Positions 1 to 59,939 of a stretch of 59,939 nucleotides of DNA are shown here, one piece after another. The stretch comes from Burkholderiales bacterium. GTDB taxonomy: Bacteria > Pseudomonadota > Gammaproteobacteria > Burkholderiales > Burkholderiaceae_E. The DNA lies in assembly GCA_020248665.1 (NCBI GenBank), contig JADCHE010000098.1, forward strand, positions 1 to 59,939, read 5' to 3'. Below the pieces are notes generated by a model. The model ran no database searches, was not told the DNA's origin, and saw only the letters and a list, made by a program, of their open reading frames with translations. Both the position numbers and the translations under genes were made by a program. Each line of letters opens with the position of its first letter. Position 1 is the first letter of the stretch.

Positions 1-1506
1 GTCGGCGAGTCCGGCTCGGGCAAGTCGGTGATCGCGTTCTCGGCGATGGGGCTGCTGCCGAAGAACCTGCCGGTGACGAGCGGCTCGATCACGCTGCAGG
101 GCGAGGACGTGACCCGCGCCTCCGAGTCGCGGCTGCGGGAGCTGCGCTGCACGAAGATGGGCATGATCTTCCAGGAGCCGATGACCGCGCTCAATCCGGT
201 CATGCGCTGCGGCGACCAGATCGACGAGGTGCTCGCCGAGCACACCGACCTGTCGGCCGCGCAGCGGCGCGCGAAGATCATCGAGATGATCGAGCAGGTG
301 CACCTGCCCGATCCGCCGCGGATGTACGAGTCGTTCCCGCACCAGCTCTCGGGCGGCCAGCGCCAGCGGATCATGATCGCGATGGCGCTGATCCTGAACC
401 CGGCGCTGCTGATCGCCGACGAGCCGACCACCGCGCTCGACGTCACCACGCAGGCGCAGATCCTGAAGCTGGTGAAGGAGATGCAGGCCTCGCACGGCAC
501 CGGGGTGCTCTTCATCACGCACGACTTCGGCGTCGTCGCCGAGATCGCCGACCGGGTCGCGGTGCTCAAGCACGGCCAGCTGGTCGAGATGGGGCCGACG
601 CGCGAGATCCTGCGCTCGCCGAAGCAGCCCTACACGCAGATGCTGATCCGCTCGGTGCCGGGCCACGAGCCGCCCGACCGGCCGCCGGCACCGGAGGGCG
701 CGCCGACGGTGCTCGCCACCGACGCGCTCGAGAAGACCTACGGCAATGCGGGCCTCTTCGGCCGCGGCCGGGTCGTCAAGGCGGTGCAGGACGTGAAGAT
801 CGAGATCCGGCGCGGCCGCACGCTCGGCATCGTCGGCGAGTCCGGCTCGGGCAAGTCGACCGTCGCGCGCTGCATCGCGCGCCTGATCGACCCGACCGGC
901 GGGCAGATCCGGCTCGCCGGCACCGACATCGCGTCGATGCCGGCCGGCCGGCTGCGCGAGCTGCGCCGCAAGATCCAGATCGTCTTCCAGGACCCCTACC
1001 GCTCGCTGAACCCGCGGCGCACCGTCGGCCAGTCGATCGTCGAGGGGCCGATGAACTACGGCACCTCGCACGCCGACGCGACGAAGCGGGCGCGCACGCT
1101 GATGGAGCTGGTGCGCCTGGACCCGGAGTCGCTCGACCGCTTCCCGCACCAGTTCTCGGGCGGCCAACGTCAGCGCATCTGCATCGCGCGCGCGCTCGCG
1201 ATGGAGCCCGAGCTGCTGATCGCCGACGAGGCGGTCTCGGCGCTCGACGTGTCGGTGCAGGCGCAGGTGCTGACGCTGCTCGCCGACATCCGAGACCGGC
1301 TCGACCTCGCGATGCTGTTCATCACCCACGACCTGCGCGTGGCCGCGCAGGTCTGCGACGACGTGGCGGTGATGTCGAAGGGCCGGATCGTCGAATACGG
1401 GCCGGCGACGCAGGTGTTCCGCACGCCGCAGCACGAGTACACGAGGGCGCTGTTCGAGGCGGCGCCGGGGCGCGGGTTCGAGTTCGGGGCCGAGCGGGCG
1501 GCATGA
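1..1506 (+). CDS. Dipeptide/oligopeptide-type ABC transporter, fused double ATPase (5' partial)
   Basis: This cytoplasmic ATPase energises a peptide/nickel-type ABC importer and carries both nucleotide-binding domains in one chain, as in YejF/GsiA-type proteins. The frame is open from base 1, which falls in the first Walker A (GESGSGKS), so the N-terminus lies outside the window. Domain 1 has LSGGQRQR and LLIADEPTTALD. Domain 2 has its own Walker A (GESGSGKST, nt 835-861), FSGGQRQR (nt 1153-1176) and LLIADEAVSALD. An oligopeptide C-terminal extension (linker with KQPYTQ and HEYTRALF) follows each domain, which is typical of the family. The stop overlaps the next start (ATGA). The cognate permeases are probably upstream. 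The SBP_bac_5 protein encoded convergently nearby may be its binding partner (inference). Confidence 0.93.
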   Translation, partial: VGESGSGKSVIAFSAMGLLPKNLPVTSGSITLQGEDVTRASESRLRELRCTKMGMIFQEPMTALNPVMRCGDQIDEVLAEHTDLSAAQRRAKIIEMIEQVHLPDPPRMYESFPHQLSGGQRQRIMIAMALILNPALLIADEPTTALDVTTQAQILKLVKEMQASHGTGVLFITHDFGVVAEIADRVAVLKHGQLVEMGPTREILRSPKQPYTQMLIRSVPGHEPPDRPPAPEGAPTVLATDALEKTYGNAGLFGRGRVVKAVQDVKIEIRRGRTLGIVGESGSGKSTVARCIARLIDPTGGQIRLAGTDIASMPAGRLRELRRKIQIVFQDPYRSLNPRRTVGQSIVEGPMNYGTSHADATKRARTLMELVRLDPESLDRFPHQFSGGQRQRICIARALAMEPELLIADEAVSALDVSVQAQVLTLLADIRDRLDLAMLFITHDLRVAAQVCDDVAVMSKGRIVEYGPATQVFRTPQHEYTRALFEAAPGRGFEFGAERAA

Positions 1507-2753
1507 CGACCATCCAGTGGGTCAGCGCGGCGATCTTCGCGATCGCGGTCGCGCACACCTTTTCCACCAAGCTGTTCGAGAAGCTCGCGCACCGCCAGCC
1601 CAACCACGCGGGCGTCTGGCACCTGCTCGGCGAGGTGGAGATCGTCTTCGGCTTCTGGGCGATGGTGCTGATCGTCGCGCTCGCGATCGTGGCGACACCG
1701 GGCGATGCGATCGGCTACCTCGACGCGCGCAACTTCACCGAGCCGATGTTCGTGTTCGCGATCATGGTGATCGCGGGCACCCGGGCGATCCTGCAGCTCT
1801 CGCGCGCCGGCGTGATCGCGGTCGCGCGCTTCGTGCCGCTGCCGGGCGCGGTCGGCTTCCACTTCGTCGCGCTGTCGGTGGTGCCGCTGCTCGGCTCGTT
1901 CATCACCGAGCCCGCGGCGATGACGCTCGCCGCGCTGATGCTGCGCGACCGGATCTTCGGCGCCGCGGTCTCGCAGAAGCTCAAGTACGCGACGATCGGG
2001 ACCCTCTTCGTCAACGTGTCGATCGGCGGCACGCTGACCTCGTTCGCCGCGCCGCCGGTGCTGATGGTCGCCGCGAAGTGGAACTGGGACAGCTGGTACA
2101 TGCTGTCGCACTTCGGCTGGAAGGCGGCGATCGCGGTGATCGTCAACGCGCTCGCGGTCGCGCTGATCTTCCGCGCCGAGCTGTCGAAGCTGCAGCGCAC
2201 GGTCGCCGAGAAGTCCGAGACGGTGCCGTTCTGGGTCGGCGCGATCCACGTGGCGCTGCTCGCCGGGGTCGTCGCGCTCGCCCACCATCCGGCCGCGTTC
2301 ATGGGCCTGCTGCTGCTCTTCATGGGCATCGCGACCGCGTACCCGCAGTTCCAGGACCGGCTGATCCTGCGCGAGGGGTTGCTGGTGGCCTTCTTCCTCG
2401 CCGGCCTGGTGGTGCTCGGCGGCCAGCAGCAGTGGTGGCTCGAGCCGCTGCTGCACAGCATGGACGACGTCACGGTGTACTTCGGCGCGACGGCGCTGAC
2501 CGCGATCACCGACAACGCGGCGCTGACCTACCTCGGCTCGCAGGTCGAGGGGCTGTCCGAGTCGTTCAAGCAGGCGCTGGTCGCGGGCGCCGTGACCGGC
2601 GGCGGCCTGACCGTGATCGCCAACGCGCCGAACCCGGCCGGTTTCGCGATCCTGCGCAGCCGCTTCGAGGACGGTGCGATCTCGCCGCTCGGGCTGTTCG
2701 TCGCGGCGTTCGGGCCGACGCTGGTCGCGATCCTGGCGTTCAGGGTGCTCTGA
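1503..2753 (+). CDS. Putative Na+/H+ antiporter family membrane protein
   Basis: A 416-residue polytopic inner-membrane protein with about ten hydrophobic segments. The overall sequence resembles the bacterial 'putative Na+/H+ antiporter' family, with conserved-looking runs such as ITEPAAMTLAALMLRDR, a glycine-rich SIGGTLTSFAAPP and an ITDNAALTYLGSQVEG segment in the last third. Polar Asp/Asn residues inside the last segment are the kind used for cation exchange. It overlaps the ABC ATPase by 4 bp (ATGA), so the two are probably translationally coupled. The substrate is inferred from family resemblance only; an uncharacterised ion or organic-acid exchanger is the alternative. Confidence 0.75.
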   Translation: MTTIQWVSAAIFAIAVAHTFSTKLFEKLAHRQPNHAGVWHLLGEVEIVFGFWAMVLIVALAIVATPGDAIGYLDARNFTEPMFVFAIMVIAGTRAILQLSRAGVIAVARFVPLPGAVGFHFVALSVVPLLGSFITEPAAMTLAALMLRDRIFGAAVSQKLKYATIGTLFVNVSIGGTLTSFAAPPVLMVAAKWNWDSWYMLSHFGWKAAIAVIVNALAVALIFRAELSKLQRTVAEKSETVPFWVGAIHVALLAGVVALAHHPAAFMGLLLLFMGIATAYPQFQDRLILREGLLVAFFLAGLVVLGGQQQWWLEPLLHSMDDVTVYFGATALTAITDNAALTYLGSQVEGLSESFKQALVAGAVTGGGLTVIANAPNPAGFAILRSRFEDGAISPLGLFVAAFGPTLVAILAFRVL

Positions 2754-2863
2754 GGCGGTCGCGGCGCCGGGGTTCGGCCCGGGGCGCCGCGGCGTTGCAC
2801 GAGACAGGTGGGCACGATCCGCCTACGATCGTCCCGGGGCCCCCGCGGCCCGGGGAGACCACG

Positions 2864-4066
2864 ATGACGCCGTCCGTCCGCGCGACCGCGCTGCTGCTCA
2901 ACGTCGCGCACGCGCTCGACCACCTGTTCCTGCTGATCTTCGCGACCGCGGTGGTGGCGATCGCGGCCGACTTCGGCATCGCGCGCTGGGAGGACCTGAT
3001 GCCGTACGCGGCCGGCGCGTTCCTGCTCTTCGGGCTGGGCTCGCTGCCCTCGGGCCGGCTCGGCGACCTGTGGGGGCGGCGGCGGATGATGCTGGTGTTC
3101 TTCTTCGGCATCGGCGCGGCGGCCTGCCTCGCCGCGGCCGCGCAGTCGGCCTGGCAGCTCGCCGGTGCGCTGGTGCTTGTCGGCGCGTTCGCCTCGATCT
3201 ACCACCCGGTCGGGATCCCGATGCTGGTCGAGCGCGCCGAGCGCCCGGGCATGACGATCGGCGTCAACGGCCTGGCGGGGAACCTCGGCGTGGCCGCGGC
3301 CGCGGTGGTCACCGGGCTGCTGGTCAAGTGGTTCGGCTGGCGGGCGGCGTTCGTCGTGCCGGGCCTGGTGTCGATCGCCTGCGGCATCGCGTTCGCACGC
3401 GTCGCGCCGCACGAGGGCGAGGCGCCCGCCAAGCGCACGCGCAAGGCGGCGGTCGCGCTCGGCCCCGCAGAGCTCGCGCGCGCGTTCCTCGTGATGACCG
3501 CGGCCGCGATCACCGGCAGCCTGCTGTTCAACTTCACCACCAACGGCAACGGCCCGCTGCTCGCCGAGCGGATGGCCGGCATCGCGTCGGACCCGGCCTG
3601 GCTCGGCGCGCTGCTCGCGGCGGTCTATGCGATCGGCTCGCTCGCGCAGCTGCTCGTCGGCCGGCTGATCGACCGCGTAGAGCTCAAGCCGCTGTACCTG
3701 TCGATCGTGCTCGCGCAGGTGCCGGTGCTCGCGGCGGCGGCGTTCGCGCAGGGCTGGGTGTTCTACGCGCTGCTGGTGGTGTCGATGGCACTGGTCTTCG
3801 GCGCGATCCCGTTCACCGACGCGATGATCGTGCGCTACGTCGACGACCGGATGCGCTCTCGGGTGAGCGGCATGCGGCTCGCGGTGTCGTTCGGCGTCAG
3901 CTCGACCGCGGTGTGGCTGCTCGGGCCGCTGGTCAAGGCGGCGGGCTTCGGCACGCTGCTGCTCGCGATGGCCTGCATCGCCGGCGCGACCGCGTTCGCG
4001 GTGCTCTGGCTGCCGCGCGAGCGGGGCGCGGACGCGGCGGCGAAGGCCGCCGAGCCCGCGCGCTGA
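2864..4066 (+). CDS. MFS transporter
   Basis: A 400-residue major facilitator superfamily permease with about 12 hydrophobic segments. The family loop between TM2 and TM3 is visible as GRLGDLWGRRRMM, and a second half-repeat follows a basic central loop (KRTRKAA, near residue 195). The frame is open far upstream, but the first credible start is the ATG preceded by GGGGAGACC about 6 nt away; everything upstream in this frame is antisense or out-of-frame to the antiporter gene. The gap to the antiporter stop is about 110 bp. The gene is convergent with the downstream binding-protein gene. Substrate unknown; the compact architecture resembles the sugar/fosmidomycin-type MFS subgroup. Confidence 0.88.
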   Translation: MTPSVRATALLLNVAHALDHLFLLIFATAVVAIAADFGIARWEDLMPYAAGAFLLFGLGSLPSGRLGDLWGRRRMMLVFFFGIGAAACLAAAAQSAWQLAGALVLVGAFASIYHPVGIPMLVERAERPGMTIGVNGLAGNLGVAAAAVVTGLLVKWFGWRAAFVVPGLVSIACGIAFARVAPHEGEAPAKRTRKAAVALGPAELARAFLVMTAAAITGSLLFNFTTNGNGPLLAERMAGIASDPAWLGALLAAVYAIGSLAQLLVGRLIDRVELKPLYLSIVLAQVPVLAAAAFAQGWVFYALLVVSMALVFGAIPFTDAMIVRYVDDRMRSRVSGMRLAVSFGVSSTAVWLLGPLVKAAGFGTLLLAMACIAGATAFAVLWLPRERGADAAAKAAEPAR

Positions 4067-4110
4067 GGGTGCGGCGCGGCGGCCGCAGGGCCGGTCAGCG
4101 CCGCGGCCCT
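4066..4110. terminator. Candidate bidirectional terminator between convergent genes
   Basis: The 43-bp gap between the MFS stop and the binding-protein stop contains AGGG-t-GCGGCGC pairing with GCGCCGC-gg-CCCT around a 20-nt loop. The hairpin reads the same from both sides, but there is no clear T-tract, so its efficiency is uncertain. Confidence 0.4.
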
Positions 4111-5771
4111 CACTTCGCCATCGAGATCCCCGAGAAGTTCTGGAACCAGTTCTGCGCCTGCACGAAGCCCTGCACCTTCGGGCTCATCGCGCGGGCGTTG
4201 ACGTCGTGGGTGACCATCACGAAGAGCTGGTCCTCGACGAACTTCTCGTGCAGCTTCTGCAGCGCCGCGGTCTGCGCGGCCGGCTCGAAGCTGGTCTGCG
4301 CGGCGGTCAGCAGCGCGTCCATGTCCTTGTCCTGGTACCAGCCCCAGTTGGTGCCCTTCGGCGAGACCAGGTCGGACTTCACGTGCCGCACGAACGCGGT
4401 GAACGGGTCCTGGATGAAGTAGCTGTAGTTCAGCGCGACCGCGCCGCGGTTGGCCGGGTCCTTCGCGCCGCCGCGCCAGGCGCCGAGCAGCGCGTTCCAC
4501 TCGAGCACCTCCAGGTCGACCTTCACGCCGACGTCGCGCAGGTTCTGCTGCAGGAACTCGTTCATCGCGATCGGCTGCATCATCCCCGAGCCCGATGACG
4601 GGATCAGCACCTTCAGCGCCAGCGGCTTCGCGGCGGTGTAGCCGGCTTCGGCGAGCAGCTTGCGCGCGGCGGCCGGGTCGTGCCGCAGCGGCGTCGCCTT
4701 GCCGAACCACGCGTGCCCCGGCGGCATGAAGCCCTTGGCCGGCAGCGACAGGCCACCGAGGAACTGGTTGAGCCCCTCCCGGTCGATCGCGTAGTTGATC
4801 GCCGCGCGCACCTTCGGGTCGCGGAACGGCGAGCCCTCGAGCATCGACAGGTGCCAGACCCAGTTGTGCGGATAGCTGTTGGTGACGATCCGCATGCCCG
4901 CGCCCTTCAGGCTCGCGACCGCGTCGGGCGGCGGCGCCTCGATCCAGTCGACCTGGCCCGAGCGCAGCGCGGCGACCCGCGTGTTGGCCTCGGGCAGCGG
5001 CACCAGCACCAGCTTCTCGAGCTTCGGCACGCGGGCCTTGTCCCAGTAGTCGGGGTTCGGCACCAGCTCGGCGCGCTCGCGCGGCGTCCACGCGACGAGC
5101 TTCCACGGGCCGGTGCCCGACGGCGCCTTCGCATACGCGTTCCAGTCGCGGCCGACCTTCTCGAAGTGCGCGGGCGAGGACATCGGGATCCACGCGAGCT
5201 GGTAGGGCAGGAACGCGTCGGGCTCCTTGGTGACGATCTCCACGGTGGTCGCGTCGATCGCCCGCGACGACGCGATCGACGGGATCCGCGAGCGGCCCTG
5301 CGCGGCCTGCTTCGGGTCGAACTGCGGCGACTTCTCGTCGAGCAGCTTCGCGATGTTCCAGACGACGGCCTGCGCGTCGAAGGTCGAGCCGTCGTGGTAC
5401 TTCACGCCGGGGCGCAGCCTGAAGGTCCACTTCGTGCGGTCCTTGGGGTCGGCCGACCACGACAGCGCGAGCCCGGGCACCAGCGTCGAGGGCTTGTCCG
5501 CGCTCGACAGGTCCCACATCACCAGCTGGTCGTAGACGGTGTTGGCCATGAAGCGCTGGCCCTCGCCGCCCTGGTCGGCCTGGCCGGTGGTGAGCGGGAT
5601 GTCGGCCGCGGTCATGCCGATCCGCAGCGTGCCCTGGCCGAGCGCGGCGAGCGGCGTCGCGCACGCGGCCGCGAGCAGCGCGGCGACGAAGGCGGCACGC
5701 GGACGGCGGCCGGGTCGGGCCGCCGGGGCGGACCGGGCGGCAGAAGCGGCGCAATGGGGGCTCGGGGTCAT
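4110..5771 (-). CDS. ABC transporter substrate-binding protein, SBP_bac_5 (peptide/nickel) family
   Basis: A 553-residue periplasmic binding protein of the family that captures di/oligopeptides, nickel or related solutes. An N-terminal signal peptide is visible (Arg-rich n-region, then AFVAALLAAACATPLAALGQG). Family hallmarks include LVPGLALSWS, TKWTFRLRPGVKYHDGS, a GTGPWKLV segment and INYAIDREGLN. The start used here follows a GGAG ribosome-binding site; an upstream in-frame ATG (start at 5843) would add 24 residues before the signal peptide and lacks such a site. No permease lies beside it. The fused ATPase at the window start is the obvious candidate partner, though it is on the other strand. 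Confidence 0.92.
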   Translation of the reverse strand: MTPSPHCAASAARSAPAARPGRRPRAAFVAALLAAACATPLAALGQGTLRIGMTAADIPLTTGQADQGGEGQRFMANTVYDQLVMWDLSSADKPSTLVPGLALSWSADPKDRTKWTFRLRPGVKYHDGSTFDAQAVVWNIAKLLDEKSPQFDPKQAAQGRSRIPSIASSRAIDATTVEIVTKEPDAFLPYQLAWIPMSSPAHFEKVGRDWNAYAKAPSGTGPWKLVAWTPRERAELVPNPDYWDKARVPKLEKLVLVPLPEANTRVAALRSGQVDWIEAPPPDAVASLKGAGMRIVTNSYPHNWVWHLSMLEGSPFRDPKVRAAINYAIDREGLNQFLGGLSLPAKGFMPPGHAWFGKATPLRHDPAAARKLLAEAGYTAAKPLALKVLIPSSGSGMMQPIAMNEFLQQNLRDVGVKVDLEVLEWNALLGAWRGGAKDPANRGAVALNYSYFIQDPFTAFVRHVKSDLVSPKGTNWGWYQDKDMDALLTAAQTSFEPAAQTAALQKLHEKFVEDQLFVMVTHDVNARAMSPKVQGFVQAQNWFQNFSGISMAK

Positions 5772-5936
5772 CGGGGGCTCCGTGGAAGGGCGGCCGACCC
5801 CGCCCAGCACCGGGTTGGTGCGAGACGCGACGGCCGCGCTCACCCGCGCAAGGGCCGTGCCATCTCGGCGGGGTCGACGCCCGCGCTGCGGCCGGCACGC
5901 GCGTCTCGGCCGCTCTGACGGACGGGCCCCGGACGA

Positions 5937-6698
5937 TCAGCCGCGGCGCCGGACGCTGACCTCGCCGGCGACCACACGCTCGAGCGTCCCGTCGGGCCGT
6001 TCTACGCGCAGCGCGCCGTCGTCGTCGACGCCGCGTGCGACGCCGGGCTCGCGCGTGCCGTCGCCGCGGAGCAGGTCGACCGGCGCGCCGTGCAGCGCGT
6101 CGAGCGCGCGCCAGCGCGCGAGCCAGGGGCGCACGCCGTCGCGCGGGAAAGCCTCGAGCACGTCGGCGAGCGCGTCGGCGAGCGCGCGCTCGAGCGCCTC
6201 GCGCGGCGGCACCGCGCCGTCGGCGAACAGCGCGCCGGCCGGCTGGCCGACGCGCTCGGCCGACAGCGAGGGCGACGGCGCGAGGTTCAGGCCCACGCCT
6301 GCGACGACGCGCTGCAGCGCACCCTGGTGGCGCGCCTCGACGAGGATGCCGCCGACCTTCGCCGGCCCGTCCGGCGCGTCGACCTGCAGGTCGTTCGGCC
6401 ACTTGAGCCGCGCGGGCGCGCCGTGGCCCGCGAGCACGTCGGCGACCGCGACGCCGATCGCGAGCGGCAGGCCGAGCAACGATGCGCCGTCGGCCTCGCG
6501 CTCGATCGCGACCGAGAGCGCGAGCGAGCGCGAGGCGTCGCCGAGCCAGCCGCGCCCGTTGCGCCCGCGACCTGCCTCCTGCACCTCGGCCGCGAGCGCG
6601 CACGGCTCGGCCGGCCGCGCGCCGAACGGCCGGCGCATCAGTTCGCTGTTGGTCGAGTCGATGCGCGCCACGCGCTCGAACCGCGACGGATCGATCAT
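5937..6698 (-). CDS. birA: Biotin--[acetyl-CoA-carboxylase] ligase, catalytic-only form
   Basis: Activates biotin to biotinyl-AMP and transfers it to the lysine of the acetyl-CoA carboxylase biotin carrier. The 253-residue protein starts directly with the catalytic domain: RIDSTNSEL, the adenylate-binding GRGRNGRGW (about residue 54) and KWPND (about residue 111) are present. There is no N-terminal winged helix, so it should not act as the biotin repressor. The start follows GGAGAG 7 nt upstream; a longer frame would begin inside the divergent vanZ gene. In many Burkholderiales birA is followed by coaX (type III pantothenate kinase). Here no coaX follows, only a 165-bp gap before the binding-protein gene. 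Confidence 0.93.
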   Translation of the reverse strand: MIDPSRFERVARIDSTNSELMRRPFGARPAEPCALAAEVQEAGRGRNGRGWLGDASRSLALSVAIEREADGASLLGLPLAIGVAVADVLAGHGAPARLKWPNDLQVDAPDGPAKVGGILVEARHQGALQRVVAGVGLNLAPSPSLSAERVGQPAGALFADGAVPPREALERALADALADVLEAFPRDGVRPWLARWRALDALHGAPVDLLRGDGTREPGVARGVDDDGALRVERPDGTLERVVAGEVSVRRRG

Positions 6699-6723
6699 GT
6701 AAGCTCTCCGGATCGGATCCGCC

Positions 6724-7875
6724 ATGTCTACCACGTTCGACGCGTCCCCCGGCCCGGGCCGCGGGACGGCGCTGATGCGCGCGCTGGGCCTGCTGTTCGC
6801 GGCCGCGATCGCGTTCGCGACGCTGTATCCCCTGGTCGACTGGCGGCTGCGCGCGACAGGCGGCTTCGCGTTCCTGCTCGGCGGGCTGCCGCGCTACTGG
6901 ACCTGGTTCGACGTGCTCAGCAACGTGCTCGCCTACGGCGTGCTCGCACTGCTGCTGACGCTCGGCTGGCTGTCGCGCGCGAGGCCGTGGGTCGCGGTCG
7001 CCGCGGTCACCGTCGCGGGCTCGCTGCTGTCGCTGTCGCTCGAAGCCGCGCAGAGCTACCTGCCGGCGCGCGTGCCCTCCCTGCTCGACTGGTTCGCCAA
7101 TACGTTCGGCAGCGCAGGCGGTGCGTGGCTCGGCGCGACGCTGAACCGCGCCGCGCAGCGTCCCGACCGGCCCGCGGTACCGGTGCGCGAGCGCTGGTAC
7201 GAGCAGGGCCCGCCGATGGGCTGGGTGCTGCTGCTGATGTGGCTGTCGGCGCAACTCGTGCCGCAGCGGCTCCTGTTCGCGACCGGCCACGTCGAGCCCG
7301 CCGCGCAGCGGCTGCTCGACCGCGTGTGGCCGGTCGACACGCCCGACCTGTCGATGCTCACCGGACGGCTCTGGGGCGGCGTCGCGCCGACCGGCTACGG
7401 CGTGGCGATCGAGGCCGGCGTGGTGGTCTGCGCGGCGTGCACGGTGGGCGCGCTCGCATTCGCGCTGGTGCACGGCCCTCGGCGGCGGCTCGCGCTCGTC
7501 GCGTGCATCGCGCTGGTCGCGGCCGGGCTGCGCACCATCGCGACCCAGATGGTCTACGGGCCGGCGGCTTCGTTCGCGTGGCTCACGCCTGGCGCGCAGG
7601 GCGGGCTCGTCGTGGGTACCGTGCTGCTCTACGGGCTCGAGACCCTCGGGCCGCGCTGGCGAGCGGTCGCCGGCATCGTGACGGCCGCAGCGGGCGTCGT
7701 GCTGGTCAACCTCGCCCCCGAGGACCGCTACTTCGAAACGATGGTCGCGGGCATGCAGGCGGGACCGCTGTCGAACCTGCACGGCCTGCTGCGCGCGGTG
7801 TCGTTCGTCTGGCCGATGCTCGCGATCGTCTGGTTCTGGCGCCGCGCGGGGCGGGCTGGAGCACGATCGCTATAA
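6724..7875 (+). CDS. VanZ family membrane protein
   Basis: A 383-residue integral membrane protein with about eight to nine hydrophobic segments. The VanZ-like part is N-terminal: a DVLSNVLAYGVLA helix, then E-A-A-Q-S-Y-L-P-A-R with a following D and N-x-x-G (SLLDWFANTFG), the conserved E/Q/R/D/N pattern of the family. The C-terminal half is an additional membrane region without a recognised domain. Its start lies only 25 bp from the divergent birA start, so promoters for both must extend into coding sequence. The stop codon TAA overlaps a TATAAT hexamer. VanZ proteins are linked to envelope stress and glycopeptide resistance in some bacteria; no such role is claimed here. Confidence 0.8.
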   Translation: MSTTFDASPGPGRGTALMRALGLLFAAAIAFATLYPLVDWRLRATGGFAFLLGGLPRYWTWFDVLSNVLAYGVLALLLTLGWLSRARPWVAVAAVTVAGSLLSLSLEAAQSYLPARVPSLLDWFANTFGSAGGAWLGATLNRAAQRPDRPAVPVRERWYEQGPPMGWVLLLMWLSAQLVPQRLLFATGHVEPAAQRLLDRVWPVDTPDLSMLTGRLWGGVAPTGYGVAIEAGVVVCAACTVGALAFALVHGPRRRLALVACIALVAAGLRTIATQMVYGPAASFAWLTPGAQGGLVVGTVLLYGLETLGPRWRAVAGIVTAAAGVVLVNLAPEDRYFETMVAGMQAGPLSNLHGLLRAVSFVWPMLAIVWFWRRAGRAGARSL

Positions 7876-7876
7876 T
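7871..7876 (+). promoter_or_regulatory. Candidate -10 element (TATAAT) upstream of the ferredoxin gene
   Basis: A perfect TATAAT followed by CGG overlaps the vanZ stop codon, 108 bp ahead of the ferredoxin gene. No convincing -35 is present at 16-18 bp. The same TATAATC(C/G) context precedes dacA and, on the other strand, lpoA in this window. Confidence 0.45.
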
Positions 7877-7880
7877 CGGT

Positions 7881-7914
7881 CGGCTGCCCGCGCGGCTCGG
7901 CTGCCCGCGCGGCT
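7881..7914. repeat. Two perfect 17-bp tandem copies
   Basis: The unit CGGCTGCCCGCGCGGCT occurs twice head-to-tail in the leader between vanZ and the ferredoxin gene, right after the TATAAT. It is immediately followed by a strong hairpin. This may be slippage, or an RNA structure in the leader. Confidence 0.7.
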
Positions 7915-7919
7915 TCGTT

Positions 7920-7939
7920 CCGCGCGCCCCTGCGCGCGG
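7920..7939. terminator. Strong GC hairpin in the vanZ-ferredoxin leader
   Basis: CCGCGCGC pairs perfectly with GCGCGCGG over a CCCT loop (8-bp stem, 4-nt loop). It could terminate vanZ transcription or form the leader structure of the downstream transcript. No T-tract follows. Confidence 0.4.
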
Positions 7940-7984
7940 GGCCCGGTTCGCCGGACCGCGCCGCCCCACGCCGGACCCGCCCCC

Positions 7985-8296
7985 GTGAGCCACTACGCCA
8001 AGCACATCTTCTTCTGCCTCAACCGTCGCGACGACGGCCGCGCATACTGCGCCGAGCACCGCGCCGAGGCGCTGCAGGGCTACTGCAAGGACCGCGTGAA
8101 GGCGCTCGGCCTCGCCGGGCCCGGCAAGGTCCGCGTCAACAAGGCCGGCTGCCTCGACCGCTGCGAGCTCGGGCCGGTCGCCGTCGTCTATCCCGAGGGC
8201 GTCTGGTACGCCTTCGTCGACGAGCAGGACATCGACGAGATCGTCGAGAGCCACCTTCGCGACGGCAAGGTCGTGGAGCGCCTGAAGCTCGACTGA
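7985..8296 (+). CDS. Thioredoxin-like [2Fe-2S] ferredoxin domain protein
   Basis: A 103-residue soluble protein with the thioredoxin-like [2Fe-2S] ferredoxin fold. Candidate ligands are Cys11 (FFCLNRR), Cys34 (GYCKDR), Cys56 and Cys60 (AGCLDRCELGP); Cys22 is extra. The product resembles the small (2Fe-2S) ferredoxins common upstream of an alpha/beta hydrolase in betaproteobacteria. Translation starts at GTG; no ATG or other in-frame start gives the conserved SHYAKHIFFC N-terminus. Only 3 bp separate its stop from the hydrolase start, so the two are co-transcribed. Partner reductase and electron acceptor are unknown. Confidence 0.85.
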   Translation: MSHYAKHIFFCLNRRDDGRAYCAEHRAEALQGYCKDRVKALGLAGPGKVRVNKAGCLDRCELGPVAVVYPEGVWYAFVDEQDIDEIVESHLRDGKVVERLKLD

Positions 8297-8299
8297 TCG

Positions 8300-8932
8300 A
8301 TGAACCCGTCCACCCGCAGCGTCACCGTCGACGGCCCGGCCGGACGGATCGACATCGCGGTCGACCGACCGGACGAGGGGTCGCCGCGCGGCCTCGCGGT
8401 GATCGCGCACCCGCACCCGCTGTACGGCGGCACGCGCGACAACAAGGTCGTGCAGACGATCGCGCGCGCACTGCTCGCGCTCGGGCACGCCTGCTGGCGG
8501 CCGGACTTCCGCGGCGTCGGCGCGACCGAAGGCGCCTACGACGAGGGCCGCGGCGAGACCGAGGACCTGCTCGCGGTGGTCGCGGCCGCGCGCGCCTCGG
8601 AGCCGGGTGGCGACGCGCTGCCGCTGGTGCTCGCGGGCTTCTCGTTCGGCAGCTTCGTGCAGTCGCGCGTCGCGCGCCGGCTGGCCGAGGCGGGCACGCC
8701 CGCGTCGCGGCTGGTGTTCGTCGGCACCGCCGCGTCGCGCTTCGCGGTCGAGCCGGTGCCCGCCGACACGATCGTGATCCACGGCGAGGTCGACGACACG
8801 GTGCCGCTGTCGTCGGTGCTCGACTGGGCGCGGCCGCAGGAGTTGCCGGTCTTGGTGATCCCCGGGGCGGACCACTTCTTCCACCGCAAGCTGACCGGGC
8901 TCAAGCAGCTGCTGGTCCGCGAGTTGCGCTGA
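8300..8932 (+). CDS. Alpha/beta hydrolase
   Basis: A 210-residue alpha/beta-hydrolase of the compact type. Visible elements are HPHPLYGGTRDNKVV near the N-terminus (oxyanion region), FRGVGATEG, the nucleophile elbow GFSFGSFVQ (Ser about residue 116), the acid in GEVDDTVPL (about residue 160) and the catalytic His in GADHFFHRKL (about residue 192). No signal peptide, hence cytoplasmic. It sits in a four-gene run (ferredoxin, hydrolase, two paralogues) with 3-4 bp gaps or overlaps. Substrate unknown. Confidence 0.87.
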   Translation: MNPSTRSVTVDGPAGRIDIAVDRPDEGSPRGLAVIAHPHPLYGGTRDNKVVQTIARALLALGHACWRPDFRGVGATEGAYDEGRGETEDLLAVVAAARASEPGGDALPLVLAGFSFGSFVQSRVARRLAEAGTPASRLVFVGTAASRFAVEPVPADTIVIHGEVDDTVPLSSVLDWARPQELPVLVIPGADHFFHRKLTGLKQLLVRELR

Positions 8933-8936
8933 GTCG

Positions 8937-9641
8937 ATGCCCGAGCCGCTGCCCGACGCCGTGTACGCGAAGACCCCGCAGGGCAGCGACGAGGTCGCGA
9001 CGCGCCGGCACGGTCTGGCGATGCGCGTGCGCCAGCTGCTGATCCTCGTCGACGGCCGCAGGAGCGTCACCGACCTCGCGAAGCTGGTGCCGGAGAAGGA
9101 CCTCGTCGCGCACCTCGCGCTGCTGGAGGACCAGGGCTTCGTGGTGCGCGCCGACGTGCCGCCCGCCGACGTGACGGCGGCCGCGCGTGCGCCGGTCGCG
9201 GCCGCGGGGGGCGCCGCACACGTCGCCCCGCCCGCGCCGGGGCAGGAGGCCGGCGCGCCGCTCGGGCTGATCGCCGGCGCGCGGCTCGCGCCCGCGGCCG
9301 ACCCCGACCCGGCGACGCGGCCCTGGGACACCGGGACGCCGGTCGCGGGACCGGCCACACCCACCGCGGCGCCGGCCACGCGACCCGGCGGGCCGGATAC
9401 GCGGATGCGCGCGGCGGCCGCGGCGCCGCAGCGCCGCGACCTGGAGACGCTGCGCCGCGCGGTGGTGCGGCAACTGGTCGATGCGATCGGCCCGCACGCC
9501 GACGACATGGCGGTGCGCATCGAGCTCTGCCGCTCGGTCGACGAACTGCGCCAGATCCTGCCCTCGGCCGCCGGCCTGGTCGAGGCGATCCGCGGCCGCG
9601 CCGCGATGGCCGAGTTCTTGCAGCGCGTGGGGAGCCTGTGA
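8937..9641 (+). CDS. Hypothetical protein, member 1 of a tandem paralogous pair
   Basis: A 234-residue soluble protein of unknown function. Residues 6-70 form a mixed alpha/beta block (VYAKTPQGSDEV... LLILVDGRRSVTDLA... LEDQGFV) that looks like a small winged-helix-type fold. Residues about 75-155 are a low-complexity Ala/Pro linker. The last 65 residues are a helical block (LETLRRAVVRQLVDAIG... AEFLQRVGSL). The next gene encodes the same two blocks with a shorter linker, so the two arose by duplication. They overlap by 4 bp (GTGA). The gene starts 4 bp after the hydrolase stop. Its position before dacA is the only functional hint. Confidence 0.75.
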   Translation: MPEPLPDAVYAKTPQGSDEVATRRHGLAMRVRQLLILVDGRRSVTDLAKLVPEKDLVAHLALLEDQGFVVRADVPPADVTAAARAPVAAAGGAAHVAPPAPGQEAGAPLGLIAGARLAPAADPDPATRPWDTGTPVAGPATPTAAPATRPGGPDTRMRAAAAAPQRRDLETLRRAVVRQLVDAIGPHADDMAVRIELCRSVDELRQILPSAAGLVEAIRGRAAMAEFLQRVGSL

Positions 9642-10219
9642 GCCGATCCGAGACGCTCGATCCCCGCCTCGTCTACGGCAAGACCGCCGCGGGCGTGTCG
9701 GAGGTCGAGCACCGCAGCGATGCGCTGTCCCCGCCCGCGCGCCGGCTGCTGGTGCTGATCGACGGCCGCCGACCGCTGGCCTCGCTGCCGGCGGCCGTGC
9801 GACCCGGAGAGTTGCCGAAGCTGGTCGAGGAATTGCTGGCGCTCGGCCTGATCGCGCTGTCCGGCATCGTCGAGGAACTGCCGGCGGCCAACGAGCTGCG
9901 CGACCCGCGGCTCGAGGAATTCAAGCGTCGCATCGACGGTGCGGTGACGCGCGAGCTCGGCCCCGCCGGCCGGGTGCTCGAGGCGCGGCTGCAGGACTGC
10001 GTGAACATGACGGTGATGCGCGGCGTGATGCGCGAGGTCGTCGAGCTGGTCCGCGTGCGCGCCGGCGACGCGGCCGCCGCCCGCCTGGCGAGCACCGCAC
10101 AGGCGGCGGCACGGGCCGGGGCCGAGCGCGGCGGCGAGGCGGCCGCGCCACGCCCACCCGCCGGCTCGCCGCCCGCCGACGCCGCCCGGCCGAAGGGTCG
10201 CGCGGACGGGAAGTCCTGA
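9638..10219 (+). CDS. Hypothetical protein, member 2 of a tandem paralogous pair
   Basis: A 193-residue paralogue of the preceding protein. It shares the N-terminal block (VYGKTAAGVSEVEHRSDAL, then RRLLVLIDGRRPLASLP and LLALGLI) and a C-terminal helical block (LEEFKRRIDGAVTRELGPAG... VMREVVELVRVRAGDAAAARLA), but has almost no linker between them and an Ala/Pro-rich tail. Translation begins at a GTG overlapping the previous stop (GTGA), implying coupling and perhaps hetero-oligomer formation. No enzymatic motif is visible. The N-terminal block could be a protein- or DNA-binding winged helix; this is inference from its predicted strand/helix pattern only. Confidence 0.75.
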   Translation: MSRSETLDPRLVYGKTAAGVSEVEHRSDALSPPARRLLVLIDGRRPLASLPAAVRPGELPKLVEELLALGLIALSGIVEELPAANELRDPRLEEFKRRIDGAVTRELGPAGRVLEARLQDCVNMTVMRGVMREVVELVRVRAGDAAAARLASTAQAAARAGAERGGEAAAPRPPAGSPPADAARPKGRADGKS

Positions 10220-10232
10220 GCCGGCCCGACCG

Positions 10233-10238
10233 TATAAT
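10233..10238 (+). promoter_or_regulatory. Candidate -10 element (TATAAT) of dacA
   Basis: A perfect TATAAT followed by CCGCGG lies 58 bp upstream of the dacA start and 13 bp after the preceding stop. No clear -35 is seen at the usual spacing. Confidence 0.5.
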
Positions 10239-10296
10239 CCGCGGCCTTTCCCGACCACTTTCACGTTCCGCCAGGAACGGGAAGGATGCACGCTCC

Positions 10297-11544
10297 ATGG
10301 CCCTCCGCCGCACCCGACTCACGCCCGCCGTCGCGCTCGCCGTGGCCCTCCTCGCCGCCGCGCCGCAGGCGGGAGCCCAACCGAAGGGCAAGGCGCCCGC
10401 CGCCGCGCCGGCGCCCTCGGGGGCTGCCACGTCGCCGACCGCCGCGACCCAGGGCCTGTCGCTGCAGGGCGCGCCGCAGATCGCCGCGAAGTCCTGGCTG
10501 CTGGTCGACGTCACCACCGGCCAGCTGCTCGCCGCGAGCGAGCCCGACATGCGGGTCGAGCCGGCCTCGCTGACCAAGCTGATGACCGCCTACATGGTCT
10601 TCAACGCGGTCAAGGAGAAGAAGCTCGCGCTCGATGCACGCCCGCCGGTGTCGCCGGTCGCATGGAAGGCGATCGGCTCGCGGATGTTCGTCGACCCGGC
10701 CAAGCCGGCGACGATCGAGGAACTGCTGCGCGGGCTGATCGTCCAGTCGGGCAACGACGCGGCGATCATCCTCGCCGAGGCGCTCGGCGGCAGCGAGCAA
10801 GGGTTCGCGACGCGGATGAACCGCGAGGCGCAGCGCCTCGGCATGCGCAACTCGAACTTCACCAACGCCTCGGGCCTGCCCGACGCGCAGCACTACTCGA
10901 CCGCGCGCGACCTCGCGATCCTCGCGTCGCGGCTCATCGACGAGCATCCCGACTTCTACAGGATGTACTCGGAGCGCGAGTACACGTACAACAACATCAA
11001 GCAGCCGAACCGCAACCGGCTGCTGTTCATCGATCCGAGCGTCGACGGCGTGAAGACCGGCCACACCGACGCGGCCGGCTACTGCCTGATCGCGTCGAGC
11101 CGGCGCGAGCAGCCGGGCCAGGGCTTCTCGCGCCGCCTGCTCAGCGTGGTGCTCGGCACCGCGTCGGAGTCGGCGCGCGCGATCGAGTCGCAGAAGCTGC
11201 TGAACTACGGCTTCGCGAATTTCGACGTCGTGCGGCTCTACCAGAAGGACCAGCCCGCGGCGAACTACCCGGTCTGGAAGGGCGCGGCCAGGGAGGTCAA
11301 GGCCGGCTTCGCGAACAGCGTGCTGGTCACCGTCGCGCGCGGCTCGGGCGATCGCGTCAAGGGCGAGATCGAGCGGACGCAGCCGCTGATCGCGCCGATC
11401 GACAAGGGCCAGCGCATCGGCACGCTGCGCGTGCGGCTCGACGACAAGGTGATCGCCGAGCAGCCGCTGATCGCGCTCGAGCCGGTCGCGCAGGGCGGAT
11501 GGTTCGGCCGCGCGTGGGATACGATTCGCCTCTGGTTCAAGTGA
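10297..11544 (+). CDS. dacA: D-alanyl-D-alanine carboxypeptidase (PBP5/6 type)
   Basis: A periplasmic, membrane-anchored peptidase that removes the terminal D-Ala of peptidoglycan pentapeptides. The 415-residue precursor has a signal peptide (VALAVALLAAAPQAGAQP) and an Ala/Pro-rich linker. The penicillin-binding motifs are SLTK (residues about 90-93), SGN (about 151-153) and KTG (about 254-256). A PBP5 C-terminal beta domain follows, ending in an amphipathic anchor (GWFGRAWDTIRLWFK). The chosen ATG begins the signal peptide directly; the frame extends upstream into the previous gene, but without a better start. It heads a run with dat, ybeD, lipB and lipA that is conserved in Burkholderiales. 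Confidence 0.95.
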   Translation: MALRRTRLTPAVALAVALLAAAPQAGAQPKGKAPAAAPAPSGAATSPTAATQGLSLQGAPQIAAKSWLLVDVTTGQLLAASEPDMRVEPASLTKLMTAYMVFNAVKEKKLALDARPPVSPVAWKAIGSRMFVDPAKPATIEELLRGLIVQSGNDAAIILAEALGGSEQGFATRMNREAQRLGMRNSNFTNASGLPDAQHYSTARDLAILASRLIDEHPDFYRMYSEREYTYNNIKQPNRNRLLFIDPSVDGVKTGHTDAAGYCLIASSRREQPGQGFSRRLLSVVLGTASESARAIESQKLLNYGFANFDVVRLYQKDQPAANYPVWKGAAREVKAGFANSVLVTVARGSGDRVKGEIERTQPLIAPIDKGQRIGTLRVRLDDKVIAEQPLIALEPVAQGGWFGRAWDTIRLWFK

Positions 11545-11623
11545 CCGGCATGAGCGTCGCACGATCGCATCGGAGACGCTCGCGCCCCCTCGGGGGGCCG
11601 GGCCGCAGGCCCCGGGGGGCATC

Positions 11624-12505
11624 ATGACCGACGAGCAGATCGTCTACCTGAACGGCGAGTTCATGCCGCTGGCCGAGGCCCGCGTGCCGGTGCTCGACCG
11701 CGGCTTCATCTTCGGCGACGGCGTGTACGAGGTCGCCCCCGTGTACGGCCGCGTGCCGTTCCGCTGGACGCAGCACCACGCGCGTCTCGTGCGCAACCTC
11801 GGCAAGCTGCGCATCGATGACCCGATGGACGCCGCCGGCTGGCGCGGGCTCGTCGACGCGCTCGTCGCGCGGCATCCGTGGGACGACCAGTTCGTCTACG
11901 TGCAGGTGACCCGCGGCGTCGCGAAGCGCGACCACGCGTTCCCGAAGGGCGTGCGGCCCACGGTCTTCGCGATGTCGAGCCCGCTGCCGCCGATCCCGGC
12001 CGAGCAGATCGAGCTCGGCGTCGCGACGATCACGCTGCCCGACGAACGCTGGCTGCACTGCGACATCAAGTCGATCTCGCTGCTCGGCAACGTGCTCGCG
12101 CGGCAGGCAGCGGTCGACGCGGGCGCGGCCGAGTGCGTGATGTTCCGCGACGGGTGGCTGACCGAGGGCTCGTCGAGCAACGTCTGGGTGGTGCGCGACG
12201 GCCGCGTGCTCGCGCCACCGCGCGACAACCTGATCCTCGAAGGCATCCGCTACGGTCTGCTCGAGGCGCTGTGCGCGGCCGAGGGCGTGCCGTTCGAGGT
12301 CCGCCCGATCGCGCGCGACGAGGTGACCTCGGCCGACGAGCTGATGCTGTCGTCGGCGACCAAGGAGGTTCTGCCGATCACCCGGCTCGACGGCCGGCCG
12401 GTCGGCGCGGGCGTGCCGGGACCGGTGTACCGCCGGCTGCACGCGGCGTACCAGCGCGCGAAGGCCGCGAGCACGGCCGAGGCCGCCGGGCGCGCGGCGC
12501 GCTGA
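11624..12505 (+). CDS. dat: D-amino acid aminotransferase (fold-type IV PLP)
   Basis: Transfers amino groups between D-amino acids and 2-oxo acids, supplying D-Ala/D-Glu for peptidoglycan. The 293-residue protein is a class IV PLP aminotransferase: YLNGEFMPLAEARVPVLDRGFIFGDGVYE at the N-terminus is the family signature. The PLP lysine lies in CDIKSISLLGNVLARQAA (about residue 147), and the phosphate-binding region is LTEGSSSNVW. A branched-chain aminotransferase is the main alternative; the context (beside the D-Ala carboxypeptidase) and the short length favour a D-amino acid enzyme. The 79-bp gap before it is full of G/C runs that can fold into hairpins. Confidence 0.88.
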   Translation: MTDEQIVYLNGEFMPLAEARVPVLDRGFIFGDGVYEVAPVYGRVPFRWTQHHARLVRNLGKLRIDDPMDAAGWRGLVDALVARHPWDDQFVYVQVTRGVAKRDHAFPKGVRPTVFAMSSPLPPIPAEQIELGVATITLPDERWLHCDIKSISLLGNVLARQAAVDAGAAECVMFRDGWLTEGSSSNVWVVRDGRVLAPPRDNLILEGIRYGLLEALCAAEGVPFEVRPIARDEVTSADELMLSSATKEVLPITRLDGRPVGAGVPGPVYRRLHAAYQRAKAASTAEAAGRAAR

Positions 12506-12535
12506 CGCGCCGCGCATCCGAATCCGGGAGCCCGC

Positions 12536-12829
12536 ATGGCCGAGCCCGCTGGTCCCGGCGACGGCGCGCAAGCGCCCTCGCTGATGCAGTTCCCGATGGA
12601 CTTCCCGATCAAGATCATGGGCGTCCGCGCCGACACGTTCGCCGAGGAGGTCAGCGTGGTGCTGCGTCGGCATGCGCCCGACTTCGACCCGGCCACGCTC
12701 GAGATGCGGCCGTCGCGACTGGGCACCTACCTCGGCCTCACCGCGACGATCCGCGCGGTCTCGCGCGAGCAGCTCGACGCGCTGTACCGCGAGCTGACCG
12801 CGCACCCGATGGTCAAGGTCGTGCTTTAG
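12536..12829 (+). CDS. ybeD: DUF493 (YbeD) family protein
   Basis: A 97-residue small protein of the YbeD/DUF493 family, which adopts an ACT-like alpha/beta fold and is nearly always encoded next to lipB. The recognisable core is MQFPMDFPIKIMG, then YLGLTATIRAVSREQLDALYRELTAHPMVKVVL at the C-terminus. The start follows GGGAGCCCGC. It lies between dat and the lip genes as in other Burkholderiales. The last 17 bp overlap the end of the convergent arginase gene. Molecular function is not established for the family. Confidence 0.88.
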   Translation: MAEPAGPGDGAQAPSLMQFPMDFPIKIMGVRADTFAEEVSVVLRRHAPDFDPATLEMRPSRLGTYLGLTATIRAVSREQLDALYRELTAHPMVKVVL

Positions 12830-13769
12830 CGCGCGGCTGCGGCCCGGGGCACGGGCCGGCAGCAGGGTCGCGCCGGTCGACGATCGCGCCGAGCACGCGG
12901 TCGGTCGCCGCGGCGGTCGTGCGGGCCACGTCGAGCGTCGGGTTGTACTCGACCAGCTCGACCGCGACGACCCGCTCGTCGCACGCGAGGCCGCGCAGCG
13001 CGGCCGACACCTCCGCGACCCGCAGCCCGCCGGGCACCGGCACGCCGGTTCCGGGCGCGTCGAGCGGATCGAGCGCATCCAGGTCGAAGCTCACGCCCCA
13101 GCCCGCGGTGTCGGCACTCACGCGCTCGACCGCTTCGCGCATGCAGTCGGCGAAGCCGCGCCGCGCGACCTCGTCGCCCGCGATCACGCGCACGCCGAGC
13201 CGCGCGAGCAGCGCCGCCTCGCCCGACTCCCAGCTGCGCGGCCCGATCAGCACCAGGTCCTGCGGGCGCAGCTTCGGCCACGCGTCGGCGACCGTGGTCA
13301 GTGCCGGCGCCCCGTGCCCGAGCAGCGACGCGATCGGCATGCCGTGCGGCATCTGCGTCTCGGAGGTCTCGGGCGTGTGCGCGTCGAGGTGCGCGTCGAT
13401 CCAGACCAGCCCGAGCCGCCGCGCCTCGCCGCCGCGCCGCAACGCCGCCGCGGCCGCGCTCCAGGTGCCGATCGCGCAGGAGTGGTCGCCGCCGACCACG
13501 ACCGGCAGCCGACCGGCGTCGAGCGCCGCGCCGACCGCGCGCGCGAGCCGACCCGAGAACTCGGCGACCACCGCCATCGGCCCCTGCGGCAGCAGCGCGA
13601 GGTCGGACTGCACGATCGGCCCCCAGCGCACGCCGCGACCGCGCGCCTGCAGCCGGGCGCCGAGGCCCCACTGCCGCAGCGAGCCCGGGCCGGCGCGGGT
13701 GCGCCGGTCGGGTGCGCCTTCGCCGATCGCGGCGCCGACCAGCTCGATCGGCCGCAACGTGTCGCTCAT
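12813..13769 (-). CDS. rocF: Arginase/agmatinase-family ureohydrolase, probably arginase
   Basis: A 318-residue manganese ureohydrolase that hydrolyses L-arginine to ornithine and urea (assigned as arginase rather than agmatinase on overall similarity). Metal-binding motifs are complete: GGDHS (about residues 93-97), DAHLDAH (about 124-130) and SFDLDALDP (about 227-235), with a final AVELVEYNPTLD. The start is preceded by GGAG (CTGGAGTCCGAC). It is inserted on the opposite strand between ybeD and lipB, which are usually adjacent, and its tail overlaps ybeD by 17 bp. It probably has its own promoter in the 313-bp gap before lipB. Confidence 0.92.
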   Translation of the reverse strand: MSDTLRPIELVGAAIGEGAPDRRTRAGPGSLRQWGLGARLQARGRGVRWGPIVQSDLALLPQGPMAVVAEFSGRLARAVGAALDAGRLPVVVGGDHSCAIGTWSAAAAALRRGGEARRLGLVWIDAHLDAHTPETSETQMPHGMPIASLLGHGAPALTTVADAWPKLRPQDLVLIGPRSWESGEAALLARLGVRVIAGDEVARRGFADCMREAVERVSADTAGWGVSFDLDALDPLDAPGTGVPVPGGLRVAEVSAALRGLACDERVVAVELVEYNPTLDVARTTAAATDRVLGAIVDRRDPAAGPCPGPQPRAKARP

Positions 13770-14082
13770 GTCGGACTCCAGCGGGGCAGGACGCCCGGAT
13801 GTCGCGCCTGCGGAGCGACCCTAGCACCGTTGCGAAGGATCGGCGTGACGCAACGCCGGACGGGAGCCCCGAGGGCCCCCCGCGGCGCGGCGCGGCGCGG
13901 CGTGAATCGGCAGGACGTCGCGCACCGGGTGCGTCGTCCGGCCGGCTTCCGGGCGCCGGTACCGCCCCGGCGTCCGGCCGTCGGACCACCGCGGCAGGAA
14001 CCCTGCCCGGCCATCCGGGCCCGCCGGGTCGGTCGTTCACCGCAGGTACCATCGGCGCTGCGCCCGAGCGCGCCCGCCCCCG
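13770..14082. other. Intergenic region between divergent arginase and lipB
   Basis: This 313-bp stretch has no convincing gene on either strand. It is rich in G/C runs (including GGGGCCCCCC-like stretches around 13875-13885). A TACCAT hexamer at 14047-14052 is a possible -10 for lipB, without a recognisable -35. It must hold both promoters, since the two genes face outward. Confidence 0.6.
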
Positions 14083-14712
14083 ATGATCGTCCGACCCTTC
14101 ACCCCCGCCGACTACCTGCCGACGCTCGAGGCCATGCGCGCGTTCACCGGCGCGCGCAACGACGCCACCCCGGACGAGATCTGGCTGATCGAGCATCCAC
14201 CGGTCTTCACCCAGGGCCTCGCCGGAAGAAGTGAGCATGTGCTCGCTCCCGGTGAGATCCCTGTCATCAGGACCGAGCGCGGCGGCCAGGTGACCTACCA
14301 CGGCCCCGGACAGGTGGTCGCCTACACGCTGCTCGACCTGCGCCGGCACCGGCTCGGCGTGCGCGACCTGGTCTGCCGGCTCGAGGCCGCGACGATCGAG
14401 ACCTGCGCCGCCTCGGGCGTGCGCGCGCTCCGCAAGCCCGGCGCGCCCGGCCTGTACGTCGCCGACGCCACCGGCGGCCCGGGCCCGAAGATCGCGTCGC
14501 TCGGCCTGAAGGTGAGCCGCGGCTGCGCGTACCACGGCATCGCGCTCAACGTCGCGATGGACCTCGAGCCGTTCGAGCGCATCCACCCCTGCGGGTATGC
14601 TGGCCTGCAGGTGACCGACCTGGCCCGCGCCGCGGGCGGCCCCCCGCCCGACCCGGCGGCCGTCGCGCGGCGCTTCGGCGATACCCTCGCTGCCCACATC
14701 GAACGACCATGA
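14083..14712 (+). CDS. lipB: Lipoyl(octanoyl) transferase
   Basis: Transfers octanoate from octanoyl-ACP to the lipoyl domains of 2-oxoacid dehydrogenases and the glycine cleavage H protein. The 209-residue enzyme has the family motif [12 protein letters not shown] (about residues 66-77), the catalytic lysine in KIASLGLKV (about residue 138) and the nucleophilic cysteine in HPCGYAGL (about residue 168). The start ATG lies right after a C-rich run with no obvious ribosome-binding site. The stop overlaps the lipA start (ATGA), so the pathway enzymes are coupled. Confidence 0.96.
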
Positions 14713-15704
14713 CCGACCCCGCCTCCCCCATGCCCGCCCCGCCGGTCGACGCTCCGGCGGCCCACGACCCGACCGTCAAGCAGAAGGGCGCCGGCAAGAC
14801 CGCCCGCATCCCGATCAAGGTGGCGCCCGCCGGCGAGGTGCTGCGCAAGCCCGAGTGGATCCGCGTGAAGGCGGCCGCGCCGGGCAGCCGCTTCCACGAC
14901 ATCAAGCGGATCCTGCGCGAGCACAGCCTGCACACCGTCTGCGAGGAGGCGTCCTGCCCGAACATCGGCGAGTGCTTCGGCAAGGGCACCGCGACGTTCA
15001 TGATCATGGGCGACAAGTGCACGCGGCGCTGCCCGTTCTGCGACGTCGGCCACGGCCGCCCCGACCCGCTCGACACGCGGGAGCCGGCCAACCTCGCGAA
15101 GACCATCGCCGCGCTCGAGCTGTCCTACGTCGTGATCACCTCGGTCGACCGCGACGACCTGCGCGACGGCGGCGCGCAGCACTTCGTCGACTGCATCCGA
15201 GCTGTCCGCGAGGCCTCGCCCGACACCCGGATCGAGGTGCTGGTGCCCGACTTCCGCGGCCGCCTCGACCGCGCGCTCGCGATCCTCGAGGCCGCGCCGC
15301 CGGACGTGATGAACCACAACCTCGAGACCGTGCCGCGGCTCTACCGCGAGGCGCGCCCAGGCTCCGACTACGCGCACTCGCTGAAGCTGCTCGCCGAGTT
15401 CAAGCGACGCGTGCCGGGCGTGCCGACCAAGTCCGGGATCATGGTCGGGCTCGGCGAAACCGACGACGAGATCGTGCAGACGATGCGCGACATGCGCGCC
15501 CACGACATCGACATGATCACGGTCGGCCAGTACCTCGCGCCGACGAACCACCACCTGCCGGTGCGCCGATACGTGCATCCGGACACCTTCGCGCGGTTCG
15601 AGGCGCAGGCCTATGAGTTAGGGTTCACTCACGCTGCGGTGGGCGCGTTGGTTCGGTCCTCGTACCACGCGGACCAGCAGGCGCACGCGGCCGGCGTCGC
15701 CTGA
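14709..15704 (+). CDS. lipA: Lipoyl synthase (radical SAM)
   Basis: Inserts two sulfurs into protein-bound octanoyl groups. The 331-residue enzyme carries both cluster motifs: the auxiliary [12 protein letters not shown] (about residues 78-89) and the radical-SAM CTRRCPFC (about 104-111), with a terminal RSSYHA. The N-terminus has a basic, Pro/Ala-rich extension. It overlaps lipB by 4 bp. An oddity near the 3' end: around nt 15612-15660 the codon choice changes (TTA, ACT, GCT, TTG, GTT) against the strongly G/C-ending codons elsewhere in the gene, although the protein sequence stays normal for the family. Confidence 0.97.
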
Positions 15705-16160
15705 CGCACCGCGGCGAGGCGCGTGCGGCCGGCGGGCGGGCCGGCGGCCCGGACACCGAGCAGGCCGGCGCGGTCGATGGCCGACGCGACCCGTCCGGTC
15801 GCCTCGGACGCCTCGACGAACGCCTCCGGGGTGGCCATCGCCCGCGGCGCTCGACCCTTCGGCAACGCCATCCTGGGCGCAGTGACCGCCGGCACCTGCG
15901 CACGATCGGCGTCGAAGCCCGGCACCGCGACATCGCACTCGCCCGCCTTCGCTCCGGTGCAGCGTGCCGAGCAGTGTCGTGAAGCGCCCGCGATCGACGC
16001 TCGTCTTGAACATCTCGAGCCGATCCCCCTCGATCGCGACGATCGCATCCTTGGGATAGGCGCGGACGGCGCAGCACGGGGCGATCTCGCGCAGCTGCGC
16101 CTCGCAGCGCGAGGCGAGCATCGGAATCGAAGACGGGTCGGCGACGGTCGGGATGGTCAT
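15705..16160 (-). pseudogene. Possible remnant of a cNMP-binding (Crp-like) regulator; otherwise no gene
   Basis: The 523-bp gap between lipA and the TlpA-like gene has no intact recognisable gene. On the minus strand, an ATG at 16160 opens about 70 residues resembling the start of a Crp/Fnr cyclic-nucleotide domain (LREIAPCCAVRAYPKDAIVAIEGD). Similarity then fades, the frame runs into the lipA tail and no helix-turn-helix appears. There is no good ribosome-binding site. It may be a decayed regulator or chance; the resemblance is weak. Confidence 0.25.
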
Positions 16161-16227
16161 CGATTCATCGTGGAGCGACGCTGTCGCTCGACGTGGGACC
16201 GGCCCGAGTTCGCCGGTGGGGGCAGGC

Positions 16228-16800
16228 TCACGTCGCCCGACCCGGCAGCAGCCCCTCGACGTCACGCCGCAGCCGCGCGAAGTCGGGCCGCCCGACCCAG
16301 CGCCGCACCACACGGCCATCGGGCGCGACCAGCCAGGTCGTCGGCGTGCCCTCGACGCCGCCCCAGGCGGCGACGGCCGCGCCCAAGGGGTCGAGCGCGA
16401 CCGGGAACGGCAGCCGCCGCGACGACGCGAAGTGCAGCACCCGGTCGGCCCGGTCGTAGGGCATCGCGACCGCGACCAGCTCCAGCCCTCGCGAACGGTA
16501 GGCCTCGTAGACCTCGGTCAGCTCGGGCATCTCGGCGACGCAGACCGCGCAGCTGGTCGCCCAGAAGTTGACCAGCAGCACCCGGCCGGCGAGCGCGTCG
16601 GGGCCGAGCCGGCGACCGTCGATCGTGCGGTACTCGATCGCCGGTGCGACCTCGGGGCCGGACGAGGCGAACCGTAGCGCGCCCCAGCCGGCCACGCCCA
16701 CGACCGACGCACCCGCGAGCGCGAGGCCGAGCGTGCGGCGGCGGGACGCCCCGGTGGGCGACGGCGGGGCGGCGGATCGGGCGGGGGACGGAACGGACAT
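16228..16800 (-). CDS. TlpA-like membrane-anchored thiol:disulfide oxidoreductase
   Basis: A 190-residue thioredoxin-fold protein facing the periplasm, probably a reductant for cytochrome c maturation or another thiol target. The N-terminus has a twin-arginine-like, uncleaved-looking segment (SRRRTLGLALAGASVVGVAGW). The active site is FWATSCAVCVAEMPEL (CxxC about residues 84-87), followed by AMPYDR and a cis-proline loop GTPTTWLVAPDGRVV. The start used begins the membrane segment; the open frame upstream has no better start. It sits 124 bp downstream of the M48 protease gene. ResA/TlpA/AhpC-TSA relatives cannot be separated further from sequence alone. Confidence 0.88.
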   Translation of the reverse strand: MSVPSPARSAAPPSPTGASRRRTLGLALAGASVVGVAGWGALRFASSGPEVAPAIEYRTIDGRRLGPDALAGRVLLVNFWATSCAVCVAEMPELTEVYEAYRSRGLELVAVAMPYDRADRVLHFASSRRLPFPVALDPLGAAVAAWGGVEGTPTTWLVAPDGRVVRRWVGRPDFARLRRDVEGLLPGRAT

Positions 16801-16924
16801 GGCGGCAGCGGCGGCACCCAGTGTAGCGGGACTCGCCCCGCGCGGGCTCCGGTCGCGTCGCGTCCCGACCCGAGCCTGGCCCCGACGCTCCGGGACCCTC
16901 CGGCGCGACCGCTCCCGCAGTCGC

Positions 16925-18985
16925 TCAGGCCTCGGCCATCTCGTCCGCGTCGCTCGCCCGCGACACCCGGCCGCGCGCCGGCAGCCGTGGCGGCGGGCAG
17001 TCGATCGCGACGCAGAGCAGCCGCAGGAAGTCGCGGACCTCGGTGCTCGCGTCCGGCGGCAGCAGCGCGACCAGCTGGCGCACCAGCAGCGGCCGCGCGA
17101 GCGGCGGCAACAGCGCCGCGCGGCGCACCGCGGCATCGAGCGCGTCGAGCGTCAGCGCGCCCGGCGAGCCGCCGATCGGCACCAGGTCGAGCGAGCGGAT
17201 CGCCGCGTTCGCGGCGCGCTCGGCCTTCGCCTCGCTCACCTGTGCGCAGTGCGCGACCAGCGCGAACAGCACGCGCACGCAGCGCGCGTCCACCGGATCG
17301 GCGAGCACCGGCAGCCGCGGCCGAGCGGGCTGCGGCGACAGCCGCAGGCGCAGCAGCCCGAAGTGGATCCACTCGCGCAGCGTCACGCGGGCGTCGGCGT
17401 CGACGACGCCGCGCACGGTCGCGAGCAGCGTCTCGCGCGACGGCCGCGACAGCGGCCGCAGCCGCGCGACCGCGAGCTCCATCAACGGCCAGCGCAGCGA
17501 TCGCACGGTCTCGGGCTGCAGCAGCGCGAGCGACTCGCGCAGCGCCGGATGACGGCCTGCGGCGCTCGCCCACTCCGCGTCCCAGGCCGGCGACGCCTGC
17601 CCGGGCGTCTCGACGAGCGCCACCACCAGCGCCGCCGCGCCCGCGGGCTCGCGGGTGGCCTGCACCAGCCGCACCGACGCCGCCGTGCGCAGCTCGTCGA
17701 TCAGCTCGGAGCCGGGCAGCGCGCCGGGCGCGATCGGTGGCGCGGCGTCCGACGCGCCGCGGTCGACCGGCACGGTGTCCGCCCAGGTCGACCCGGGCGG
17801 CCGCGCACTCGACCGCACCAGCGACGCGATCATCGCGGCGTCGACCTCGTCGACCGGCCCGTGCGCGCCGGCGGCCATCGCGAAGTCGAGCGCGGGCAGC
17901 TCCGGCTCGCGGCGCTCGGGCTCGGCGAGCTCGCGCGGCTCGACCGGGGCCATGTCGCGCCCGTAGATCCGGTGCACGCGCTCGCGCAGCGGCGGGTGCG
18001 TCTCGAACCAGCGCCGCGACGGCGAGCCACCGATCAGCAGCAGGTGCGCGACGTTCTGCCAGTAGGGATGGCGCGCCGCCGCCGCCCGGCGCGGGTCACT
18101 CGGCCGCGCGGACGCGTCGCCGGCCTCGCGCCGCAGCGCCGCGGCCTGGCCGGCGACCTTGCGCAGCGCCCCGCCCAGGCCGTCGCGGCTGCGCGTGAAC
18201 GCGATCGCCTGCGCGTCCGCGAAGTACTCGCGCTGCCGGCCGACGCCCGCCTGGATCGCGCGTGCGGCGATCGCGCCGATCGAGCCGACGACCCGCAGCA
18301 CGATGCCCGCGAGCGCCATCGGCACCGCGATCGCGATGCCGACCGCACCGAGATCGCGGTCGCCCGCTCGGGCCGCGGCGCCCGCGAGCAGCGAGCGCCC
18401 GAAGAGCGCCACCCACTGCAGCCCGTGGTTGAGACCGATCAGGCGCGTGTTGAGCCGCACGTCGCCGTTGACGATGTGCGAGACCTCGTGGGCGAGCACG
18501 CCCTGCAATTCGTCGCGGGTCAGCCGGTGCAGCGCGCCGCGCGTGACGACGACCACCGACTGGTTGCGGTCCATGCCGGCGGTGAGCGCGTTGATCGTCG
18601 GCTCGTCCTCGAGCACGAACGCGCGCGGCACGCCGATCCGCGCGGCGATCGCGAGCTCCTCGAGAAGGTTCTGCAGCCGCCGGTGCAGCGGGTCGGAGGC
18701 CGTGTCGACCGCGACCGCGCCGAGCCGGCGCGCGACGACCACGCCGTCCTCGCGCAGCCGCGCGGTCTCGAGCCACGCGCCGCCGACGACGATCGCGAGC
18801 ACCACACCGATGTTGGTCGCGTGGAAGCCGCGCGGCGGCTCGCTGGCCGCACCGAAGATCAGGTGCCACAGCAGCGTCGCCGCCGCGTCGACCGCGACGA
18901 CCACCGCGACGGTCGCGAGCGCGTGCAGCCACGTCAGCCTGCGGCCGGCGCGCTCGGCCTGCGCCTGGTGGCGGGCGAAGTTCAT
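16925..18985 (-). CDS. M48-family membrane metalloprotease with long C-terminal extension
   Basis: A 686-residue membrane zinc protease of the HtpX/Ste24 type. Two hydrophobic segments (about residues 20-45 and 60-77) precede the peptidase domain, which has the zinc motif LAHEVSHIVNGD (about residue 164, HExxH) and the downstream glutamate in REYFADAQAIAFTR. Another hydrophobic pair lies between. After the usual M48 core (ending near HPPLRERVHRIYG, about residue 340) there are about 340 extra residues, mostly helical and Ala/Arg/Leu-rich, with no recognised domain. The gene follows lemA with a 49-bp gap, a pairing seen in many bacteria, and is likely co-transcribed with it. Confidence 0.9.
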   Translation of the reverse strand: MNFARHQAQAERAGRRLTWLHALATVAVVVAVDAAATLLWHLIFGAASEPPRGFHATNIGVVLAIVVGGAWLETARLREDGVVVARRLGAVAVDTASDPLHRRLQNLLEELAIAARIGVPRAFVLEDEPTINALTAGMDRNQSVVVVTRGALHRLTRDELQGVLAHEVSHIVNGDVRLNTRLIGLNHGLQWVALFGRSLLAGAAARAGDRDLGAVGIAIAVPMALAGIVLRVVGSIGAIAARAIQAGVGRQREYFADAQAIAFTRSRDGLGGALRKVAGQAAALRREAGDASARPSDPRRAAAARHPYWQNVAHLLLIGGSPSRRWFETHPPLRERVHRIYGRDMAPVEPRELAEPERREPELPALDFAMAAGAHGPVDEVDAAMIASLVRSSARPPGSTWADTVPVDRGASDAAPPIAPGALPGSELIDELRTAASVRLVQATREPAGAAALVVALVETPGQASPAWDAEWASAAGRHPALRESLALLQPETVRSLRWPLMELAVARLRPLSRPSRETLLATVRGVVDADARVTLREWIHFGLLRLRLSPQPARPRLPVLADPVDARCVRVLFALVAHCAQVSEAKAERAANAAIRSLDLVPIGGSPGALTLDALDAAVRRAALLPPLARPLLVRQLVALLPPDASTEVRDFLRLLCVAIDCPPPRLPARGRVSRASDADEMAEA

Positions 18986-19034
18986 CGCGCGCGCGCCGTC
19001 CCGCGCGCGGGACCCATCGGGAGCCGGGCCGCCA

Positions 19035-19628
19035 CTACGCCGTCACCGCCACAGGTTCGCGCTCGATGACGCCGCGCGTCGCGTGCAGCAGGCTCGCCCT
19101 CCGGAACGCGAACGCGACGGCCACGAGGTTGCCGGGGAATCGCTCGACCCCGTCGTTGTAGTCGGTGACCGCGTCGTTGTAGACCTGCCGCGCGAAGCCG
19201 ATCCGGTTCTCGGTGGACACCAGCTCCTCGGTCAGCCGCTCGAGCGTGCCGTCCGCCTTCAGTTCCGGGTGCGACTCGACGACCGCGAACAGCCGCCCGA
19301 CCGCACCCGAGAGCTCGAGCTCGGCCGCGTCGAGGCGGTCGACCGCGTGCGCGTCGGGCCAGCGCGCGACGGCGGACGCGCGCGCCGCGGCCGCGCCCTG
19401 CCGCGCGGCGACGACCGACTCGAGCGTCATCCGCTCGTGCTTCAGGTAGGCCCGCGCGACCTCGACGACACCGGGCACGAGGTCGTGCCGGCGCTTGAGC
19501 TGCACGTCGATCTGCGCGAAGGCGTTGCGCAACGCGTTGCGCAGGACGACCAGGCGGTTGTAGGCGAGCGCGGTCCACACGAGGGGCAGGGCGAGGACCA
19601 GCAGGAAGGACAGCAGACCGACCGACAT
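19035..19628 (-). CDS. lemA: LemA family protein
   Basis: A 197-residue LemA-family membrane protein: one N-terminal transmembrane helix (LLSFLLVLALPLVWTALAYN), followed by a long helical domain with the family hallmarks LRNAFAQIDVQLKRRHDLVPGVVEVARAY and ENRIGFARQVYNDAVTDYN. The start follows GGGAGC; a 13-residue longer reading is possible but less likely. LemA proteins are usually encoded with M48 proteases, as here, but their biochemical role is not settled. Confidence 0.92.
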   Translation of the reverse strand: MSVGLLSFLLVLALPLVWTALAYNRLVVLRNALRNAFAQIDVQLKRRHDLVPGVVEVARAYLKHERMTLESVVAARQGAAAARASAVARWPDAHAVDRLDAAELELSGAVGRLFAVVESHPELKADGTLERLTEELVSTENRIGFARQVYNDAVTDYNDGVERFPGNLVAVAFAFRRASLLHATRGVIEREPVAVTA

Positions 19629-19764
19629 CGGGGCTCCCGATGCGCAGCGGCGCGCATCGGAGGCCAAGCGTAGCGAGTTCGCGCGGGGCCGCCCGGTCCG
19701 ACCGATTGACGGTCGGACCGGGCGGAAGCGAGGCGCCGCCAGCGCGCTCGGCGCGAGTGCGGGC

Positions 19765-20373
19765 TCAGCGCGCGTTGATGCGCGCGAGCTCCTCGTCGCT
19801 GATGTACTCGAACAGCGTGACCACGCGGCGCACGCCCGGCACGCGGCTCGCGACGCTCGCGTAGCCCGGCCCCTCGCGCTCGGTGACGAGGCCCATCAGG
19901 TAGACGACGCTGTTCTCGGTCACCACCTTCACCGCATTGGAGGTCAGCACCTTCTCGTTGAGGATGCCCGCCCTCACGCGGGCGGTGATCGCGGTGTCGT
20001 TCGCCGTCGTGGAGAAGGTCACGCGGTTCGCGAGTTCGAGTTCGTTGTGGACCTCTCGCACGCCGGGTATCTGGCGCATCACGCGCTCGGCGTCGGCCTT
20101 CGCGGTCTCGTCGGGCACCTGGCCGGTCAGCAGCACCCGGCGGTTGTAGCTGGTGACCGCGACGCCGTTGGCGCCCTTGATCGCGTCGCTCATGCGGCTC
20201 GCGCCGCGCAGCTCGATCTCGGTGTCCTCGGCCTGCGCGCCGACGGTGCGGCGATCGAGCGCCGCCATCGTGCCGACCGCCATGCCGGTGGCCGCCAGCG
20301 GCAGGCAGCCGCTCGCGGCGAGGGACGAGCCGATCAGCGCGGCGAGCACGGCGAGCCTTCGCGTCGTGTGCAT
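19765..20373 (-). CDS. BON-domain outer-membrane lipoprotein (DolP-like)
   Basis: A 202-residue lipoprotein: the signal peptide ends in a lipobox (AASGC). Two BON domains follow, at about residues 55-115 (VAVTSYNRRVLLTGQVPDE... VREVHNELEL) and 130-200 (NAVKVVTENSVVYLMGLVTERE). The arrangement matches E. coli DolP (YraP), which supports outer-membrane integrity. The start is set by AGGAGA 7 nt upstream. It is the last gene of an lpoA-yraN-BON run; in E. coli diaA lies between yraN and dolP, and it is missing here. Confidence 0.9.
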   Translation of the reverse strand: MHTTRRLAVLAALIGSSLAASGCLPLAATGMAVGTMAALDRRTVGAQAEDTEIELRGASRMSDAIKGANGVAVTSYNRRVLLTGQVPDETAKADAERVMRQIPGVREVHNELELANRVTFSTTANDTAITARVRAGILNEKVLTSNAVKVVTENSVVYLMGLVTEREGPGYASVASRVPGVRRVVTLFEYISDEELARINAR

Positions 20374-20471
20374 GGGTGTTCTCCTGGCTGGGTCGCGCCG
20401 CGAGGTGTGCGTGGGCGATGCGGGCGGCGCTGCGACCGGCGCGATGATAGCAGCGCGCGCGACGCGCCCTC

Positions 20472-20831
20472 CTACGCGCCGTCGAAGGCCGCGCGGATCC
20501 AGCGCGGCTCGCCGGCCTCGAACGCGACCACGTCGAAGCGGCACGGCGGCCACGCGCGCTGCCCGAAGCGGCGCAGCAGGTAGAGCTGCGCGGCGATCAC
20601 GACGCGCCGCTGCTTGCGCGCGTCGACGCTCGCGGCGGCGCCACCGAAGCGCGCGTCGCGCCGCGCGCGGACCTCGACGAACACCCAGTGCGCGCCGTCG
20701 CGCATCACCAGGTCGATCTCGCCGCCCTTGAAGCGCACGTTGCGCTCGACAGCGACGAGCCCGTGCCCCGCGAGCCAGGCCTGCGCGCGCGCCTCGGCAT
20801 CGAAGCCTTCCCGCTGGCGCGGCGCGACCAC
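20472..20831 (-). CDS. yraN: UPF0102 family protein YraN
   Basis: A 119-residue protein of the YraN family, which has a restriction-endonuclease-like (Holliday-junction-resolvase-like) fold. The core motifs are present: [42 protein letters not shown] and [16 protein letters not shown]; the E-x-D...E-x-K-type nuclease pattern appears as GEID...EVR. The GTG start proposed here begins 13 bp after the lpoA stop and gives the usual length; upstream starts would run back through lpoA. The ribosome-binding site is weak, consistent with coupling to lpoA. Function is not established. Confidence 0.85.
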
Positions 20832-20844
20832 CGGTGCGCGGCGC

Positions 20845-21978
20845 TCAAGGGGTGGCGAACGCCACCGGCATGCCGTTGCGGTATTCGGCGGGCAGCGCGA
20901 GCCGCTCGACGCGCGGCCCCGCCGTGCGTTCGTAGCGCAGCTTGCCGGTGACCCCGTCGAGCTCGAACGCGGTGTCGCCCGCGAGCAGCAGGCGACCGAC
21001 GCGGAACGCATCGATGCCGAGCGCGTAGAGCCGCTGCATCTCGACGTTGAAGCCCGCCGGGACCTTCGGATAGGCCATCACGGCGGGGCTGTCCGGCTCG
21101 AGCAGCCACGGCATCTCGAGCACGCGCATGCCGTCGAGCTCGGGCAGCCGCAGTTGCGCGGTGTTGCCGATGCTCGCGAGCGACGTGCTCCAGACAGCGG
21201 TGTCGCCGCCGAGCGTGCCGCGCAGCACGCGCGCCTGCTCGGCGCCCATCGCGAGGAACACGACGTCGGGGGCGGGCGTGCCGAGGCGCGCACGCAGGTC
21301 GCGCGACGGACGCGGCCCCGCGAACTCGACGATCTCGCGCATCTCCCCGCCGAGCGCGAGCCACGCGTCGCCGAACGACTGCGCGCCGCGGCGCGCGAGC
21401 GGTGATGCGACGGTGACCGCGGCGGCGCGCGGACGGCGCGTACCGGCGCGCGGCAACGCCTGCGCGAACGCGAGGCCCGCGACCTGCCGTGCCTCGCTCT
21501 CGATCGACAGCCCGAAGAACGCGAGTCTCGACGACACCGGCGCGTGGCCGTCGGGCATGTTGAGCGCGAGCGTGGGCAGGCCGAGCGGGCCGAGGTCGAC
21601 GAGCGCGTTCGCGCCGTTGCGGGTCACCGGGCCGAGCACCAGTGCGACGCTGCGCTCGGCGAGCTCGGCGAAGATGCTGGCGAGCTCGTCGGCCTGGTCG
21701 TCGAGCTCGATCGCCTCGACGACGACGCCCTCGCCGTCGCGCCCGTGCGCGGCCTTCACGCCCGCGAGCAGCGACTGCGCCGCGCGCGCGAAGGGGCCGT
21801 CCTGACGGGGCAGCAGCAGCGCGATCGTCTGCGGCCCCTGGCCGAAGCGCGTGCGCGGCCTCGGTGCGCCGGGATCCGCCGGTGGCGCCTCGTTTGCCCT
21901 GCCCTGCGCCGACGCCCACAATGGGGCCGCGAGCCCACCGATCACCCCTGACAGCACGACGGCGCGACGAGACGGCAT
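20845..21978 (-). CDS. lpoA: LpoA/LppC-like penicillin-binding protein activator
   Basis: A 377-residue periplasmic protein with the periplasmic-binding-protein-like fold of LpoA C-terminal domains ([42 protein letters not shown]; ends [25 protein letters not shown]). In enterobacteria LpoA activates PBP1A from the outer membrane. Here the signal sequence ([23 protein letters not shown]) has no lipobox cysteine, so it is probably soluble and periplasmic, and the twin Arg could allow Tat export. The E. coli N-terminal TPR-like domain is absent. Its start codon overlaps the divergent rsmI start codon, and its likely -10 (TATAAT) lies inside rsmI. Confidence 0.85.
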
Positions 21979-22900
21979 GACCGATCCAGACTCCGGGCAG
22001 GCTCCCGAAGCGGGCGCACTGTCCGTCGGATTATACGTAGTGGCCACCCCGATCGGCCGGCTCTCGGACCTCGGTCTTAGGGCATGCGACACGTTGAAGC
22101 ATGTCGACGTCGTCGCCGCCGAGGACACTCGCGTCACGCGCGTGCTGCTCGACCATGTCGGCGCCCGACCGACGCTCGTGCCGAGCCACGAGCACAACGA
22201 GGCGCGCAGCGCGCAGGCGATCGTCGAGCGGCTGCGCGCCGGCCAGCGGGTCGCGCTGGTCAGCGACGCGGGCACGCCCGGCATCAGCGACCCGGGTGCG
22301 CGCGTCGTCGCCGCGGTCCACGACGCGGGCTTGCCGGTGATCCCGGTGCCCGGCCCGTCGGCCGTGACGACGCTGCTGTCGGCCGCCGGCTTCTCCGAGC
22401 CGCGGTTCCGCTTCGAAGGGTTCCTGCCCGCGCGGCCGAAGGCGCGCCGCGAGCGGCTCGCGGTGCTCGCGCGCAGCGACGCGGTGGTCGTGTTCTACGA
22501 ATCGCCGCACCGCATCGTCGAGACCGTCGAGGACCTCGCCGCCGCGCTCGAGCCGGACCGCGCGGTCGTCGTCGGCCGCGAGCTCACCAAGCGCTTCGAG
22601 CAGGTCCACCGGAGCAGCGCGGGCGCGCTGCCCGCGTGGCTCGCCGAGGACCCCGACCGGCGGCGCGGCGAGTTCGTGATCGCGTTCGACGCGGCACCGC
22701 CCGAGGTGTCGGCGATCGAGGCGGCCGACGCCTGGCTCGGGGCGCTGTGCGCCGAGCTGCCGGTCCGGCAGGCCGCGCGCATCGCGGCGCGCGCGACCGG
22801 CCTGCGGGCGAACGACCTCTACCGGCGCGCGCTCGCGCTGCGCGGCGCACGGGACGACGAGGCGGACGAGTCCGACGGGACCGCGCCGCGCGACGCGTAG
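21977..22900 (+). CDS. rsmI: 16S rRNA (cytidine1402-2'-O)-methyltransferase
   Basis: Methylates the ribose of C1402 in 16S rRNA using SAM. The 307-residue protein has the tetrapyrrole-methylase-type signature: GLYVVATPIGR near the N-terminus, AAEDTRVTR, SDAGTPGISDPG (about residues 94-105) and VPGPSAVTTLLSAAG. Codons near the 5' end are unusual for this genome (TTA, GTA, CTT, AGG, GCA). Part of this stretch is the complement of a TATAAT for lpoA, so the codon choice may be constrained by the promoter. Its ATG is offset by one base from the lpoA ATG on the other strand, leaving no intergenic DNA. Confidence 0.95.
   Translation: MTDPDSGQAPEAGALSVGLYVVATPIGRLSDLGLRACDTLKHVDVVAAEDTRVTRVLLDHVGARPTLVPSHEHNEARSAQAIVERLRAGQRVALVSDAGTPGISDPGARVVAAVHDAGLPVIPVPGPSAVTTLLSAAGFSEPRFRFEGFLPARPKARRERLAVLARSDAVVVFYESPHRIVETVEDLAAALEPDRAVVVGRELTKRFEQVHRSSAGALPAWLAEDPDRRRGEFVIAFDAAPPEVSAIEAADAWLGALCAELPVRQAARIAARATGLRANDLYRRALALRGARDDEADESDGTAPRDA
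22030..22035 (-). promoter_or_regulatory. Candidate -10 element (TATAAT) of lpoA, inside rsmI
   Basis: The minus strand reads CGTATAATCCG, a perfect -10 about 52 bp upstream of the lpoA start. No good -35 was seen at 16-18 bp. It coincides with rare TTA TAC GTA codons of rsmI. Confidence 0.5.
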
Positions 22901-22931
22901 CGCCGGGGCGGCGCGCCGCCGGCCCGCGCGG

Positions 22932-24125
22932 TCAGCGCACGACCGGGATCGGCCTCGTGCCGCCAGCCGCGCCGATCCGCTCGGCGACCGCGACCGCGTC
23001 GTCGCGCCGGTTCCACGGCCCGACCTGCACGCGCCAGACCTCCCCGGACTGCACCAGTTCGGCCGGCACCAGCAGCCACGGCAGCTCGCGCTGCAGCCGC
23101 GCACGGGCCTGCTCGGCGTTGTCGCGCGAGGCGAACGCGCCGAACTGCAGCCATACACCCGGCCCCGCGACGTCCGCGGGGGACGCCGACGGCAGCGTGG
23201 GATCGAGGCGCGCGATGGGCGCGGCGTCGACGACGACCGGCATCGCGGGCCGGTCGTCGATCGTCGTCTCGACCGACAGCCGCTCTGCCGCGGCCTCGGC
23301 CAGCATCGGCACGCTCGCGCCGGCCGGCGGGTGGTCGTCCGCGCCCGCGACGTCCGAGCGTACCGCGGTCTGCAGCGGGCGCTGCGGCGCGCCGGGCGCC
23401 GAGAGCAGCTCGAGGTCGACCTCGGCGCTGCCGGTCTCGACGTAGCCGAGCTTCCACGCGGCGGTGTAGCTGAGATCGATCACGCGCCGGTTCAGGAACG
23501 GCCCGCGGTCGTTGACGCGCACGACGACGCTGCGGCCGTTGCGCACGTTGGTCACCCGCACGTAGCTCGGGATCGGCAGCGTCGGGTGCGCCGCGGTCAT
23601 GCCATACATGTCGTAGCGCTCGCCGCTCGACGTCGGCCGGCCGTGGAACTTGCGGCCGTACCACGATGCATGGCCGCGCTCCCGATGCTCGCGCAGGTCC
23701 GGACGGGGCACGTAGCCGCGGCCGAACACCGTGTACGGCCGGTTCGCGACCGGGTGCAGCGGCTCGGCGCGCGGCACCGCGTCCGGGATGGCCGCCAGGT
23801 TCGACGGCGGGTTCTCGCCCGGGCCGTCGTCGAGGTAGCAGGCGCCGCAGCGCGGCGCCGGGCGCGTCGGCGCGCGCGCCGACGGTCGCGGCGAGGGCGC
23901 GGGCGCGGTCTTCGCGCCCGGCGCAGGCGCCGGGGCCGGGGCCGGCGCCTCGACGATCGGCGGCGGCGCGCTCGGCGCGCTCGGTGCGCTCGGCGCGGGC
24001 GTCTCGAGCGGTACGCTCGAGCAGCCGGCCGCGAGCGCGATCACCGCGATCGCGACCGGGCCCGACCCACGCCGCGCCCAGCACGCGCGGCCGGGTGTCT
24101 CGAACCCGCGCGTCGTCCCGCTCAC
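22932..24125 (-). CDS. rlpA: Septal-ring lytic transglycosylase RlpA, with SPOR domain
   Basis: A 397-residue outer-membrane lipoprotein that cleaves glycan strands stripped of peptide stems at division sites. The signal ends in a lipobox (ALAAGCSS, about residue 29). A long Ala/Pro linker follows, then the double-psi beta-barrel: GHASWYGRKFHGRPTSSGE, the conserved AAHPTLP and VRVNDRGPF with catalytic-type Asp, about residues 150-235. The C-terminal 75 residues are a SPOR domain (VWLQFGAFASRDNAEQARARL; WRVQVGPW). The GTG start overlaps the preceding stop (GTGA). It is convergent with rsmI. Confidence 0.93.
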   Translation of the reverse strand: MSGTTRGFETPGRACWARRGSGPVAIAVIALAAGCSSVPLETPAPSAPSAPSAPPPIVEAPAPAPAPAPGAKTAPAPSPRPSARAPTRPAPRCGACYLDDGPGENPPSNLAAIPDAVPRAEPLHPVANRPYTVFGRGYVPRPDLREHRERGHASWYGRKFHGRPTSSGERYDMYGMTAAHPTLPIPSYVRVTNVRNGRSVVVRVNDRGPFLNRRVIDLSYTAAWKLGYVETGSAEVDLELLSAPGAPQRPLQTAVRSDVAGADDHPPAGASVPMLAEAAAERLSVETTIDDRPAMPVVVDAAPIARLDPTLPSASPADVAGPGVWLQFGAFASRDNAEQARARLQRELPWLLVPAELVQSGEVWRVQVGPWNRRDDAVAVAERIGAAGGTRPIPVVR

Positions 24126-24892
24126 CCGAGCCTCGCGTCGATCGCGTCGCGCAGCCGCGCGAGGTAGCGCAGCCCCTCGATCGCACGCGGGCCGTACCAC
24201 GAGGTCATCTCGCCGTCGATCGTCGCGCAGCGCGACGCGGGCAGGCCGTGCCCGCGCGCGAACGCCGCGGCGTCGCGCTCGCGGAAGCGGTACGGCTCGC
24301 TCGAGAACAGCACGAGGTCGAGGTCGGCGGGGGGCATCGCGGCCCAGTCGACCTCGGGATAGCGGCGCGTCGCGCCGGGCGGCACGCGGACCCGCAGTCC
24401 GACCTGCGCGAGCATGTCGGCGACGAAGGTGTCGCGCGATACCGTCATCCAGGGCTCCTTCCAGATCAGGTACGCCACGTCGAGCGCGCGCCATTGTCGC
24501 GTCCGGGTCGCGGCGTGCGCGGCGAGCCATTCGTCCGACAGACGGGCGGCCTGCGGCACGCGATCGAAGGTGCGGCCGAAGCGCTCGAAGAGGTCGAGCG
24601 TGTCGGCGGCCGTGCGCGGGTGCGTGACGACGACCTCGGGCACGTGCGCGGCGAGCCGCTCGACCGTCGGCTTCTCGTTCTCGTCGACGTTGACGACGAG
24701 GTGCGTCGGCGCGAGCGCGATCACCCGCTCGACGTCGACGGTCTTGGTGCCGCCGACCTTCGGCACCGCGCGCACCGCGTCCTTCGGATGGATGCAGAAC
24801 CCGGTGCGGCCGACGACGTGCTCGCCGAGCTCGAGCGCGAACAGCAGCTCGGTCAGGCTCGGGACGAGGCTGACGATGCGCGGCGCGATCAT
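24122..24892 (-). CDS. BtuF-like (helical-backbone metal/cobalamin receptor) protein lacking a signal peptide
   Basis: A 256-residue protein related to class III solute-binding proteins such as BtuF: RIVSLVPSLTELLFALELGEHVVGRTGFCIHP is the family's N-terminal lobe, followed by KVGGTKTVDVERVIALAPTHLVV. Unlike exported relatives it starts directly with the domain, at an ATG that overlaps the upstream stop (ATGA), so it is predicted to stay in the cytoplasm. It lies between an SDR gene and rlpA with 4-bp overlaps at both ends. No ABC permease or ATPase is nearby. Ligand unknown; cobalamin is a guess from the family. Confidence 0.85.
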   Translation of the reverse strand: MIAPRIVSLVPSLTELLFALELGEHVVGRTGFCIHPKDAVRAVPKVGGTKTVDVERVIALAPTHLVVNVDENEKPTVERLAAHVPEVVVTHPRTAADTLDLFERFGRTFDRVPQAARLSDEWLAAHAATRTRQWRALDVAYLIWKEPWMTVSRDTFVADMLAQVGLRVRVPPGATRRYPEVDWAAMPPADLDLVLFSSEPYRFRERDAAAFARGHGLPASRCATIDGEMTSWYGPRAIEGLRYLARLRDAIDARLG

Positions 24893-25659
24893 TCCTGCGG
24901 CGGGCGCGGCTTGTGGGGCGCGCGTGCGAAGGCCGCGTCGAACACCGCGTCGGGCAGCAGGCGCAAGGCCCGCGCGACCCAGCCCATCTGCCACGGGATC
25001 ACCGCGAACGAGCGTCCGCGCGCGATCGCATCGGCCGCGCGCGCCGCGAACGCGTCGGCGTCCATGAGGAACGGCATCGGATAGCGGTTGCGCGCGGTCA
25101 TCGGCGTGCGGATGTAGCCGGGCGCGATCGTGACGACCTTGAGCCCCGTCGCCCTGAGCTCGAGGCGCAGGCTCTCGAGGTAGGCGATCGTCGCGGCCTT
25201 CGAGGCGCAGTAGCCGCCGAGCGAGGGCATGCCGCGGATGCCGGCGACGCTCGCGATGCCGGCGAGCGTGCCGGCGCCGCGCGCGCGCATCGGCCCGACG
25301 AAGGGCGCGAAGGTGTCGAACACGCCGACCACGTTGGTGCGAAGGATCCGCTCGAACGACACGTCGTCGCCGGGCGTCCCGGTCAACGTCGGGCCGTTGA
25401 TGCCGGCATTCGCGACGACGACGTCGGGCGCGCCGAAGCGCGCGACGAAATCGGCGGCGGCCGCGTGCATCGCGGCGCGGTCGGTGACATCGACCGCGTA
25501 CGGCACGCCGACGCCGTCGGGCATCCTCGCCGCGAGCGCGTCGAGCGCGTCGCGCCGCCGCGCGGCCAGGCCGATCCGCGCGCCCGGATGGCGCCGCGCA
25601 TATTCGAGCGCGATCGCCTCGCCGAGCCCGCTCGAGGCGCCGGTGACGAAGACCTTCAA
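24889..25659 (-). CDS. SDR family oxidoreductase
   Basis: A 256-residue classical short-chain dehydrogenase/reductase. The cofactor motif is TGASSGLG (residues 6-13), with NAG at VVANAGI, the catalytic Ser in GIASVAGIRG and the Tyr/Lys in YCASK (about residues 150-154). An Arg after the Rossmann beta-2 strand (LAARRRD) suggests NADP(H). Translation appears to start at TTG (TTG AAG GTC TTC), preceded by GGGGGC; no ATG gives a complete Rossmann fold. It overlaps the BtuF-like gene by 4 bp. Substrate unknown; it belongs to the conserved dsbA-SDR neighbourhood of Burkholderiales. Confidence 0.9.
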   Translation of the reverse strand: MKVFVTGASSGLGEAIALEYARRHPGARIGLAARRRDALDALAARMPDGVGVPYAVDVTDRAAMHAAAADFVARFGAPDVVVANAGINGPTLTGTPGDDVSFERILRTNVVGVFDTFAPFVGPMRARGAGTLAGIASVAGIRGMPSLGGYCASKAATIAYLESLRLELRATGLKVVTIAPGYIRTPMTARNRYPMPFLMDADAFAARAADAIARGRSFAVIPWQMGWVARALRLLPDAVFDAAFARAPHKPRPPQE

Positions 25660-25717
25660 CGCGCCCCCGGCCGCGGGCCCGCCGACGCGTCGAGGCCGGG
25701 CACGCGCCGCCCCGCTG

Positions 25718-26353
25718 TCAGGCGCCCTTGCGCACCCGGTCGACCAGCTGCTCGACCATCCTCAGCGCGCCCGCGTTCGAGCCGACCATCGACGGCGCGG
25801 TCACGAACTTGCCCGCGACGCCGAACATCGGCACGCCGTCGATCTTGTAGGCCGCGGTGAGCTGGGTCGCGCGCTGCATCCGCGTGCGCACGCCGAACGA
25901 GTTGTAGGTGTCGAGGAACTGCTTGCGGTCGACGCCGTGCTTCGAGACCAGGTCCGCCATCGCCTCGGGGGTGTCGAGCTTGCTGCGGTCGACGTGGATC
26001 GCCGAGAACACGCGGTCGTTCAGCGCCTCGGCCTGGTTCATCGTCTCGAGCGTGAAGAACAGCTGCTGATGCGCCTGCACCTGCCACGGTACGTGGACCT
26101 TGCGGAACGCGACGTCGGGCGGCAGCGTCTTCAGCCACGCCTTGAGCGCGGGCTCGAGCGCGTTGCAGTGCGGGCATCCGTACCAGAAGAACTCGACGAC
26201 CTCGATCTTGCCGGCCGGCGCGTCGGTGGGCGCCTGCGGCTTGATCGCCTTGAACTCGAAGCCCTCGCCGCTGCCGCCCTGCGCACGCACCTGCAGCGCC
26301 ACGCCACCGAGCAGCGCCGCGGCGACGAAATCGCGTCGATCGAATCGTTTCAT
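25718..26353 (-). CDS. dsbA: Thiol:disulfide interchange protein DsbA
   Basis: A periplasmic oxidase that introduces disulfides into exported proteins. The 211-residue precursor has an N-terminal signal with an RRDF twin-arginine-like motif (RRDFVAAALLGGVALQVRAQG). The active site is FFWYGCPHCNALEP (CPHC, about residues 58-61), and the cis-Pro loop is KIDGVPMFGVAGK. The start is preceded by GAGGACAC. It lies between the SDR and the SPOR protein, the usual order behind argS in this group. A second DsbA-like lipoprotein is encoded at 43 kb. Confidence 0.94.
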   Translation of the reverse strand: MKRFDRRDFVAAALLGGVALQVRAQGGSGEGFEFKAIKPQAPTDAPAGKIEVVEFFWYGCPHCNALEPALKAWLKTLPPDVAFRKVHVPWQVQAHQQLFFTLETMNQAEALNDRVFSAIHVDRSKLDTPEAMADLVSKHGVDRKQFLDTYNSFGVRTRMQRATQLTAAYKIDGVPMFGVAGKFVTAPSMVGSNAGALRMVEQLVDRVRKGA

Positions 26354-26360
26354 CGTGTCC

Positions 26361-26981
26361 TCATCGGCTACGCACCACCGACGCCTCGATGCCGTTCTCG
26401 GCGAGTCGGCTGCGCGCGCGGTTCATGTCCTCGATCTGCCCGTACGGCCCCACCCGAACGCGATAGAACGTCGTACCGTTGACCTCGGCGGTCACGATCC
26501 GTGCCTCGAAGCCGATCAGCGCGAGCTTGGCCTTCATGCCCTCCGCGTCCTCCTGCCCCTTGAACGCGCCAGCCTGCAGCAGGTACGACGACTTGTCGGC
26601 CGGCGCCTCGGGCGCCGGGGCCGACGGCGGCGCGGCGGCGACCGGCGGCGGGGTGCCCGGCGCCGGCAGCGCGGCCGGCGTCGTCGATGCGGCGGGCGGC
26701 GCGCCCGGAGCGGGCGGCGCCGTGGATGGGTCGGCCGGCGGCGGCCGTCCTTTCTGCATCGACCGGTTCGGGTCGGGCACCTCGCCCTTGGCGGCCGCGT
26801 CGGCAGCCGGCGACGGCGCGGCCGGCCGCCGGCCCTTGTCGACGAACGGCACCGACGACTTGGTCATGTAGAGCGATGCCGCGACCGCGATCGCCAGGCC
26901 CGCGAGCAGGCCCAGGAGGATGCCGAGCAGCGTGCCGCCGCCGCTGCGGGACCGCCGCTTCTTCCGCTTGCCCGAGCTCAT
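26361..26981 (-). CDS. SPOR-domain cell-division protein (FtsN-like)
   Basis: A 206-residue bitopic membrane protein. It has a short basic cytoplasmic tail (KRKKRRSRSGGG), one transmembrane helix (about residues 17-38), a long Pro/Ala-rich periplasmic linker and a C-terminal SPOR domain (SSYLLQAGAFKGQEDAEGMKAKL... FYRVRVGPYG). SPOR domains bind denuded septal peptidoglycan, and this architecture resembles FtsN. It is 7 bp from dsbA and 16 bp from argS, so argS-SPOR-dsbA form one transcription unit. Confidence 0.9.
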   Translation of the reverse strand: MSSGKRKKRRSRSGGGTLLGILLGLLAGLAIAVAASLYMTKSSVPFVDKGRRPAAPSPAADAAAKGEVPDPNRSMQKGRPPPADPSTAPPAPGAPPAASTTPAALPAPGTPPPVAAAPPSAPAPEAPADKSSYLLQAGAFKGQEDAEGMKAKLALIGFEARIVTAEVNGTTFYRVRVGPYGQIEDMNRARSRLAENGIEASVVRSR

Positions 26982-26997
26982 CGTGTCGTCGCGCGCC

Positions 26998-28785
26998 TCA
27001 CATGCGTTCCGGGGCCGACACGCCGATCAGCGCGAGGCCGTTGCGCAGCACCTGCCTCGTCGCGAGCAGCAGCGCGAGCCGCGCCGCGCGCAGCCGCGCC
27101 TCATCGACCAGGAACCGCTCGGCGTTATAGTACCCGTGGAACTCCGCGGCCAAGTCCTTCAGCCAGAAGGCCAGCGCATGCGGCGCCAGTTCGCCGGCGG
27201 CCGCCTCGACCACGTCCGGGAACTCGGCCAGCCGCGCCATCAGCCCGAACTCGCGCGCGCTCTCGAGCGGCGACAGGTCGACGTTCTCGAGTGCGGACTC
27301 GTCGAAGCCGGGTTCGGCCGCGGCCTGCTGCGCGAGCACCGAGCAGATCCGCGCGTGTGCGTACTGCACGTAGTACACCGGGTTCTCGTCGCTGCGGGAG
27401 AGCGCGAGGTCGACGTCGAAGACGAACTCCGAGTCGGCCTTGCGCGAGATCAGGAAGAAGCGCACCGCGTCGCGGCCGCGCCGCAGCGCGTCCTCGCGGT
27501 CGAGGCCCTCCGGCGGCGCGCCGTCCGCGCCGATCCCGCCCGACCACTCGATCAGGTCTCGCAGCGTCACGTAGCTGCCGGCGCGCTTGGAGATCTTCAC
27601 CTCCTCGCCGCCGCGCATCACCGTGACCATCTTGTGCAGCACGTAATCGGGCCAGCCCTGCGGGATGCCGATGTCGAGCGCCTGCAGCCCGGCGCGCACC
27701 CGTGCGATCGTGCCGTGGTGGTCCGAGCCCTGCACGTTGATCGCCTTCGCGAAGCCGCGGTTCCATTTGGTCACGTGGTAGGCGACGTCAGGCACGAAAT
27801 AGGTGAACGTGCCGTCGGACTTGCGCATCACGCGGTCCTTGTCGTCCCCATACTCGGTCGAGCGAAGCCACAGCGCGCCGTCGAGCTCGTAGGTACGGCG
27901 GGCCGCGACCAGCCCGTCTACCGCGGACCTCACCCTGCCCTCGACGTACAGCGAGGACTCGAGGTAGTAGACGTCGAAACGCACGCCGAAGGCCTGCAGG
28001 TCGAGGTCCTGCTCGCGACGCAGCGCGGCGACCGCGAACGCGCGGATCGCCTCGAGGTCCTCGGGGTCGCGCGCGCCGGTGACCGGTTCGACGCGCAGCG
28101 CCGACACCGTCTCGCCGGCCATGTAGGCGCGCGCGATCTCGCCGATGTACTCGCCGCGGTAGCCGTCCTTCGGGAAGCGCTCGTCGTCGGGTGCGATGCC
28201 GCGCGCGCGCGCCTGCACCGACAGCGCCAGGTTGGCGATCTGCGCGCCCGCGTCGTTGTAGTAGAACTCGCGCTGCACCCGCCAGCCGCAGGCCTCGAGC
28301 AGCGACGCGATCGCATCGCCGAGCGCGCCCTGCCGGCCGTGGCCGACGTGCAGCGGTCCGGTCGGGTTCGCCGACACGAACTCGACGACGACCCTGCGCC
28401 CGGCGCCGTCCTCGTGGCGCCCGAAGCGCTCGCGCGCGTCGAACACCCGGCGCACGACCTCGCGCTTGGCCGCGGCGGTCACCTTCAGGTTCACGAAACC
28501 GGGCCCCGCGATCTCGGCCGACTCGACGAGCGCGCCCGCGCCGGACGCGCGGACCGCGTCGACCAGCGCCTGAGCGACCTCGCGCGGGTTGCGCCCGAGC
28601 GGCTTGGCGACCTGCAGCGCCAGGTTGCACGCGAGGTCGCCGTGGCCGGCCTGCTTCGGGCGCTCGAGCACGGCGCGGGCGCGACCGACGGCCTCGATCG
28701 CGGCGGCGTCGCCGGACTCGCGCGCGAGCGCCGCCGCGGCGGCCTCGAAGGCCTCGGCGAGGCGACGTTTCTGTTCGGTTAACAT
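26998..28785 (-). CDS. argS: Arginyl-tRNA synthetase
   Basis: Charges tRNA-Arg in the cytoplasm. The 595-residue class I synthetase has the HIGH motif as HVGHGRQ (about residues 147-153) with the preceding [13 protein letters not shown], the KMSKS-equivalent KISKRAG (about residue 380), an N-terminal Add-1 domain and a C-terminal anticodon-binding helical domain ([13 protein letters not shown]...). The start is an ATG followed by a rare TTA codon. A TAGAAT hexamer ends 8 bp upstream, leaving almost no leader. It heads the argS-SPOR-dsbA unit and is divergent from the glyoxalase-like gene. Confidence 0.96.
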
Positions 28786-28793
28786 GGGCCGGC

Positions 28794-28799
28794 ATTCTA
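28794..28799 (-). promoter_or_regulatory. Candidate -10 (TAGAAT) directly before argS
   Basis: TAGAAT on the minus strand ends 8 nt before the argS ATG, so a transcript starting at the normal distance would be leaderless or nearly so. No Shine-Dalgarno sequence is seen in the 8 nt, and no strong -35. Confidence 0.4.
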
Positions 28800-28861
28800 C
28801 TTGGCCGCCTGGCGTCACCCATTGCCGCCCTTCGGCGACTCGCGGCGGCGCGGAGACCCCC

Positions 28862-29500
28862 ATGCTCGAACTCGACCACCTCGTCGTCGCCTGCCTCGAC
28901 CTCGACGACGGCGAGGCCTGGCTGCGCGAGCGGCTCGGCGTGCCGCTCGCGCCCGGCGGCCGGCACGCCGGATGGGGCACGCACAACCGGCTGCTGCAGC
29001 TCGGCGGCGGCGTCTACCTCGAGCTGATCGCGCCCGATCCGTCGCAGCCTGAGCCGCAGGCGCCGCGCCCGTTCATGCTCGACGACGACGCACTGCGGGC
29101 GCGCCTGGAGCGCCGCCCCCATCTCGTGCATTGGCTGGTGCGCGCGGACGACATCGATCGCGAGCTGCGCGGGCTCGGTTACCTGCCGGGCACCGTCACG
29201 CCGATGACGCGCGGCACGTTGCGCTGGCGGATCACCCTGCCCACCGGCGGCCATCCGGCCGGCGGCGGCCTGTTGCCGAGCGTGATCCAGTGGGACGTGC
29301 CGATGACCGAGCGCCCGACCGCACGGCTGCCCGAGGCCGGCGTGCGGCTCGCGGGCCTCGCGGTGCGCGGCCCGCGCGCGGTCGTGGAGCGGCGCCCGAA
29401 GGTGGGCGCGCCGGTGCCGATCGAGTGGATCGAGTCGCGCGACGACGCCGGCCTGTCGGCCACGTTCGAGACGCCCGCGGGGCGCGCGACGATCGACTGA
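28862..29500 (+). CDS. Glyoxalase-like (VOC superfamily) protein
   Basis: A 212-residue cytoplasmic protein of the glyoxalase-like VOC group: [24 protein letters not shown] at the N-terminus, with H in HLVVA and E in VYLELIAPD as potential metal ligands. A central [19 protein letters not shown] and a short C-terminal beta domain follow. The start is preceded by GGAG (CGCGGAGACCCCC). It is divergent from argS, with 76 bp between starts. Substrate unknown; such proteins often act as isomerases, lyases or dioxygenases. Confidence 0.85.
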
Positions 29501-29798
29501 GCGCCGCCCGGCGCGGCCCGCCCGGCCGTGCCCCGCCCGGTGCCCAGCGTCGCTCTGCCGCGGCCATCGCCGCGAGCGCCGGCACGAGCGCCGCCCGCAT
29601 CGGACCGAGCGCGCGCGACGCCGCGCGCCGGATCGCCGCCGGGTCGCGCCACGCGCGCTCGTGCGGCGCGCAGGCGACCGTCTGCACGGCCGGCTCGACC
29701 AGCGCGATCGCGCCGGCGAGCCTCGCGCTGCCCGTCAGCGCCCGGGCGACGCCGAACGCGACGCCGAAGTGCATCGAGCCTCAGGTGGCGATCTTCAT
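29500..29798 (-). pseudogene. DUF2061-like membrane protein with an in-frame stop at codon 6
   Basis: An ATG at 29798, preceded by a perfect AAGGAG, encodes MKIAT and then TGA (29781-29783). The same frame continues with GSMHFGVAFGVARALTG, then AIALVEPAVQTVACAPHERAW, which matches the DUF2061 family (small two-helix membrane proteins). The family normally reads an aromatic or other residue where the TGA stands. Translation could restart at ATG 29774, which has a GAGG nearby, but the first helix would be shortened. The usual HERAW motif is preceded by CAP instead of aromatic residues, and no stop occurs at the family length. I therefore call it a decayed gene. The left end is approximate. Confidence 0.6.
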
Positions 29799-29928
29799 CA
29801 CGGACTCCTTCGCGGTGCGTTCCCGATGCACGCATCGTCGCAGCCGCCGCGCCGCCGCGCCAAAGGAAATGATCGGTCGGCCCGATCGGTTCCTCCGATC
29901 GCCATGGAACGATCCATCACGCAGGTCC
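29501..29928. other. Gap between VOC gene and nitroreductase-like gene
   Basis: The 501-bp gap to the next intact gene holds the DUF2061 remnant on the minus strand. Beyond that lie an inverted repeat GATCGG-N5-CCGATC (29871-29887) and then the regulated promoter described separately. No other gene is visible. Confidence 0.6.
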
Positions 29929-29957
29929 TTGACGTTCGTAAACCGGTTTACCATAAT
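29929..29957 (+). promoter_or_regulatory. Promoter of the nitroreductase-like/marR genes
   Basis: TTGACG, a 17-bp spacer and CATAAT (5/6 matches at each hexamer) lie 44 bp upstream of the start codon. The entire operator palindrome lies inside the spacer, so a bound repressor would directly exclude RNA polymerase. Confidence 0.75.
29938..29951. promoter_or_regulatory. Operator 1: perfect 14-bp palindrome
   Basis: GTAAACCGGTTTAC is a perfect palindrome filling the promoter spacer, and it is A/T-rich against its surroundings. It shares the AACCGGTT core with operator 2, centred 29 bp downstream. The MarR-family protein encoded downstream is the natural candidate ligand (inference). Confidence 0.7.
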
Positions 29958-29966
29958 CCGCTTATC

Positions 29967-29980
29967 GTTAACCGGTTCAC
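29967..29980. promoter_or_regulatory. Operator 2: imperfect copy at the transcription start
   Basis: GTTAACCGGTTCAC has the same AACCGGTT core with matching G/C flanks and lies where transcription would start. Two sites about three helical turns apart (29 bp centre to centre) suggest cooperative binding. Confidence 0.6.
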
Positions 29981-30001
29981 TACCTTTCCCTGGAGCCCGC
30001 C

Positions 30002-31225
30002 ATGGACACCTCGCCCACCGATCCCGCCCCGACCACGCCGTCCCGCGCGTCCGCGCCGGAGGCCCTCCCCGCCCCCGCCCCCGCCCGCCGCGGCTTCGTC
30101 CGCGTGCTCGGCTCCACCGCCGTGATCGTCGCCGCCACGCCGCTGCTGCCCGGCTGCGCCCCGATCCCCGACGCGGCGATCGAGCCCTGGCGAAGCGCCG
30201 GTCGCGACCCCGACCCGCGCCGCCGCCTGGTGTCGTGGGCGATCCTCGCGCCGAACCCGCACAACCTGCAGCCCTGGCTCGTCGAGCTGCCGGCCGACGG
30301 CAGCATCGTGCTGCGCCACGACCCGACCCGCACGCTGCCGATGACCGACCCGCCGCAGCGCCAGCTCGCGATCGGCCACGGCGCGTTCCTCGAGCTGCTG
30401 ACGATGGCCGCGGCGGCCGAGGGCCTGCGCGCGACGGTCGAGCCGTTCCCCGCCGGCGAGCCCGGCCCCGACGCGCTCGACGCGAGGCCGGTCGCCCGAG
30501 TGCGGCTCGCACCCGGCGGCACGTCGCCGGACCCGCTGTTCGCGCAGGTCGGCGCGAGAACGACCTGGAAGTCGCCCTTCGCGGCGACGCCGGTCGCGCC
30601 CGACGCGCTCGCCGCGTTGCTCGCCGCGGCGACGCGCCCCGGCGTCGCCGCCACCGGCACCCAGGATCCGGCGACCGTCGCGAAACTGAACGACCTGATG
30701 GTCCGCGCCTGGGAGATCGAGCAGCGCACGCCGCGCACCTGGAAGGAGAGCGTCGACCTGACCCGGGTCGGCGCGGCCGAGATCACGAAGCACCGCGATG
30801 GCATCTCGCTCGGGGGCACGATGATGGAGGCGCTGCGCCTGGCCGGACAGATGACGCCGGAGAAGGCGATGGACCCGTCGTCGATGTACTTCTCGAGCGG
30901 TCTCAAGCGGGTGCGCGACTGGGTGCCGAACACCGGCACCTGGATCTGGCTGACGACGACCGCGCGCGGCCGCGCGGCGCAGCTCGAGGCGGGCCGCGCG
31001 TTCGTGCGGCTGCAGCTCGCCGCCGCCTCGCTCGGGCTGGTCACGCAGCCCCCGAGCCAGGTGCTGCAGGAATTCCCGGAGATGCGCGCGCTGCAGCGCG
31101 AGTTCGGCGCGCTGGTCGGCCAGCGGGACGGCGACAAGGTGCAGATGCTGGTCCGCGTCGGCCATCCGAGCGGCGCCGCGACGAAGAGCCCGCGCCGCCC
31201 ACTCGACGCGTTCGTGCGCGCGTGA
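30002..31225 (+). CDS. Acg-type nitroreductase-family protein, Tat/lipoprotein signal
   Basis: A 407-residue protein of the Acg-like FMN/nitroreductase group. The core signature is SWAILAPNPHNLQPWLVEL (about residues 78-96), with RTLPMTDPPQRQLAIGHGAFLELL and a C-terminal ARGRAAQLEAGRAFVRLQLAAASLGL. The N-terminus is Pro/Ala-rich and then carries ARRGFVRVLGSTAVIVAATPLLPGC, a twin-arginine motif plus a lipobox-like cysteine, so export by Tat and lipidation are likely. The start is preceded by GGAG. Downstream marR probably belongs to the same control circuit. Substrate unknown; such proteins are often linked to flavin sequestration or quinone/nitro reduction. Confidence 0.85.
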   Translation: MDTSPTDPAPTTPSRASAPEALPAPAPARRGFVRVLGSTAVIVAATPLLPGCAPIPDAAIEPWRSAGRDPDPRRRLVSWAILAPNPHNLQPWLVELPADGSIVLRHDPTRTLPMTDPPQRQLAIGHGAFLELLTMAAAAEGLRATVEPFPAGEPGPDALDARPVARVRLAPGGTSPDPLFAQVGARTTWKSPFAATPVAPDALAALLAAATRPGVAATGTQDPATVAKLNDLMVRAWEIEQRTPRTWKESVDLTRVGAAEITKHRDGISLGGTMMEALRLAGQMTPEKAMDPSSMYFSSGLKRVRDWVPNTGTWIWLTTTARGRAAQLEAGRAFVRLQLAAASLGLVTQPPSQVLQEFPEMRALQREFGALVGQRDGDKVQMLVRVGHPSGAATKSPRRPLDAFVRA

Positions 31226-31257
31226 CGTGCGGACTCGGCGCGGGGCGCGCCGCGACC

Positions 31258-31263
31258 TACAAT
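31258..31263 (+). promoter_or_regulatory. Candidate -10 (TACAAT) directly before marR
   Basis: TACAAT ends 6 nt before the GTG start of the marR gene, so a transcript from this -10 would begin at about the start codon. The intervening CGCGGC contains no ribosome-binding site. Confidence 0.4.
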
Positions 31264-31269
31264 CGCGGC

Positions 31270-31737
31270 GTGCCCCGCGCCCCCCGTCCCGCGCCCGCTC
31301 CAGCCCCCGTGCCGGTCGAGTTCCGCGTCCTCAGCGAGATCGGCATCGTCGAGCAGCTCGCGCGCAACCGCTTGGAGCGCGTGCTGCCTGCGGGCCTGAG
31401 CGTCGCGCAGTTCTCGGTGCTGAACCACTTCGTGCGACTGGGCGGCACGCCGAGCCTGGTCGCGCTCGCCCGCGCGTTCCAGGTCAGCAAGCCCGCGATG
31501 GGCAAGCTGGTGAGGAAGCTCGCCGAGCAGGGGCTGGTCGACGTGCGCGCCGATCCCGACGACGCGCGCGGCAAGCGCGTGTCGATCACCGACGCCGGCG
31601 TCGCGACGCACGGCGCCGCGATCGCCGCGCTCGAGCCCGAGCTCGTGCGGCTGCGCGGCGCGCTCGGCACCGCGTCGTTCGAGGCGCTGCTGCCGGGGCT
31701 GCAGCGGCTGCGGCAGTGGCTCGACGCGCACCGCTGA
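31270..31737 (+). CDS. MarR family transcriptional regulator
   Basis: A 155-residue winged-helix dimer of the MarR family. A Pro/Ala-rich N-terminal tail (PRAPRPAPAPAPVP) precedes EFRVLSEIGIVEQLARNRLERVL. The recognition helix region is LVALARAFQVSKPAMGKLVRKLAEQGLV, and the beta wing is DVRADPDDARGKRVSITDAG, a clear MarR pattern. The proposed start is GTG 44 bp after the nitroreductase-like stop, chosen as the first start that leaves a plausible N-terminus. It probably represses the upstream promoter through the AACCGGTT palindromes and may respond to a phenolic or other small aromatic (inference). Confidence 0.85.
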   Translation: MPRAPRPAPAPAPVPVEFRVLSEIGIVEQLARNRLERVLPAGLSVAQFSVLNHFVRLGGTPSLVALARAFQVSKPAMGKLVRKLAEQGLVDVRADPDDARGKRVSITDAGVATHGAAIAALEPELVRLRGALGTASFEALLPGLQRLRQWLDAHR

Positions 31738-31897
31738 CGCGCGGTGCCGCCGTGGCGCCCCGACCCGGCGAACGGCCTCGTGCCGACGCGGCGCGGCGGC
31801 GGCGATCGCCCGACCCCGCGGTCGCGGCGCCGCCCGGCATGGCGTCGACGGCGCCGCGGGGCGATGATGGCGCCTGCACGCCGTCGAGGAGCACCCC

Positions 31898-33361
31898 ATG
31901 AACGAGATGCCGGCCACGGCCGATGCACCCGCCGCCCGAGCGACGCGACGGCTCGACGACCTGCCCGGCCCGCCGTCCCTGCCGGTGATCGGCAACGCCG
32001 CCGGTGTCCGCCCGACCGAACTGCACCGCACGCTCGAGGGTTGGGCCCGGAGGTACGGTCCGCTGTACCGCTTCAGGCTCGGCCGAGAGCCGGTCCTGGT
32101 CGTCGCCGACCACCGCCTGATCGCCGAGTTGCTGCGCGACCGTCCCGACGGCCTCGCGCGCAGCCGCGCGGTCCGCAAGGCGATCGACGAGGCCGGGGTC
32201 GGTGGCGTGTTCAGCGCGGAGGGCGACCGGTGGCGCCGCCAGCGTCGGCTGGTGATGCGCGCGATGACGCCGGAGGCCGTGCGCCACTTCTTCCCGACGA
32301 TGGCCCGGATGACCGAGCGGCTGATGCGGCGCTGGCAGCGCGCGGTCGACGCGGGCCGGCCGATCCCGGTGGCCCGGGACCTGAAGGCCTGGGCGATGGA
32401 CCTGACGCTCGCGCTGTCGATGGGGCAGGACATCGACGCGCTCGACCACGACGACGACCCGCTGCAGCGCGACGTCGAATCGATGTTCCGCACGATCGGC
32501 CGCCGGATGGCGATGCCGATCCGATACTGGAAGTGGTTCAAGCTGCCGGTCGACCGCGAGGCCGAGCGGACGATGGCGCGGATCGGCGAGCGGGTCGCGG
32601 GCTTCGTCGCGCAGACGCGCGCCCGGCTCGACGCGGACCCGGCGCTGCGCCGCCAGCCGTCGAACCTGCTCGAGGCGCTGGTCGCCGCACGCGACGAGCC
32701 CGGCTCGGAGTTCACCGACGAGGACGTGATCGGCAATGCGATCACGCTGGTGTTCGCGGGCGAGGACACCGCCGCGAACACGCTCGCATGGCTGCTGCAC
32801 CTGCTCGCGACGAACCCCGACGCCGCGGCCCGCGCCCGTCGCGAGGCCGACGCGATCGTCGGGCCACACCCGCTGCCCGACGCGTTCGACCGCCTCGAGC
32901 GGCTCGACTACCTCGAGGCCGCCGCGCTCGAGTCGATGCGGTTGAAGCCCGTCGCGCCGCTCGCGGGGTTCGAGGTGCTGCGCGACCGGACGATCGGCGA
33001 CGTCGCGGTGCCGAAGGGCACGCGGGTGTTCGGCGTGCTGCGCTGCGCCGCGCTCGACGACGCGCACTTCCCCGACGCCGCGCGCTTCGACCCCGAGCGC
33101 TGGCTGCGCGACTCGGCCTCGGCGCACGGGGCGCAGGACGCGCTCGATGCGCCGTCGCGAAAGGTGTTCCCGTTCGGCGCCGGCCCGCGGCTGTGTCCCG
33201 GCCGCTACCTCGCGATCGCCGAGATCCGGATGGCCGCGTCGATGGTGCTGCGCAACTTCGACCTCGCGTTCGACGACGACCCCGCGTCGATCCGCGAGGT
33301 CTTCGCGCTGACGATGGGCCCGGACCGGCTGCCGATCCACCTGTCGCGACGCGCCGACTGA
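31898..33361 (+). CDS. Cytochrome P450 (class resembling long bacterial/eukaryote-like P450s)
   Basis: A 487-residue heme monooxygenase without a membrane anchor. Landmarks: PGPPSLPVIGN at the N-terminus; I-helix FAGEDTAAN (about residue 286, the AGxDT oxygen-activation motif in the form AGEDT); ExxR as ESMR (about residue 345); PERW meander; and the heme loop FPFGAGPRLCPGR with the cysteine ligand (about residue 433). The start follows GAGGAG. It heads a plus-strand operon with an SDR and a cyclase-family hydrolase. Substrate unknown; no reductase partner is adjacent. Confidence 0.92.
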   Translation: MNEMPATADAPAARATRRLDDLPGPPSLPVIGNAAGVRPTELHRTLEGWARRYGPLYRFRLGREPVLVVADHRLIAELLRDRPDGLARSRAVRKAIDEAGVGGVFSAEGDRWRRQRRLVMRAMTPEAVRHFFPTMARMTERLMRRWQRAVDAGRPIPVARDLKAWAMDLTLALSMGQDIDALDHDDDPLQRDVESMFRTIGRRMAMPIRYWKWFKLPVDREAERTMARIGERVAGFVAQTRARLDADPALRRQPSNLLEALVAARDEPGSEFTDEDVIGNAITLVFAGEDTAANTLAWLLHLLATNPDAAARARREADAIVGPHPLPDAFDRLERLDYLEAAALESMRLKPVAPLAGFEVLRDRTIGDVAVPKGTRVFGVLRCAALDDAHFPDAARFDPERWLRDSASAHGAQDALDAPSRKVFPFGAGPRLCPGRYLAIAEIRMAASMVLRNFDLAFDDDPASIREVFALTMGPDRLPIHLSRRAD

Positions 33362-33404
33362 ACGATCGGTCACCGGACCGGACGAACGAGGAGACCGCAC
33401 GCCG

Positions 33405-34166
33405 ATGAGCACCCTACCCACCTGGCACTTCGACGACCGCGTCGTCGTCGTCACCGGCGCCGCGCGCGGCCTCGGTGCGGAGATCGTCCGCGCGTTCGCG
33501 CGCGCCGGCGCGAACGTCGCCGCGCTCGATCGCGACGCCGACGCGCTCGCACGCGCGGCCGCCGATTCGCCCGAGGCAGCGGCCGCGCTTCGGCTCGCCG
33601 TCGACGTCACCGACCACGACGCGGTGGACCACGCGCTCGACCGGATCGTCGAGGCGCTGGGCGCGCCCCACGTGCTCGTCGCGAACGCCGGCATCGGCAT
33701 CCGGGGCCCCGCGCTCGACGTGCCGCCGACGGACTTCGAGCGAGTCGTCGACGTGAACCTGAACGGCCTGTTCTTCTGCAACCGGCTCGCCGCACGGCGG
33801 ATTCAGGCGGGGGGCGCGATCGTCAACCTCGCCTCGGTGATGGGCCTGTCGGGCGGCATCTTCCCGAACGCGGCGTACCAGGCTAGCAAGGGCGCGGTGG
33901 TCAACCTCACGCGCGCGCTCGCGCTCGAGTGGGCGTCGCGCGGGCTGCGGGTCAACGCGGTCGCGCCCAACTACGTCGACACGCCGCTGACCGAGGCGAT
34001 CTTCTCCGACCCCGCCAAGCTCGCCCAGGTGATGGCGCACACCCCGATGGGACGGCTGCCGACGCCCGATGACGTCGCGCAGGCGGTGCTGTTCCTCGCG
34101 AGCGACGCGGCCGCATCGATCACCGGCCACGTGCTCGCGGTCGACGGCGGCTACCTGGCGCGCTGA
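33405..34166 (+). CDS. SDR family oxidoreductase (P450-linked)
   Basis: A 253-residue classical SDR: TGAARGLG cofactor loop (about residues 18-25), Asp after beta-2 (ALDRDAD, favouring NAD+), NAG (VANAGIG), catalytic Ser in NLASVMGL and YQASK (about 156-160). It ends with the typical GHVLAVDGGYLAR. A GAGGAG motif precedes the start by about 10 nt. It is 43 bp downstream of the P450 and 12 bp upstream of the cyclase, so it likely oxidises the alcohol made by the P450. Confidence 0.92.
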   Translation: MSTLPTWHFDDRVVVVTGAARGLGAEIVRAFARAGANVAALDRDADALARAAADSPEAAAALRLAVDVTDHDAVDHALDRIVEALGAPHVLVANAGIGIRGPALDVPPTDFERVVDVNLNGLFFCNRLAARRIQAGGAIVNLASVMGLSGGIFPNAAYQASKGAVVNLTRALALEWASRGLRVNAVAPNYVDTPLTEAIFSDPAKLAQVMAHTPMGRLPTPDDVAQAVLFLASDAAASITGHVLAVDGGYLAR

Positions 34167-34178
34167 CAGGAGACCCCG

Positions 34179-34982
34179 ATGCCCCGGAAGATCGTCGACC
34201 TGTCGATCTGGCTCGAGAACGACGTGCTCTCCGACCCGCCGTCGTTCGCACCGAAGATCGAGTACTTCACCCACGCTGACTCGTTCCACCAGATGGCGCC
34301 GTTCTTCCCGGGCCTGACGCAGCAGGACCTGCCGGACGCGGCGGTGTGGGCGGTCGAGACCGTGCAGCTGTCGACGCACAACGGCACGCACCTCGACGCG
34401 CCGTACCACTTCCACCCGACGATGGACGGCGGCGAGCGCGCGATCGCGATCGACGAGGTCGATCTCGACCGGTGCTTCCAGCCCGGCGTGAAGCTCGACT
34501 TCCGCCACTTCGAGGACGGCTACGTCGCCACCGCCGCGGACGTCGAGGCCGAGCTCGCGCGCATCGGCCACGTGCTCGCGCCGCTGGAGATCGTCGTCGT
34601 CAACACGCGCGCGGGCGCGCGCTACGGTCAGCCCGACTACGTGTCGGCCGGCTGCGGGATGGGCCTCGACGCGACGATGTACCTGCTCGAGCGCGGCGTG
34701 CGGCTGACCGGCACCGACGCGTGGAGCTGGGACGCGCCCTTCGTGCACACCGCGAGGAAGTACGCCGAGACGAAGGACGCCTCGCTGATCTGGGAAGGCC
34801 ACAAGGCCGGCCGCCACATCGGCTACTGCCACCTCGAGAAGCTGCACAACCTCGAGGCGCTGCCGCCCGACGGCTTCATCGTCTCGTGCTTCCCGCACAA
34901 GATCCGCGGCGCGTCGGCCGGCTGGACGCGCGCGGTCGCGATCTTCGACGACGCGCTGCTCGCGGCGATGCGCGCGGGCTGA
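34179..34982 (+). CDS. Cyclase-family (kynurenine-formamidase-like) metal hydrolase
   Basis: A 267-residue member of the cyclase family that includes kynurenine formamidase and isatin hydrolase. The metal-binding signature STHNGTHLDAPYHFHP (about residues 66-81, HxGTHxDxPxH) is intact, and a second ligand region AWSWDAPFVHTA follows near residue 190. The start is set by AGGAG 8 nt upstream. It is the last gene of the P450-SDR operon; a role in hydrolysing an amide, lactone or cyclic intermediate fits the family. It is convergent with the CYP153 gene. Confidence 0.88.
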   Translation: MPRKIVDLSIWLENDVLSDPPSFAPKIEYFTHADSFHQMAPFFPGLTQQDLPDAAVWAVETVQLSTHNGTHLDAPYHFHPTMDGGERAIAIDEVDLDRCFQPGVKLDFRHFEDGYVATAADVEAELARIGHVLAPLEIVVVNTRAGARYGQPDYVSAGCGMGLDATMYLLERGVRLTGTDAWSWDAPFVHTARKYAETKDASLIWEGHKAGRHIGYCHLEKLHNLEALPPDGFIVSCFPHKIRGASAGWTRAVAIFDDALLAAMRAG

Positions 34983-34996
34983 CGCCGCGGGGCCGG

Positions 34997-35015
34997 GCGG
35001 CGCCTGCGGCGCCGC
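34997..35015. terminator. Bidirectional hairpin between two P450 operons
   Basis: GCGGCGCC pairs perfectly with GGCGCCGC around a TGC loop (8-bp stem) in the 55-bp gap between convergent operons. It lacks a T-tract but could work from either side. Confidence 0.5.
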
Positions 35016-35037
35016 GCCGGTCGCGCGCTGCGCTGGC

Positions 35038-36309
35038 TCAGGCCGGGATGCGCACCGGCAGCGCGGTGTAGCCGCGCACGAAGCTCGACTTCACCCGCGT
35101 CGGCTCGCCGAGCACCTCGATGCGCGGGAAGCGCGCGAGGATCTCCTGCCACAGGATCTTCAGCTGCAGCTCGGCGAGGCGGTTGCCCACGCAGCGGTGG
35201 ATGCCGAAACCGAACGACAGGTGCTGGCGCGGCCGCGCGCGGTCGATCACGAAGCGATCCGGGTCCTCGATCGCGGTCGCGTCGCGGTTGCCCGACAGGT
35301 ACCACATCACCACCTTCTCGCCCTCGCGGATCTTCTGCCCGGCGAGCTCGACGTCGCGCGTCGCGGTTCGGCGCATGTGCGCGAGCGGCGTCTGCCAGCG
35401 GATGATCTCCGGCACCATCGAGTCGACCAGCGCCGGGTTCGCGCGCAGCTTCGCCCACTCCGACGGGTTGCGCGACAGCGCGAGCAGCCCGCCGGTCATC
35501 GAGTTGCGGGTGGTGTCGTTGCCGCCGACGATCAGCAGCACCAGGTTGCCCATGTACTCGAGCGGCGGCATGTTCCGCGTCGCCTCGCCGTGCGCGAGCA
35601 TCGACACCAGGTCGGTCCGCGGCGGCGCGTTGACCCGCTCGTTCCACATCTTCGTGAAGTACGCGAACATCTTGCCGAGCTCGGCGGTGCGCTCGTCCCA
35701 GGACGTGACGACGCGCTGGTCGACGTCCGGGTTCGCGGTCGCGCAGTCGGACCAGTGCGTGAGCAACCGGCGGTCCTCGAGCGGGAAGTCGAACAGCGTC
35801 GCGAGCATCAGCGTCGTGAGCTCGATCGAGACGTGCTGCACCCAGTCGAAGGTCTCGCCGCGCGGCAGGCCGTCGAGCACGCGGCAGGTCCGCTCGCGGA
35901 TCAGCGTCTCCATGTTCGCGAGGTTCGCCGGCGCGACGATCGGGCTCACCGCGAGCCGCTGCACGTCGTGCTTCGGCGGGTCCATCGCGATGAACATCTG
36001 CAGCCGCTCGGTCATCGGGCGGTCGGCGATCACGATCCCGCCTCGGCTCCAGTCGGAGGAGAACGCCTGGTGGTTCGTGTCGACCGCCATGATCTCCTTG
36101 TAGGTGCTCACCGACCAGTACTCGCCGAACATCGGGCTCGTCGAGCGGTGCACCGGCGCGTCGCGCCGCAGCCGCTCGAAGTAGTGGCCGACGGTGTCGT
36201 TCTCGAACAGCAGCGGGTTCGCCGGGTCGATCTGCTCGAGCGGCATCGAGAACGCGCGCTCGCGCGCGGCCGCCTGCACGGGGTCGAGCTCCAGGGTCGC
36301 GGTGGTCAT
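35038..36309 (-). CDS. CYP153-type cytochrome P450 (alkane/fatty-acid/terminal hydroxylase family)
   Basis: A 423-residue soluble P450. The I-helix LLIVGGNDTTRNSMTGG (about residues 254-270) and the heme loop FGFGIHRCVGNRLAELQL (about 361-378) are hallmarks of the CYP153 family, as are the ExxR region EIIRWQTPLAHMRR and VKSSFVRGY near the end. CYP153 enzymes hydroxylate n-alkanes, cyclic alkanes, fatty acids or limonene-type terpenes, usually terminally. It is the last gene of a seven-gene minus-strand operon and follows a ferredoxin gene by 27 bp. A GAGGAG motif lies about 8 nt before the start. No ferredoxin reductase is found in the window. Confidence 0.93.
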   Translation of the reverse strand: MTTATLELDPVQAAARERAFSMPLEQIDPANPLLFENDTVGHYFERLRRDAPVHRSTSPMFGEYWSVSTYKEIMAVDTNHQAFSSDWSRGGIVIADRPMTERLQMFIAMDPPKHDVQRLAVSPIVAPANLANMETLIRERTCRVLDGLPRGETFDWVQHVSIELTTLMLATLFDFPLEDRRLLTHWSDCATANPDVDQRVVTSWDERTAELGKMFAYFTKMWNERVNAPPRTDLVSMLAHGEATRNMPPLEYMGNLVLLIVGGNDTTRNSMTGGLLALSRNPSEWAKLRANPALVDSMVPEIIRWQTPLAHMRRTATRDVELAGQKIREGEKVVMWYLSGNRDATAIEDPDRFVIDRARPRQHLSFGFGIHRCVGNRLAELQLKILWQEILARFPRIEVLGEPTRVKSSFVRGYTALPVRIPA

Positions 36310-36336
36310 GACGGTCTCCTCGTGGGGTCGGGTCGC

Positions 36337-36657
36337 TCAGTGCTGCCCGTCGGGCATCGTCACCGTCAGGCCGTCGAGCGCGTCGGTGACCGGGATCTGG
36401 CAGGCGAGCCGCGAGGTCTCGCGACGCTCGGCGGTGAAATTCAGCATCTCCTCCTCCTGCGCCGACGGCGGCGCGAGCTTCGCGCCCCAAGCCGGCTCGA
36501 CGAACACGTGGCAGGTCGCGCAGGCGCACATGCCGCCGCAGTCGGCGTCGATGCCGGGGACGTCGTGGTCGACGGCCGCGCGCATGAGGGACAGGCCGCT
36601 CTCGGCCTGCACCTCGTGGCGCGTGCCATCGTGGGCGATGAAGGTGACCTTGGGCAT
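36337..36657 (-). CDS. [2Fe-2S] ferredoxin, partner of the CYP153
   Basis: A 106-residue adrenodoxin/putidaredoxin-type ferredoxin. Cluster ligands lie in DADCGGMCACATC (three of its four Cys, about residues 40-49) and ACQIP (about residue 86). The N-terminal VTFIAHDGTRHEVQAESG and the terminal DGLTVTMPDGQH match P450-associated ferredoxins. It should deliver electrons to the P450 encoded 27 bp downstream; the reductase must come from elsewhere. Confidence 0.94.
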   Translation of the reverse strand: MPKVTFIAHDGTRHEVQAESGLSLMRAAVDHDVPGIDADCGGMCACATCHVFVEPAWGAKLAPPSAQEEEMLNFTAERRETSRLACQIPVTDALDGLTVTMPDGQH

Positions 36658-36714
36658 GGATGGGCTCCGTGTGTGCGTGGCTCGTGTCTCGTGTGACCCG
36701 GTCGGGGCGGCCGG

Positions 36715-37599
36715 TCAGCGCTTCGCGTTCGCCGCGCGCATCGCCTCGATCTCGGCGCGCGACAGCCCGAGCACCTGGCCGATCGGGCCGGGCGCGTCGC
36801 GGTCCCACGCGTGGCGGGGCCCGACGGTGATGCCGCCGTCGACGACGACGTGCGTGCCGGTGACGAAGCCGGCCGCGTCCGACGACAGGTAGACGGCCGC
36901 CTCGGCGATGTCCTCCGGCCGGCCGCTGCGACCGACCGGGTTCGCGGCGCCGCTGCGCTGCGCGACGGTATGGGCGAGCCGCTTCGCGTCGTCGTCGGAC
37001 AGCCCGAGCGAGTGACCGAAGATGCCGGTCGCGATGAAGCCCGGGCAGATCGCGTTGACGCGGATGCCGAGCGGCGCGAGCTCGGCCGCGGCGCAGCGGG
37101 TCCAGTGGATCACCGCGGCCTTCGCGCTCGAGTAGCACAGCGGGCCCCAGCCCGCCTGCAGCCCGGCGATCGACCCGGTGTTCAGGATCGAGCCGCCGCC
37201 GCGCCGCTTCAGGTGCGGCACCGCGTAGGCCGCGCCGGCGGCGACGGAGCGGACCAGCAGCGCGTGGGTCGCGTCCCAGGCCTCCGCGTCGAAGGCCTCG
37301 ACGCCGCCCGGCAGGCCGCCGGCGCCGGCGTTGCTGAACAGCACGTCGAGCCCGCCGAACGCGTCGGCGGCGAGGTCGATCGCGGCCTTCAGCTCGTCGA
37401 GCCGGACGACGTCGCAGCGCGCGAATCGCACCGCGCCAGGGAAGCGCGCCTCGAGCGCGCGGCCGGCGTCCTCGCGCAGGTCGGCGGCGACGACGCGTGC
37501 GCCCTCCTCGACGAAGCGCGCGACGGTCGCGAGGCCGATGCCGGAGGCGGCGCCGGTGACGACGGCCACCTTGCCGTCCAGTCGGGGGGTCATTGCCAT
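36715..37599 (-). CDS. SDR family oxidoreductase (CYP153 operon)
   Basis: A 294-residue classical SDR: TGAASGIG loop (about residues 15-22), Asp after beta-2 (AADLRED, NAD+-preferring), FSNAGAG, catalytic Ser in NTGSIAGLQ and YSSAK (about 158-162), ending with HVVVDGGITVGPRHAW and a 35-residue tail. Two ATGs are possible: 37599 (MAMTPR, used here) or 37593, the latter overlapping the permease stop as ATGA. It likely oxidises a product of the P450 or of the alcohol dehydrogenase in the same operon. Confidence 0.92.
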   Translation of the reverse strand: MAMTPRLDGKVAVVTGAASGIGLATVARFVEEGARVVAADLREDAGRALEARFPGAVRFARCDVVRLDELKAAIDLAADAFGGLDVLFSNAGAGGLPGGVEAFDAEAWDATHALLVRSVAAGAAYAVPHLKRRGGGSILNTGSIAGLQAGWGPLCYSSAKAAVIHWTRCAAAELAPLGIRVNAICPGFIATGIFGHSLGLSDDDAKRLAHTVAQRSGAANPVGRSGRPEDIAEAAVYLSSDAAGFVTGTHVVVDGGITVGPRHAWDRDAPGPIGQVLGLSRAEIEAMRAANAKR

Positions 37600-38348
37600 C
37601 GGAGCATCGCCTTCTCGAGTCGGGTCATGCCCTGCGTGACGACCATCCCCAGCAGCGCCAGCAGGACCAGCAGCGCCATCACGCCGTTCATGTTGAACGT
37701 CGCCTGCAGGTAGGCGAGCTGCTGGCCGAGCCCGTGCTCGGCGGCGATCAGCTCGGCGCCCACGACACCGAGCATCGAGTAGATCAGCGCGAGGCGCAAG
37801 CCGGAGAAGATCACCGGCACCGCCGACGGCAGCGTCACCTTGAAGAACACCTGCCGCGGTGTCGCGCCGAGCGAGCGCGACAGCACGACCAGGTCCTGCG
37901 ATGCGCCGCGGATCCCGGCGACGGTGTTCGCCAGCACGATGAAGAACGACAGGCTGGTGCCGACCGCGATCTTCGAGCCGATGCCCAGCCCGAACCACAG
38001 CAGGAAGAGCGGCGCGAGCGCGAGGCGCGGCATCGCGTTGAGCACCGTCAGGTACGGCTCCATCGCGTGCTCGACCTTCGGGAACATCACGAACACCAGT
38101 CCGAGCGCGAGCGCGAGCACGCTGCCCAGCAGGAACGAGACCACCGTGCCGAGGATCGTGTACCCGAGCTCGAGCCAGAGCTTGCGCCCGGACACGAAGC
38201 CGTCCCACAGGAACGCGACGATGCCGGTGGGCTGGCCGAAGAACGCGGCCGACAGCCACTCCTGGCGCATCGCCAGCTCCCAGATGGCGAGGAACGCGGC
38301 GATCGACACCGCATGGGCGGCGACGGCGGACGCGCGCGGGCCGCTCAC
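37590..38348 (-). CDS. ABC transporter permease, NitT/TauT type
   Basis: A 252-residue inner-membrane permease of the taurine/nitrate/sulfonate-type BPD family, with about six transmembrane segments and the EAA-loop region SRSLGATPRQVFFKVTLPSAVP (about residues 158-178) that contacts the ATPase. The GTG start overlaps the ATPase stop (GTGA), and its own stop overlaps or nearly touches the SDR start. It is part of a complete importer (binding protein, ATPase, permease) inside the CYP153 operon. Confidence 0.93.
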   Translation of the reverse strand: MSGPRASAVAAHAVSIAAFLAIWELAMRQEWLSAAFFGQPTGIVAFLWDGFVSGRKLWLELGYTILGTVVSFLLGSVLALALGLVFVMFPKVEHAMEPYLTVLNAMPRLALAPLFLLWFGLGIGSKIAVGTSLSFFIVLANTVAGIRGASQDLVVLSRSLGATPRQVFFKVTLPSAVPVIFSGLRLALIYSMLGVVGAELIAAEHGLGQQLAYLQATFNMNGVMALLVLLALLGMVVTQGMTRLEKAMLRWQ

Positions 38349-39157
38349 GTCACCGCCTCGGCGGACGCACCGAGCCCGCGCTCGAGTTCCTCCCACACGT
38401 GGGCGTAGAGCTCGAGGAAATGGCGGTCCTTCTGCAGCGCGCGCACGTGGCGCGGCCGCTCGAGCGGGATCCGCACGTCGGCGACGACGCGCCCGGGCCG
38501 TGCGCTCATCACGACGACGCGATCCGACAGCGCGACCGCCTCGGCCAGGTCGTGCGTGATGAAGACGACGGTGCGCCGGCGCGCGTTCCAGAGCTCGAGC
38601 AGCAGGTCCTCGAGCTGCAGCTTGGTCTGCGCGTCGAGGGCGCCGAACGGCTCGTCCATCAGCATCACCGGCGCATCGAGGCAGAAGGTGCGCGCGAGCG
38701 CGCAGCGCTGCCGCATGCCGTGCGACAGCTGCTTCGGCCACTTGTCCTCGAAGCCCGTCAGGCCGACGCGCGCGAGCAGCTCGCGGGCGCGGGCCTCGCG
38801 GGCGCGCTCGTCGACACCGCGCACCTCCATGCCGTAGCAGGCGTTGCCGAGCGCGGTGCGCCACGGCAGCAGGCAGTCGCGCGCGAGCATGTAGGCCACA
38901 TCCGGGTTGCCGACCGCCGGTGCCTTGGCGAGCATCGTGATCCGCCCCTGCGTGAGCGGCACCAGCCCGGTCAGCAGGTTCAGGATCGTCGTCTTGCCGC
39001 AGCCGCTCGGGCCGACGATCGACACGAACTCGCCCTCGCCGATCGACAGCGAGACGTCGTCGACCGCGACGACCTCGCCGAAGCGGACGGTGAGCCGCTC
39101 GATCGAGATCGCCACCGCCCCGGACGGCAACGCGGCCGGCGGCGCGACCGCACTCAC
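38345..39157 (-). CDS. ABC transporter ATP-binding protein, NitT/TauT type
   Basis: A 270-residue ATPase: Walker A GPSGCGKTT (about residues 48-56), the family's RDCLLPWRTALGN Q-loop variant region, signature LSHGMRQRCALART (S-H-G-M in place of the canonical SGGQ), Walker B VMLMDEPFGALD and H-loop ITHDLAEAV. The GTG start overlaps the binding-protein stop (GTGA). It works with the adjacent permease. The SHGM signature form is common in this subfamily. Confidence 0.93.
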   Translation of the reverse strand: MSAVAPPAALPSGAVAISIERLTVRFGEVVAVDDVSLSIGEGEFVSIVGPSGCGKTTILNLLTGLVPLTQGRITMLAKAPAVGNPDVAYMLARDCLLPWRTALGNACYGMEVRGVDERAREARARELLARVGLTGFEDKWPKQLSHGMRQRCALARTFCLDAPVMLMDEPFGALDAQTKLQLEDLLLELWNARRRTVVFITHDLAEAVALSDRVVVMSARPGRVVADVRIPLERPRHVRALQKDRHFLELYAHVWEELERGLGASAEAVT

Positions 39158-40173
39158 GGAGCGCGATCCAGCACCAGGTCCGACACCGGCGCCGCCTTGT
39201 CGATCTGCTTGGTCTCGAGCAGCAGGTCCAGCCCCGCCTGGATCGCCTTGCGGTCGATCGAGGCCTTGTAGGTCCCGCTGTCGATCGCGATCCGCAGCGC
39301 GCGCTCGAGCACCTCGTCGCCCTTGGGCATGTCGAACTTGAAGAACTGCTGCGCGATCCGCGACACCTCCGGGAAGTTCGCCGGCACGTTGATGAACGCG
39401 TCGGCCTCCTTCACCGCGCGGATCACCGCGTCGATCACGTGCGGGTTCCGGTCGATGTACTCCTGCGTGAAGATCAGCCCGTTGCCGCCGCCGTTCAGCG
39501 CGAACTGCTCGGCCGGCTGCCGGTCGATCGCCGCGCGCCACGCCACCTTGCAGGTCTTCAGCACCTCGCACATCGCGCCCGCCGGCTCGAACATCATCAG
39601 CGCGTCGACCTGCTTCGACACCAGTGCGCCGTAGGCGGTGTTCGGCCCGCCGACCGCGACGAAGGTCAGCTGGTCGGGGTCGAGGCCGGCCTTGGCCGCC
39701 ATCCAGCGCCCGGTGACCTCGGTCGCGGCGCCGCGCGCGGTCACGCCGATCTTCTTGCCCTTCAGGTCCTGCATGAAGGCCGGCCAGCCGCGGCCGACGT
39801 TAGGCGCGTCGACGTGGTTGCCGACCAGCAGCGCGGCGACGTTGGTCACCGCGCCGCCCACGACCATCTTCATCTTCGCGCCACGCAGCACGGCGCCGTT
39901 CATCACGTCGGCCGGCCCGAACGATGCGTCGATGCTCTTGGCGAGCATCGCCTGCATGCCGAGCGGCGCGGCCGGGATCGACTGCAGCTCGCACTTGAGG
40001 CCGGCCTTCTCGCAGTAGCCCTTGGCGATCGCGACCTTGACCAGCATGTTGCCGAGGCCGGGGTAGTCCTGGAACTTGACCGACTCGCCCTTGCCCTGCG
40101 CGGTGGCCGGCGCGGCGAAGGTCGAGCACACGAGGGCGACGGCGGCGGCCGTCGACGCGAGGACGCGGTGCAT
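39154..40173 (-). CDS. ABC transporter substrate-binding protein, NitT/TauT/NMT1 type
   Basis: A 339-residue periplasmic binding protein with a signal peptide (MHRVLASTAAAVALVCSTFAAPATAQG). The mature part shows the NMT1/SsuA-like pattern: GLGNMLVKVAIAKGYCEKAGLKCELQS, then LKGKKIGVTARGAATEVTGRWMAAKAGLDPDQLTFV. Homologues bind sulfonates, aromatic acids, riboflavin or pyrimidine precursors. The start is preceded by AGGAGA. It lies 41 bp after the alcohol dehydrogenase stop and starts the importer part of the operon. An ABC importer next to an alkane-hydroxylase-type P450 implies a more polar substrate. Confidence 0.92.
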   Translation of the reverse strand: MHRVLASTAAAVALVCSTFAAPATAQGKGESVKFQDYPGLGNMLVKVAIAKGYCEKAGLKCELQSIPAAPLGMQAMLAKSIDASFGPADVMNGAVLRGAKMKMVVGGAVTNVAALLVGNHVDAPNVGRGWPAFMQDLKGKKIGVTARGAATEVTGRWMAAKAGLDPDQLTFVAVGGPNTAYGALVSKQVDALMMFEPAGAMCEVLKTCKVAWRAAIDRQPAEQFALNGGGNGLIFTQEYIDRNPHVIDAVIRAVKEADAFINVPANFPEVSRIAQQFFKFDMPKGDEVLERALRIAIDSGTYKASIDRKAIQAGLDLLLETKQIDKAAPVSDLVLDRAP

Positions 40174-40214
40174 GGTGTCTCCTGGATCGGTGTCGTCGTG
40201 CGGCCGGGCCGCGT

Positions 40215-41300
40215 TCACTGCTCGAACACCACGACGCTGCGGGCGGTACCACCCTGCTTCATCGCCTCGAATCCCGCGTTGATCTCGTCGAGCCGGATGC
40301 GGCGCGAGACCATCTCCTTCAGCTTGAGCCGGCCCTGCATGTAGAACTCGATCAGCCGCGGCATGTCGGTGCGGAACCGGTTCGAGCCCATCATCGACCC
40401 CTGGATCCTCCGCTCGCGCAGGAAGTCGAAGCCGTGCAGCTCGATCTTCGTGCCGATCGGGATCATGCCGATGATCGTCGCGGTGCCGCCGGCGCGCAGG
40501 CAGCCGAACGCCTGCTCGGCGGTCTGCTTCAGGCCGATGCACTCGAAGGCGTGGTCAACGCCGCCCGAGGTCAGTTCCATGATCTGCTTGACCGCGTCGC
40601 CGGGCGACGCGTCGATCACGTCGGTCGCGCCGAACGCGCGCGCGAGTTCGAACTTGAACGGGTCGCGGTCGATCGCGACGATCCGCGCGGCGCCCGCGAT
40701 CGCCGCGGCGTTGATCGTCGACAGACCGATGCCGCCGGCGCCGAACACCGCGACCGTCTGGCCGGGCTCGACCTTCGCGGTACGCGCGACCGCCCCGTAG
40801 CCCGTCATCACGCCGCAGCCGATCAGCGCGGCGAGATCGAGCGGCATGTCGGGCCGCACCTTCACCAGCGCGTGCTCGTGCACCACCATCTGCTCGGCGA
40901 ATGAGGACAGGTTCAGGAACTGGTTCATGTGGCCGCCCTGCCAGCGCAGCCGCTTCGCGACACCGGGCGGCATCTTGACCTCCGGATCCTGGCAGATCGA
41001 CGGACGGCCCGACAGGCAGAACTCGCAGTGACCGCAGAACACCGACAGGCACGAGATCACGTGGTCGCCGGGCTTGAGGTAGGTGACGTCCTCGCCGACC
41101 GCCTCGACGACCCCGGCCGACTCGTGGCCGAGCACCACCGGCACCGGCGTCGGGTACGAGCCCTCGATGAAGTGCAGGTCGCTGTGGCACAGCCCCGCCG
41201 CGGCGGTCCGGACCAGCACCTCGCGGCGCTTCGGCTTCTCGACGGTCACCTGCTCGATCGTCATCGGCTGGCGCGGCGCGTGCAGGACGGCGGCTTTCAT
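40215..41300 (-). CDS. Zn-dependent alcohol dehydrogenase (class III-like MDR)
   Basis: A 361-residue medium-chain zinc alcohol dehydrogenase. Catalytic zinc site: CHSD (Cys38 region), GHESAG (about residues 59-64) and Cys in IGCGVMTGYGA. The structural zinc loop is CGHCEFCLSGRPSIC, and the NAD+ loop is VFGAGGIGLS (about 190-199) with Asp in AIDRDPFK (NAD+ preference). The start follows GAGGAGATCC. It is the first gene of the operon ADH-importer-SDR-ferredoxin-CYP153, behind a strong promoter with a TetR-type operator. It should oxidise the alcohol produced by the P450 to an aldehyde. Confidence 0.93.
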   Translation of the reverse strand: MKAAVLHAPRQPMTIEQVTVEKPKRREVLVRTAAAGLCHSDLHFIEGSYPTPVPVVLGHESAGVVEAVGEDVTYLKPGDHVISCLSVFCGHCEFCLSGRPSICQDPEVKMPPGVAKRLRWQGGHMNQFLNLSSFAEQMVVHEHALVKVRPDMPLDLAALIGCGVMTGYGAVARTAKVEPGQTVAVFGAGGIGLSTINAAAIAGAARIVAIDRDPFKFELARAFGATDVIDASPGDAVKQIMELTSGGVDHAFECIGLKQTAEQAFGCLRAGGTATIIGMIPIGTKIELHGFDFLRERRIQGSMMGSNRFRTDMPRLIEFYMQGRLKLKEMVSRRIRLDEINAGFEAMKQGGTARSVVVFEQ

Positions 41301-41348
41301 CGGATCTCCTCGTGTCGGGCGCGCGACCGGTCGGCCGCCTTGCGTCCC

Positions 41349-41366
41349 TTAATTCGGATGAATTAA
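41349..41366. promoter_or_regulatory. TetR-type operator in the ADH/tetR intergenic region
   Basis: TTAATTC-GGAT-GAATTAA is a perfect 7-bp inverted repeat with a 4-bp spacer. It stands out as A/T-rich in G/C-rich DNA and overlaps the downstream edge of the ADH promoter -10. The divergently encoded TetR protein is the likely binder (inference). Confidence 0.75.
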
Positions 41367-41390
41367 ATTCTCGAACAGCGCCGCTGTCAA
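41362..41390 (-). promoter_or_regulatory. Strong promoter of the ADH-importer-CYP153 operon
   Basis: On the minus strand, a perfect TTGACA (41385-41390), 17-bp spacer and TTTAAT (41362-41367, 5/6) point into the alcohol dehydrogenase gene, about 60 bp upstream of its start. This is one of the best sigma-70 matches seen in the window. Confidence 0.8.
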
Positions 41391-41404
41391 CGACCCGCCC
41401 CCGG

Positions 41405-42067
41405 ATGCCCGCCGCCGCCCTCGCCCGACCCGCAGACGACACCTCGACCGCGAGCGTGCTGCTCGACGTCGCGGAGCGCCTGTTCGCCGAGCGCGGGATC
41501 GCTTCGGTGTCGCTTCGACAGATCGTCCTGGAGGGCCGCCAGGGCAACCTGTCGGCGGCGCACTACCACTTCGGCTCGCGCGACGCGCTGATCCGCGCGC
41601 TGGTAGAGCGGCGCCTGCGCACGCTCGACGCGCTGCGGCACGCGTGCCTGGACCGGGTCGTCGCAGGCGGCCGCGACGGCGAGCTCTCGGCGGTCGTCGG
41701 CGCGGCGATCGAGCCGCTCGCCGAGGCGGTGGAGCGCACGCCCTGGGGCGCGGACTACGCGCGCGTGCTCGCGCAGGCGCTCTTCGAGACGCGGATGAAG
41801 CTGCTCGACACGGTCGACCCCGAGGTGCTCTCCAGCGTGACGCGCGCGCGTGCGATGGCGCGCCGGCTGCTGCCGCACCTGTCGGACGCGGCGTTCGCGG
41901 GGCGCGTGCGGATCGTGCACCACGAGTCGGCCTATACCGTCGCCCGCTGGATCGTCGAGCACGGCCGGGTCGACGCCGGCAACCGTCGCGCGTACCGCGC
42001 GACGATCCGCGAGACGATCGCGTTCATGGCTGCCGGGCTGGCCGCGCCGGCGGCCCGGGCGGCGTAG
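41405..42067 (+). CDS. TetR family transcriptional regulator
   Basis: A 220-residue TetR-family repressor: the N-terminal HTH is VLLDVAERLFAERGIASVSLRQIVLEG... AAHYHFGSRDALIRALVERR (about residues 14-66), including the family's YHFGSRD/L signature. The C-terminal ligand domain is helical. The ATG used starts 104 bp from the divergent ADH start; a longer frame would begin at 41312 and overlap the operator region. It most likely controls the ADH-importer-CYP153 operon and itself through the TTAATTC repeat. Confidence 0.9.
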   Translation: MPAAALARPADDTSTASVLLDVAERLFAERGIASVSLRQIVLEGRQGNLSAAHYHFGSRDALIRALVERRLRTLDALRHACLDRVVAGGRDGELSAVVGAAIEPLAEAVERTPWGADYARVLAQALFETRMKLLDTVDPEVLSSVTRARAMARRLLPHLSDAAFAGRVRIVHHESAYTVARWIVEHGRVDAGNRRAYRATIRETIAFMAAGLAAPAARAA

Positions 42068-42344
42068 CATCGCCGGGCCCGCGGCGTCCGACCCCGAACC
42101 GTCGGCGTTCCACGCCCGCGACGGCACGCTGCTGGTGCCCGGGAACATGGCCGACGACGCGCAGCGCCCGCACGCGGGCATCCGCTGCGTCGAGTCGGTG
42201 GTCGCGCGGCTCGGCGAGGCGCGCACCGACACGGTCCTGTGCCTCCACACCGCGACTCGCGTCGATCACGTCGGCACGGGCGACCCGGCGAGCGCGCCGA
42301 GCTTCACCTGCGGGCGCTGAGCGATACGCACCGGCACACGCGAC
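42068..42344. other. Gap after tetR with no assignable gene
   Basis: This is most of the 350 bp between tetR and the convergent DUF4148-like gene. The plus frame overlapping the tetR end stays open to 42320, but its product has no clear family and no good start, so it is not called. The right end of the gap is a strong terminator hairpin. Confidence 0.5.
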
Positions 42345-42368
42345 GAGGGCCCGCTCGCGCGGGCCCTC
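42345..42368. terminator. Bidirectional terminator (10-bp perfect hairpin)
   Basis: GAGGGCCCGC pairs perfectly with GCGGGCCCTC across a TCGC loop between convergent tetR and the small secreted-protein gene. Strong stem, no T-tract. Confidence 0.6.
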
Positions 42369-42417
42369 CGGGGCGATGCCGGCGCGGCAGCCCGCGACGG
42401 CAATCGACGCAGCCCGC

Positions 42418-42729
42418 TCAGTTCGGGCCGCACTCGGCCTTCAGCGCCGCGCCCGACTTGCGCGCGGCGTCGCACTCGGCCTTCACCTCAGCTCGGGTCT
42501 TGGTCGACTTCACGTTCGGATCGGCGCCCTGGCACTCGACGGCAGGCATCGTGCCGGCCTTGCGGGCCGCGTCGCACTCGGCCTTGACGTCGGCGCGGGT
42601 GCGCTGGGACGACTTGCTCGGCGCCGCGGGCGGGGAGTCGCTGGCGCCGCCCTTCGGCTGCGCGAACGCACCTTGGCCGGCGAGAAGGCCGAAAGCGATG
42701 GCGGGAACGAGGAACAGGCTGCGTTTCAT
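42418..42729 (-). CDS. Small secreted protein with two DUF4148-like repeats
   Basis: A 103-residue exported protein: signal peptide (MKRSLFLVPAIAFGLLAGQGAFAQ), then two near-identical repeats, TRADVKAECDAARKAG (about residues 44-59) and TRAEVKAECDAARKSG (about 75-90), each with a downstream E-C pair. The repeat resembles the DUF4148 motif of small periplasmic proteins abundant in Burkholderiales, but with an added cysteine. The four cysteines could form two disulfides; a DsbA-like lipoprotein is encoded divergently next door. Function unknown. Confidence 0.8.
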   Translation of the reverse strand: MKRSLFLVPAIAFGLLAGQGAFAQPKGGASDSPPAAPSKSSQRTRADVKAECDAARKAGTMPAVECQGADPNVKSTKTRAEVKAECDAARKSGAALKAECGPN

Positions 42730-42989
42730 GGGGGACTCCCGGAATTCGTGTGGTTGTGGGTTCGATCGATGCGCATCGGCATCGGTGTTCAAGATCGCGT
42801 CACCGTGCCGCGAACTCAAGGCGGCACTCGATGCGGGATGACCTGCATCAATTGCATCCGTAATTCGACCTCCGGCTTGAGCACGGGCAACTCGGTCGTA
42901 CTTGATTTCAATCTGTTTTCGAGTCACATCGGTCGTTGCTGTACGAACGCTCAAGCTTAGTCCAGAGGAGTGACAGGACAGTCTGACAC
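42730..42989. other. Less G/C-rich intergenic region between divergent secreted-protein genes
   Basis: Together with the operator-like repeat, the 303 bp between the DUF4148-like gene and the DsbA-like gene are visibly richer in A/T than the surroundings. No gene is supported. The region must hold promoters for both directions, but no hexamer pair with good spacing was found. Confidence 0.5.
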
Positions 42990-43006
42990 ATTGATGACCG
43001 ATCAAT
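42990..43006. promoter_or_regulatory. Inverted repeat upstream of the DsbA-like lipoprotein gene
   Basis: ATTGAT-GACCG-ATCAAT, a 6-bp inverted repeat with a 5-bp spacer, 27 bp before the start codon. It is a possible regulator site; no regulator is encoded nearby. Confidence 0.35.
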
Positions 43007-43032
43007 TCGACACTCACCATACGGAGCACGCC

Positions 43033-43704
43033 ATGGCCCGCACGATCGACCCGACGAAGCGAACCACGCTCGGACTGCTGCTCTTCGCAGGCGCGGTCGC
43101 GGGCTGTTCGACGACCGGTGCCCGCGCCCCCGGCGCCCGGCCCGACGAGGGCATCGACTACCGCCTCGCCGAGACGCCGCAGCCGACGCGCGCCGCACCG
43201 GGCCGCATCGAGGTCGTCGAACTGTTCTGGTACGGCTGCCCGCACTGCAACGCGATGGAGCCCGGGCTCGTCGCCTGGGCGCGAGCGCTGCCGCCCGACG
43301 TCGCGTTCCGCAAGGTGCACCTCGGGCTCGGACCACGCTGGGTGCCGCACCAGCGACTGTTCTGCGCGCTCGAGCGCGTCGGCCGCGACGCATCGCTCGA
43401 CGCGCGCGTCTTCCGCGCGATCCACGTCGACGGACGCGCGCTCGGAACGCGTGACGAGGCGGCCGAGGTCGTCGCCGCGGCCGGCGTCGACCGTGGCGCG
43501 TTCGTCGACGCCTGGGAGTCGGACGCGGTGCGCGAGGCGATGCGCGAGGCGGACGCGTTCGCGGCGGCGCTCGGCGTGCAGGGCGTGCCGACGCTGGTCG
43601 TCGACGGCCGGCTCGTCACCTCGCCCGGCATGACCGGCAGCTACCACGCGACGCTGTCGGTCGTCGACGCGCTGCTCGCGAAGGTCCGCGCGAGAACCGC
43701 GTGA
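43033..43704 (+). CDS. DsbA-like thioredoxin-fold lipoprotein
   Basis: A 223-residue second DsbA-family protein. The signal sequence ends in a lipobox (AVAGCSTT, Cys about residue 25), so it is membrane-anchored unlike the DsbA at 26 kb. The active site is LFWYGCPHCNAMEP (CPHC), and the cis-Pro loop is GVQGVPTLVVDGRLVTSP. The active-site and PDVAFRKVH regions match the other DsbA closely. The start ATG is preceded by GGAG; a longer reading from 42970 would add a non-signal stretch. It may serve the adjacent cysteine-containing secreted protein. Confidence 0.9.
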   Translation: MARTIDPTKRTTLGLLLFAGAVAGCSTTGARAPGARPDEGIDYRLAETPQPTRAAPGRIEVVELFWYGCPHCNAMEPGLVAWARALPPDVAFRKVHLGLGPRWVPHQRLFCALERVGRDASLDARVFRAIHVDGRALGTRDEAAEVVAAAGVDRGAFVDAWESDAVREAMREADAFAAALGVQGVPTLVVDGRLVTSPGMTGSYHATLSVVDALLAKVRARTA

Positions 43705-43878
43705 TGCGAGCGGCGTGACGCGAACCGCACCCCGGCCGATGCGTCCCGGCGATCACGCCGATGAGCATCGCGACGCGAGCCGATTCGACGCGCGTCGATC
43801 CCGGGGGTAAGCTGCGCGTCGGCGGGCGCCTGACCCGCGCCACGACACCGACGTTCCCCGACTTCGCGAGGACCCCCG

Positions 43879-44499
43879 ATGAGCCGTACCGCCTCCCTGA
43901 TCATGGCCTGCGCGCTCGCGCTGCCCGCCGCCGGCTTCGCGCAAGGCGCCTCCGCCGTGGTCGCGGCCGGCCAGACGTCGAGCGGCGAGCGGGTGGGCGT
44001 GGATGCGATCGAGGTCCGCGCCCGCGTCGTCGAGCTCGACGTCGCCAACCGCATCGCGACGCTGCGCGGCCCGCGCGGCAACGTCGTCACCGTGCACGTG
44101 CCCGCCGAGGCGAAGGGCTTCGACCGGATCCGCGTGGGCGACATGGTGGTGCTCAAGTACGCGATGGCGCTCGTCTCGAAGATCGAGCCGGCGGCCAAGA
44201 GCGGCGGCATCCGCGAACGTATCGAGTCGTCCGCGGCGAGCACGACGCCGGCGGGCGCCGCGCCGGGCGTGGCCGCGGTGCGGACCGTCGAGGTGCTGGC
44301 GACCGTCACCGACCTCGACCGCAAGGCCCGCACCGCGACGCTGCGCGGCGTGCACCGGACCGTGAAGGTGGCGGTGCCGGCCGACGTCGACATGGCGAAG
44401 ATCAAGCAGGGCGACGAGGTGCACGCGGTCTTCCGTGAGGCGATCGTGCTCGCGGTGGAGCCCGCGACGACACCGGCGCCGGCGAAGAAGAAGGGCTGA
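43879..44499 (+). CDS. Exported protein with internally duplicated beta-barrel-like domain
   Basis: A 206-residue protein with a signal peptide (SLIMACALALPAAGFAQG). Two similar halves follow: about residues 46-105 (VRARVVELDVANRIATLRGPRG... RIRVGDMVVLKYAMALVSKIEP) and 136-196 (VLATVTDLDRKARTATLRGVHR... KIKQGDEVHAVFREAIVLAVEP). Each has the pattern of a small five-stranded beta barrel with a conserved G-D-x-V turn. The C-terminus is Pro/Lys-rich. It is periplasmic, with no catalytic motif. I do not recognise a named family. Confidence 0.75.
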   Translation: MSRTASLIMACALALPAAGFAQGASAVVAAGQTSSGERVGVDAIEVRARVVELDVANRIATLRGPRGNVVTVHVPAEAKGFDRIRVGDMVVLKYAMALVSKIEPAAKSGGIRERIESSAASTTPAGAAPGVAAVRTVEVLATVTDLDRKARTATLRGVHRTVKVAVPADVDMAKIKQGDEVHAVFREAIVLAVEPATTPAPAKKKG

Positions 44500-44539
44500 T
44501 CGTCTCGGGCGGCGCGCCGTGCGGGTCGAGGAGGCGCGG

Positions 44540-45439
44540 ATGAGATCATCGCGGCTCCGCGCGGTCCGCCCGCGCCCCTCCGGGATGCCCACGATGACGT
44601 CGTCCAGTGCGCACGCGCTCGCCGCGTGCCCGCTCGCCGCGTGCCTGCTCGCCGCGTGCCTGCTCGCCGCGACACTCGCCGCCGGCTGCGCGACCAAGCC
44701 TGCGTCCTCCGGCGCCGTCGCGCCGCCGCCCCCGGCCGCGCCCCCCCCGTTCGAGGGCACCGCGTGGACACTCGCGTCGCTCGAGGGGCGGCCGGTGCCG
44801 TCAGGCTCGGACGCGACGCTGCGCTTCGAGGGTGAGCGCGTGTCGGGCAGCGACGGCTGCAACCGCTTCGCCGGGCCGTGGAGCGGACGGGGCACGAGCC
44901 TGCGGATCGGACCGAACCTCGCTGCCACGCAGCGGGCCTGCCCCGACGCCCAGCGCGCGCTCGCCGACGCCTACGGCCGGGCGCTGATTGGCGCGACGGC
45001 GTGGCGCATCGACGGCACGACGCTGCGGCTGCTCGGCGACGGCGGCACGCCGCTCGCCGCGCTCGAGCCGCAGCCGACCGGGCTCGCCGGCACCGCGTGG
45101 AGGATCGTCGCCTACAACACCGGCCGCCAGTCGGTGACCAGCGTCGGCGTCGGTGCGCCGCTCACGATCGAGTTCGGCACCGCGGGTGGCGTCCGCGGCT
45201 CGGCAGGCTGCAACACCTACTCCGGCGCCTGGACCGAGTCCGCGGGCCGCGTGACGATCGGGCCGCTGCGCACGACGCGGATGGCCTGTGCCGATCCGCC
45301 CGACGTGATGGAGCGCGAGGCCGCGGTGCTGCGCGCGCTCGAGTCGGTCGCCACCGCTCGCCGCGAGGGCGATCGGCTGGAACTGCGGACCGCGACCGGT
45401 GCGATCGCGGTGTCGTCGGTCGAGGCACGCGCCCGTTGA
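44540..45439 (+). CDS. META-domain lipoprotein (HslJ-like, two META repeats)
   Basis: A 299-residue envelope lipoprotein. The signal peptide is unusual: AACPLAACLLAACLLAATLAAGC is built from four 15-bp DNA repeats and ends in a lipobox. Two META domains follow: FEGTAWTLASLEGRPV... GSDGCNRFAGPW... (about residues 75-185) and LAGTAWRIVAYNTGRQSV... GSAGCNTYSGAW... MACADPPDVMEREAAVL (about 190-295). META proteins such as HslJ are linked to stress tolerance. The start at 44540 follows a strong GAGGAGG; a start at 44585 (15 residues shorter) is also possible. A perfect hairpin overlaps its stop codon. Confidence 0.85.
   Translation: MRSSRLRAVRPRPSGMPTMTSSSAHALAACPLAACLLAACLLAATLAAGCATKPASSGAVAPPPPAAPPPFEGTAWTLASLEGRPVPSGSDATLRFEGERVSGSDGCNRFAGPWSGRGTSLRIGPNLAATQRACPDAQRALADAYGRALIGATAWRIDGTTLRLLGDGGTPLAALEPQPTGLAGTAWRIVAYNTGRQSVTSVGVGAPLTIEFGTAGGVRGSAGCNTYSGAWTESAGRVTIGPLRTTRMACADPPDVMEREAAVLRALESVATARREGDRLELRTATGAIAVSSVEARAR
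44617..44676. repeat. Four tandem 15-bp units in a signal-peptide coding region
   Basis: The unit GCTCGCCGCGTGCCT occurs four times head-to-tail (44617, 44632, 44647, 44662; the last diverges in its final five bases). Each encodes Leu-Ala-Ala-Cys-Pro/Leu-type blocks in the hydrophobic core of the META lipoprotein signal. Copy-number changes would keep the frame. Confidence 0.85.
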
Positions 45440-45450
45440 GCGGGCGCGTG
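45426..45450. terminator. Bidirectional terminator overlapping the META stop codon
   Basis: CACGCGCCCG and CGGGCGCGTG form a perfect 10-bp stem over a TTGAG loop that contains the TGA stop of the META gene. The convergent YbjQ-like gene ends 12 bp away. Confidence 0.6.
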
Positions 45451-45462
45451 GGACCGCGGCGG

Positions 45463-45816
45463 TCAGGCCATCTTCACCGCCGTCCCGCTGACGGTGACCA
45501 TCATCATGCCGTTGGCCTCGCCGAGCACCTCGTAGTCGAAGTCGATGCCGACGATGCCGTCGGCGCCGAGCGCCCGGGCCGCCTCCTTCATCTCGTCGAG
45601 CGCCGCGTCGCGCGCGCCCGCGAGCGCGCGCTCGTAGCCGCCCGCGCGGCCGCCGACGACGTCGCGCACCGACGAGAACATGTCGCGCAAGATGTTCGCG
45701 CCGATGACCGCCTCGCCGTTGACGATGCCGAGCCACTGCGCGACGCGCGCGCCGTCGCCGGTCGGCACGACGGTCGACAGGAAGAAGCCGGGATCGGCCT
45801 TCGAGAACCAGCCCAT
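45463..45816 (-). CDS. YbjQ/UPF0145-family protein
   Basis: A 117-residue cytoplasmic protein of the YbjQ family, sometimes called a heavy-metal-binding domain. The signature is GEAVIGANILRDMFSSVRDVVGGRAGGYE, followed by ALDEMKEAARALGADGIVGIDFDYEVL and a final MVTVSGTAVKM. YbjQ proteins form pentameric alpha/beta assemblies; their function is unclear. The start is preceded by GGAG. It is convergent with the META gene. Confidence 0.88.
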   Translation of the reverse strand: MGWFSKADPGFFLSTVVPTGDGARVAQWLGIVNGEAVIGANILRDMFSSVRDVVGGRAGGYERALAGARDAALDEMKEAARALGADGIVGIDFDYEVLGEANGMMMVTVSGTAVKMA

Positions 45817-45870
45817 GGGAGCTCCGGGATGGGGCGCGGCGCGCGGGGCGCACGCCGCCGACCTGCGATG

Positions 45871-46459
45871 TTACCGGTCGGCCTGCCGCAGCAGCGGCGC
45901 CATCGCCCCGAGCGGCGCCACCCCGAGATGGACGGTCGCGCAGGACTCGACGCCGGCCGAGGCCCTCGGCCGCGCCGGGTCGGGCTCGACGATCCGGCGA
46001 AAGCCTCGCCCCACCAGCCCCTCTTCCTGCAGCGCACGCAGCCGCTGGTTCAGCCGCTGGCGCGACACCCCGACCATCGACGCGGGGTCCGCCTGCGACA
46101 GCGTCCGCTCGACCGGCGGCGCGACGCCGGCCCGCGCGTACGCGATCGCCGCGAGCTTCGCGAGGCGGGTGCGCAGCAGCGCGTCCGGCGCGAGCCGGGG
46201 CAGCTCGCCGAGGATCCGGTGGAGCCGCTCCACGGCGAGGACCGCGGGTTCGGTGGAATGCCGCAGGTGCGACGGGTCCGCTGCGCCGATCGCCTCGAGG
46301 GACTGCGTCGGGAGCACCATCGAGGTGACGGTGCCGGCCGCGAGCGCGCTCGCCGAAGGCGCGCTGCAACGGCGCCGGGAGCGGGGCGAACCGATCGTTG
46401 CGGCGCAGCGTCTCGATGGCGGCCGGCCTCAGGGGCGTCGTGGCGGGGCGCGGGGTCAT
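45871..46459 (-). pseudogene. Crp/Fnr-family regulator gene broken by deletion and frameshift
   Basis: An ATG at 46459 opens MTPRPATTPLRPAAIETLRRNDRFAPLPAPLQRAFGERAR, typical of the first 40 residues of Crp-family proteins. The frame then no longer matches. A second frame (from about 46335, open to 45871) gives the dimer helix (TEPAVLAVERLHRILGELP) and the complete Crp-type HTH (RTLSQADPASMVGVSRQRLNQRLRALQEEGLVGRGFRRIV). The cyclic-nucleotide beta barrel of about 80 residues is missing between them. A 149-residue HTH-only protein from ATG 46320 is possible but has no clear ribosome-binding site. Confidence 0.6.
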
Positions 46460-46518
46460 GGGCGACGTTGTGCCGCGCCGGGTCGCCGCCCGCGCGGACC
46501 GACGCCCGAGGGCGCGCC

Positions 46519-47424
46519 TCAGCAGTGCGACGCGTGCCTCGCCTTCATCGTCGCGAGCACCTCGTCCGGGTCGCGCTGCCACCAGTCGCGCGACGAGAAG
46601 ATCTCGCACTCGTGCAGGCCGCGGTAGCCCGCCGCCTCGACGAGGCCGCGCAGCCGGCGCAGGTCGATCACGCCGTCGCCCATCATGCCGCGGTCCTCGA
46701 GCAGGTCGCGCGTCGGCACCAGCCAGTCGCAGACGTGGAAGGCGTGCAGCCGCGCGGCGCCCGCGCGCGCGACCTGCGCGTCGAGGGCAGGGTCCCACCA
46801 CACGTGGTAGACGTCGAGCGCGACGCCGAGCGCCGCGGCCGGTGCCCACGCGCCGCCGTCGGCCGCGGTGCGCGCGTGCACGCCGGCGCCACCGGGGTCG
46901 AGGGCGTCGCACAGCTCGAGCGCCTGGCCGAGCGTGTTCACGCACGCGCGGTCGGCCGCGTACATCGGGTGCAGTGGCTCGATCGCGAGGGGCACGCCCG
47001 CGGCGCGCGCGTGCGGCAGCACCGCGGCGATGCCGTCGCGGACCTGCGCTCGCGCGCCGGCGAGGTCTTTCGAGCCCGCCGGCATGCCGCCCACCACCAG
47101 CACGAGGCACTGCGCACCGAGCTCGGCCGCGTCGTCGATCGCGCGGCGGTTGTCGTCGATCGCGGCGCGCCGACCGGCCTCGTCGGCGGCCGGGAACATG
47201 CCGCCGCGGCACAGGCCTGTGACCGTCAGGCCCGCCGCGCGGATCCGGCGCGCGGCCTCGCCGACGCCGAGCTCGGCGAGCTTGTCTCGCCACGGCGAGA
47301 TGCCGCGGATGCCGTGGCGCGCGCAGCCGTCGATCATCCGCGCGAGGTCCCAGCGGACCTTCACGGTCGCGGTGTTCAGCGACAGCGCGCGCGGATCGGG
47401 CGGGGCGGGACCCGCGGCGCTCAC
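46519..47424 (-). CDS. Sugar phosphate isomerase/epimerase-like TIM-barrel protein
   Basis: A 301-residue xylose-isomerase-like TIM barrel, the family of IolE, inosose isomerases and hydroxypyruvate isomerases. Candidate metal ligands: Glu in LAIEPLHPMY (about residue 152), Asp/His in ALDVYHVWWD, His in LHAFHVCDW and Glu in LHECEIFSS near the C-terminus. The GTG start overlaps the DUF993 stop (GTGA). It is the last gene of a three-gene minus operon with DUF993 and a Gfo/Idh/MocA dehydrogenase, a combination typical of sugar or polyol breakdown. Confidence 0.88.
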   Translation of the reverse strand: MSAAGPAPPDPRALSLNTATVKVRWDLARMIDGCARHGIRGISPWRDKLAELGVGEAARRIRAAGLTVTGLCRGGMFPAADEAGRRAAIDDNRRAIDDAAELGAQCLVLVVGGMPAGSKDLAGARAQVRDGIAAVLPHARAAGVPLAIEPLHPMYAADRACVNTLGQALELCDALDPGGAGVHARTAADGGAWAPAAALGVALDVYHVWWDPALDAQVARAGAARLHAFHVCDWLVPTRDLLEDRGMMGDGVIDLRRLRGLVEAAGYRGLHECEIFSSRDWWQRDPDEVLATMKARHASHC

Positions 47425-48587
47425 GACTCGATCCCGTTGATCGCGAGCAGCGCGCGCATCCGCCCGCACGCGAGGTCGGGATCGCGCAGCAGTCCGGCAG
47501 CGTCGGCGAGGCGGAACAGCTCCGCGAGGTGCAGCACGTGGCGCGCCGACTGCTGGCCGCCGACCATCGTGAAGTGCGACTGCAGGCCGTTCAGCCAGGC
47601 CATGAAGACGACGCCGGTCTTGTAGAAGCGCGTGGGCGCCCGGAAGATGTGCCGCGACAGGGGCACCGTGGGCCCGAGGATGTCGTGAAAGCGCGCGACG
47701 TCGCCGCGGCCGAGCGCAGTGAGCGCGGCCGACGCGGCCGGCGCGATCGCGTCGAAGATGCCGAGCAGCGCGTCGGAGTGGCCGTGCGCGTCGCCGGCGA
47801 TCAGCTCGGCGAAGTTGAAGTCGTCGCCGGTGTACATCCGCACGCCGGGTGCGAGTCGCCGGCGCATCGCGACCTCGCGGTCCTTGTCGAGCAGCGAGAC
47901 CTTGACGCCGTCGATCTTCGCGGCGTTGCGGTTGATCACGTCGACCGCGACGTCGGTCGCCGCGTCGAGGTCCTCGGCGCCCCAGTAGCCGGCGAGCGCC
48001 GGGTCGAACATGTCGCCGAGCCAGTGCACGATGACCGGCTCCCGGACCTGAGAGAGCAGCCGGTCGTAGACCAGGCCGTACTGGTCGGGCGAACGCGCGC
48101 ACGCGGCGAGCGCGCGGCTCGCCATCACGATCAGCCGTCCGCCCAGCCCCTCGATCGCCTCGGCCTGCGCCTCGTACGCGCAGAGCACGTCGGCGACGGT
48201 GGTGCGCGCCTCCGGCACCAGGTGGTCGGTGCCGCAGCCGGAGAAGACGCGCGCGCCGGGATGCGAGCGCGACGCGTCGATCGAACGGCGGATCAGCTCG
48301 AGCGAGGTCGGCCAGTCGAGGCCCATGCCGCGCTGCGCGGTGTCCATCGCCTCGGCGACGCCGAGGCCGAGGTCCCACAGGCGGCTGCGGTAGGCGATCG
48401 TCGCGTCCCAGTCCACCGCGCAGCCGATCCACGGGTCGACGCTCGACATCGGGTCGGCGACGACGTGCACCGCCGAGAACGCGATGCGGTTGAACGGACC
48501 CTGCGCGACGTCCGGGTAGCCGCGCGGCGCGGACGTCGTGAAGGGCGCGAGGCGGCCGTCGGGGGCGGGCAGCGTGATCGTGGGCAT
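47421..48587 (-). CDS. DUF993 family protein (aldolase-like TIM barrel)
   Basis: A 388-residue member of DUF993, related to dihydrodipicolinate-synthase-type lyases. Characteristic stretches are FNRIAFSAVHVVADPMSS, IDWDATIAYR-like VDWDATIAYRSRLWDLGLGVAEAMDTAQRG, VFSGCGTDHL and GVKVSLLDKDREVAMRR, where the Lys of GVKVSLLD could be the Schiff-base residue. No signal peptide. It overlaps the isomerase gene by 4 bp and lies 87 bp after the dehydrogenase gene. It probably cleaves a 2-keto sugar-acid-like intermediate, but no biochemical role is established. Confidence 0.82.
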   Translation of the reverse strand: MPTITLPAPDGRLAPFTTSAPRGYPDVAQGPFNRIAFSAVHVVADPMSSVDPWIGCAVDWDATIAYRSRLWDLGLGVAEAMDTAQRGMGLDWPTSLELIRRSIDASRSHPGARVFSGCGTDHLVPEARTTVADVLCAYEAQAEAIEGLGGRLIVMASRALAACARSPDQYGLVYDRLLSQVREPVIVHWLGDMFDPALAGYWGAEDLDAATDVAVDVINRNAAKIDGVKVSLLDKDREVAMRRRLAPGVRMYTGDDFNFAELIAGDAHGHSDALLGIFDAIAPAASAALTALGRGDVARFHDILGPTVPLSRHIFRAPTRFYKTGVVFMAWLNGLQSHFTMVGGQQSARHVLHLAELFRLADAAGLLRDPDLACGRMRALLAINGIES

Positions 48588-48674
48588 GGCGGGCTCGGGG
48601 CGTCGGCGAGGTGTCGCGCGGGGCGGGCGGGCGTCGTGTGGCGGGGGCGGGTCGGCGTTCGCGGTCGCCGCGAC

Positions 48675-49826
48675 TCAGTCCGGCAGCGCGCCGACGTCGA
48701 CCCAGCGGCGCTCCTTCCACGAGCGCAGCCCCGCCTCGACCAGCTGCACGCCCTTTGCGCCCTCGCGCAGGTTCCACGGGAACGGCGTGCCTTCGCAGAC
48801 GTGGCGGATGAAGAGCTCCCACTCGGCCTTGAAGGCGTTGTCGAACACGGTGTACTCGGGCACATCCTGCCAGCCGGCGAGGAAGTCGATCGGCTGCGGC
48901 AGGTCGGGGTTCCACACCGGCTTGGGCGTCGCGACCCGCGGCTGCACCTTGACGCCGCGCAATCCGGCGACCGCCGAGCCGTGCGTGCCGTCGACGTGCA
49001 GCGTCAGCAGGTCGTCGCGCCGCACGCGCGTGACCCACGAGCTGTTGAAGTGCGCGACCACGCCGGTCGCGAGCTCGAAGGTCGCGTAGGCCGCGTCGTC
49101 GGCGGTCGCGTCGTAGGCGTTGCCCTGCTCGTCGATCCGTTTCGGGATGTGCGTCGCGCCGAGGCACGAGACCGCCTTCACCTCGCCGAACAGGTTGTCG
49201 ATCACGTAGCGCCAGTGGCACAGCATGTCGAGGATGATCCCGCCGCCGTCGTCCTTGCGGTAGTTCCAGCTCGGGCGCTGCGCGGGCTGCAGGTCGCCCT
49301 CGAACACCCAGTAGCCGAACTCGCCGCGCACCGACAGGATCCGGCCGAAGTAGCCCGAGTCGATCAGCATCTTCAGCTTCAGCAGGCCGGGCAGCCACAG
49401 CTTGTCCTGCACGACCCCGTGCTTCACGCCCTTCTTCTCGGCCGCGCGCCAGATGCCGAGCGCCTCCTCGAGGTTGGTCGCCGACGGCTTCTCGCAGTAG
49501 ACATGCTTGCCGGCGGCGATCGCCTTGTGCACGAGCGAGGGCCGCATCTGCGTGGTGGCCGCGTCGAAGAACACCTCGTCCTTCGGGTCGGCGAGCGCCG
49601 CGTCGAGGTCGGTGCTCCAGCGCAGCCCGCCGTGCTGCGCCGCGAGCACCTGCATCCGCTCGGCGCCGCGGCCGACCAGGATCGGATCGGGCATCACGCG
49701 GGTGCCGTCGGCGAGACGTACGCCGCCCTGCTCGCGGATCGCCTTCACCGAGCGGATCAGGTGCTGGTTCAGGCCCATGCGGCCGGTGACGCCATGCATC
49801 ACGATGCCGAGTCGACGGGTGCTCAT
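48675..49826 (-). CDS. Gfo/Idh/MocA family oxidoreductase
   Basis: A 383-residue NAD(P)-dependent sugar/inositol dehydrogenase-like protein. The N-terminal Rossmann fold begins [13 protein letters not shown], and the family motif appears as HVYCEKPSA (about residues 107-115). The second domain carries [19 protein letters not shown], with the usual catalytic Asp/His. The start follows GGAGAG about 11 nt upstream; an upstream reading to 49955 would run through the promoter. It is the first gene of the minus operon and lies 83 bp from the TAACC-N4-GGTTA operator. Confidence 0.92.
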
Positions 49827-49909
49827 GCGGGGATCTCTCCGGAAAGGGACGGTCGGCTGACGCGCACCGTCGGCGCGTGGTCGCAGGGCAGCGCCTGTCT
49901 GCGGCGTTG

Positions 49910-49923
49910 TAACCTGTTGGTTA
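49910..49923. promoter_or_regulatory. Operator A: TAACC-TGTT-GGTTA (Gfo/Idh/MocA side)
   Basis: A perfect 5-bp inverted repeat with a 4-bp spacer, at the predicted transcription start of the leftward promoter. It matches the sites at 49995 and 59266. Confidence 0.75.
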
Positions 49924-49926
49924 ATT

Positions 49927-49955
49927 ATTTTCCGGTCCGGAGACCTCACAGTCAA
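49927..49955 (-). promoter_or_regulatory. Leftward promoter of the Gfo/Idh-DUF993-isomerase operon
   Basis: On the minus strand, TTGACT (49950-49955), a 17-bp spacer and GAAAAT (49927-49932) are followed directly by operator A. The -35 is 5/6, the -10 4/6, in A/T-richer DNA. Confidence 0.6.
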
Positions 49956-49958
49956 CCC

Positions 49959-49987
49959 TTGTCGGGTCCCGGGGCCGGCGATAGCAT
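49959..49987 (+). promoter_or_regulatory. Rightward promoter of the MetE-like operon
   Basis: TTGTCG (49959-49964), a 17-bp spacer and TAGCAT (49982-49987), with operator B starting 7 bp after the -10. It is arranged back-to-back with the leftward promoter, the two -35 elements being 3 bp apart. Confidence 0.6.
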
Positions 49988-49994
49988 CGACTTC

Positions 49995-50008
49995 TCACCG
50001 GTTGGTTA
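49995..50008. promoter_or_regulatory. Operator B: TCACC-GGTT-GGTTA (MetE-like side)
   Basis: This has the same geometry as operator A with one mismatch in the left arm, at the predicted transcription start and 30 bp before the MetE-like ATG. Centres of A and B are 85 bp apart. Confidence 0.65.
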
Positions 50009-50038
50009 ACTCGATCGCAGCGTCCAGGGAGACATCGC

Positions 50039-51043
50039 ATGCCCCGCATCCAGACCACCGTCGTCGGCTCGTACCCCGTGCCCGACTGGCTCGCCGCGCT
50101 GCCGTCCGAGCAGGCGCTCGCCGATGCGACGCGCGTCGTCATCGGCATCCAGGAGCAGGCGGGCATCGACCTGGTCTGCGACGGCGAGCTCTACCGCTTC
50201 GACGTCAACCATCCCGAGACCAACGGGATGATCGAGTACTTCGTGCGGCCGATGGACGGGATCACGCAGCGGTTCTCGTTCGACGAGCTGATCGCCTACC
50301 GCTCCAGCAGTGGCATGAAGTTCCGCACGCGCCCGCCCGGCACGGTCGTGGGCCCGATCGGCTCGGGCGCGCTCGACCTGCCGCTCGCCTGCGCGCGGGC
50401 GCGCGCGCTCGCCTCGAAGCCGTTCAAGTTCACCGTGACCGGCCCGCACATGCTCGCCAAGACGCTGATCGACCGGCACTACGGCACCTTGCCCGACCTC
50501 GCCAACGCGATCGCCGATGCGCTCGCCGAGCAGGTCCGGCACTGCGAGGCCGAAGTCGTGCAGCTCGACGAGGCCAACCTGCCCGGCCATCCCGACGAGT
50601 GGGAGTGGGCCGCGGCGGCGATCAACCGCGTGCTCGACGCGGTGCCCGGCAAGGGCGCGGTACACCTGTGCTTCGGCAACTACGGCGGGCAGTCGGTGCA
50701 GAAGGGCACCTGGGACCGGCTGATGCGCTACCTGAACGCGCTGCACGCCGACCACGTGGTGATGGAGGTCGCGCACCGTCCGCCCGAGGAACTGGCGGCG
50801 TTCCGCGAGCTGAAGCCCGAGATCGGCTTCGGCCTCGGCGTCGTCGACATCAAGGCGAACGAGGTCGAGTCGCCCGAGAGCATCGCCCGCGCGATCGAGC
50901 GCGCCGAGAAGACGCTCGGCGCGGGCCGCGTGAAGTACGTGCACCCGGACTGCGGCTTCTGGATGCTGAAGCGGCCGATCGCCGACGCGAAGATCCGGGC
51001 GATGCCGAAGGGGCGCGACCTGTACGAGCGGGCGGGCGCGTGA
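50039..51043 (+). CDS. MetE-like (cobalamin-independent methionine synthase C-terminal-type) protein
   Basis: A 334-residue single-domain protein of the UROD/MetE-like TIM-barrel family. The N-terminus is TTVVGSYPVPDW, and the zinc ligands of MetE catalytic domains can be placed: His and Cys in VHLCFGNYGG (about residue 208), Glu in HVVMEVAHR (about 242) and Cys in VHPDCGFWMLKR (about 304). It lacks the N-terminal MetE half, so it likely transfers a methyl or other alkyl group to an unknown thiol, or acts as a dealkylase, rather than being the housekeeping MetE. AGGGAG precedes the start. It overlaps the next gene by 4 bp (GTGA). Confidence 0.88.
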   Translation: MPRIQTTVVGSYPVPDWLAALPSEQALADATRVVIGIQEQAGIDLVCDGELYRFDVNHPETNGMIEYFVRPMDGITQRFSFDELIAYRSSSGMKFRTRPPGTVVGPIGSGALDLPLACARARALASKPFKFTVTGPHMLAKTLIDRHYGTLPDLANAIADALAEQVRHCEAEVVQLDEANLPGHPDEWEWAAAAINRVLDAVPGKGAVHLCFGNYGGQSVQKGTWDRLMRYLNALHADHVVMEVAHRPPEELAAFRELKPEIGFGLGVVDIKANEVESPESIARAIERAEKTLGAGRVKYVHPDCGFWMLKRPIADAKIRAMPKGRDLYERAGA

Positions 51044-52080
51044 GCGGACTGCCTGAGGGCTTCGCCGACGAGGCCGCGCTCGAGGACTTCATGACGGCGC
51101 CCTCGCCGGCGCTTGCGGCCGACCTCGCGCGCGCACCCGGCGACATCCTGGTGCTCGGCGTCGGCGGCAAGATGGGCCCGACGCTCGCGCGGATGGCGAA
51201 GCGTGCGGTGCCCGACCGGCGCGTGATCGCGGTCGCCCGCTTCTCGGACAAGGCGCTTCCGGACACGCTGCACGCGCACGGCGTCGAGCCGGTGGCCTGC
51301 GACCTGCTCGACCGCGCGGCACTCGAACGCCTGCGCGACGCGACGCCCACCGCGACCAACGTCGTCTTCATGGCCGGCCACAAGTTCGGCGCGTCGGGCA
51401 ACGCGTCGTTCACCTGGGCGATGAACGTCGGCGTGCCGGCGATGGTCGCCGAGACCTTGCGCGACCGACGCATCGTGTCGTTCTCGACCGCCTGCGTCTA
51501 TCCGTTCGTGCCGGTCGACGGACCGGGCGCGCCCGAGTCGACCGAGGCGGTGCCGCCGCCTGGCGACTACGCGTGGTCGTGCGTCGGCCGCGAGCGGGCG
51601 TTCGAGCACGGCTCGCGGACCTGGGGCACGCCGGGACGGATGGTGCGGCTCTCCTACGCGATCGACATGCGCTACGGCGTGCTGCGCGACGTCGCCGACG
51701 CGGTGTTCCACGGCCGACCGCTCGACCTCGCGATGGGCTTCGCCGACGTGATCTGGCAGGGCGACGCGAACGAGCAGGCGCTGCGGCTGCTCGCGCACTG
51801 CACGGCGCCGGCCTCGCCGATCAACGTGACCGGGCCGTCGCACACCTCGATCCGCTGGCTCGCCGGCGAGTTCGGCCGCCGCTTCGGACGCGCGCCGGTG
51901 CTGACGGGTACCGAGGCACCGACCGCGTGGCTCGTCGACACCACCGAGGCGCAGCGGCTGTTCGGTGCGCCCCGCGTGCCGATCGACGCGATGATCGACT
52001 GGGTCGCCGACTGGGTCGCGCGCGGCGGCGCGAGCCTCGGCAAGCCGACGCACTTCGAGACGCGCGATGGGAAGTACTGA
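51040..52080 (+). CDS. NAD(P)-dependent epimerase/reductase-like protein
   Basis: A 346-residue extended-SDR-like protein. The Rossmann loop is LVLGVGGKMGPTLARMAKRA (about residues 37-56, GxGGxMG), followed by VIAVARFSD and an acidic ACDLLD. The catalytic region reads FSTACVYPF (Y-x-F in place of the usual YxxxK). A C-terminal substrate domain ends in a helix (MIDWVADWVARGG). The GTG start overlaps the MetE-like stop. Part of the rightward operon; a sugar- or polyol-derived substrate is inferred from the neighbouring genes. Confidence 0.85.
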   Translation: MSGLPEGFADEAALEDFMTAPSPALAADLARAPGDILVLGVGGKMGPTLARMAKRAVPDRRVIAVARFSDKALPDTLHAHGVEPVACDLLDRAALERLRDATPTATNVVFMAGHKFGASGNASFTWAMNVGVPAMVAETLRDRRIVSFSTACVYPFVPVDGPGAPESTEAVPPPGDYAWSCVGRERAFEHGSRTWGTPGRMVRLSYAIDMRYGVLRDVADAVFHGRPLDLAMGFADVIWQGDANEQALRLLAHCTAPASPINVTGPSHTSIRWLAGEFGRRFGRAPVLTGTEAPTAWLVDTTEAQRLFGAPRVPIDAMIDWVADWVARGGASLGKPTHFETRDGKY

Positions 52081-52978
52081 GGCCGACGGGCCGGAGCCCG
52101 TCGCGCATCCGCTCGGCACCGCCTATCTCGACGGGCTGCTCGCGCTGTCGCGCTCGGCGAACTGGAACCAGGACGCGGACGACTGGCGCCACATGCTGTC
52201 CGCGGGCCGCGGCTGGGGGCTGTCGGCGCCGGACGGCACGCTGCTCGCATCGACGGTCGCGCTGCCGTATCGCGCGGCCGCGACGCCGTTCGCCTGGGTC
52301 AGCATGGTGCTCGTGCTGCCGGAGCACCGCCGGCGCGGCTTCGCGTCGCGGCTGCTGCGCGAGGCGCTCTCGTGGCTGGACGGCGAGCACCTGCTGCCGG
52401 TGCTCGACGCGACGCCCGACGGGCATCCGGTCTACCGGCGCGAGGGTTTCGTCGACACCTGGGGCTTCGCTCGACACGCGCGTGCGGCCGGCGTGACCGC
52501 CGATGCGCCGTACTCAACCGCCCCCACGGGCGTGCGCATCGAGCCTCTGCGCGACGCGCACCGAGGCGCGCTGCGCGCGCTCGACGCGCGCGCGTTCGGC
52601 GGCGATCGCGACGCGCTGCTCGGCGCGCTCGCGGCGCGGCTGCCCGCGGCCGCCCGCGTCGCGCTGCGCGGCGACGCGGTGGTCGGCTTCGCGCTGGGCC
52701 GCCCGGGCCGCGTCGCCACGCAGCTCGGGCCGCTGGTGGCCGCCGAGGCCGCGACCGCCGTCGCGCTGCTCGACGCCGCGCTCGAGGCGGTGCCCGGCCC
52801 TGTCTTCGTCGACGTGCCCGACGCGCAGCCGGCGATGCGCGAGGCGCTCGCGGCGCGCGGCTTCGCGTTCCAGCGACCGTTCGTGCGTCTGGTGCACCCG
52901 GGGCGTCACGCGGCGGCCCCCGAGGCGCCGGGCGAGGCGTCGATCGTGAGGCTCGTCGCCGGGCCCGAGCTCGGCTGA
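52067..52978 (+). CDS. GNAT family N-acetyltransferase, two-domain
   Basis: A 303-residue acetyltransferase with an N-terminal GNAT domain (WVSMVLVLPEHRRRGFASRLLREAL, the acetyl-CoA loop with RRRGFA, about residues 78-102) and a second, degenerate GNAT-like C-terminal domain (about residues 150-285: RALDARAFGGDRDALLGALAARLP... VGFALGRPGRVATQLGPLVAAEAATAVALLDAAL), as in the YitH/HolE-type proteins. It overlaps the epimerase-like gene by 14 bp and is the last gene of the rightward operon. Target unknown. Confidence 0.85.
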   Translation: MGSTEADGPEPVAHPLGTAYLDGLLALSRSANWNQDADDWRHMLSAGRGWGLSAPDGTLLASTVALPYRAAATPFAWVSMVLVLPEHRRRGFASRLLREALSWLDGEHLLPVLDATPDGHPVYRREGFVDTWGFARHARAAGVTADAPYSTAPTGVRIEPLRDAHRGALRALDARAFGGDRDALLGALAARLPAAARVALRGDAVVGFALGRPGRVATQLGPLVAAEAATAVALLDAALEAVPGPVFVDVPDAQPAMREALAARGFAFQRPFVRLVHPGRHAAAPEAPGEASIVRLVAGPELG

Positions 52979-53245
52979 GTCGCGGACAGGACGTGTCGAG
53001 CCGGGCGATCCCGGCCCGTGCGTCGCGACCCGTGCCCCTGAACGGTACGGCGCCGCCGCGACGGCCCGCTCCGCGATCGGCGCGCCGGGCCCGGTCGTCC
53101 GACCGCCCGCCCCCTCGGCGCCGCCGCCGATCGAGAAGCGCGGCCGCGGCCCCGCTGTTCCGAAGACCGCACGACCGGGGCGGGTCGCACCGTTGCGGGT
53201 ACGTAGGCGTTTTCCGACAACGAAACCTCGCTCTCCATCCGTCCG

Positions 53246-54379
53246 ATGCCCGCACCCACGTCCGTGCCCCCGTCCCCGCCCGCCGCGCAGCCCGCGCGCA
53301 GCCCGTCCGCGACGCCCGCGCCTGGGGACGCGTGCCCCGCCACCGAGCTCCCGCGTGCGGGACCGTCCGGCGCGATCGACGGCACCGCCGAACTGCTGCG
53401 CCGCACGCTGCCGCTGATGTCCCGCCACGCGGCCAGCTACGCGCCCGACTCGTACGAGCTCTGGTACGAGTACGTCCGCGGCGGCAACCCGGAGCTGCGC
53501 GCGGACCTCGACGCGCTGGTCAACACCTGCGAGCGGCTGTCGCACCAGCTGACCTTCGAGCTGCACCGGAAGCACCTCGCCGACAGCAGCGAGGAGACGA
53601 CCCGCAGGGCCGGCGCGGGCCTGCTCGAGCTGATGCACACGGTGCGCAGCTCGGTCGAGGCCGCGAGCTCCAAGGCGACCGAGTTCGACGCCCAGCTCGC
53701 CGCGTTCGGGGAGGGCATCGCGTCGGCCGGCTCGGCGGAGGACATGCGCGAGCACGTCGACACGATGCGTGGCGACGTCGACCGGATGAACCGCTCGCTG
53801 TCGACGCTGAACGACCGGCTCGAGGCGAGCCACCGCGAGGTCGGGCGGCTGCAGACCGAGCTCAAGCGCGCGCGCGACGAGGCCTCGCACGACCCGCTGT
53901 CGGGCATCCTGAACCGGCGTGGCTTCGACGCCGAGATCCGCAGGATCTGCGCGGCGGCCGCGCAGGACGACTCGCCGTTCAGCGTCGTGATGATCGACAT
54001 CGACCACTTCAAGCGGGTCAACGACTCCTACGGCCATCCGTTCGGCGACCAGGTGATCCGCGCGGTGGGCCAGGTGCTGTCGCAGCTGACGCAGCGCAAG
54101 GACGTCGCCGCGCGCTACGGCGGCGAGGAGTTCGCACTGCTGCTGCCCGACACCGCGGCGGACGGCGCACGCGACGTCGCCGAGCGGCTGCGCTCGGCGA
54201 TCGCGCGGGGCCACATCAAGCGCGGCAACGGCGGCGAGCCGGTCGGCAACATCACGATCTCGGCCGGCGTCGCGCAGTTCGTGCGCGGCGAGGACCCGAT
54301 GTCGCTGATCGCGCGCGCCGATCGCGCGCTCTACGTGTCGAAGCAGTCCGGCCGCAACCGCGTGACCGTCGACCGCTGA
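53246..54379 (+). CDS. Diguanylate cyclase (GGDEF protein)
   Basis: Makes cyclic di-GMP from two GTP. The 377-residue cytoplasmic protein has a Pro/Ala-rich N-terminal tail, a helical region (about residues 45-110: LLRRTLPLMSRHAASYAPDSYELWYEYVRGGN), a coiled coil (about 130-205) and a GGDEF domain (about 215-377) with DPLSGILNRRGFD and RYGGEEFALLLPD, the active form GGEEF. The product-inhibition site RxxD is not intact: the sequence before the active site reads QRKD, so feedback inhibition may be lost. No membrane segment. The preceding 267-bp gap shows no gene. Confidence 0.93.
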   Translation: MPAPTSVPPSPPAAQPARSPSATPAPGDACPATELPRAGPSGAIDGTAELLRRTLPLMSRHAASYAPDSYELWYEYVRGGNPELRADLDALVNTCERLSHQLTFELHRKHLADSSEETTRRAGAGLLELMHTVRSSVEAASSKATEFDAQLAAFGEGIASAGSAEDMREHVDTMRGDVDRMNRSLSTLNDRLEASHREVGRLQTELKRARDEASHDPLSGILNRRGFDAEIRRICAAAAQDDSPFSVVMIDIDHFKRVNDSYGHPFGDQVIRAVGQVLSQLTQRKDVAARYGGEEFALLLPDTAADGARDVAERLRSAIARGHIKRGNGGEPVGNITISAGVAQFVRGEDPMSLIARADRALYVSKQSGRNRVTVDR

Positions 54380-54394
54380 GCCGGCGCGCGGCGT

Positions 54395-56962
54395 TCAACG
54401 CGCCTCGCCGCGGCCGCGCGGCTTGGCCTGTGCGAAGAGCGTCTCGGCCCGCTTCACGTCCTCCTCGGACAGCCGCGTGACCTGCGCGATCGCGAGCCGC
54501 ACCTCGTCCGACAGCAGCCACGGCGCGTCGTCCGCCGCGTCGACCAGCGCGCCGCCGAACGCGAGCCGGCCGTCGACGGGGCGCACCCAGCCGAGCGTGC
54601 CGAGCGTCGCGATGATCGAACGGAACGAGCCGCGGTCGAAGAACTCCGGCGAGCCGGACTCGTGCAGGAACGCCATCCGCTGCGCGAGCAGGAAGCACAG
54701 GTCCTCGAGCGCCTTCGGCGACAGCGCGCCCGAGCCCTGCCCGGTCAGCACCGACAGCACGATGAACCAGCGCTCGAGCGGCTGGCGCATCAGCTGCGCG
54801 AGCACGTGCAGCGCGGTCGAGTCGCGGGGCGCGCCGGGCGCGCCGACGAGCCCGAGCGCGTCGAACGCGTCGAGGCAGGCGTCGACCTTCGCCGGCAGCG
54901 CCCGGGCGTCCCAGGACAGGAACAGCTCGGCGCGCAGGAACGGGAACACCCGCGACGCCACCGCGAGCAGGCGCTCGCGCCCGATGCCCGGATGGCGCGA
55001 CAGCAGCGTCGCGAGCAGCGCCGGCAGCGCCCACGCGTGGAGCACGTTGTTGCGGAAGTAGGCGAGCAGCGCGACCTGCGTGCCGTGGACCTGCAGCACG
55101 TCGCCGAGCGGGTGCGCGATCCGCCACAGCAGCCCGGTGCGCTCCGCCTGCTCGACGATCTCGGTGCCCGACATCGACACGACGACCAGCCGCGACGAGT
55201 ACGGCGCGCGCACCAGCAGCTCGCGCAGCAGGTCGAGGTGGCGGGCCAGCTGCACGGCGTCCATCGCGTGACGCGGCGAGCCGAGCATCGCGACCGAGAC
55301 CAGGTTGACCGGATTGACGACGACCGCGTCGTTGATCCGCGTGACGATCTCCAGCGCGAGCGCGTCGATCGCCTCGCGCCGCGTCGCGTCGGCCTTCGCG
55401 ATCGCGGCCGCGGCGCGCGCGGGCGTGGTCGACGGTGGCGTCGCGCCCGGGTCGGCCGCGGGCGCCGCGCCGTGCGCCGCCATGAACGGCCCGAGCGCGA
55501 TCGGATCGCCGACGTTCACATGCACGCGCCCGAAATGCTCGCGCAGCCTGCGCAGCGAGCGCACGAGACCGAGCAGCGACTCCTTCTGCTTCGGCCGCCC
55601 CGACAGCTCGGCGACGTAGGTGTCCCCCTCGAGCAGCCGCTCGTAGCCGATGTAGACCGGCACGAACACCAGCGGCCGGTTCGGCGAGCGCAGCCAGCTC
55701 TCGACGGTCATCGCGAGCAGCCCGGCCTTCGGCGTCAGCGTGCGGCCGGTGCGGCTGCGGCCGCCCTCGACGAAGTACTCGATCGGGAACCCGCGCGCGA
55801 TCATCGCGTGCAGGTATTCGGCGAACACCGCGGCGTACAGCGCGTCGCCGCGGAAGCTGCGGCGCAGGAAGAACGCGCCGCCGCGGCGCAGCAGGCCACC
55901 GACCACCGGCAGGTTCAGGTTCGCGCCCGCGGCCACGTGCGGCGGCGGCAGTCCCTGGTAGTAGATCAGGAACGACAGCAGCAGGTAGTCGATGTGGCTG
56001 CGGTGGCACGGCACGTAGACCACGGTCGCGTCCGAGGCGATTCGGCGCAGCGCGTCGAGCCGCGTCGCCGAGATGCCATCGTAGAGCCGGTTCCACAGCA
56101 GCTGCAGGCCGAGATCGAACGCCCGGATGAACGGATACGAGTAGTTGGACGCGATCTCCCACGCGGCGCGCCGCGCGGTCGCCTCGGCCCGGTCGCGGCC
56201 CGCCCCGCGCGTACGCGCCTCCTCGTCGATCGCCGCCTGCACCGGCCCGCCGGCGATCACCGCGTTGATCAGCACGTGCCGGTGCGACAGGTCCGGACCG
56301 ACCACGCGTTCGCGGACCCGTCGGTACTGCGCGCGCAGCAGGCGCGCGGCGCGGCGCACCGCGTGCATGTCGTCGTCGGCGTCGTCGACCATCGCGCGCA
56401 GCGACATCGGCTCGCCGAACTCGATCATCGACTGCCGCCCGTGCACCAGCACGCGCGCGACCTGGCGCAGCGCGCCGGGGATCGCCCAGCCCTCGGAGAG
56501 CAGCGCCTTCAGCACCGAGTCCTGGTTGCGCGGCGCGCGGCCCCAGAACACGTGGACCGGTACGATCGTCACGTCGGCGGCCGGGTCGGCACGGACCGCC
56601 GCGGCGAGGCGCTCCAGGCGCGGCGCATAGGCATACGGCCGCGTCGCGAGCGGCGACGGCTGGCCGTCGCGGGTCAGGTAGAAGAACGAGTGCGACTCGG
56701 CGGCGACCTGCGTGCCGTCGGAGCCGGCCGGGGCGAGCGGCGCGAGCGGCAGCGGCAGCCCGAGCCGGCGCACCTGCTCGTCGAGCACCACCAGCGAGGT
56801 CAGCGAACGGAACTGCAGCGCCCAGCAGACCGGCGTGCCGCGATCGAGCGTCGCCGCGAGCGCGTCGGCGCCGACCACCTGCACGTCCACCCAGCGCCGC
56901 AGCAGCGGCTGCAGCAGCGCGATCGCGAGCCGCCCCAGCGGTGACGCGCCAGGCGGCTTCAA
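54395..56962 (-). CDS. plsB: Glycerol-3-phosphate 1-O-acyltransferase
   Basis: Acylates glycerol-3-phosphate, the first step of phospholipid synthesis, at the inner membrane. The 855-residue enzyme has all four acyltransferase motifs: PCHRSHIDYLL (H-x4-D, about residues 314-324), GAFFLRRSFRGD, FVEGGRSRTGR and VFVPVYIGYERL. The best start is a TTG that overlaps the DUF2855 stop (TTGA); there is no ATG at the N-terminus. This couples plsB translation to the upstream operon, an unusual setting for this gene. A start further in, at GTG in RRWVDVQ, cannot be excluded. Confidence 0.93.
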   Translation of the reverse strand: MKPPGASPLGRLAIALLQPLLRRWVDVQVVGADALAATLDRGTPVCWALQFRSLTSLVVLDEQVRRLGLPLPLAPLAPAGSDGTQVAAESHSFFYLTRDGQPSPLATRPYAYAPRLERLAAAVRADPAADVTIVPVHVFWGRAPRNQDSVLKALLSEGWAIPGALRQVARVLVHGRQSMIEFGEPMSLRAMVDDADDDMHAVRRAARLLRAQYRRVRERVVGPDLSHRHVLINAVIAGGPVQAAIDEEARTRGAGRDRAEATARRAAWEIASNYSYPFIRAFDLGLQLLWNRLYDGISATRLDALRRIASDATVVYVPCHRSHIDYLLLSFLIYYQGLPPPHVAAGANLNLPVVGGLLRRGGAFFLRRSFRGDALYAAVFAEYLHAMIARGFPIEYFVEGGRSRTGRTLTPKAGLLAMTVESWLRSPNRPLVFVPVYIGYERLLEGDTYVAELSGRPKQKESLLGLVRSLRRLREHFGRVHVNVGDPIALGPFMAAHGAAPAADPGATPPSTTPARAAAAIAKADATRREAIDALALEIVTRINDAVVVNPVNLVSVAMLGSPRHAMDAVQLARHLDLLRELLVRAPYSSRLVVVSMSGTEIVEQAERTGLLWRIAHPLGDVLQVHGTQVALLAYFRNNVLHAWALPALLATLLSRHPGIGRERLLAVASRVFPFLRAELFLSWDARALPAKVDACLDAFDALGLVGAPGAPRDSTALHVLAQLMRQPLERWFIVLSVLTGQGSGALSPKALEDLCFLLAQRMAFLHESGSPEFFDRGSFRSIIATLGTLGWVRPVDGRLAFGGALVDAADDAPWLLSDEVRLAIAQVTRLSEEDVKRAETLFAQAKPRGRGEAR

Positions 56963-58125
56963 GTCGGATCGGGCGCCAGCACGTGCCCCTGCTCGGGGCG
57001 GCCGCGACCATCGACGAGCTCGCGCCAGACTCGAACGACATCGGCCGGGCCGCGGCCCTCGACGACCGTCATCCAGCCACCGTCGCCCCGCAGCTTCGCC
57101 GAGAACGCGTCGCGCGCCTCGGACTGGCGCGCCATGAAGCCGGCCGCGCCCCAGTCTGCCTCGCGCTTCTTCCAGCGCGCGGGCGCGAAGAACATCGTCG
57201 GCTTCGGCCCGGGCAGCGGCGCGGGGGCTGCACCGTCGGGGCGGCGTCGGCCGACGCCCTCCTCCCAGCGCGTGAGCCCCACCGCGCAGTCGTGGCGCAA
57301 CGCGTCGCCGAGCCGGCGGTGCACGCGCTCGCGCAGTCCCGCGTCGCCCGACATGTCGACGTAGACGGTCGGCACGTCGGCCTCGAGCCGTTCGGCGTCC
57401 GCGTAAGCGAGCACGCGGTCGTAGCAGCCCAGTCGCTCGACGAAACCGACGTTGGCCGGCGAGGTGAGGCCGACGACCTCGACCGCCTGCGGCGTGCCGC
57501 GCCGGCGCGCGAGCAGGAACGCGGTCGCGTAGGCGGTCTTGCTGGACGCGCTCGCGAGCACGACCCGGCGCGCGCTGAAGAAGCCCTCGTCGGCGAGGAA
57601 GTCGTCGATGAGGAACGCGGTGGTGAACAGCGGCCGCAGCAGCATCGCCTCGGCCTCGGACGCCGCGCGCGCCACCGCATCCTGGCCCGGCTGCTCGCGC
57701 ACGCGCACGTAGGTGTTGTAGACCGGCGAGAGCCCGTGCCGGTGCGCGGCGCCGTCGACGAAGCCCTGCGCGCCGGCCGCGGCGGGCTCGACGACGAGGT
57801 GCGTCGACATCGGCAGGAACCCGTAGAAGCGATCGCCGAGCGCGACGCCCGGATGCGAGGACGCGACTGCGGTCGCGAAGCCCCAGACCGGCACGCGCCC
57901 CCAGCCCTCGGGCGCCGGGAAGAAGCGCCAGTACTCGAGGTGCGGCACGTCGCCGCAGGCCCCGTAGGTGACATTGTTCGCGGTCAGCGCGAAGCGCTCG
58001 ATCCGCAGCACCGCGCGGCCCGGCTCGAGACCGGTCGCGCCCGGCACGGGCGATTCGATGACGCGCACGTCCCGCAGATCGGCTCGGCGGACCTGGACGT
58101 CGAGGGCGATCGGGGCGGCGCTCAC
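56959..58125 (-). CDS. DUF2855 family protein
   Basis: A 388-residue protein of the DUF2855 family, distantly related to medium-chain dehydrogenases. It has LRIERFALTANNVTYGACGD near the N-terminus, a Rossmann-like central part (RRVVLASASSKTAYATAFLLARR... VEVVGLTSPANVGFVERLGCYD, about residues 185-235) and ends with a helix. No zinc ligands of the alcohol-dehydrogenase type are seen. The GTG start overlaps the binding-protein stop (GTGA), and its own stop overlaps the plsB start. Function unknown. Confidence 0.85.
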   Translation of the reverse strand: MSAAPIALDVQVRRADLRDVRVIESPVPGATGLEPGRAVLRIERFALTANNVTYGACGDVPHLEYWRFFPAPEGWGRVPVWGFATAVASSHPGVALGDRFYGFLPMSTHLVVEPAAAGAQGFVDGAAHRHGLSPVYNTYVRVREQPGQDAVARAASEAEAMLLRPLFTTAFLIDDFLADEGFFSARRVVLASASSKTAYATAFLLARRRGTPQAVEVVGLTSPANVGFVERLGCYDRVLAYADAERLEADVPTVYVDMSGDAGLRERVHRRLGDALRHDCAVGLTRWEEGVGRRRPDGAAPAPLPGPKPTMFFAPARWKKREADWGAAGFMARQSEARDAFSAKLRGDGGWMTVVEGRGPADVVRVWRELVDGRGRPEQGHVLAPDPT

Positions 58126-59132
58126 CTGGTCATCTTCACGGAGCGGTCGAGGAACTCGTTCGTGTACACCGACTTCACGTCGAACGGCTTGTCGATGCCG
58201 ATGTACTCGCGCACCAGCTCGTAGTCGGCCTTCATCCGGCCGTCCTCGTGGATGCCGAGCGCCGTCTCGCGCGCGAACCGGTCGCTCATCAGCACCTCGA
58301 CCAGCTTCCAGTTGGTGAGCTCGTTGTCGAACTTGAGCGCGCCGTTCGCCTCGACCAGCGCCTGCACGCACGGGTTGGGCTGCGCGACGCAGGCCGCGAA
58401 CGCACGCTGCGTGACCTTGACGAACCGGTCCACCAGCGGCCGGTTCTTCGCGAGGAACTCGGCGTTGACGACGATCGAGTTGCCGTAGGGGTTCAGGCCC
58501 GCGTCGCGCCACGCGAGGAAGCCCATGTCGTCGCCGAGCTCGGCCTGGAAGATGTGGTGGATGTTGTAGAACGAGGTGGTCGCGTCGATCGACTTGGCCT
58601 TCAGCGCCGAGAGCTTCGCGTTCGCGTCGATGTTGACCCAGGTCACCGACTTCGGATCGATGCCGTTGGCCCTGGCGAGCGCCGGCCACATCGTGCGCGC
58701 GCCGTCGGCCGCGGGGTTGCCGATCTTCTTGCCGACCAGATCCTTCACCGACTTGATGCCCGAGCTCTTCAGCCAGTACAGGCCCTGCGGCGAGTTCGCA
58801 TAGACGTTGTAGACCGCGACCAGGTCCGCGCCCTTGCCCTTGGCGACCAGCACGCCGCCCATGTCGGCCAGGCCGATCGGGTTCGCGCCGGCGCCGACCT
58901 TCTGCGTCGCGAGCGCCGAGCCGCGGCCGGGCTCGAGGTTCAGGTCGATGCCTTCCTTGGCGTACCAGCCCTGCTTCTTCGCGAAGTAGTACGGCGCGTG
59001 ATCGCCGCCCGGCACCCAGTTGAGGATGAAGTCGATCTTCGTCTGGGCGTTCGCCGCGATCGGTGCGAACGCGGCCGCGCAGGCCAGCGCGAGCGTGGCC
59101 GCCGCGCCCGTGAATCGGTTGCTCAGTGCCAT
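58122..59132 (-). CDS. ABC transporter substrate-binding protein, NMT1/THI5-like
   Basis: A 336-residue periplasmic binding protein with a signal peptide (AATLALACAAAFAPIAANAQ). The mature domain has KIDFILNWVPGGDHAPYYFAKKQGWYAKEGIDLNLEPGRGS, the NMT1/THI5-like pattern, then DLVGKKIGNPAADGARTMWPALARANGID. Relatives bind hydroxymethylpyrimidine-type thiamine precursors, riboflavin or aromatic acids. It is the first gene of the operon with DUF2855 and plsB; no permease or ATPase accompanies it within the window. GGACGGAG precedes the start. Confidence 0.9.
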   Translation of the reverse strand: MALSNRFTGAAATLALACAAAFAPIAANAQTKIDFILNWVPGGDHAPYYFAKKQGWYAKEGIDLNLEPGRGSALATQKVGAGANPIGLADMGGVLVAKGKGADLVAVYNVYANSPQGLYWLKSSGIKSVKDLVGKKIGNPAADGARTMWPALARANGIDPKSVTWVNIDANAKLSALKAKSIDATTSFYNIHHIFQAELGDDMGFLAWRDAGLNPYGNSIVVNAEFLAKNRPLVDRFVKVTQRAFAACVAQPNPCVQALVEANGALKFDNELTNWKLVEVLMSDRFARETALGIHEDGRMKADYELVREYIGIDKPFDVKSVYTNEFLDRSVKMTR

Positions 59133-59189
59133 CTCCGTCCCTCTCCCTGTCTCGTGGAACCGTGCCGCGGGCAGCGTCGCGCGGGGTCC

Positions 59190-59206
59190 GGTCGATGGTA
59201 TCGACC
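59190..59206. promoter_or_regulatory. Operator-like inverted repeat at the binding-protein promoter
   Basis: GGTCGAT-GGT-ATCGACC, a perfect 7-bp inverted repeat with a 3-bp spacer, covers the predicted -10 of the leftward promoter. It differs in sequence from the TAACC-N4-GGTTA sites. Confidence 0.55.
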
Positions 59207-59224
59207 GGTTTCCGAGGGTGTCAA
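59195..59224 (-). promoter_or_regulatory. Leftward promoter of the binding protein-DUF2855-plsB operon
   Basis: On the minus strand, a perfect TTGACA (59219-59224), an 18-bp spacer and TACCAT (59195-59200), 62 bp upstream of the start codon. Confidence 0.6.
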
Positions 59225-59237
59225 CGCTGCCCGGCCG

Positions 59238-59266
59238 TTGACGCTCCCGGACCCTTCGATTAAGTT
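59238..59266 (+). promoter_or_regulatory. Rightward promoter of the dihydrodipicolinate-synthase-family gene
   Basis: TTGACG (59238-59243), a 17-bp spacer and TAAGTT (59261-59266; weak, 3/6), running directly into operator C. The -35 is good; the -10 is the poorest of the set. Confidence 0.5.
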
Positions 59267-59279
59267 AACCGGATGGTTA
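59266..59279. promoter_or_regulatory. Operator C: TAACC-GGAT-GGTTA
   Basis: A perfect 5-bp inverted repeat with a 4-bp spacer, same arms and spacing as operator A, 27 bp before the ATG of the lyase-family gene. It overlaps the last base of the -10, so binding would block transcription. Confidence 0.75.
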
Positions 59280-59306
59280 CAAGCGCTGCACGATAGCACG
59301 GCACCG

Positions 59307-59939
59307 ATGGCGCTGCACCGCTCGGAGCTGCTCCCGGACGTGCTCGCGCTGCTGCGCCGGGGCACGGTGATCCCCGCCCATCCGCTCGCGCTCGACGCGT
59401 CGCGCAGGCTCGATGCGCGACGCCAACGGGCACTGACGCGGTACTACGTCGACGCCGGCGCCGGCGGTCTCGCCGTCGGGGTGCACGCGACCCAGTTCGC
59501 GATCCGCGAGGTCGGACTCTACGAACCGGTGCTGCGGCTTGCGATCGAGTCGGCACGCGCTTGGACGCGGCGGCCCGTGGTGATGATCGCCGGCCTGTCG
59601 GGCCGCACCGCGCAGGCGGTCGCCGAGGCGCGGACCGCGGTCGCGCTCGGCTACCACTGCGGCATGCTCTCGCTCGCGCCGATGAAGGGCGAGCCGGTCG
59701 ACGCGCTGGTCGCGCACTGCGCGGCGGTCGCGGCCGAGATCCCGCTGGTGGGCTTCTACCTTCAGACGGCGGTCGGCGGCATCCCGCTGCCCGCGGCGTT
59801 CTGGCAGCGCTTCGCCGCGATCGACAACGTCGTCGCGATCAAGATCGCGCCCTTCGACCGCTACGCGACGCTCGACGTCGCGCGCGGCGTCGTCGCCGCC
59901 GGCGCCGACGAGCGCGTGACGCTCTACACCGGCAACGAC
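59307..59939 (+). CDS. Dihydrodipicolinate synthase/N-acetylneuraminate lyase-family protein (3' partial)
   Basis: The first 211 residues of a Schiff-base TIM-barrel lyase; the frame is still open at the window edge. It has VIPAHPLALDASRRLDARRQ, then AGGLAVGVHATQF. The catalytic Tyr lies in VGFYLQTAVGG (about residue 150), and the Schiff-base Lys in VAIKIAPFDRYAT (about residue 173). The family's substrate-loop Thr-Thr is replaced (HATQF), so it is not a standard DapA; a sugar-acid or related aldolase/dehydratase is more likely. Operator C places it in the same predicted regulon as the Gfo/Idh/MocA-DUF993 operon at 46.5-49.8 kb. Confidence 0.9.
   Translation, partial: MALHRSELLPDVLALLRRGTVIPAHPLALDASRRLDARRQRALTRYYVDAGAGGLAVGVHATQFAIREVGLYEPVLRLAIESARAWTRRPVVMIAGLSGRTAQAVAEARTAVALGYHCGMLSLAPMKGEPVDALVAHCAAVAAEIPLVGFYLQTAVGGIPLPAAFWQRFAAIDNVVAIKIAPFDRYATLDVARGVVAAGADERVTLYTGND

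Follow-up and report, generated by a model that had tools for sequence, protein, structure and literature searches.

BkaR, a TetR-family protein of Mycobacterium, is described as an autoregulated repressor of a nearby catabolic gene set (PMC3920632). At its own and its target promoters the BkaR dimer binds a palindrome whose 16-bp core is GTTA(N)T(N4)A(N)TAAC, and few sites per genome are reported (PMC3920632). The TetR protein encoded on contig C100 (see below) is like BkaR an autoregulated local catabolic repressor with palindromic operators, BkaR by experiment and the C100 protein as predicted from sequence. It is unlike BkaR in the operator core, in the genes (those of branched-chain keto-acid metabolism for BkaR) and in the bacteria that carry it. 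The C100 TetR is a fresh example of a familiar type of local catabolic repressor. No paper on this operator-TetR system was found by title in a literature search for its motif.

As for the genes, the SMc04130-SMc04133 region of Sinorhizobium meliloti resembles the isomerase part of the gene set. The shared member is SMc04130, the name of structure 3ju2, which was found as a homologue of the isomerase in a structure search. I take SMc04132 to be the DUF993 protein 4dnh and SMc04133, presumably, to be the Gfo protein. In a table of a PhaR paper, SMc04132 is 'uncharacterized' and SMc04133 is a 'putative oxidoreductase', no function being given there (PMC12542648). DUF993 (PF06187) was not mentioned in the open-licence papers searched, and literature searches for the pathway function of the gene set gave nothing.

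The window, that is, the whole stretch of 59,939 nucleotides analysed here, is the entire contig C217 of a Burkholderiales genome, and its end falls inside a dapA gene. The preliminary description had listed three TAACC-N4-GGTTA repeats with 0, 1 and 0 mismatches, and I confirmed all coordinates and counts. Shuffled versions of the window had on average 0.04 matches with up to one mismatch, as against the 3 seen, and three matches were reached in none of 100 shuffles. The repeats and the genes around them are as follows.

49910-49923, no strand: predicted operator A, TAACCTGTTGGTTA, TAACC-N4-GGTTA, 0 mismatches; precedes Gfo-DUF993-isomerase (minus strand)
49995-50008, no strand: predicted operator B, TCACCGGTTGGTTA, TCACC-N4-GGTTA, 1 mismatch; precedes MetE-like-epimerase-GNAT (plus strand)
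59266-59279, no strand: predicted operator C, TAACCGGATGGTTA, 0 mismatches; between dapA (plus strand) and the SBP gene (minus strand)
46519-47424, minus: xylose-isomerase-like TIM-barrel protein (Pfam, structure homologue search)
47421-48587, minus: DUF993 protein (Pfam; solved homologue 4dnh, uncharacterised)
48675-49826, minus: Gfo/Idh/MocA oxidoreductase (Pfam, structure homologue search)
50039-51043, plus: MetE-like protein, Meth_synt_2 catalytic domain only
51040-52080, plus: NAD-dependent epimerase/dehydratase
52067-52978, plus: GNAT acetyltransferase
56959-58125, minus: DUF2855 protein
58122-59132, minus: NMT1/THI5-like solute-binding protein (SBP), divergent from dapA
59307-59939, plus: DapA-family protein, N-terminal 211 aa; remainder at C100:2-454

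Site C thus lies in a divergent pair. The SBP and DUF2855 genes are probably co-transcribed, and a DUF2855 gene follows the SBP gene in L121, L105, L106, and L117 as well. The DapA-family assignment comes from a Pfam DHDPS match of 22.6 bits against a cutoff of 22.1.

In a search with DapA, the other part of the window's dapA was matched at C100:2-448. The ends of C217 and C100 share 10 bp and one dapA, overlapping at residues 209-211. In L120, a locus of the same genus, tetR-tctC-tctA-enolase-ATPase lie on a single contig in the order seen on C100, which supports the join. The predicted C217-C100 join rests on the 10 bp, the split dapA, and this gene order. C100 carries the following features.

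C100 (L088) 471-1238: ABC permease
C100 about 1232-2008: ABC ATPase
C100 2005-3438: enolase-like protein
C100, between the enolase-like protein and TctA: alpha/beta-hydrolase-like protein, then cytochrome c
C100 7930-9432: TctA
C100 9935-10936: TctC
C100 10982-10995: predicted operator D, 1 mismatch, precedes tctC
C100 11052-11726 (L088): TetR-family regulator gene
C100 11729-11742: predicted operator E, 1 mismatch, 2 bp upstream of the predicted start codon of tetR
C100 11799-13499: amidohydrolase

The solved structures nearest to the DUF993, Gfo, and isomerase proteins (4dnh, 3oqb, 3qc0, 3ju2, and 7vpf) are uncharacterised or generically named, and the weaker Gfo matches are scyllo-inositol and L-glucose dehydrogenases. 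No solved homologues of the enolase-like, amidohydrolase, and epimerase proteins were found at cutoffs of 0.001, 1e-20, and 1e-4. The pathway is probably the breakdown of a sugar-like or sugar-acid compound.

A TetR-family gene stands beside the gene set in the relatives L040, L041, L045, L050, and L055 (by Pfam in three of the five). When 101 genomes were searched with this TetR, a homologue with 75% identity to that of L040 was found in the window's own genome at C100:11058-11669. It matches TetR_N (PF00440) with 53.6 bits against a cutoff of 24, and TetR_C_29 (PF17938), a C-terminal ligand/dimer domain, with 164.3 bits against a cutoff of 26.2. Its closest solved chains by sequence profile are 3npi and 2d6y, which are labelled only as TetR-family regulatory proteins. 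The palindromic operators that characterize the TetR/AcrR family are present, as judged by sequence, at sites A to E and are conserved. The repressor had been expected just downstream of the window and was thought to be of the LacI, GntR, or IclR type. The location was right, since the TetR gene lies on the contig that continues dapA. The type was not; the Pfam matches of the site-linked regulator are to TetR families only, and no LacI, GntR, or IclR helix-turn-helix is among them. Inspection of raw sequence by eye can yield a correct regulon, together with the location of a regulator not yet seen.

Very probably the three repeats serve as operators for a single TetR/AcrR-family repressor, which regulates its own gene (C100:11052-11726) as well and would block the transcription starts. 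A TetR dimer on TTAACC-N4-GGTTA would occlude the bases that are transcribed first, immediately behind the -10 hexamer, in the Gfo-DUF993-isomerase, MetE-like-epimerase-GNAT, and dapA-ABC transporter operons. Sites D and E would be further operators, in front of tctC and, for autoregulation, 2 bp upstream of the predicted start codon of tetR. A pathway substrate or intermediate may bind the TetR C-terminal domain and make the repressor leave, and the enzymes and transporters would then be made together. The inducer of the C100 TetR would point to the substrate of the pathway. The three units had been regarded as one coherent catabolic set; a single set is supported, but it is larger than was thought and also includes tctC and tetR itself. 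A predicted regulator and operator can now be named for a gene set centred on DUF993 (PF06187).

The position of the sites relative to the promoters bears on how the TetR protein might act. The predicted promoters are as follows.

49927-49955, minus: Gfo operon promoter, TTGACT-17-GAAAAT, found by a simple scanner
49959-49987, plus: MetE-like operon promoter, TTGTCG-17-TAGCAT, missed by the simple scanner
59238-59266, plus: dapA promoter region, TTGACG with TTAAGT (16 nt) or TAAGTT (17 nt), missed by the scanner
59195-59224, minus: SBP gene promoter, TTGACA-18-TACCAT, found by the simple scanner, outside operator C

The scanner found only the promoter at A and that of the SBP gene. Operator A lies 3 bp beyond the end of the -10 hexamer, operator B lies 7 bp after the -10, and operator C sits where the -10 region of dapA ends. 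It had been claimed that a promoter with a 17-bp spacer runs into each repeat. This holds for A and B; for C the spacer is 16 or 17 nt depending on the choice of the -10, and the reading TAAGTT with 17 nt was made by eye. In all eight MetE-side regions with a site (the window counted), the -10 ends exactly 7 bp upstream of it, with a spacer of 17 nt in seven and 18 nt in one. On the Gfo side the -10 ends 2-3 bp ahead of the site, and the layout recurs in L036 and L037 (17 nt) and in L040-L043 and L123 (18 nt). For dapA, 16 rows have a site or a variant of it, and in 13 of these TTGACG and a spacer of 16-17 nt run into the site; the layout does not fit in L132, L161, and L196. The promoter script considered only -10 hexamers that end at most 12 bp ahead of the site or 2 bp within it, with spacers of 16-18. 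Scores of individual promoters are therefore weak, and it is the constancy of the spacing that is telling. This spacing, together with conservation of the sites at the same position, supports the proposal that the operators cover the transcription starts.

Could the TetR protein activate transcription, or have a mixed role, instead of simply repressing? The spacing from A to B is 85-89 bp in the window and in L036, L037, L040, L041, and L043, and the SBP promoter has operator C upstream of it, at a place that would suit an activator. However, at the Gfo, MetE, and dapA promoters the sites A, B, and C come directly after the -10 or overlap it, as would be expected for blocking, and an activating or mixed role is improbable. 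The SBP promoter, which has similar counterparts in several relatives, is separate and about 40 bp from operator C, so that control or blocking of the SBP gene is doubtful.

Are the sites kept in relatives that keep the genes, as the preliminary description asked? Across related Burkholderiales, the position of the sites and their spacing to the -35 and -10 hexamers are often preserved, and the lack of conservation that would have told against the proposal was not seen. In genus g8 (L040 and L041), dapA, a site, and the SBP gene adjoin GNAT-epimerase-MetE, two sites, and Gfo-DUF993-isomerase, and the genes that separate these parts in the window are absent between them. The motif with up to one mismatch is present in 7 of 8 relative regions between MetE and Gfo (best of 29 same-letter arms: 1) and in 10 of 15 between DapA and SBP (best of 29: 0); the window, 3 duplicates, and 3 g4 loci were dropped from these sets and close relatives were kept in. 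Upstream of tetR it is found in 19 of 64 regions thinned by similarity, as against 2 for the best other arm. No site within two mismatches was found in 31 of these 64 regions, in some of which the end of tetR adjoins the ATPase gene. When 9216 palindromes (1024 arms, gaps 0-8) were counted over 87 regions, the top was TTAAC-N6-GTTAA (39), followed by TAACC-N4-GGTTA (36), both parts of one word; the third was GC-rich, with a count of 26. Among L120-L199, a set of 80 named TetR loci with some redundancy, 58 sites with up to one mismatch were counted, whereas the reversed pattern gave 17 and a second control gave 1. These sites are in 36 of the 80 loci, and the other 44 have none at this threshold. 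In L141, L144, L148, L161, and L172, the sequence at site C is TCACC-N4-(G/A)GTGA; its two arms are altered together, as expected for the site of a dimer. The variant in L144, L161, and L172 was sought with a pattern written after the sequences had been viewed, and since all five loci are relatives of one another, L141 and L148 almost to identity, the change may be a single event.

The regulator and the sites also occur together. The TetR search gave 47 matches in 36 of the 101 genomes, 30 of which were taken as loci, some shortened by contig ends. A site lies within 1.5 kb in 7 of the 14 loci whose TetR is at least 64% identical to that of the window's genome (the latter included), and in none of the 16 with 49-56% identity. 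The recognition helix is NKR in 14 of 14 closer TetRs and in 0 of 16 distant ones, which mostly have SSER. Homologues of the closer level are found in 14 of the 101 genomes (two as contig-end fragments), 13 of which also have DUF993. Three genomes of genus g4 (G029, G037, and G050) keep the genes in order with no site within two mismatches in either gap, and they have only TetR relatives of 51-53%. L046 has one match with one mismatch, inside the epimerase gene. There are exceptions. In G021, where a 71% TetR accompanies the genes, the 20 kb of L055 contain no site with one mismatch or fewer, and L148 has the TetR and a gap between MetE and Gfo with no site within two mismatches. The idea of one repressor is supported by same-position conservation, by the linked TetR, and by the joint absence in the three genomes of one genus.

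Might another regulator bind the sites? The preliminary description saw no LacI- or GntR-type regulator in the window. Indeed, Pfam found neither among the 40 window ORFs scanned, but two other DNA-binding proteins are encoded there, one of TetR_C_30 type (41312-42067) and one with a Crp-type HTH (45871-46320). Both are within 10 kb of A and B, and L036 and L037 likewise have the TetR_C_30 gene close to the locus. However, among 100 loci (some duplicates, most about 20 kb; E up to 1e-10), the TetR_C_30 protein is confined to L036 and L037 and the Crp-type protein has no match, and the sites persist without them. The window sites adjoin neither gene. I rejected both as the repressor, being absent from loci that keep the sites, and it is very unlikely that either binds them. 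Sugar-type genes are often under the control of LacI, GntR, or IclR regulators, and L047, in one genus, has an IclR-like gene (named by eye) near its copy of the locus. However, that genus has no sites, the linked and co-conserved regulator is of the TetR family, and its recognition helix tracks the presence of sites. A LacI, GntR, or IclR protein encoded outside the assembled contigs is thus a similarly remote candidate beside the C100 TetR.

The genome-wide frequency of the motif, the other proposed check, came out clean in the window's own genome, and the count in relatives was not above the control. In the 5.07 Mb of the own genome there are 2 perfect copies, both in the window. With up to one mismatch there are 8 places, as against 3 for the pattern read backwards, and 5 of the 8 are sites A to E of the gene set; two of the six one-mismatch places are D and E on C100. 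The others, with neighbours named by eye, lie on C13 in a gap between FolE2-like and peroxidase-like genes, on C33 within a carA-like gene, and on C147 close to a LysR and TauD-like pair. TNACC-N4-GGTNA was too loose, with 16 places and only 3 in the set. TTAAC-N6-GTTA, a pattern picked after sites D and E and the relatives had been seen, has 5 places with up to one mismatch, all in the gene set, as against 11 and 13 rows for the reversed control. In 9 of 9 relatives it is below its control (cluster and other places pooled), so the own-genome result is not general. Perfect TAACC-N4-GGTTA in 17 relatives has 20 places, not clearly above the 18 of the reversed pattern; 11 are at cluster genes and 8 elsewhere, G021:C91 being left out. 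Whole-genome counts were therefore rejected as proof. It is position, not count, that separates signal from chance, hence the reliance on footprints. Short palindromes are common, these repeats were first spotted by eye and the relatives' counts do not exceed the control, but chance is hardly credible given the top rank among 9216 palindromes in the relatives' control regions, the fixed -10 spacing, the both-arm changes, and the absence together with the regulator.

There is an even chance that an undescribed TetR subgroup, widespread in Burkholderiales, governs an undescribed DUF993-based pathway and that its operators reveal a specificity code. The subgroup is carried by Variovorax, Pseudacidovorax, Rubrivivax, and Lautropia-like bacteria, and many Variovorax genomes have the system. 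The correspondence between helix and operator letter could be explained by shared ancestry, and the C in one arm of site B in the NKRML group rules out a strict code. A site within two mismatches is present in 33 of the 64 regions upstream of tetR. In these, the NKRML helix goes with A at the second letter of both arms (7 of 7), and NKRLI, mostly in Variovorax, with C at this letter in at least one arm (24 of 24). The two regions with an NKRMI helix both have TAACC...GGATA.

Away from the known cluster genes, a perfect site, TAACCGTCTGGTTA, was found in identical form in two genomes of the own genome's genus, at G006:C68:92004 (locus L116) and at G008:C57:1911 (locus L107). The site is a possible further target.

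In a genus without the TetR of the type encoded on contig C100, the intergenic regions between the MetE-like gene and the Gfo gene (loci L047 and L048) have other palindromes close to the MetE start, namely TGACTGGC-N5-GCCAGTCA and GACTGACGG-A-CCGTCAGTC. These palindromes perhaps point to a replacement regulator in this genus. L047 also has an IclR-like gene (16749-17558), which was named by eye.

Further regulator-type genes of the own genome, with one neighbour, are as follows.

Window 40215-41300: zinc-type alcohol dehydrogenase gene (Pfam)
Window 41312-42067: TetR_C_30-type regulator gene, divergent from the former (Pfam)
Window 45871-46320: protein with a Crp-type HTH domain, 149 aa (Pfam)
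G000:C10:17792-18394: second TetR protein of the own genome, matched by the L040 regulator as query

An NMT1-type binding protein gene lies behind the alcohol dehydrogenase gene, and this group is probably a separate local control unit. The protein with the Crp-type domain looks shorter than expected of a full Crp-family regulator. The second TetR protein shows about 50% identity to the regulator of L040, a relative's locus with a TetR homologue.
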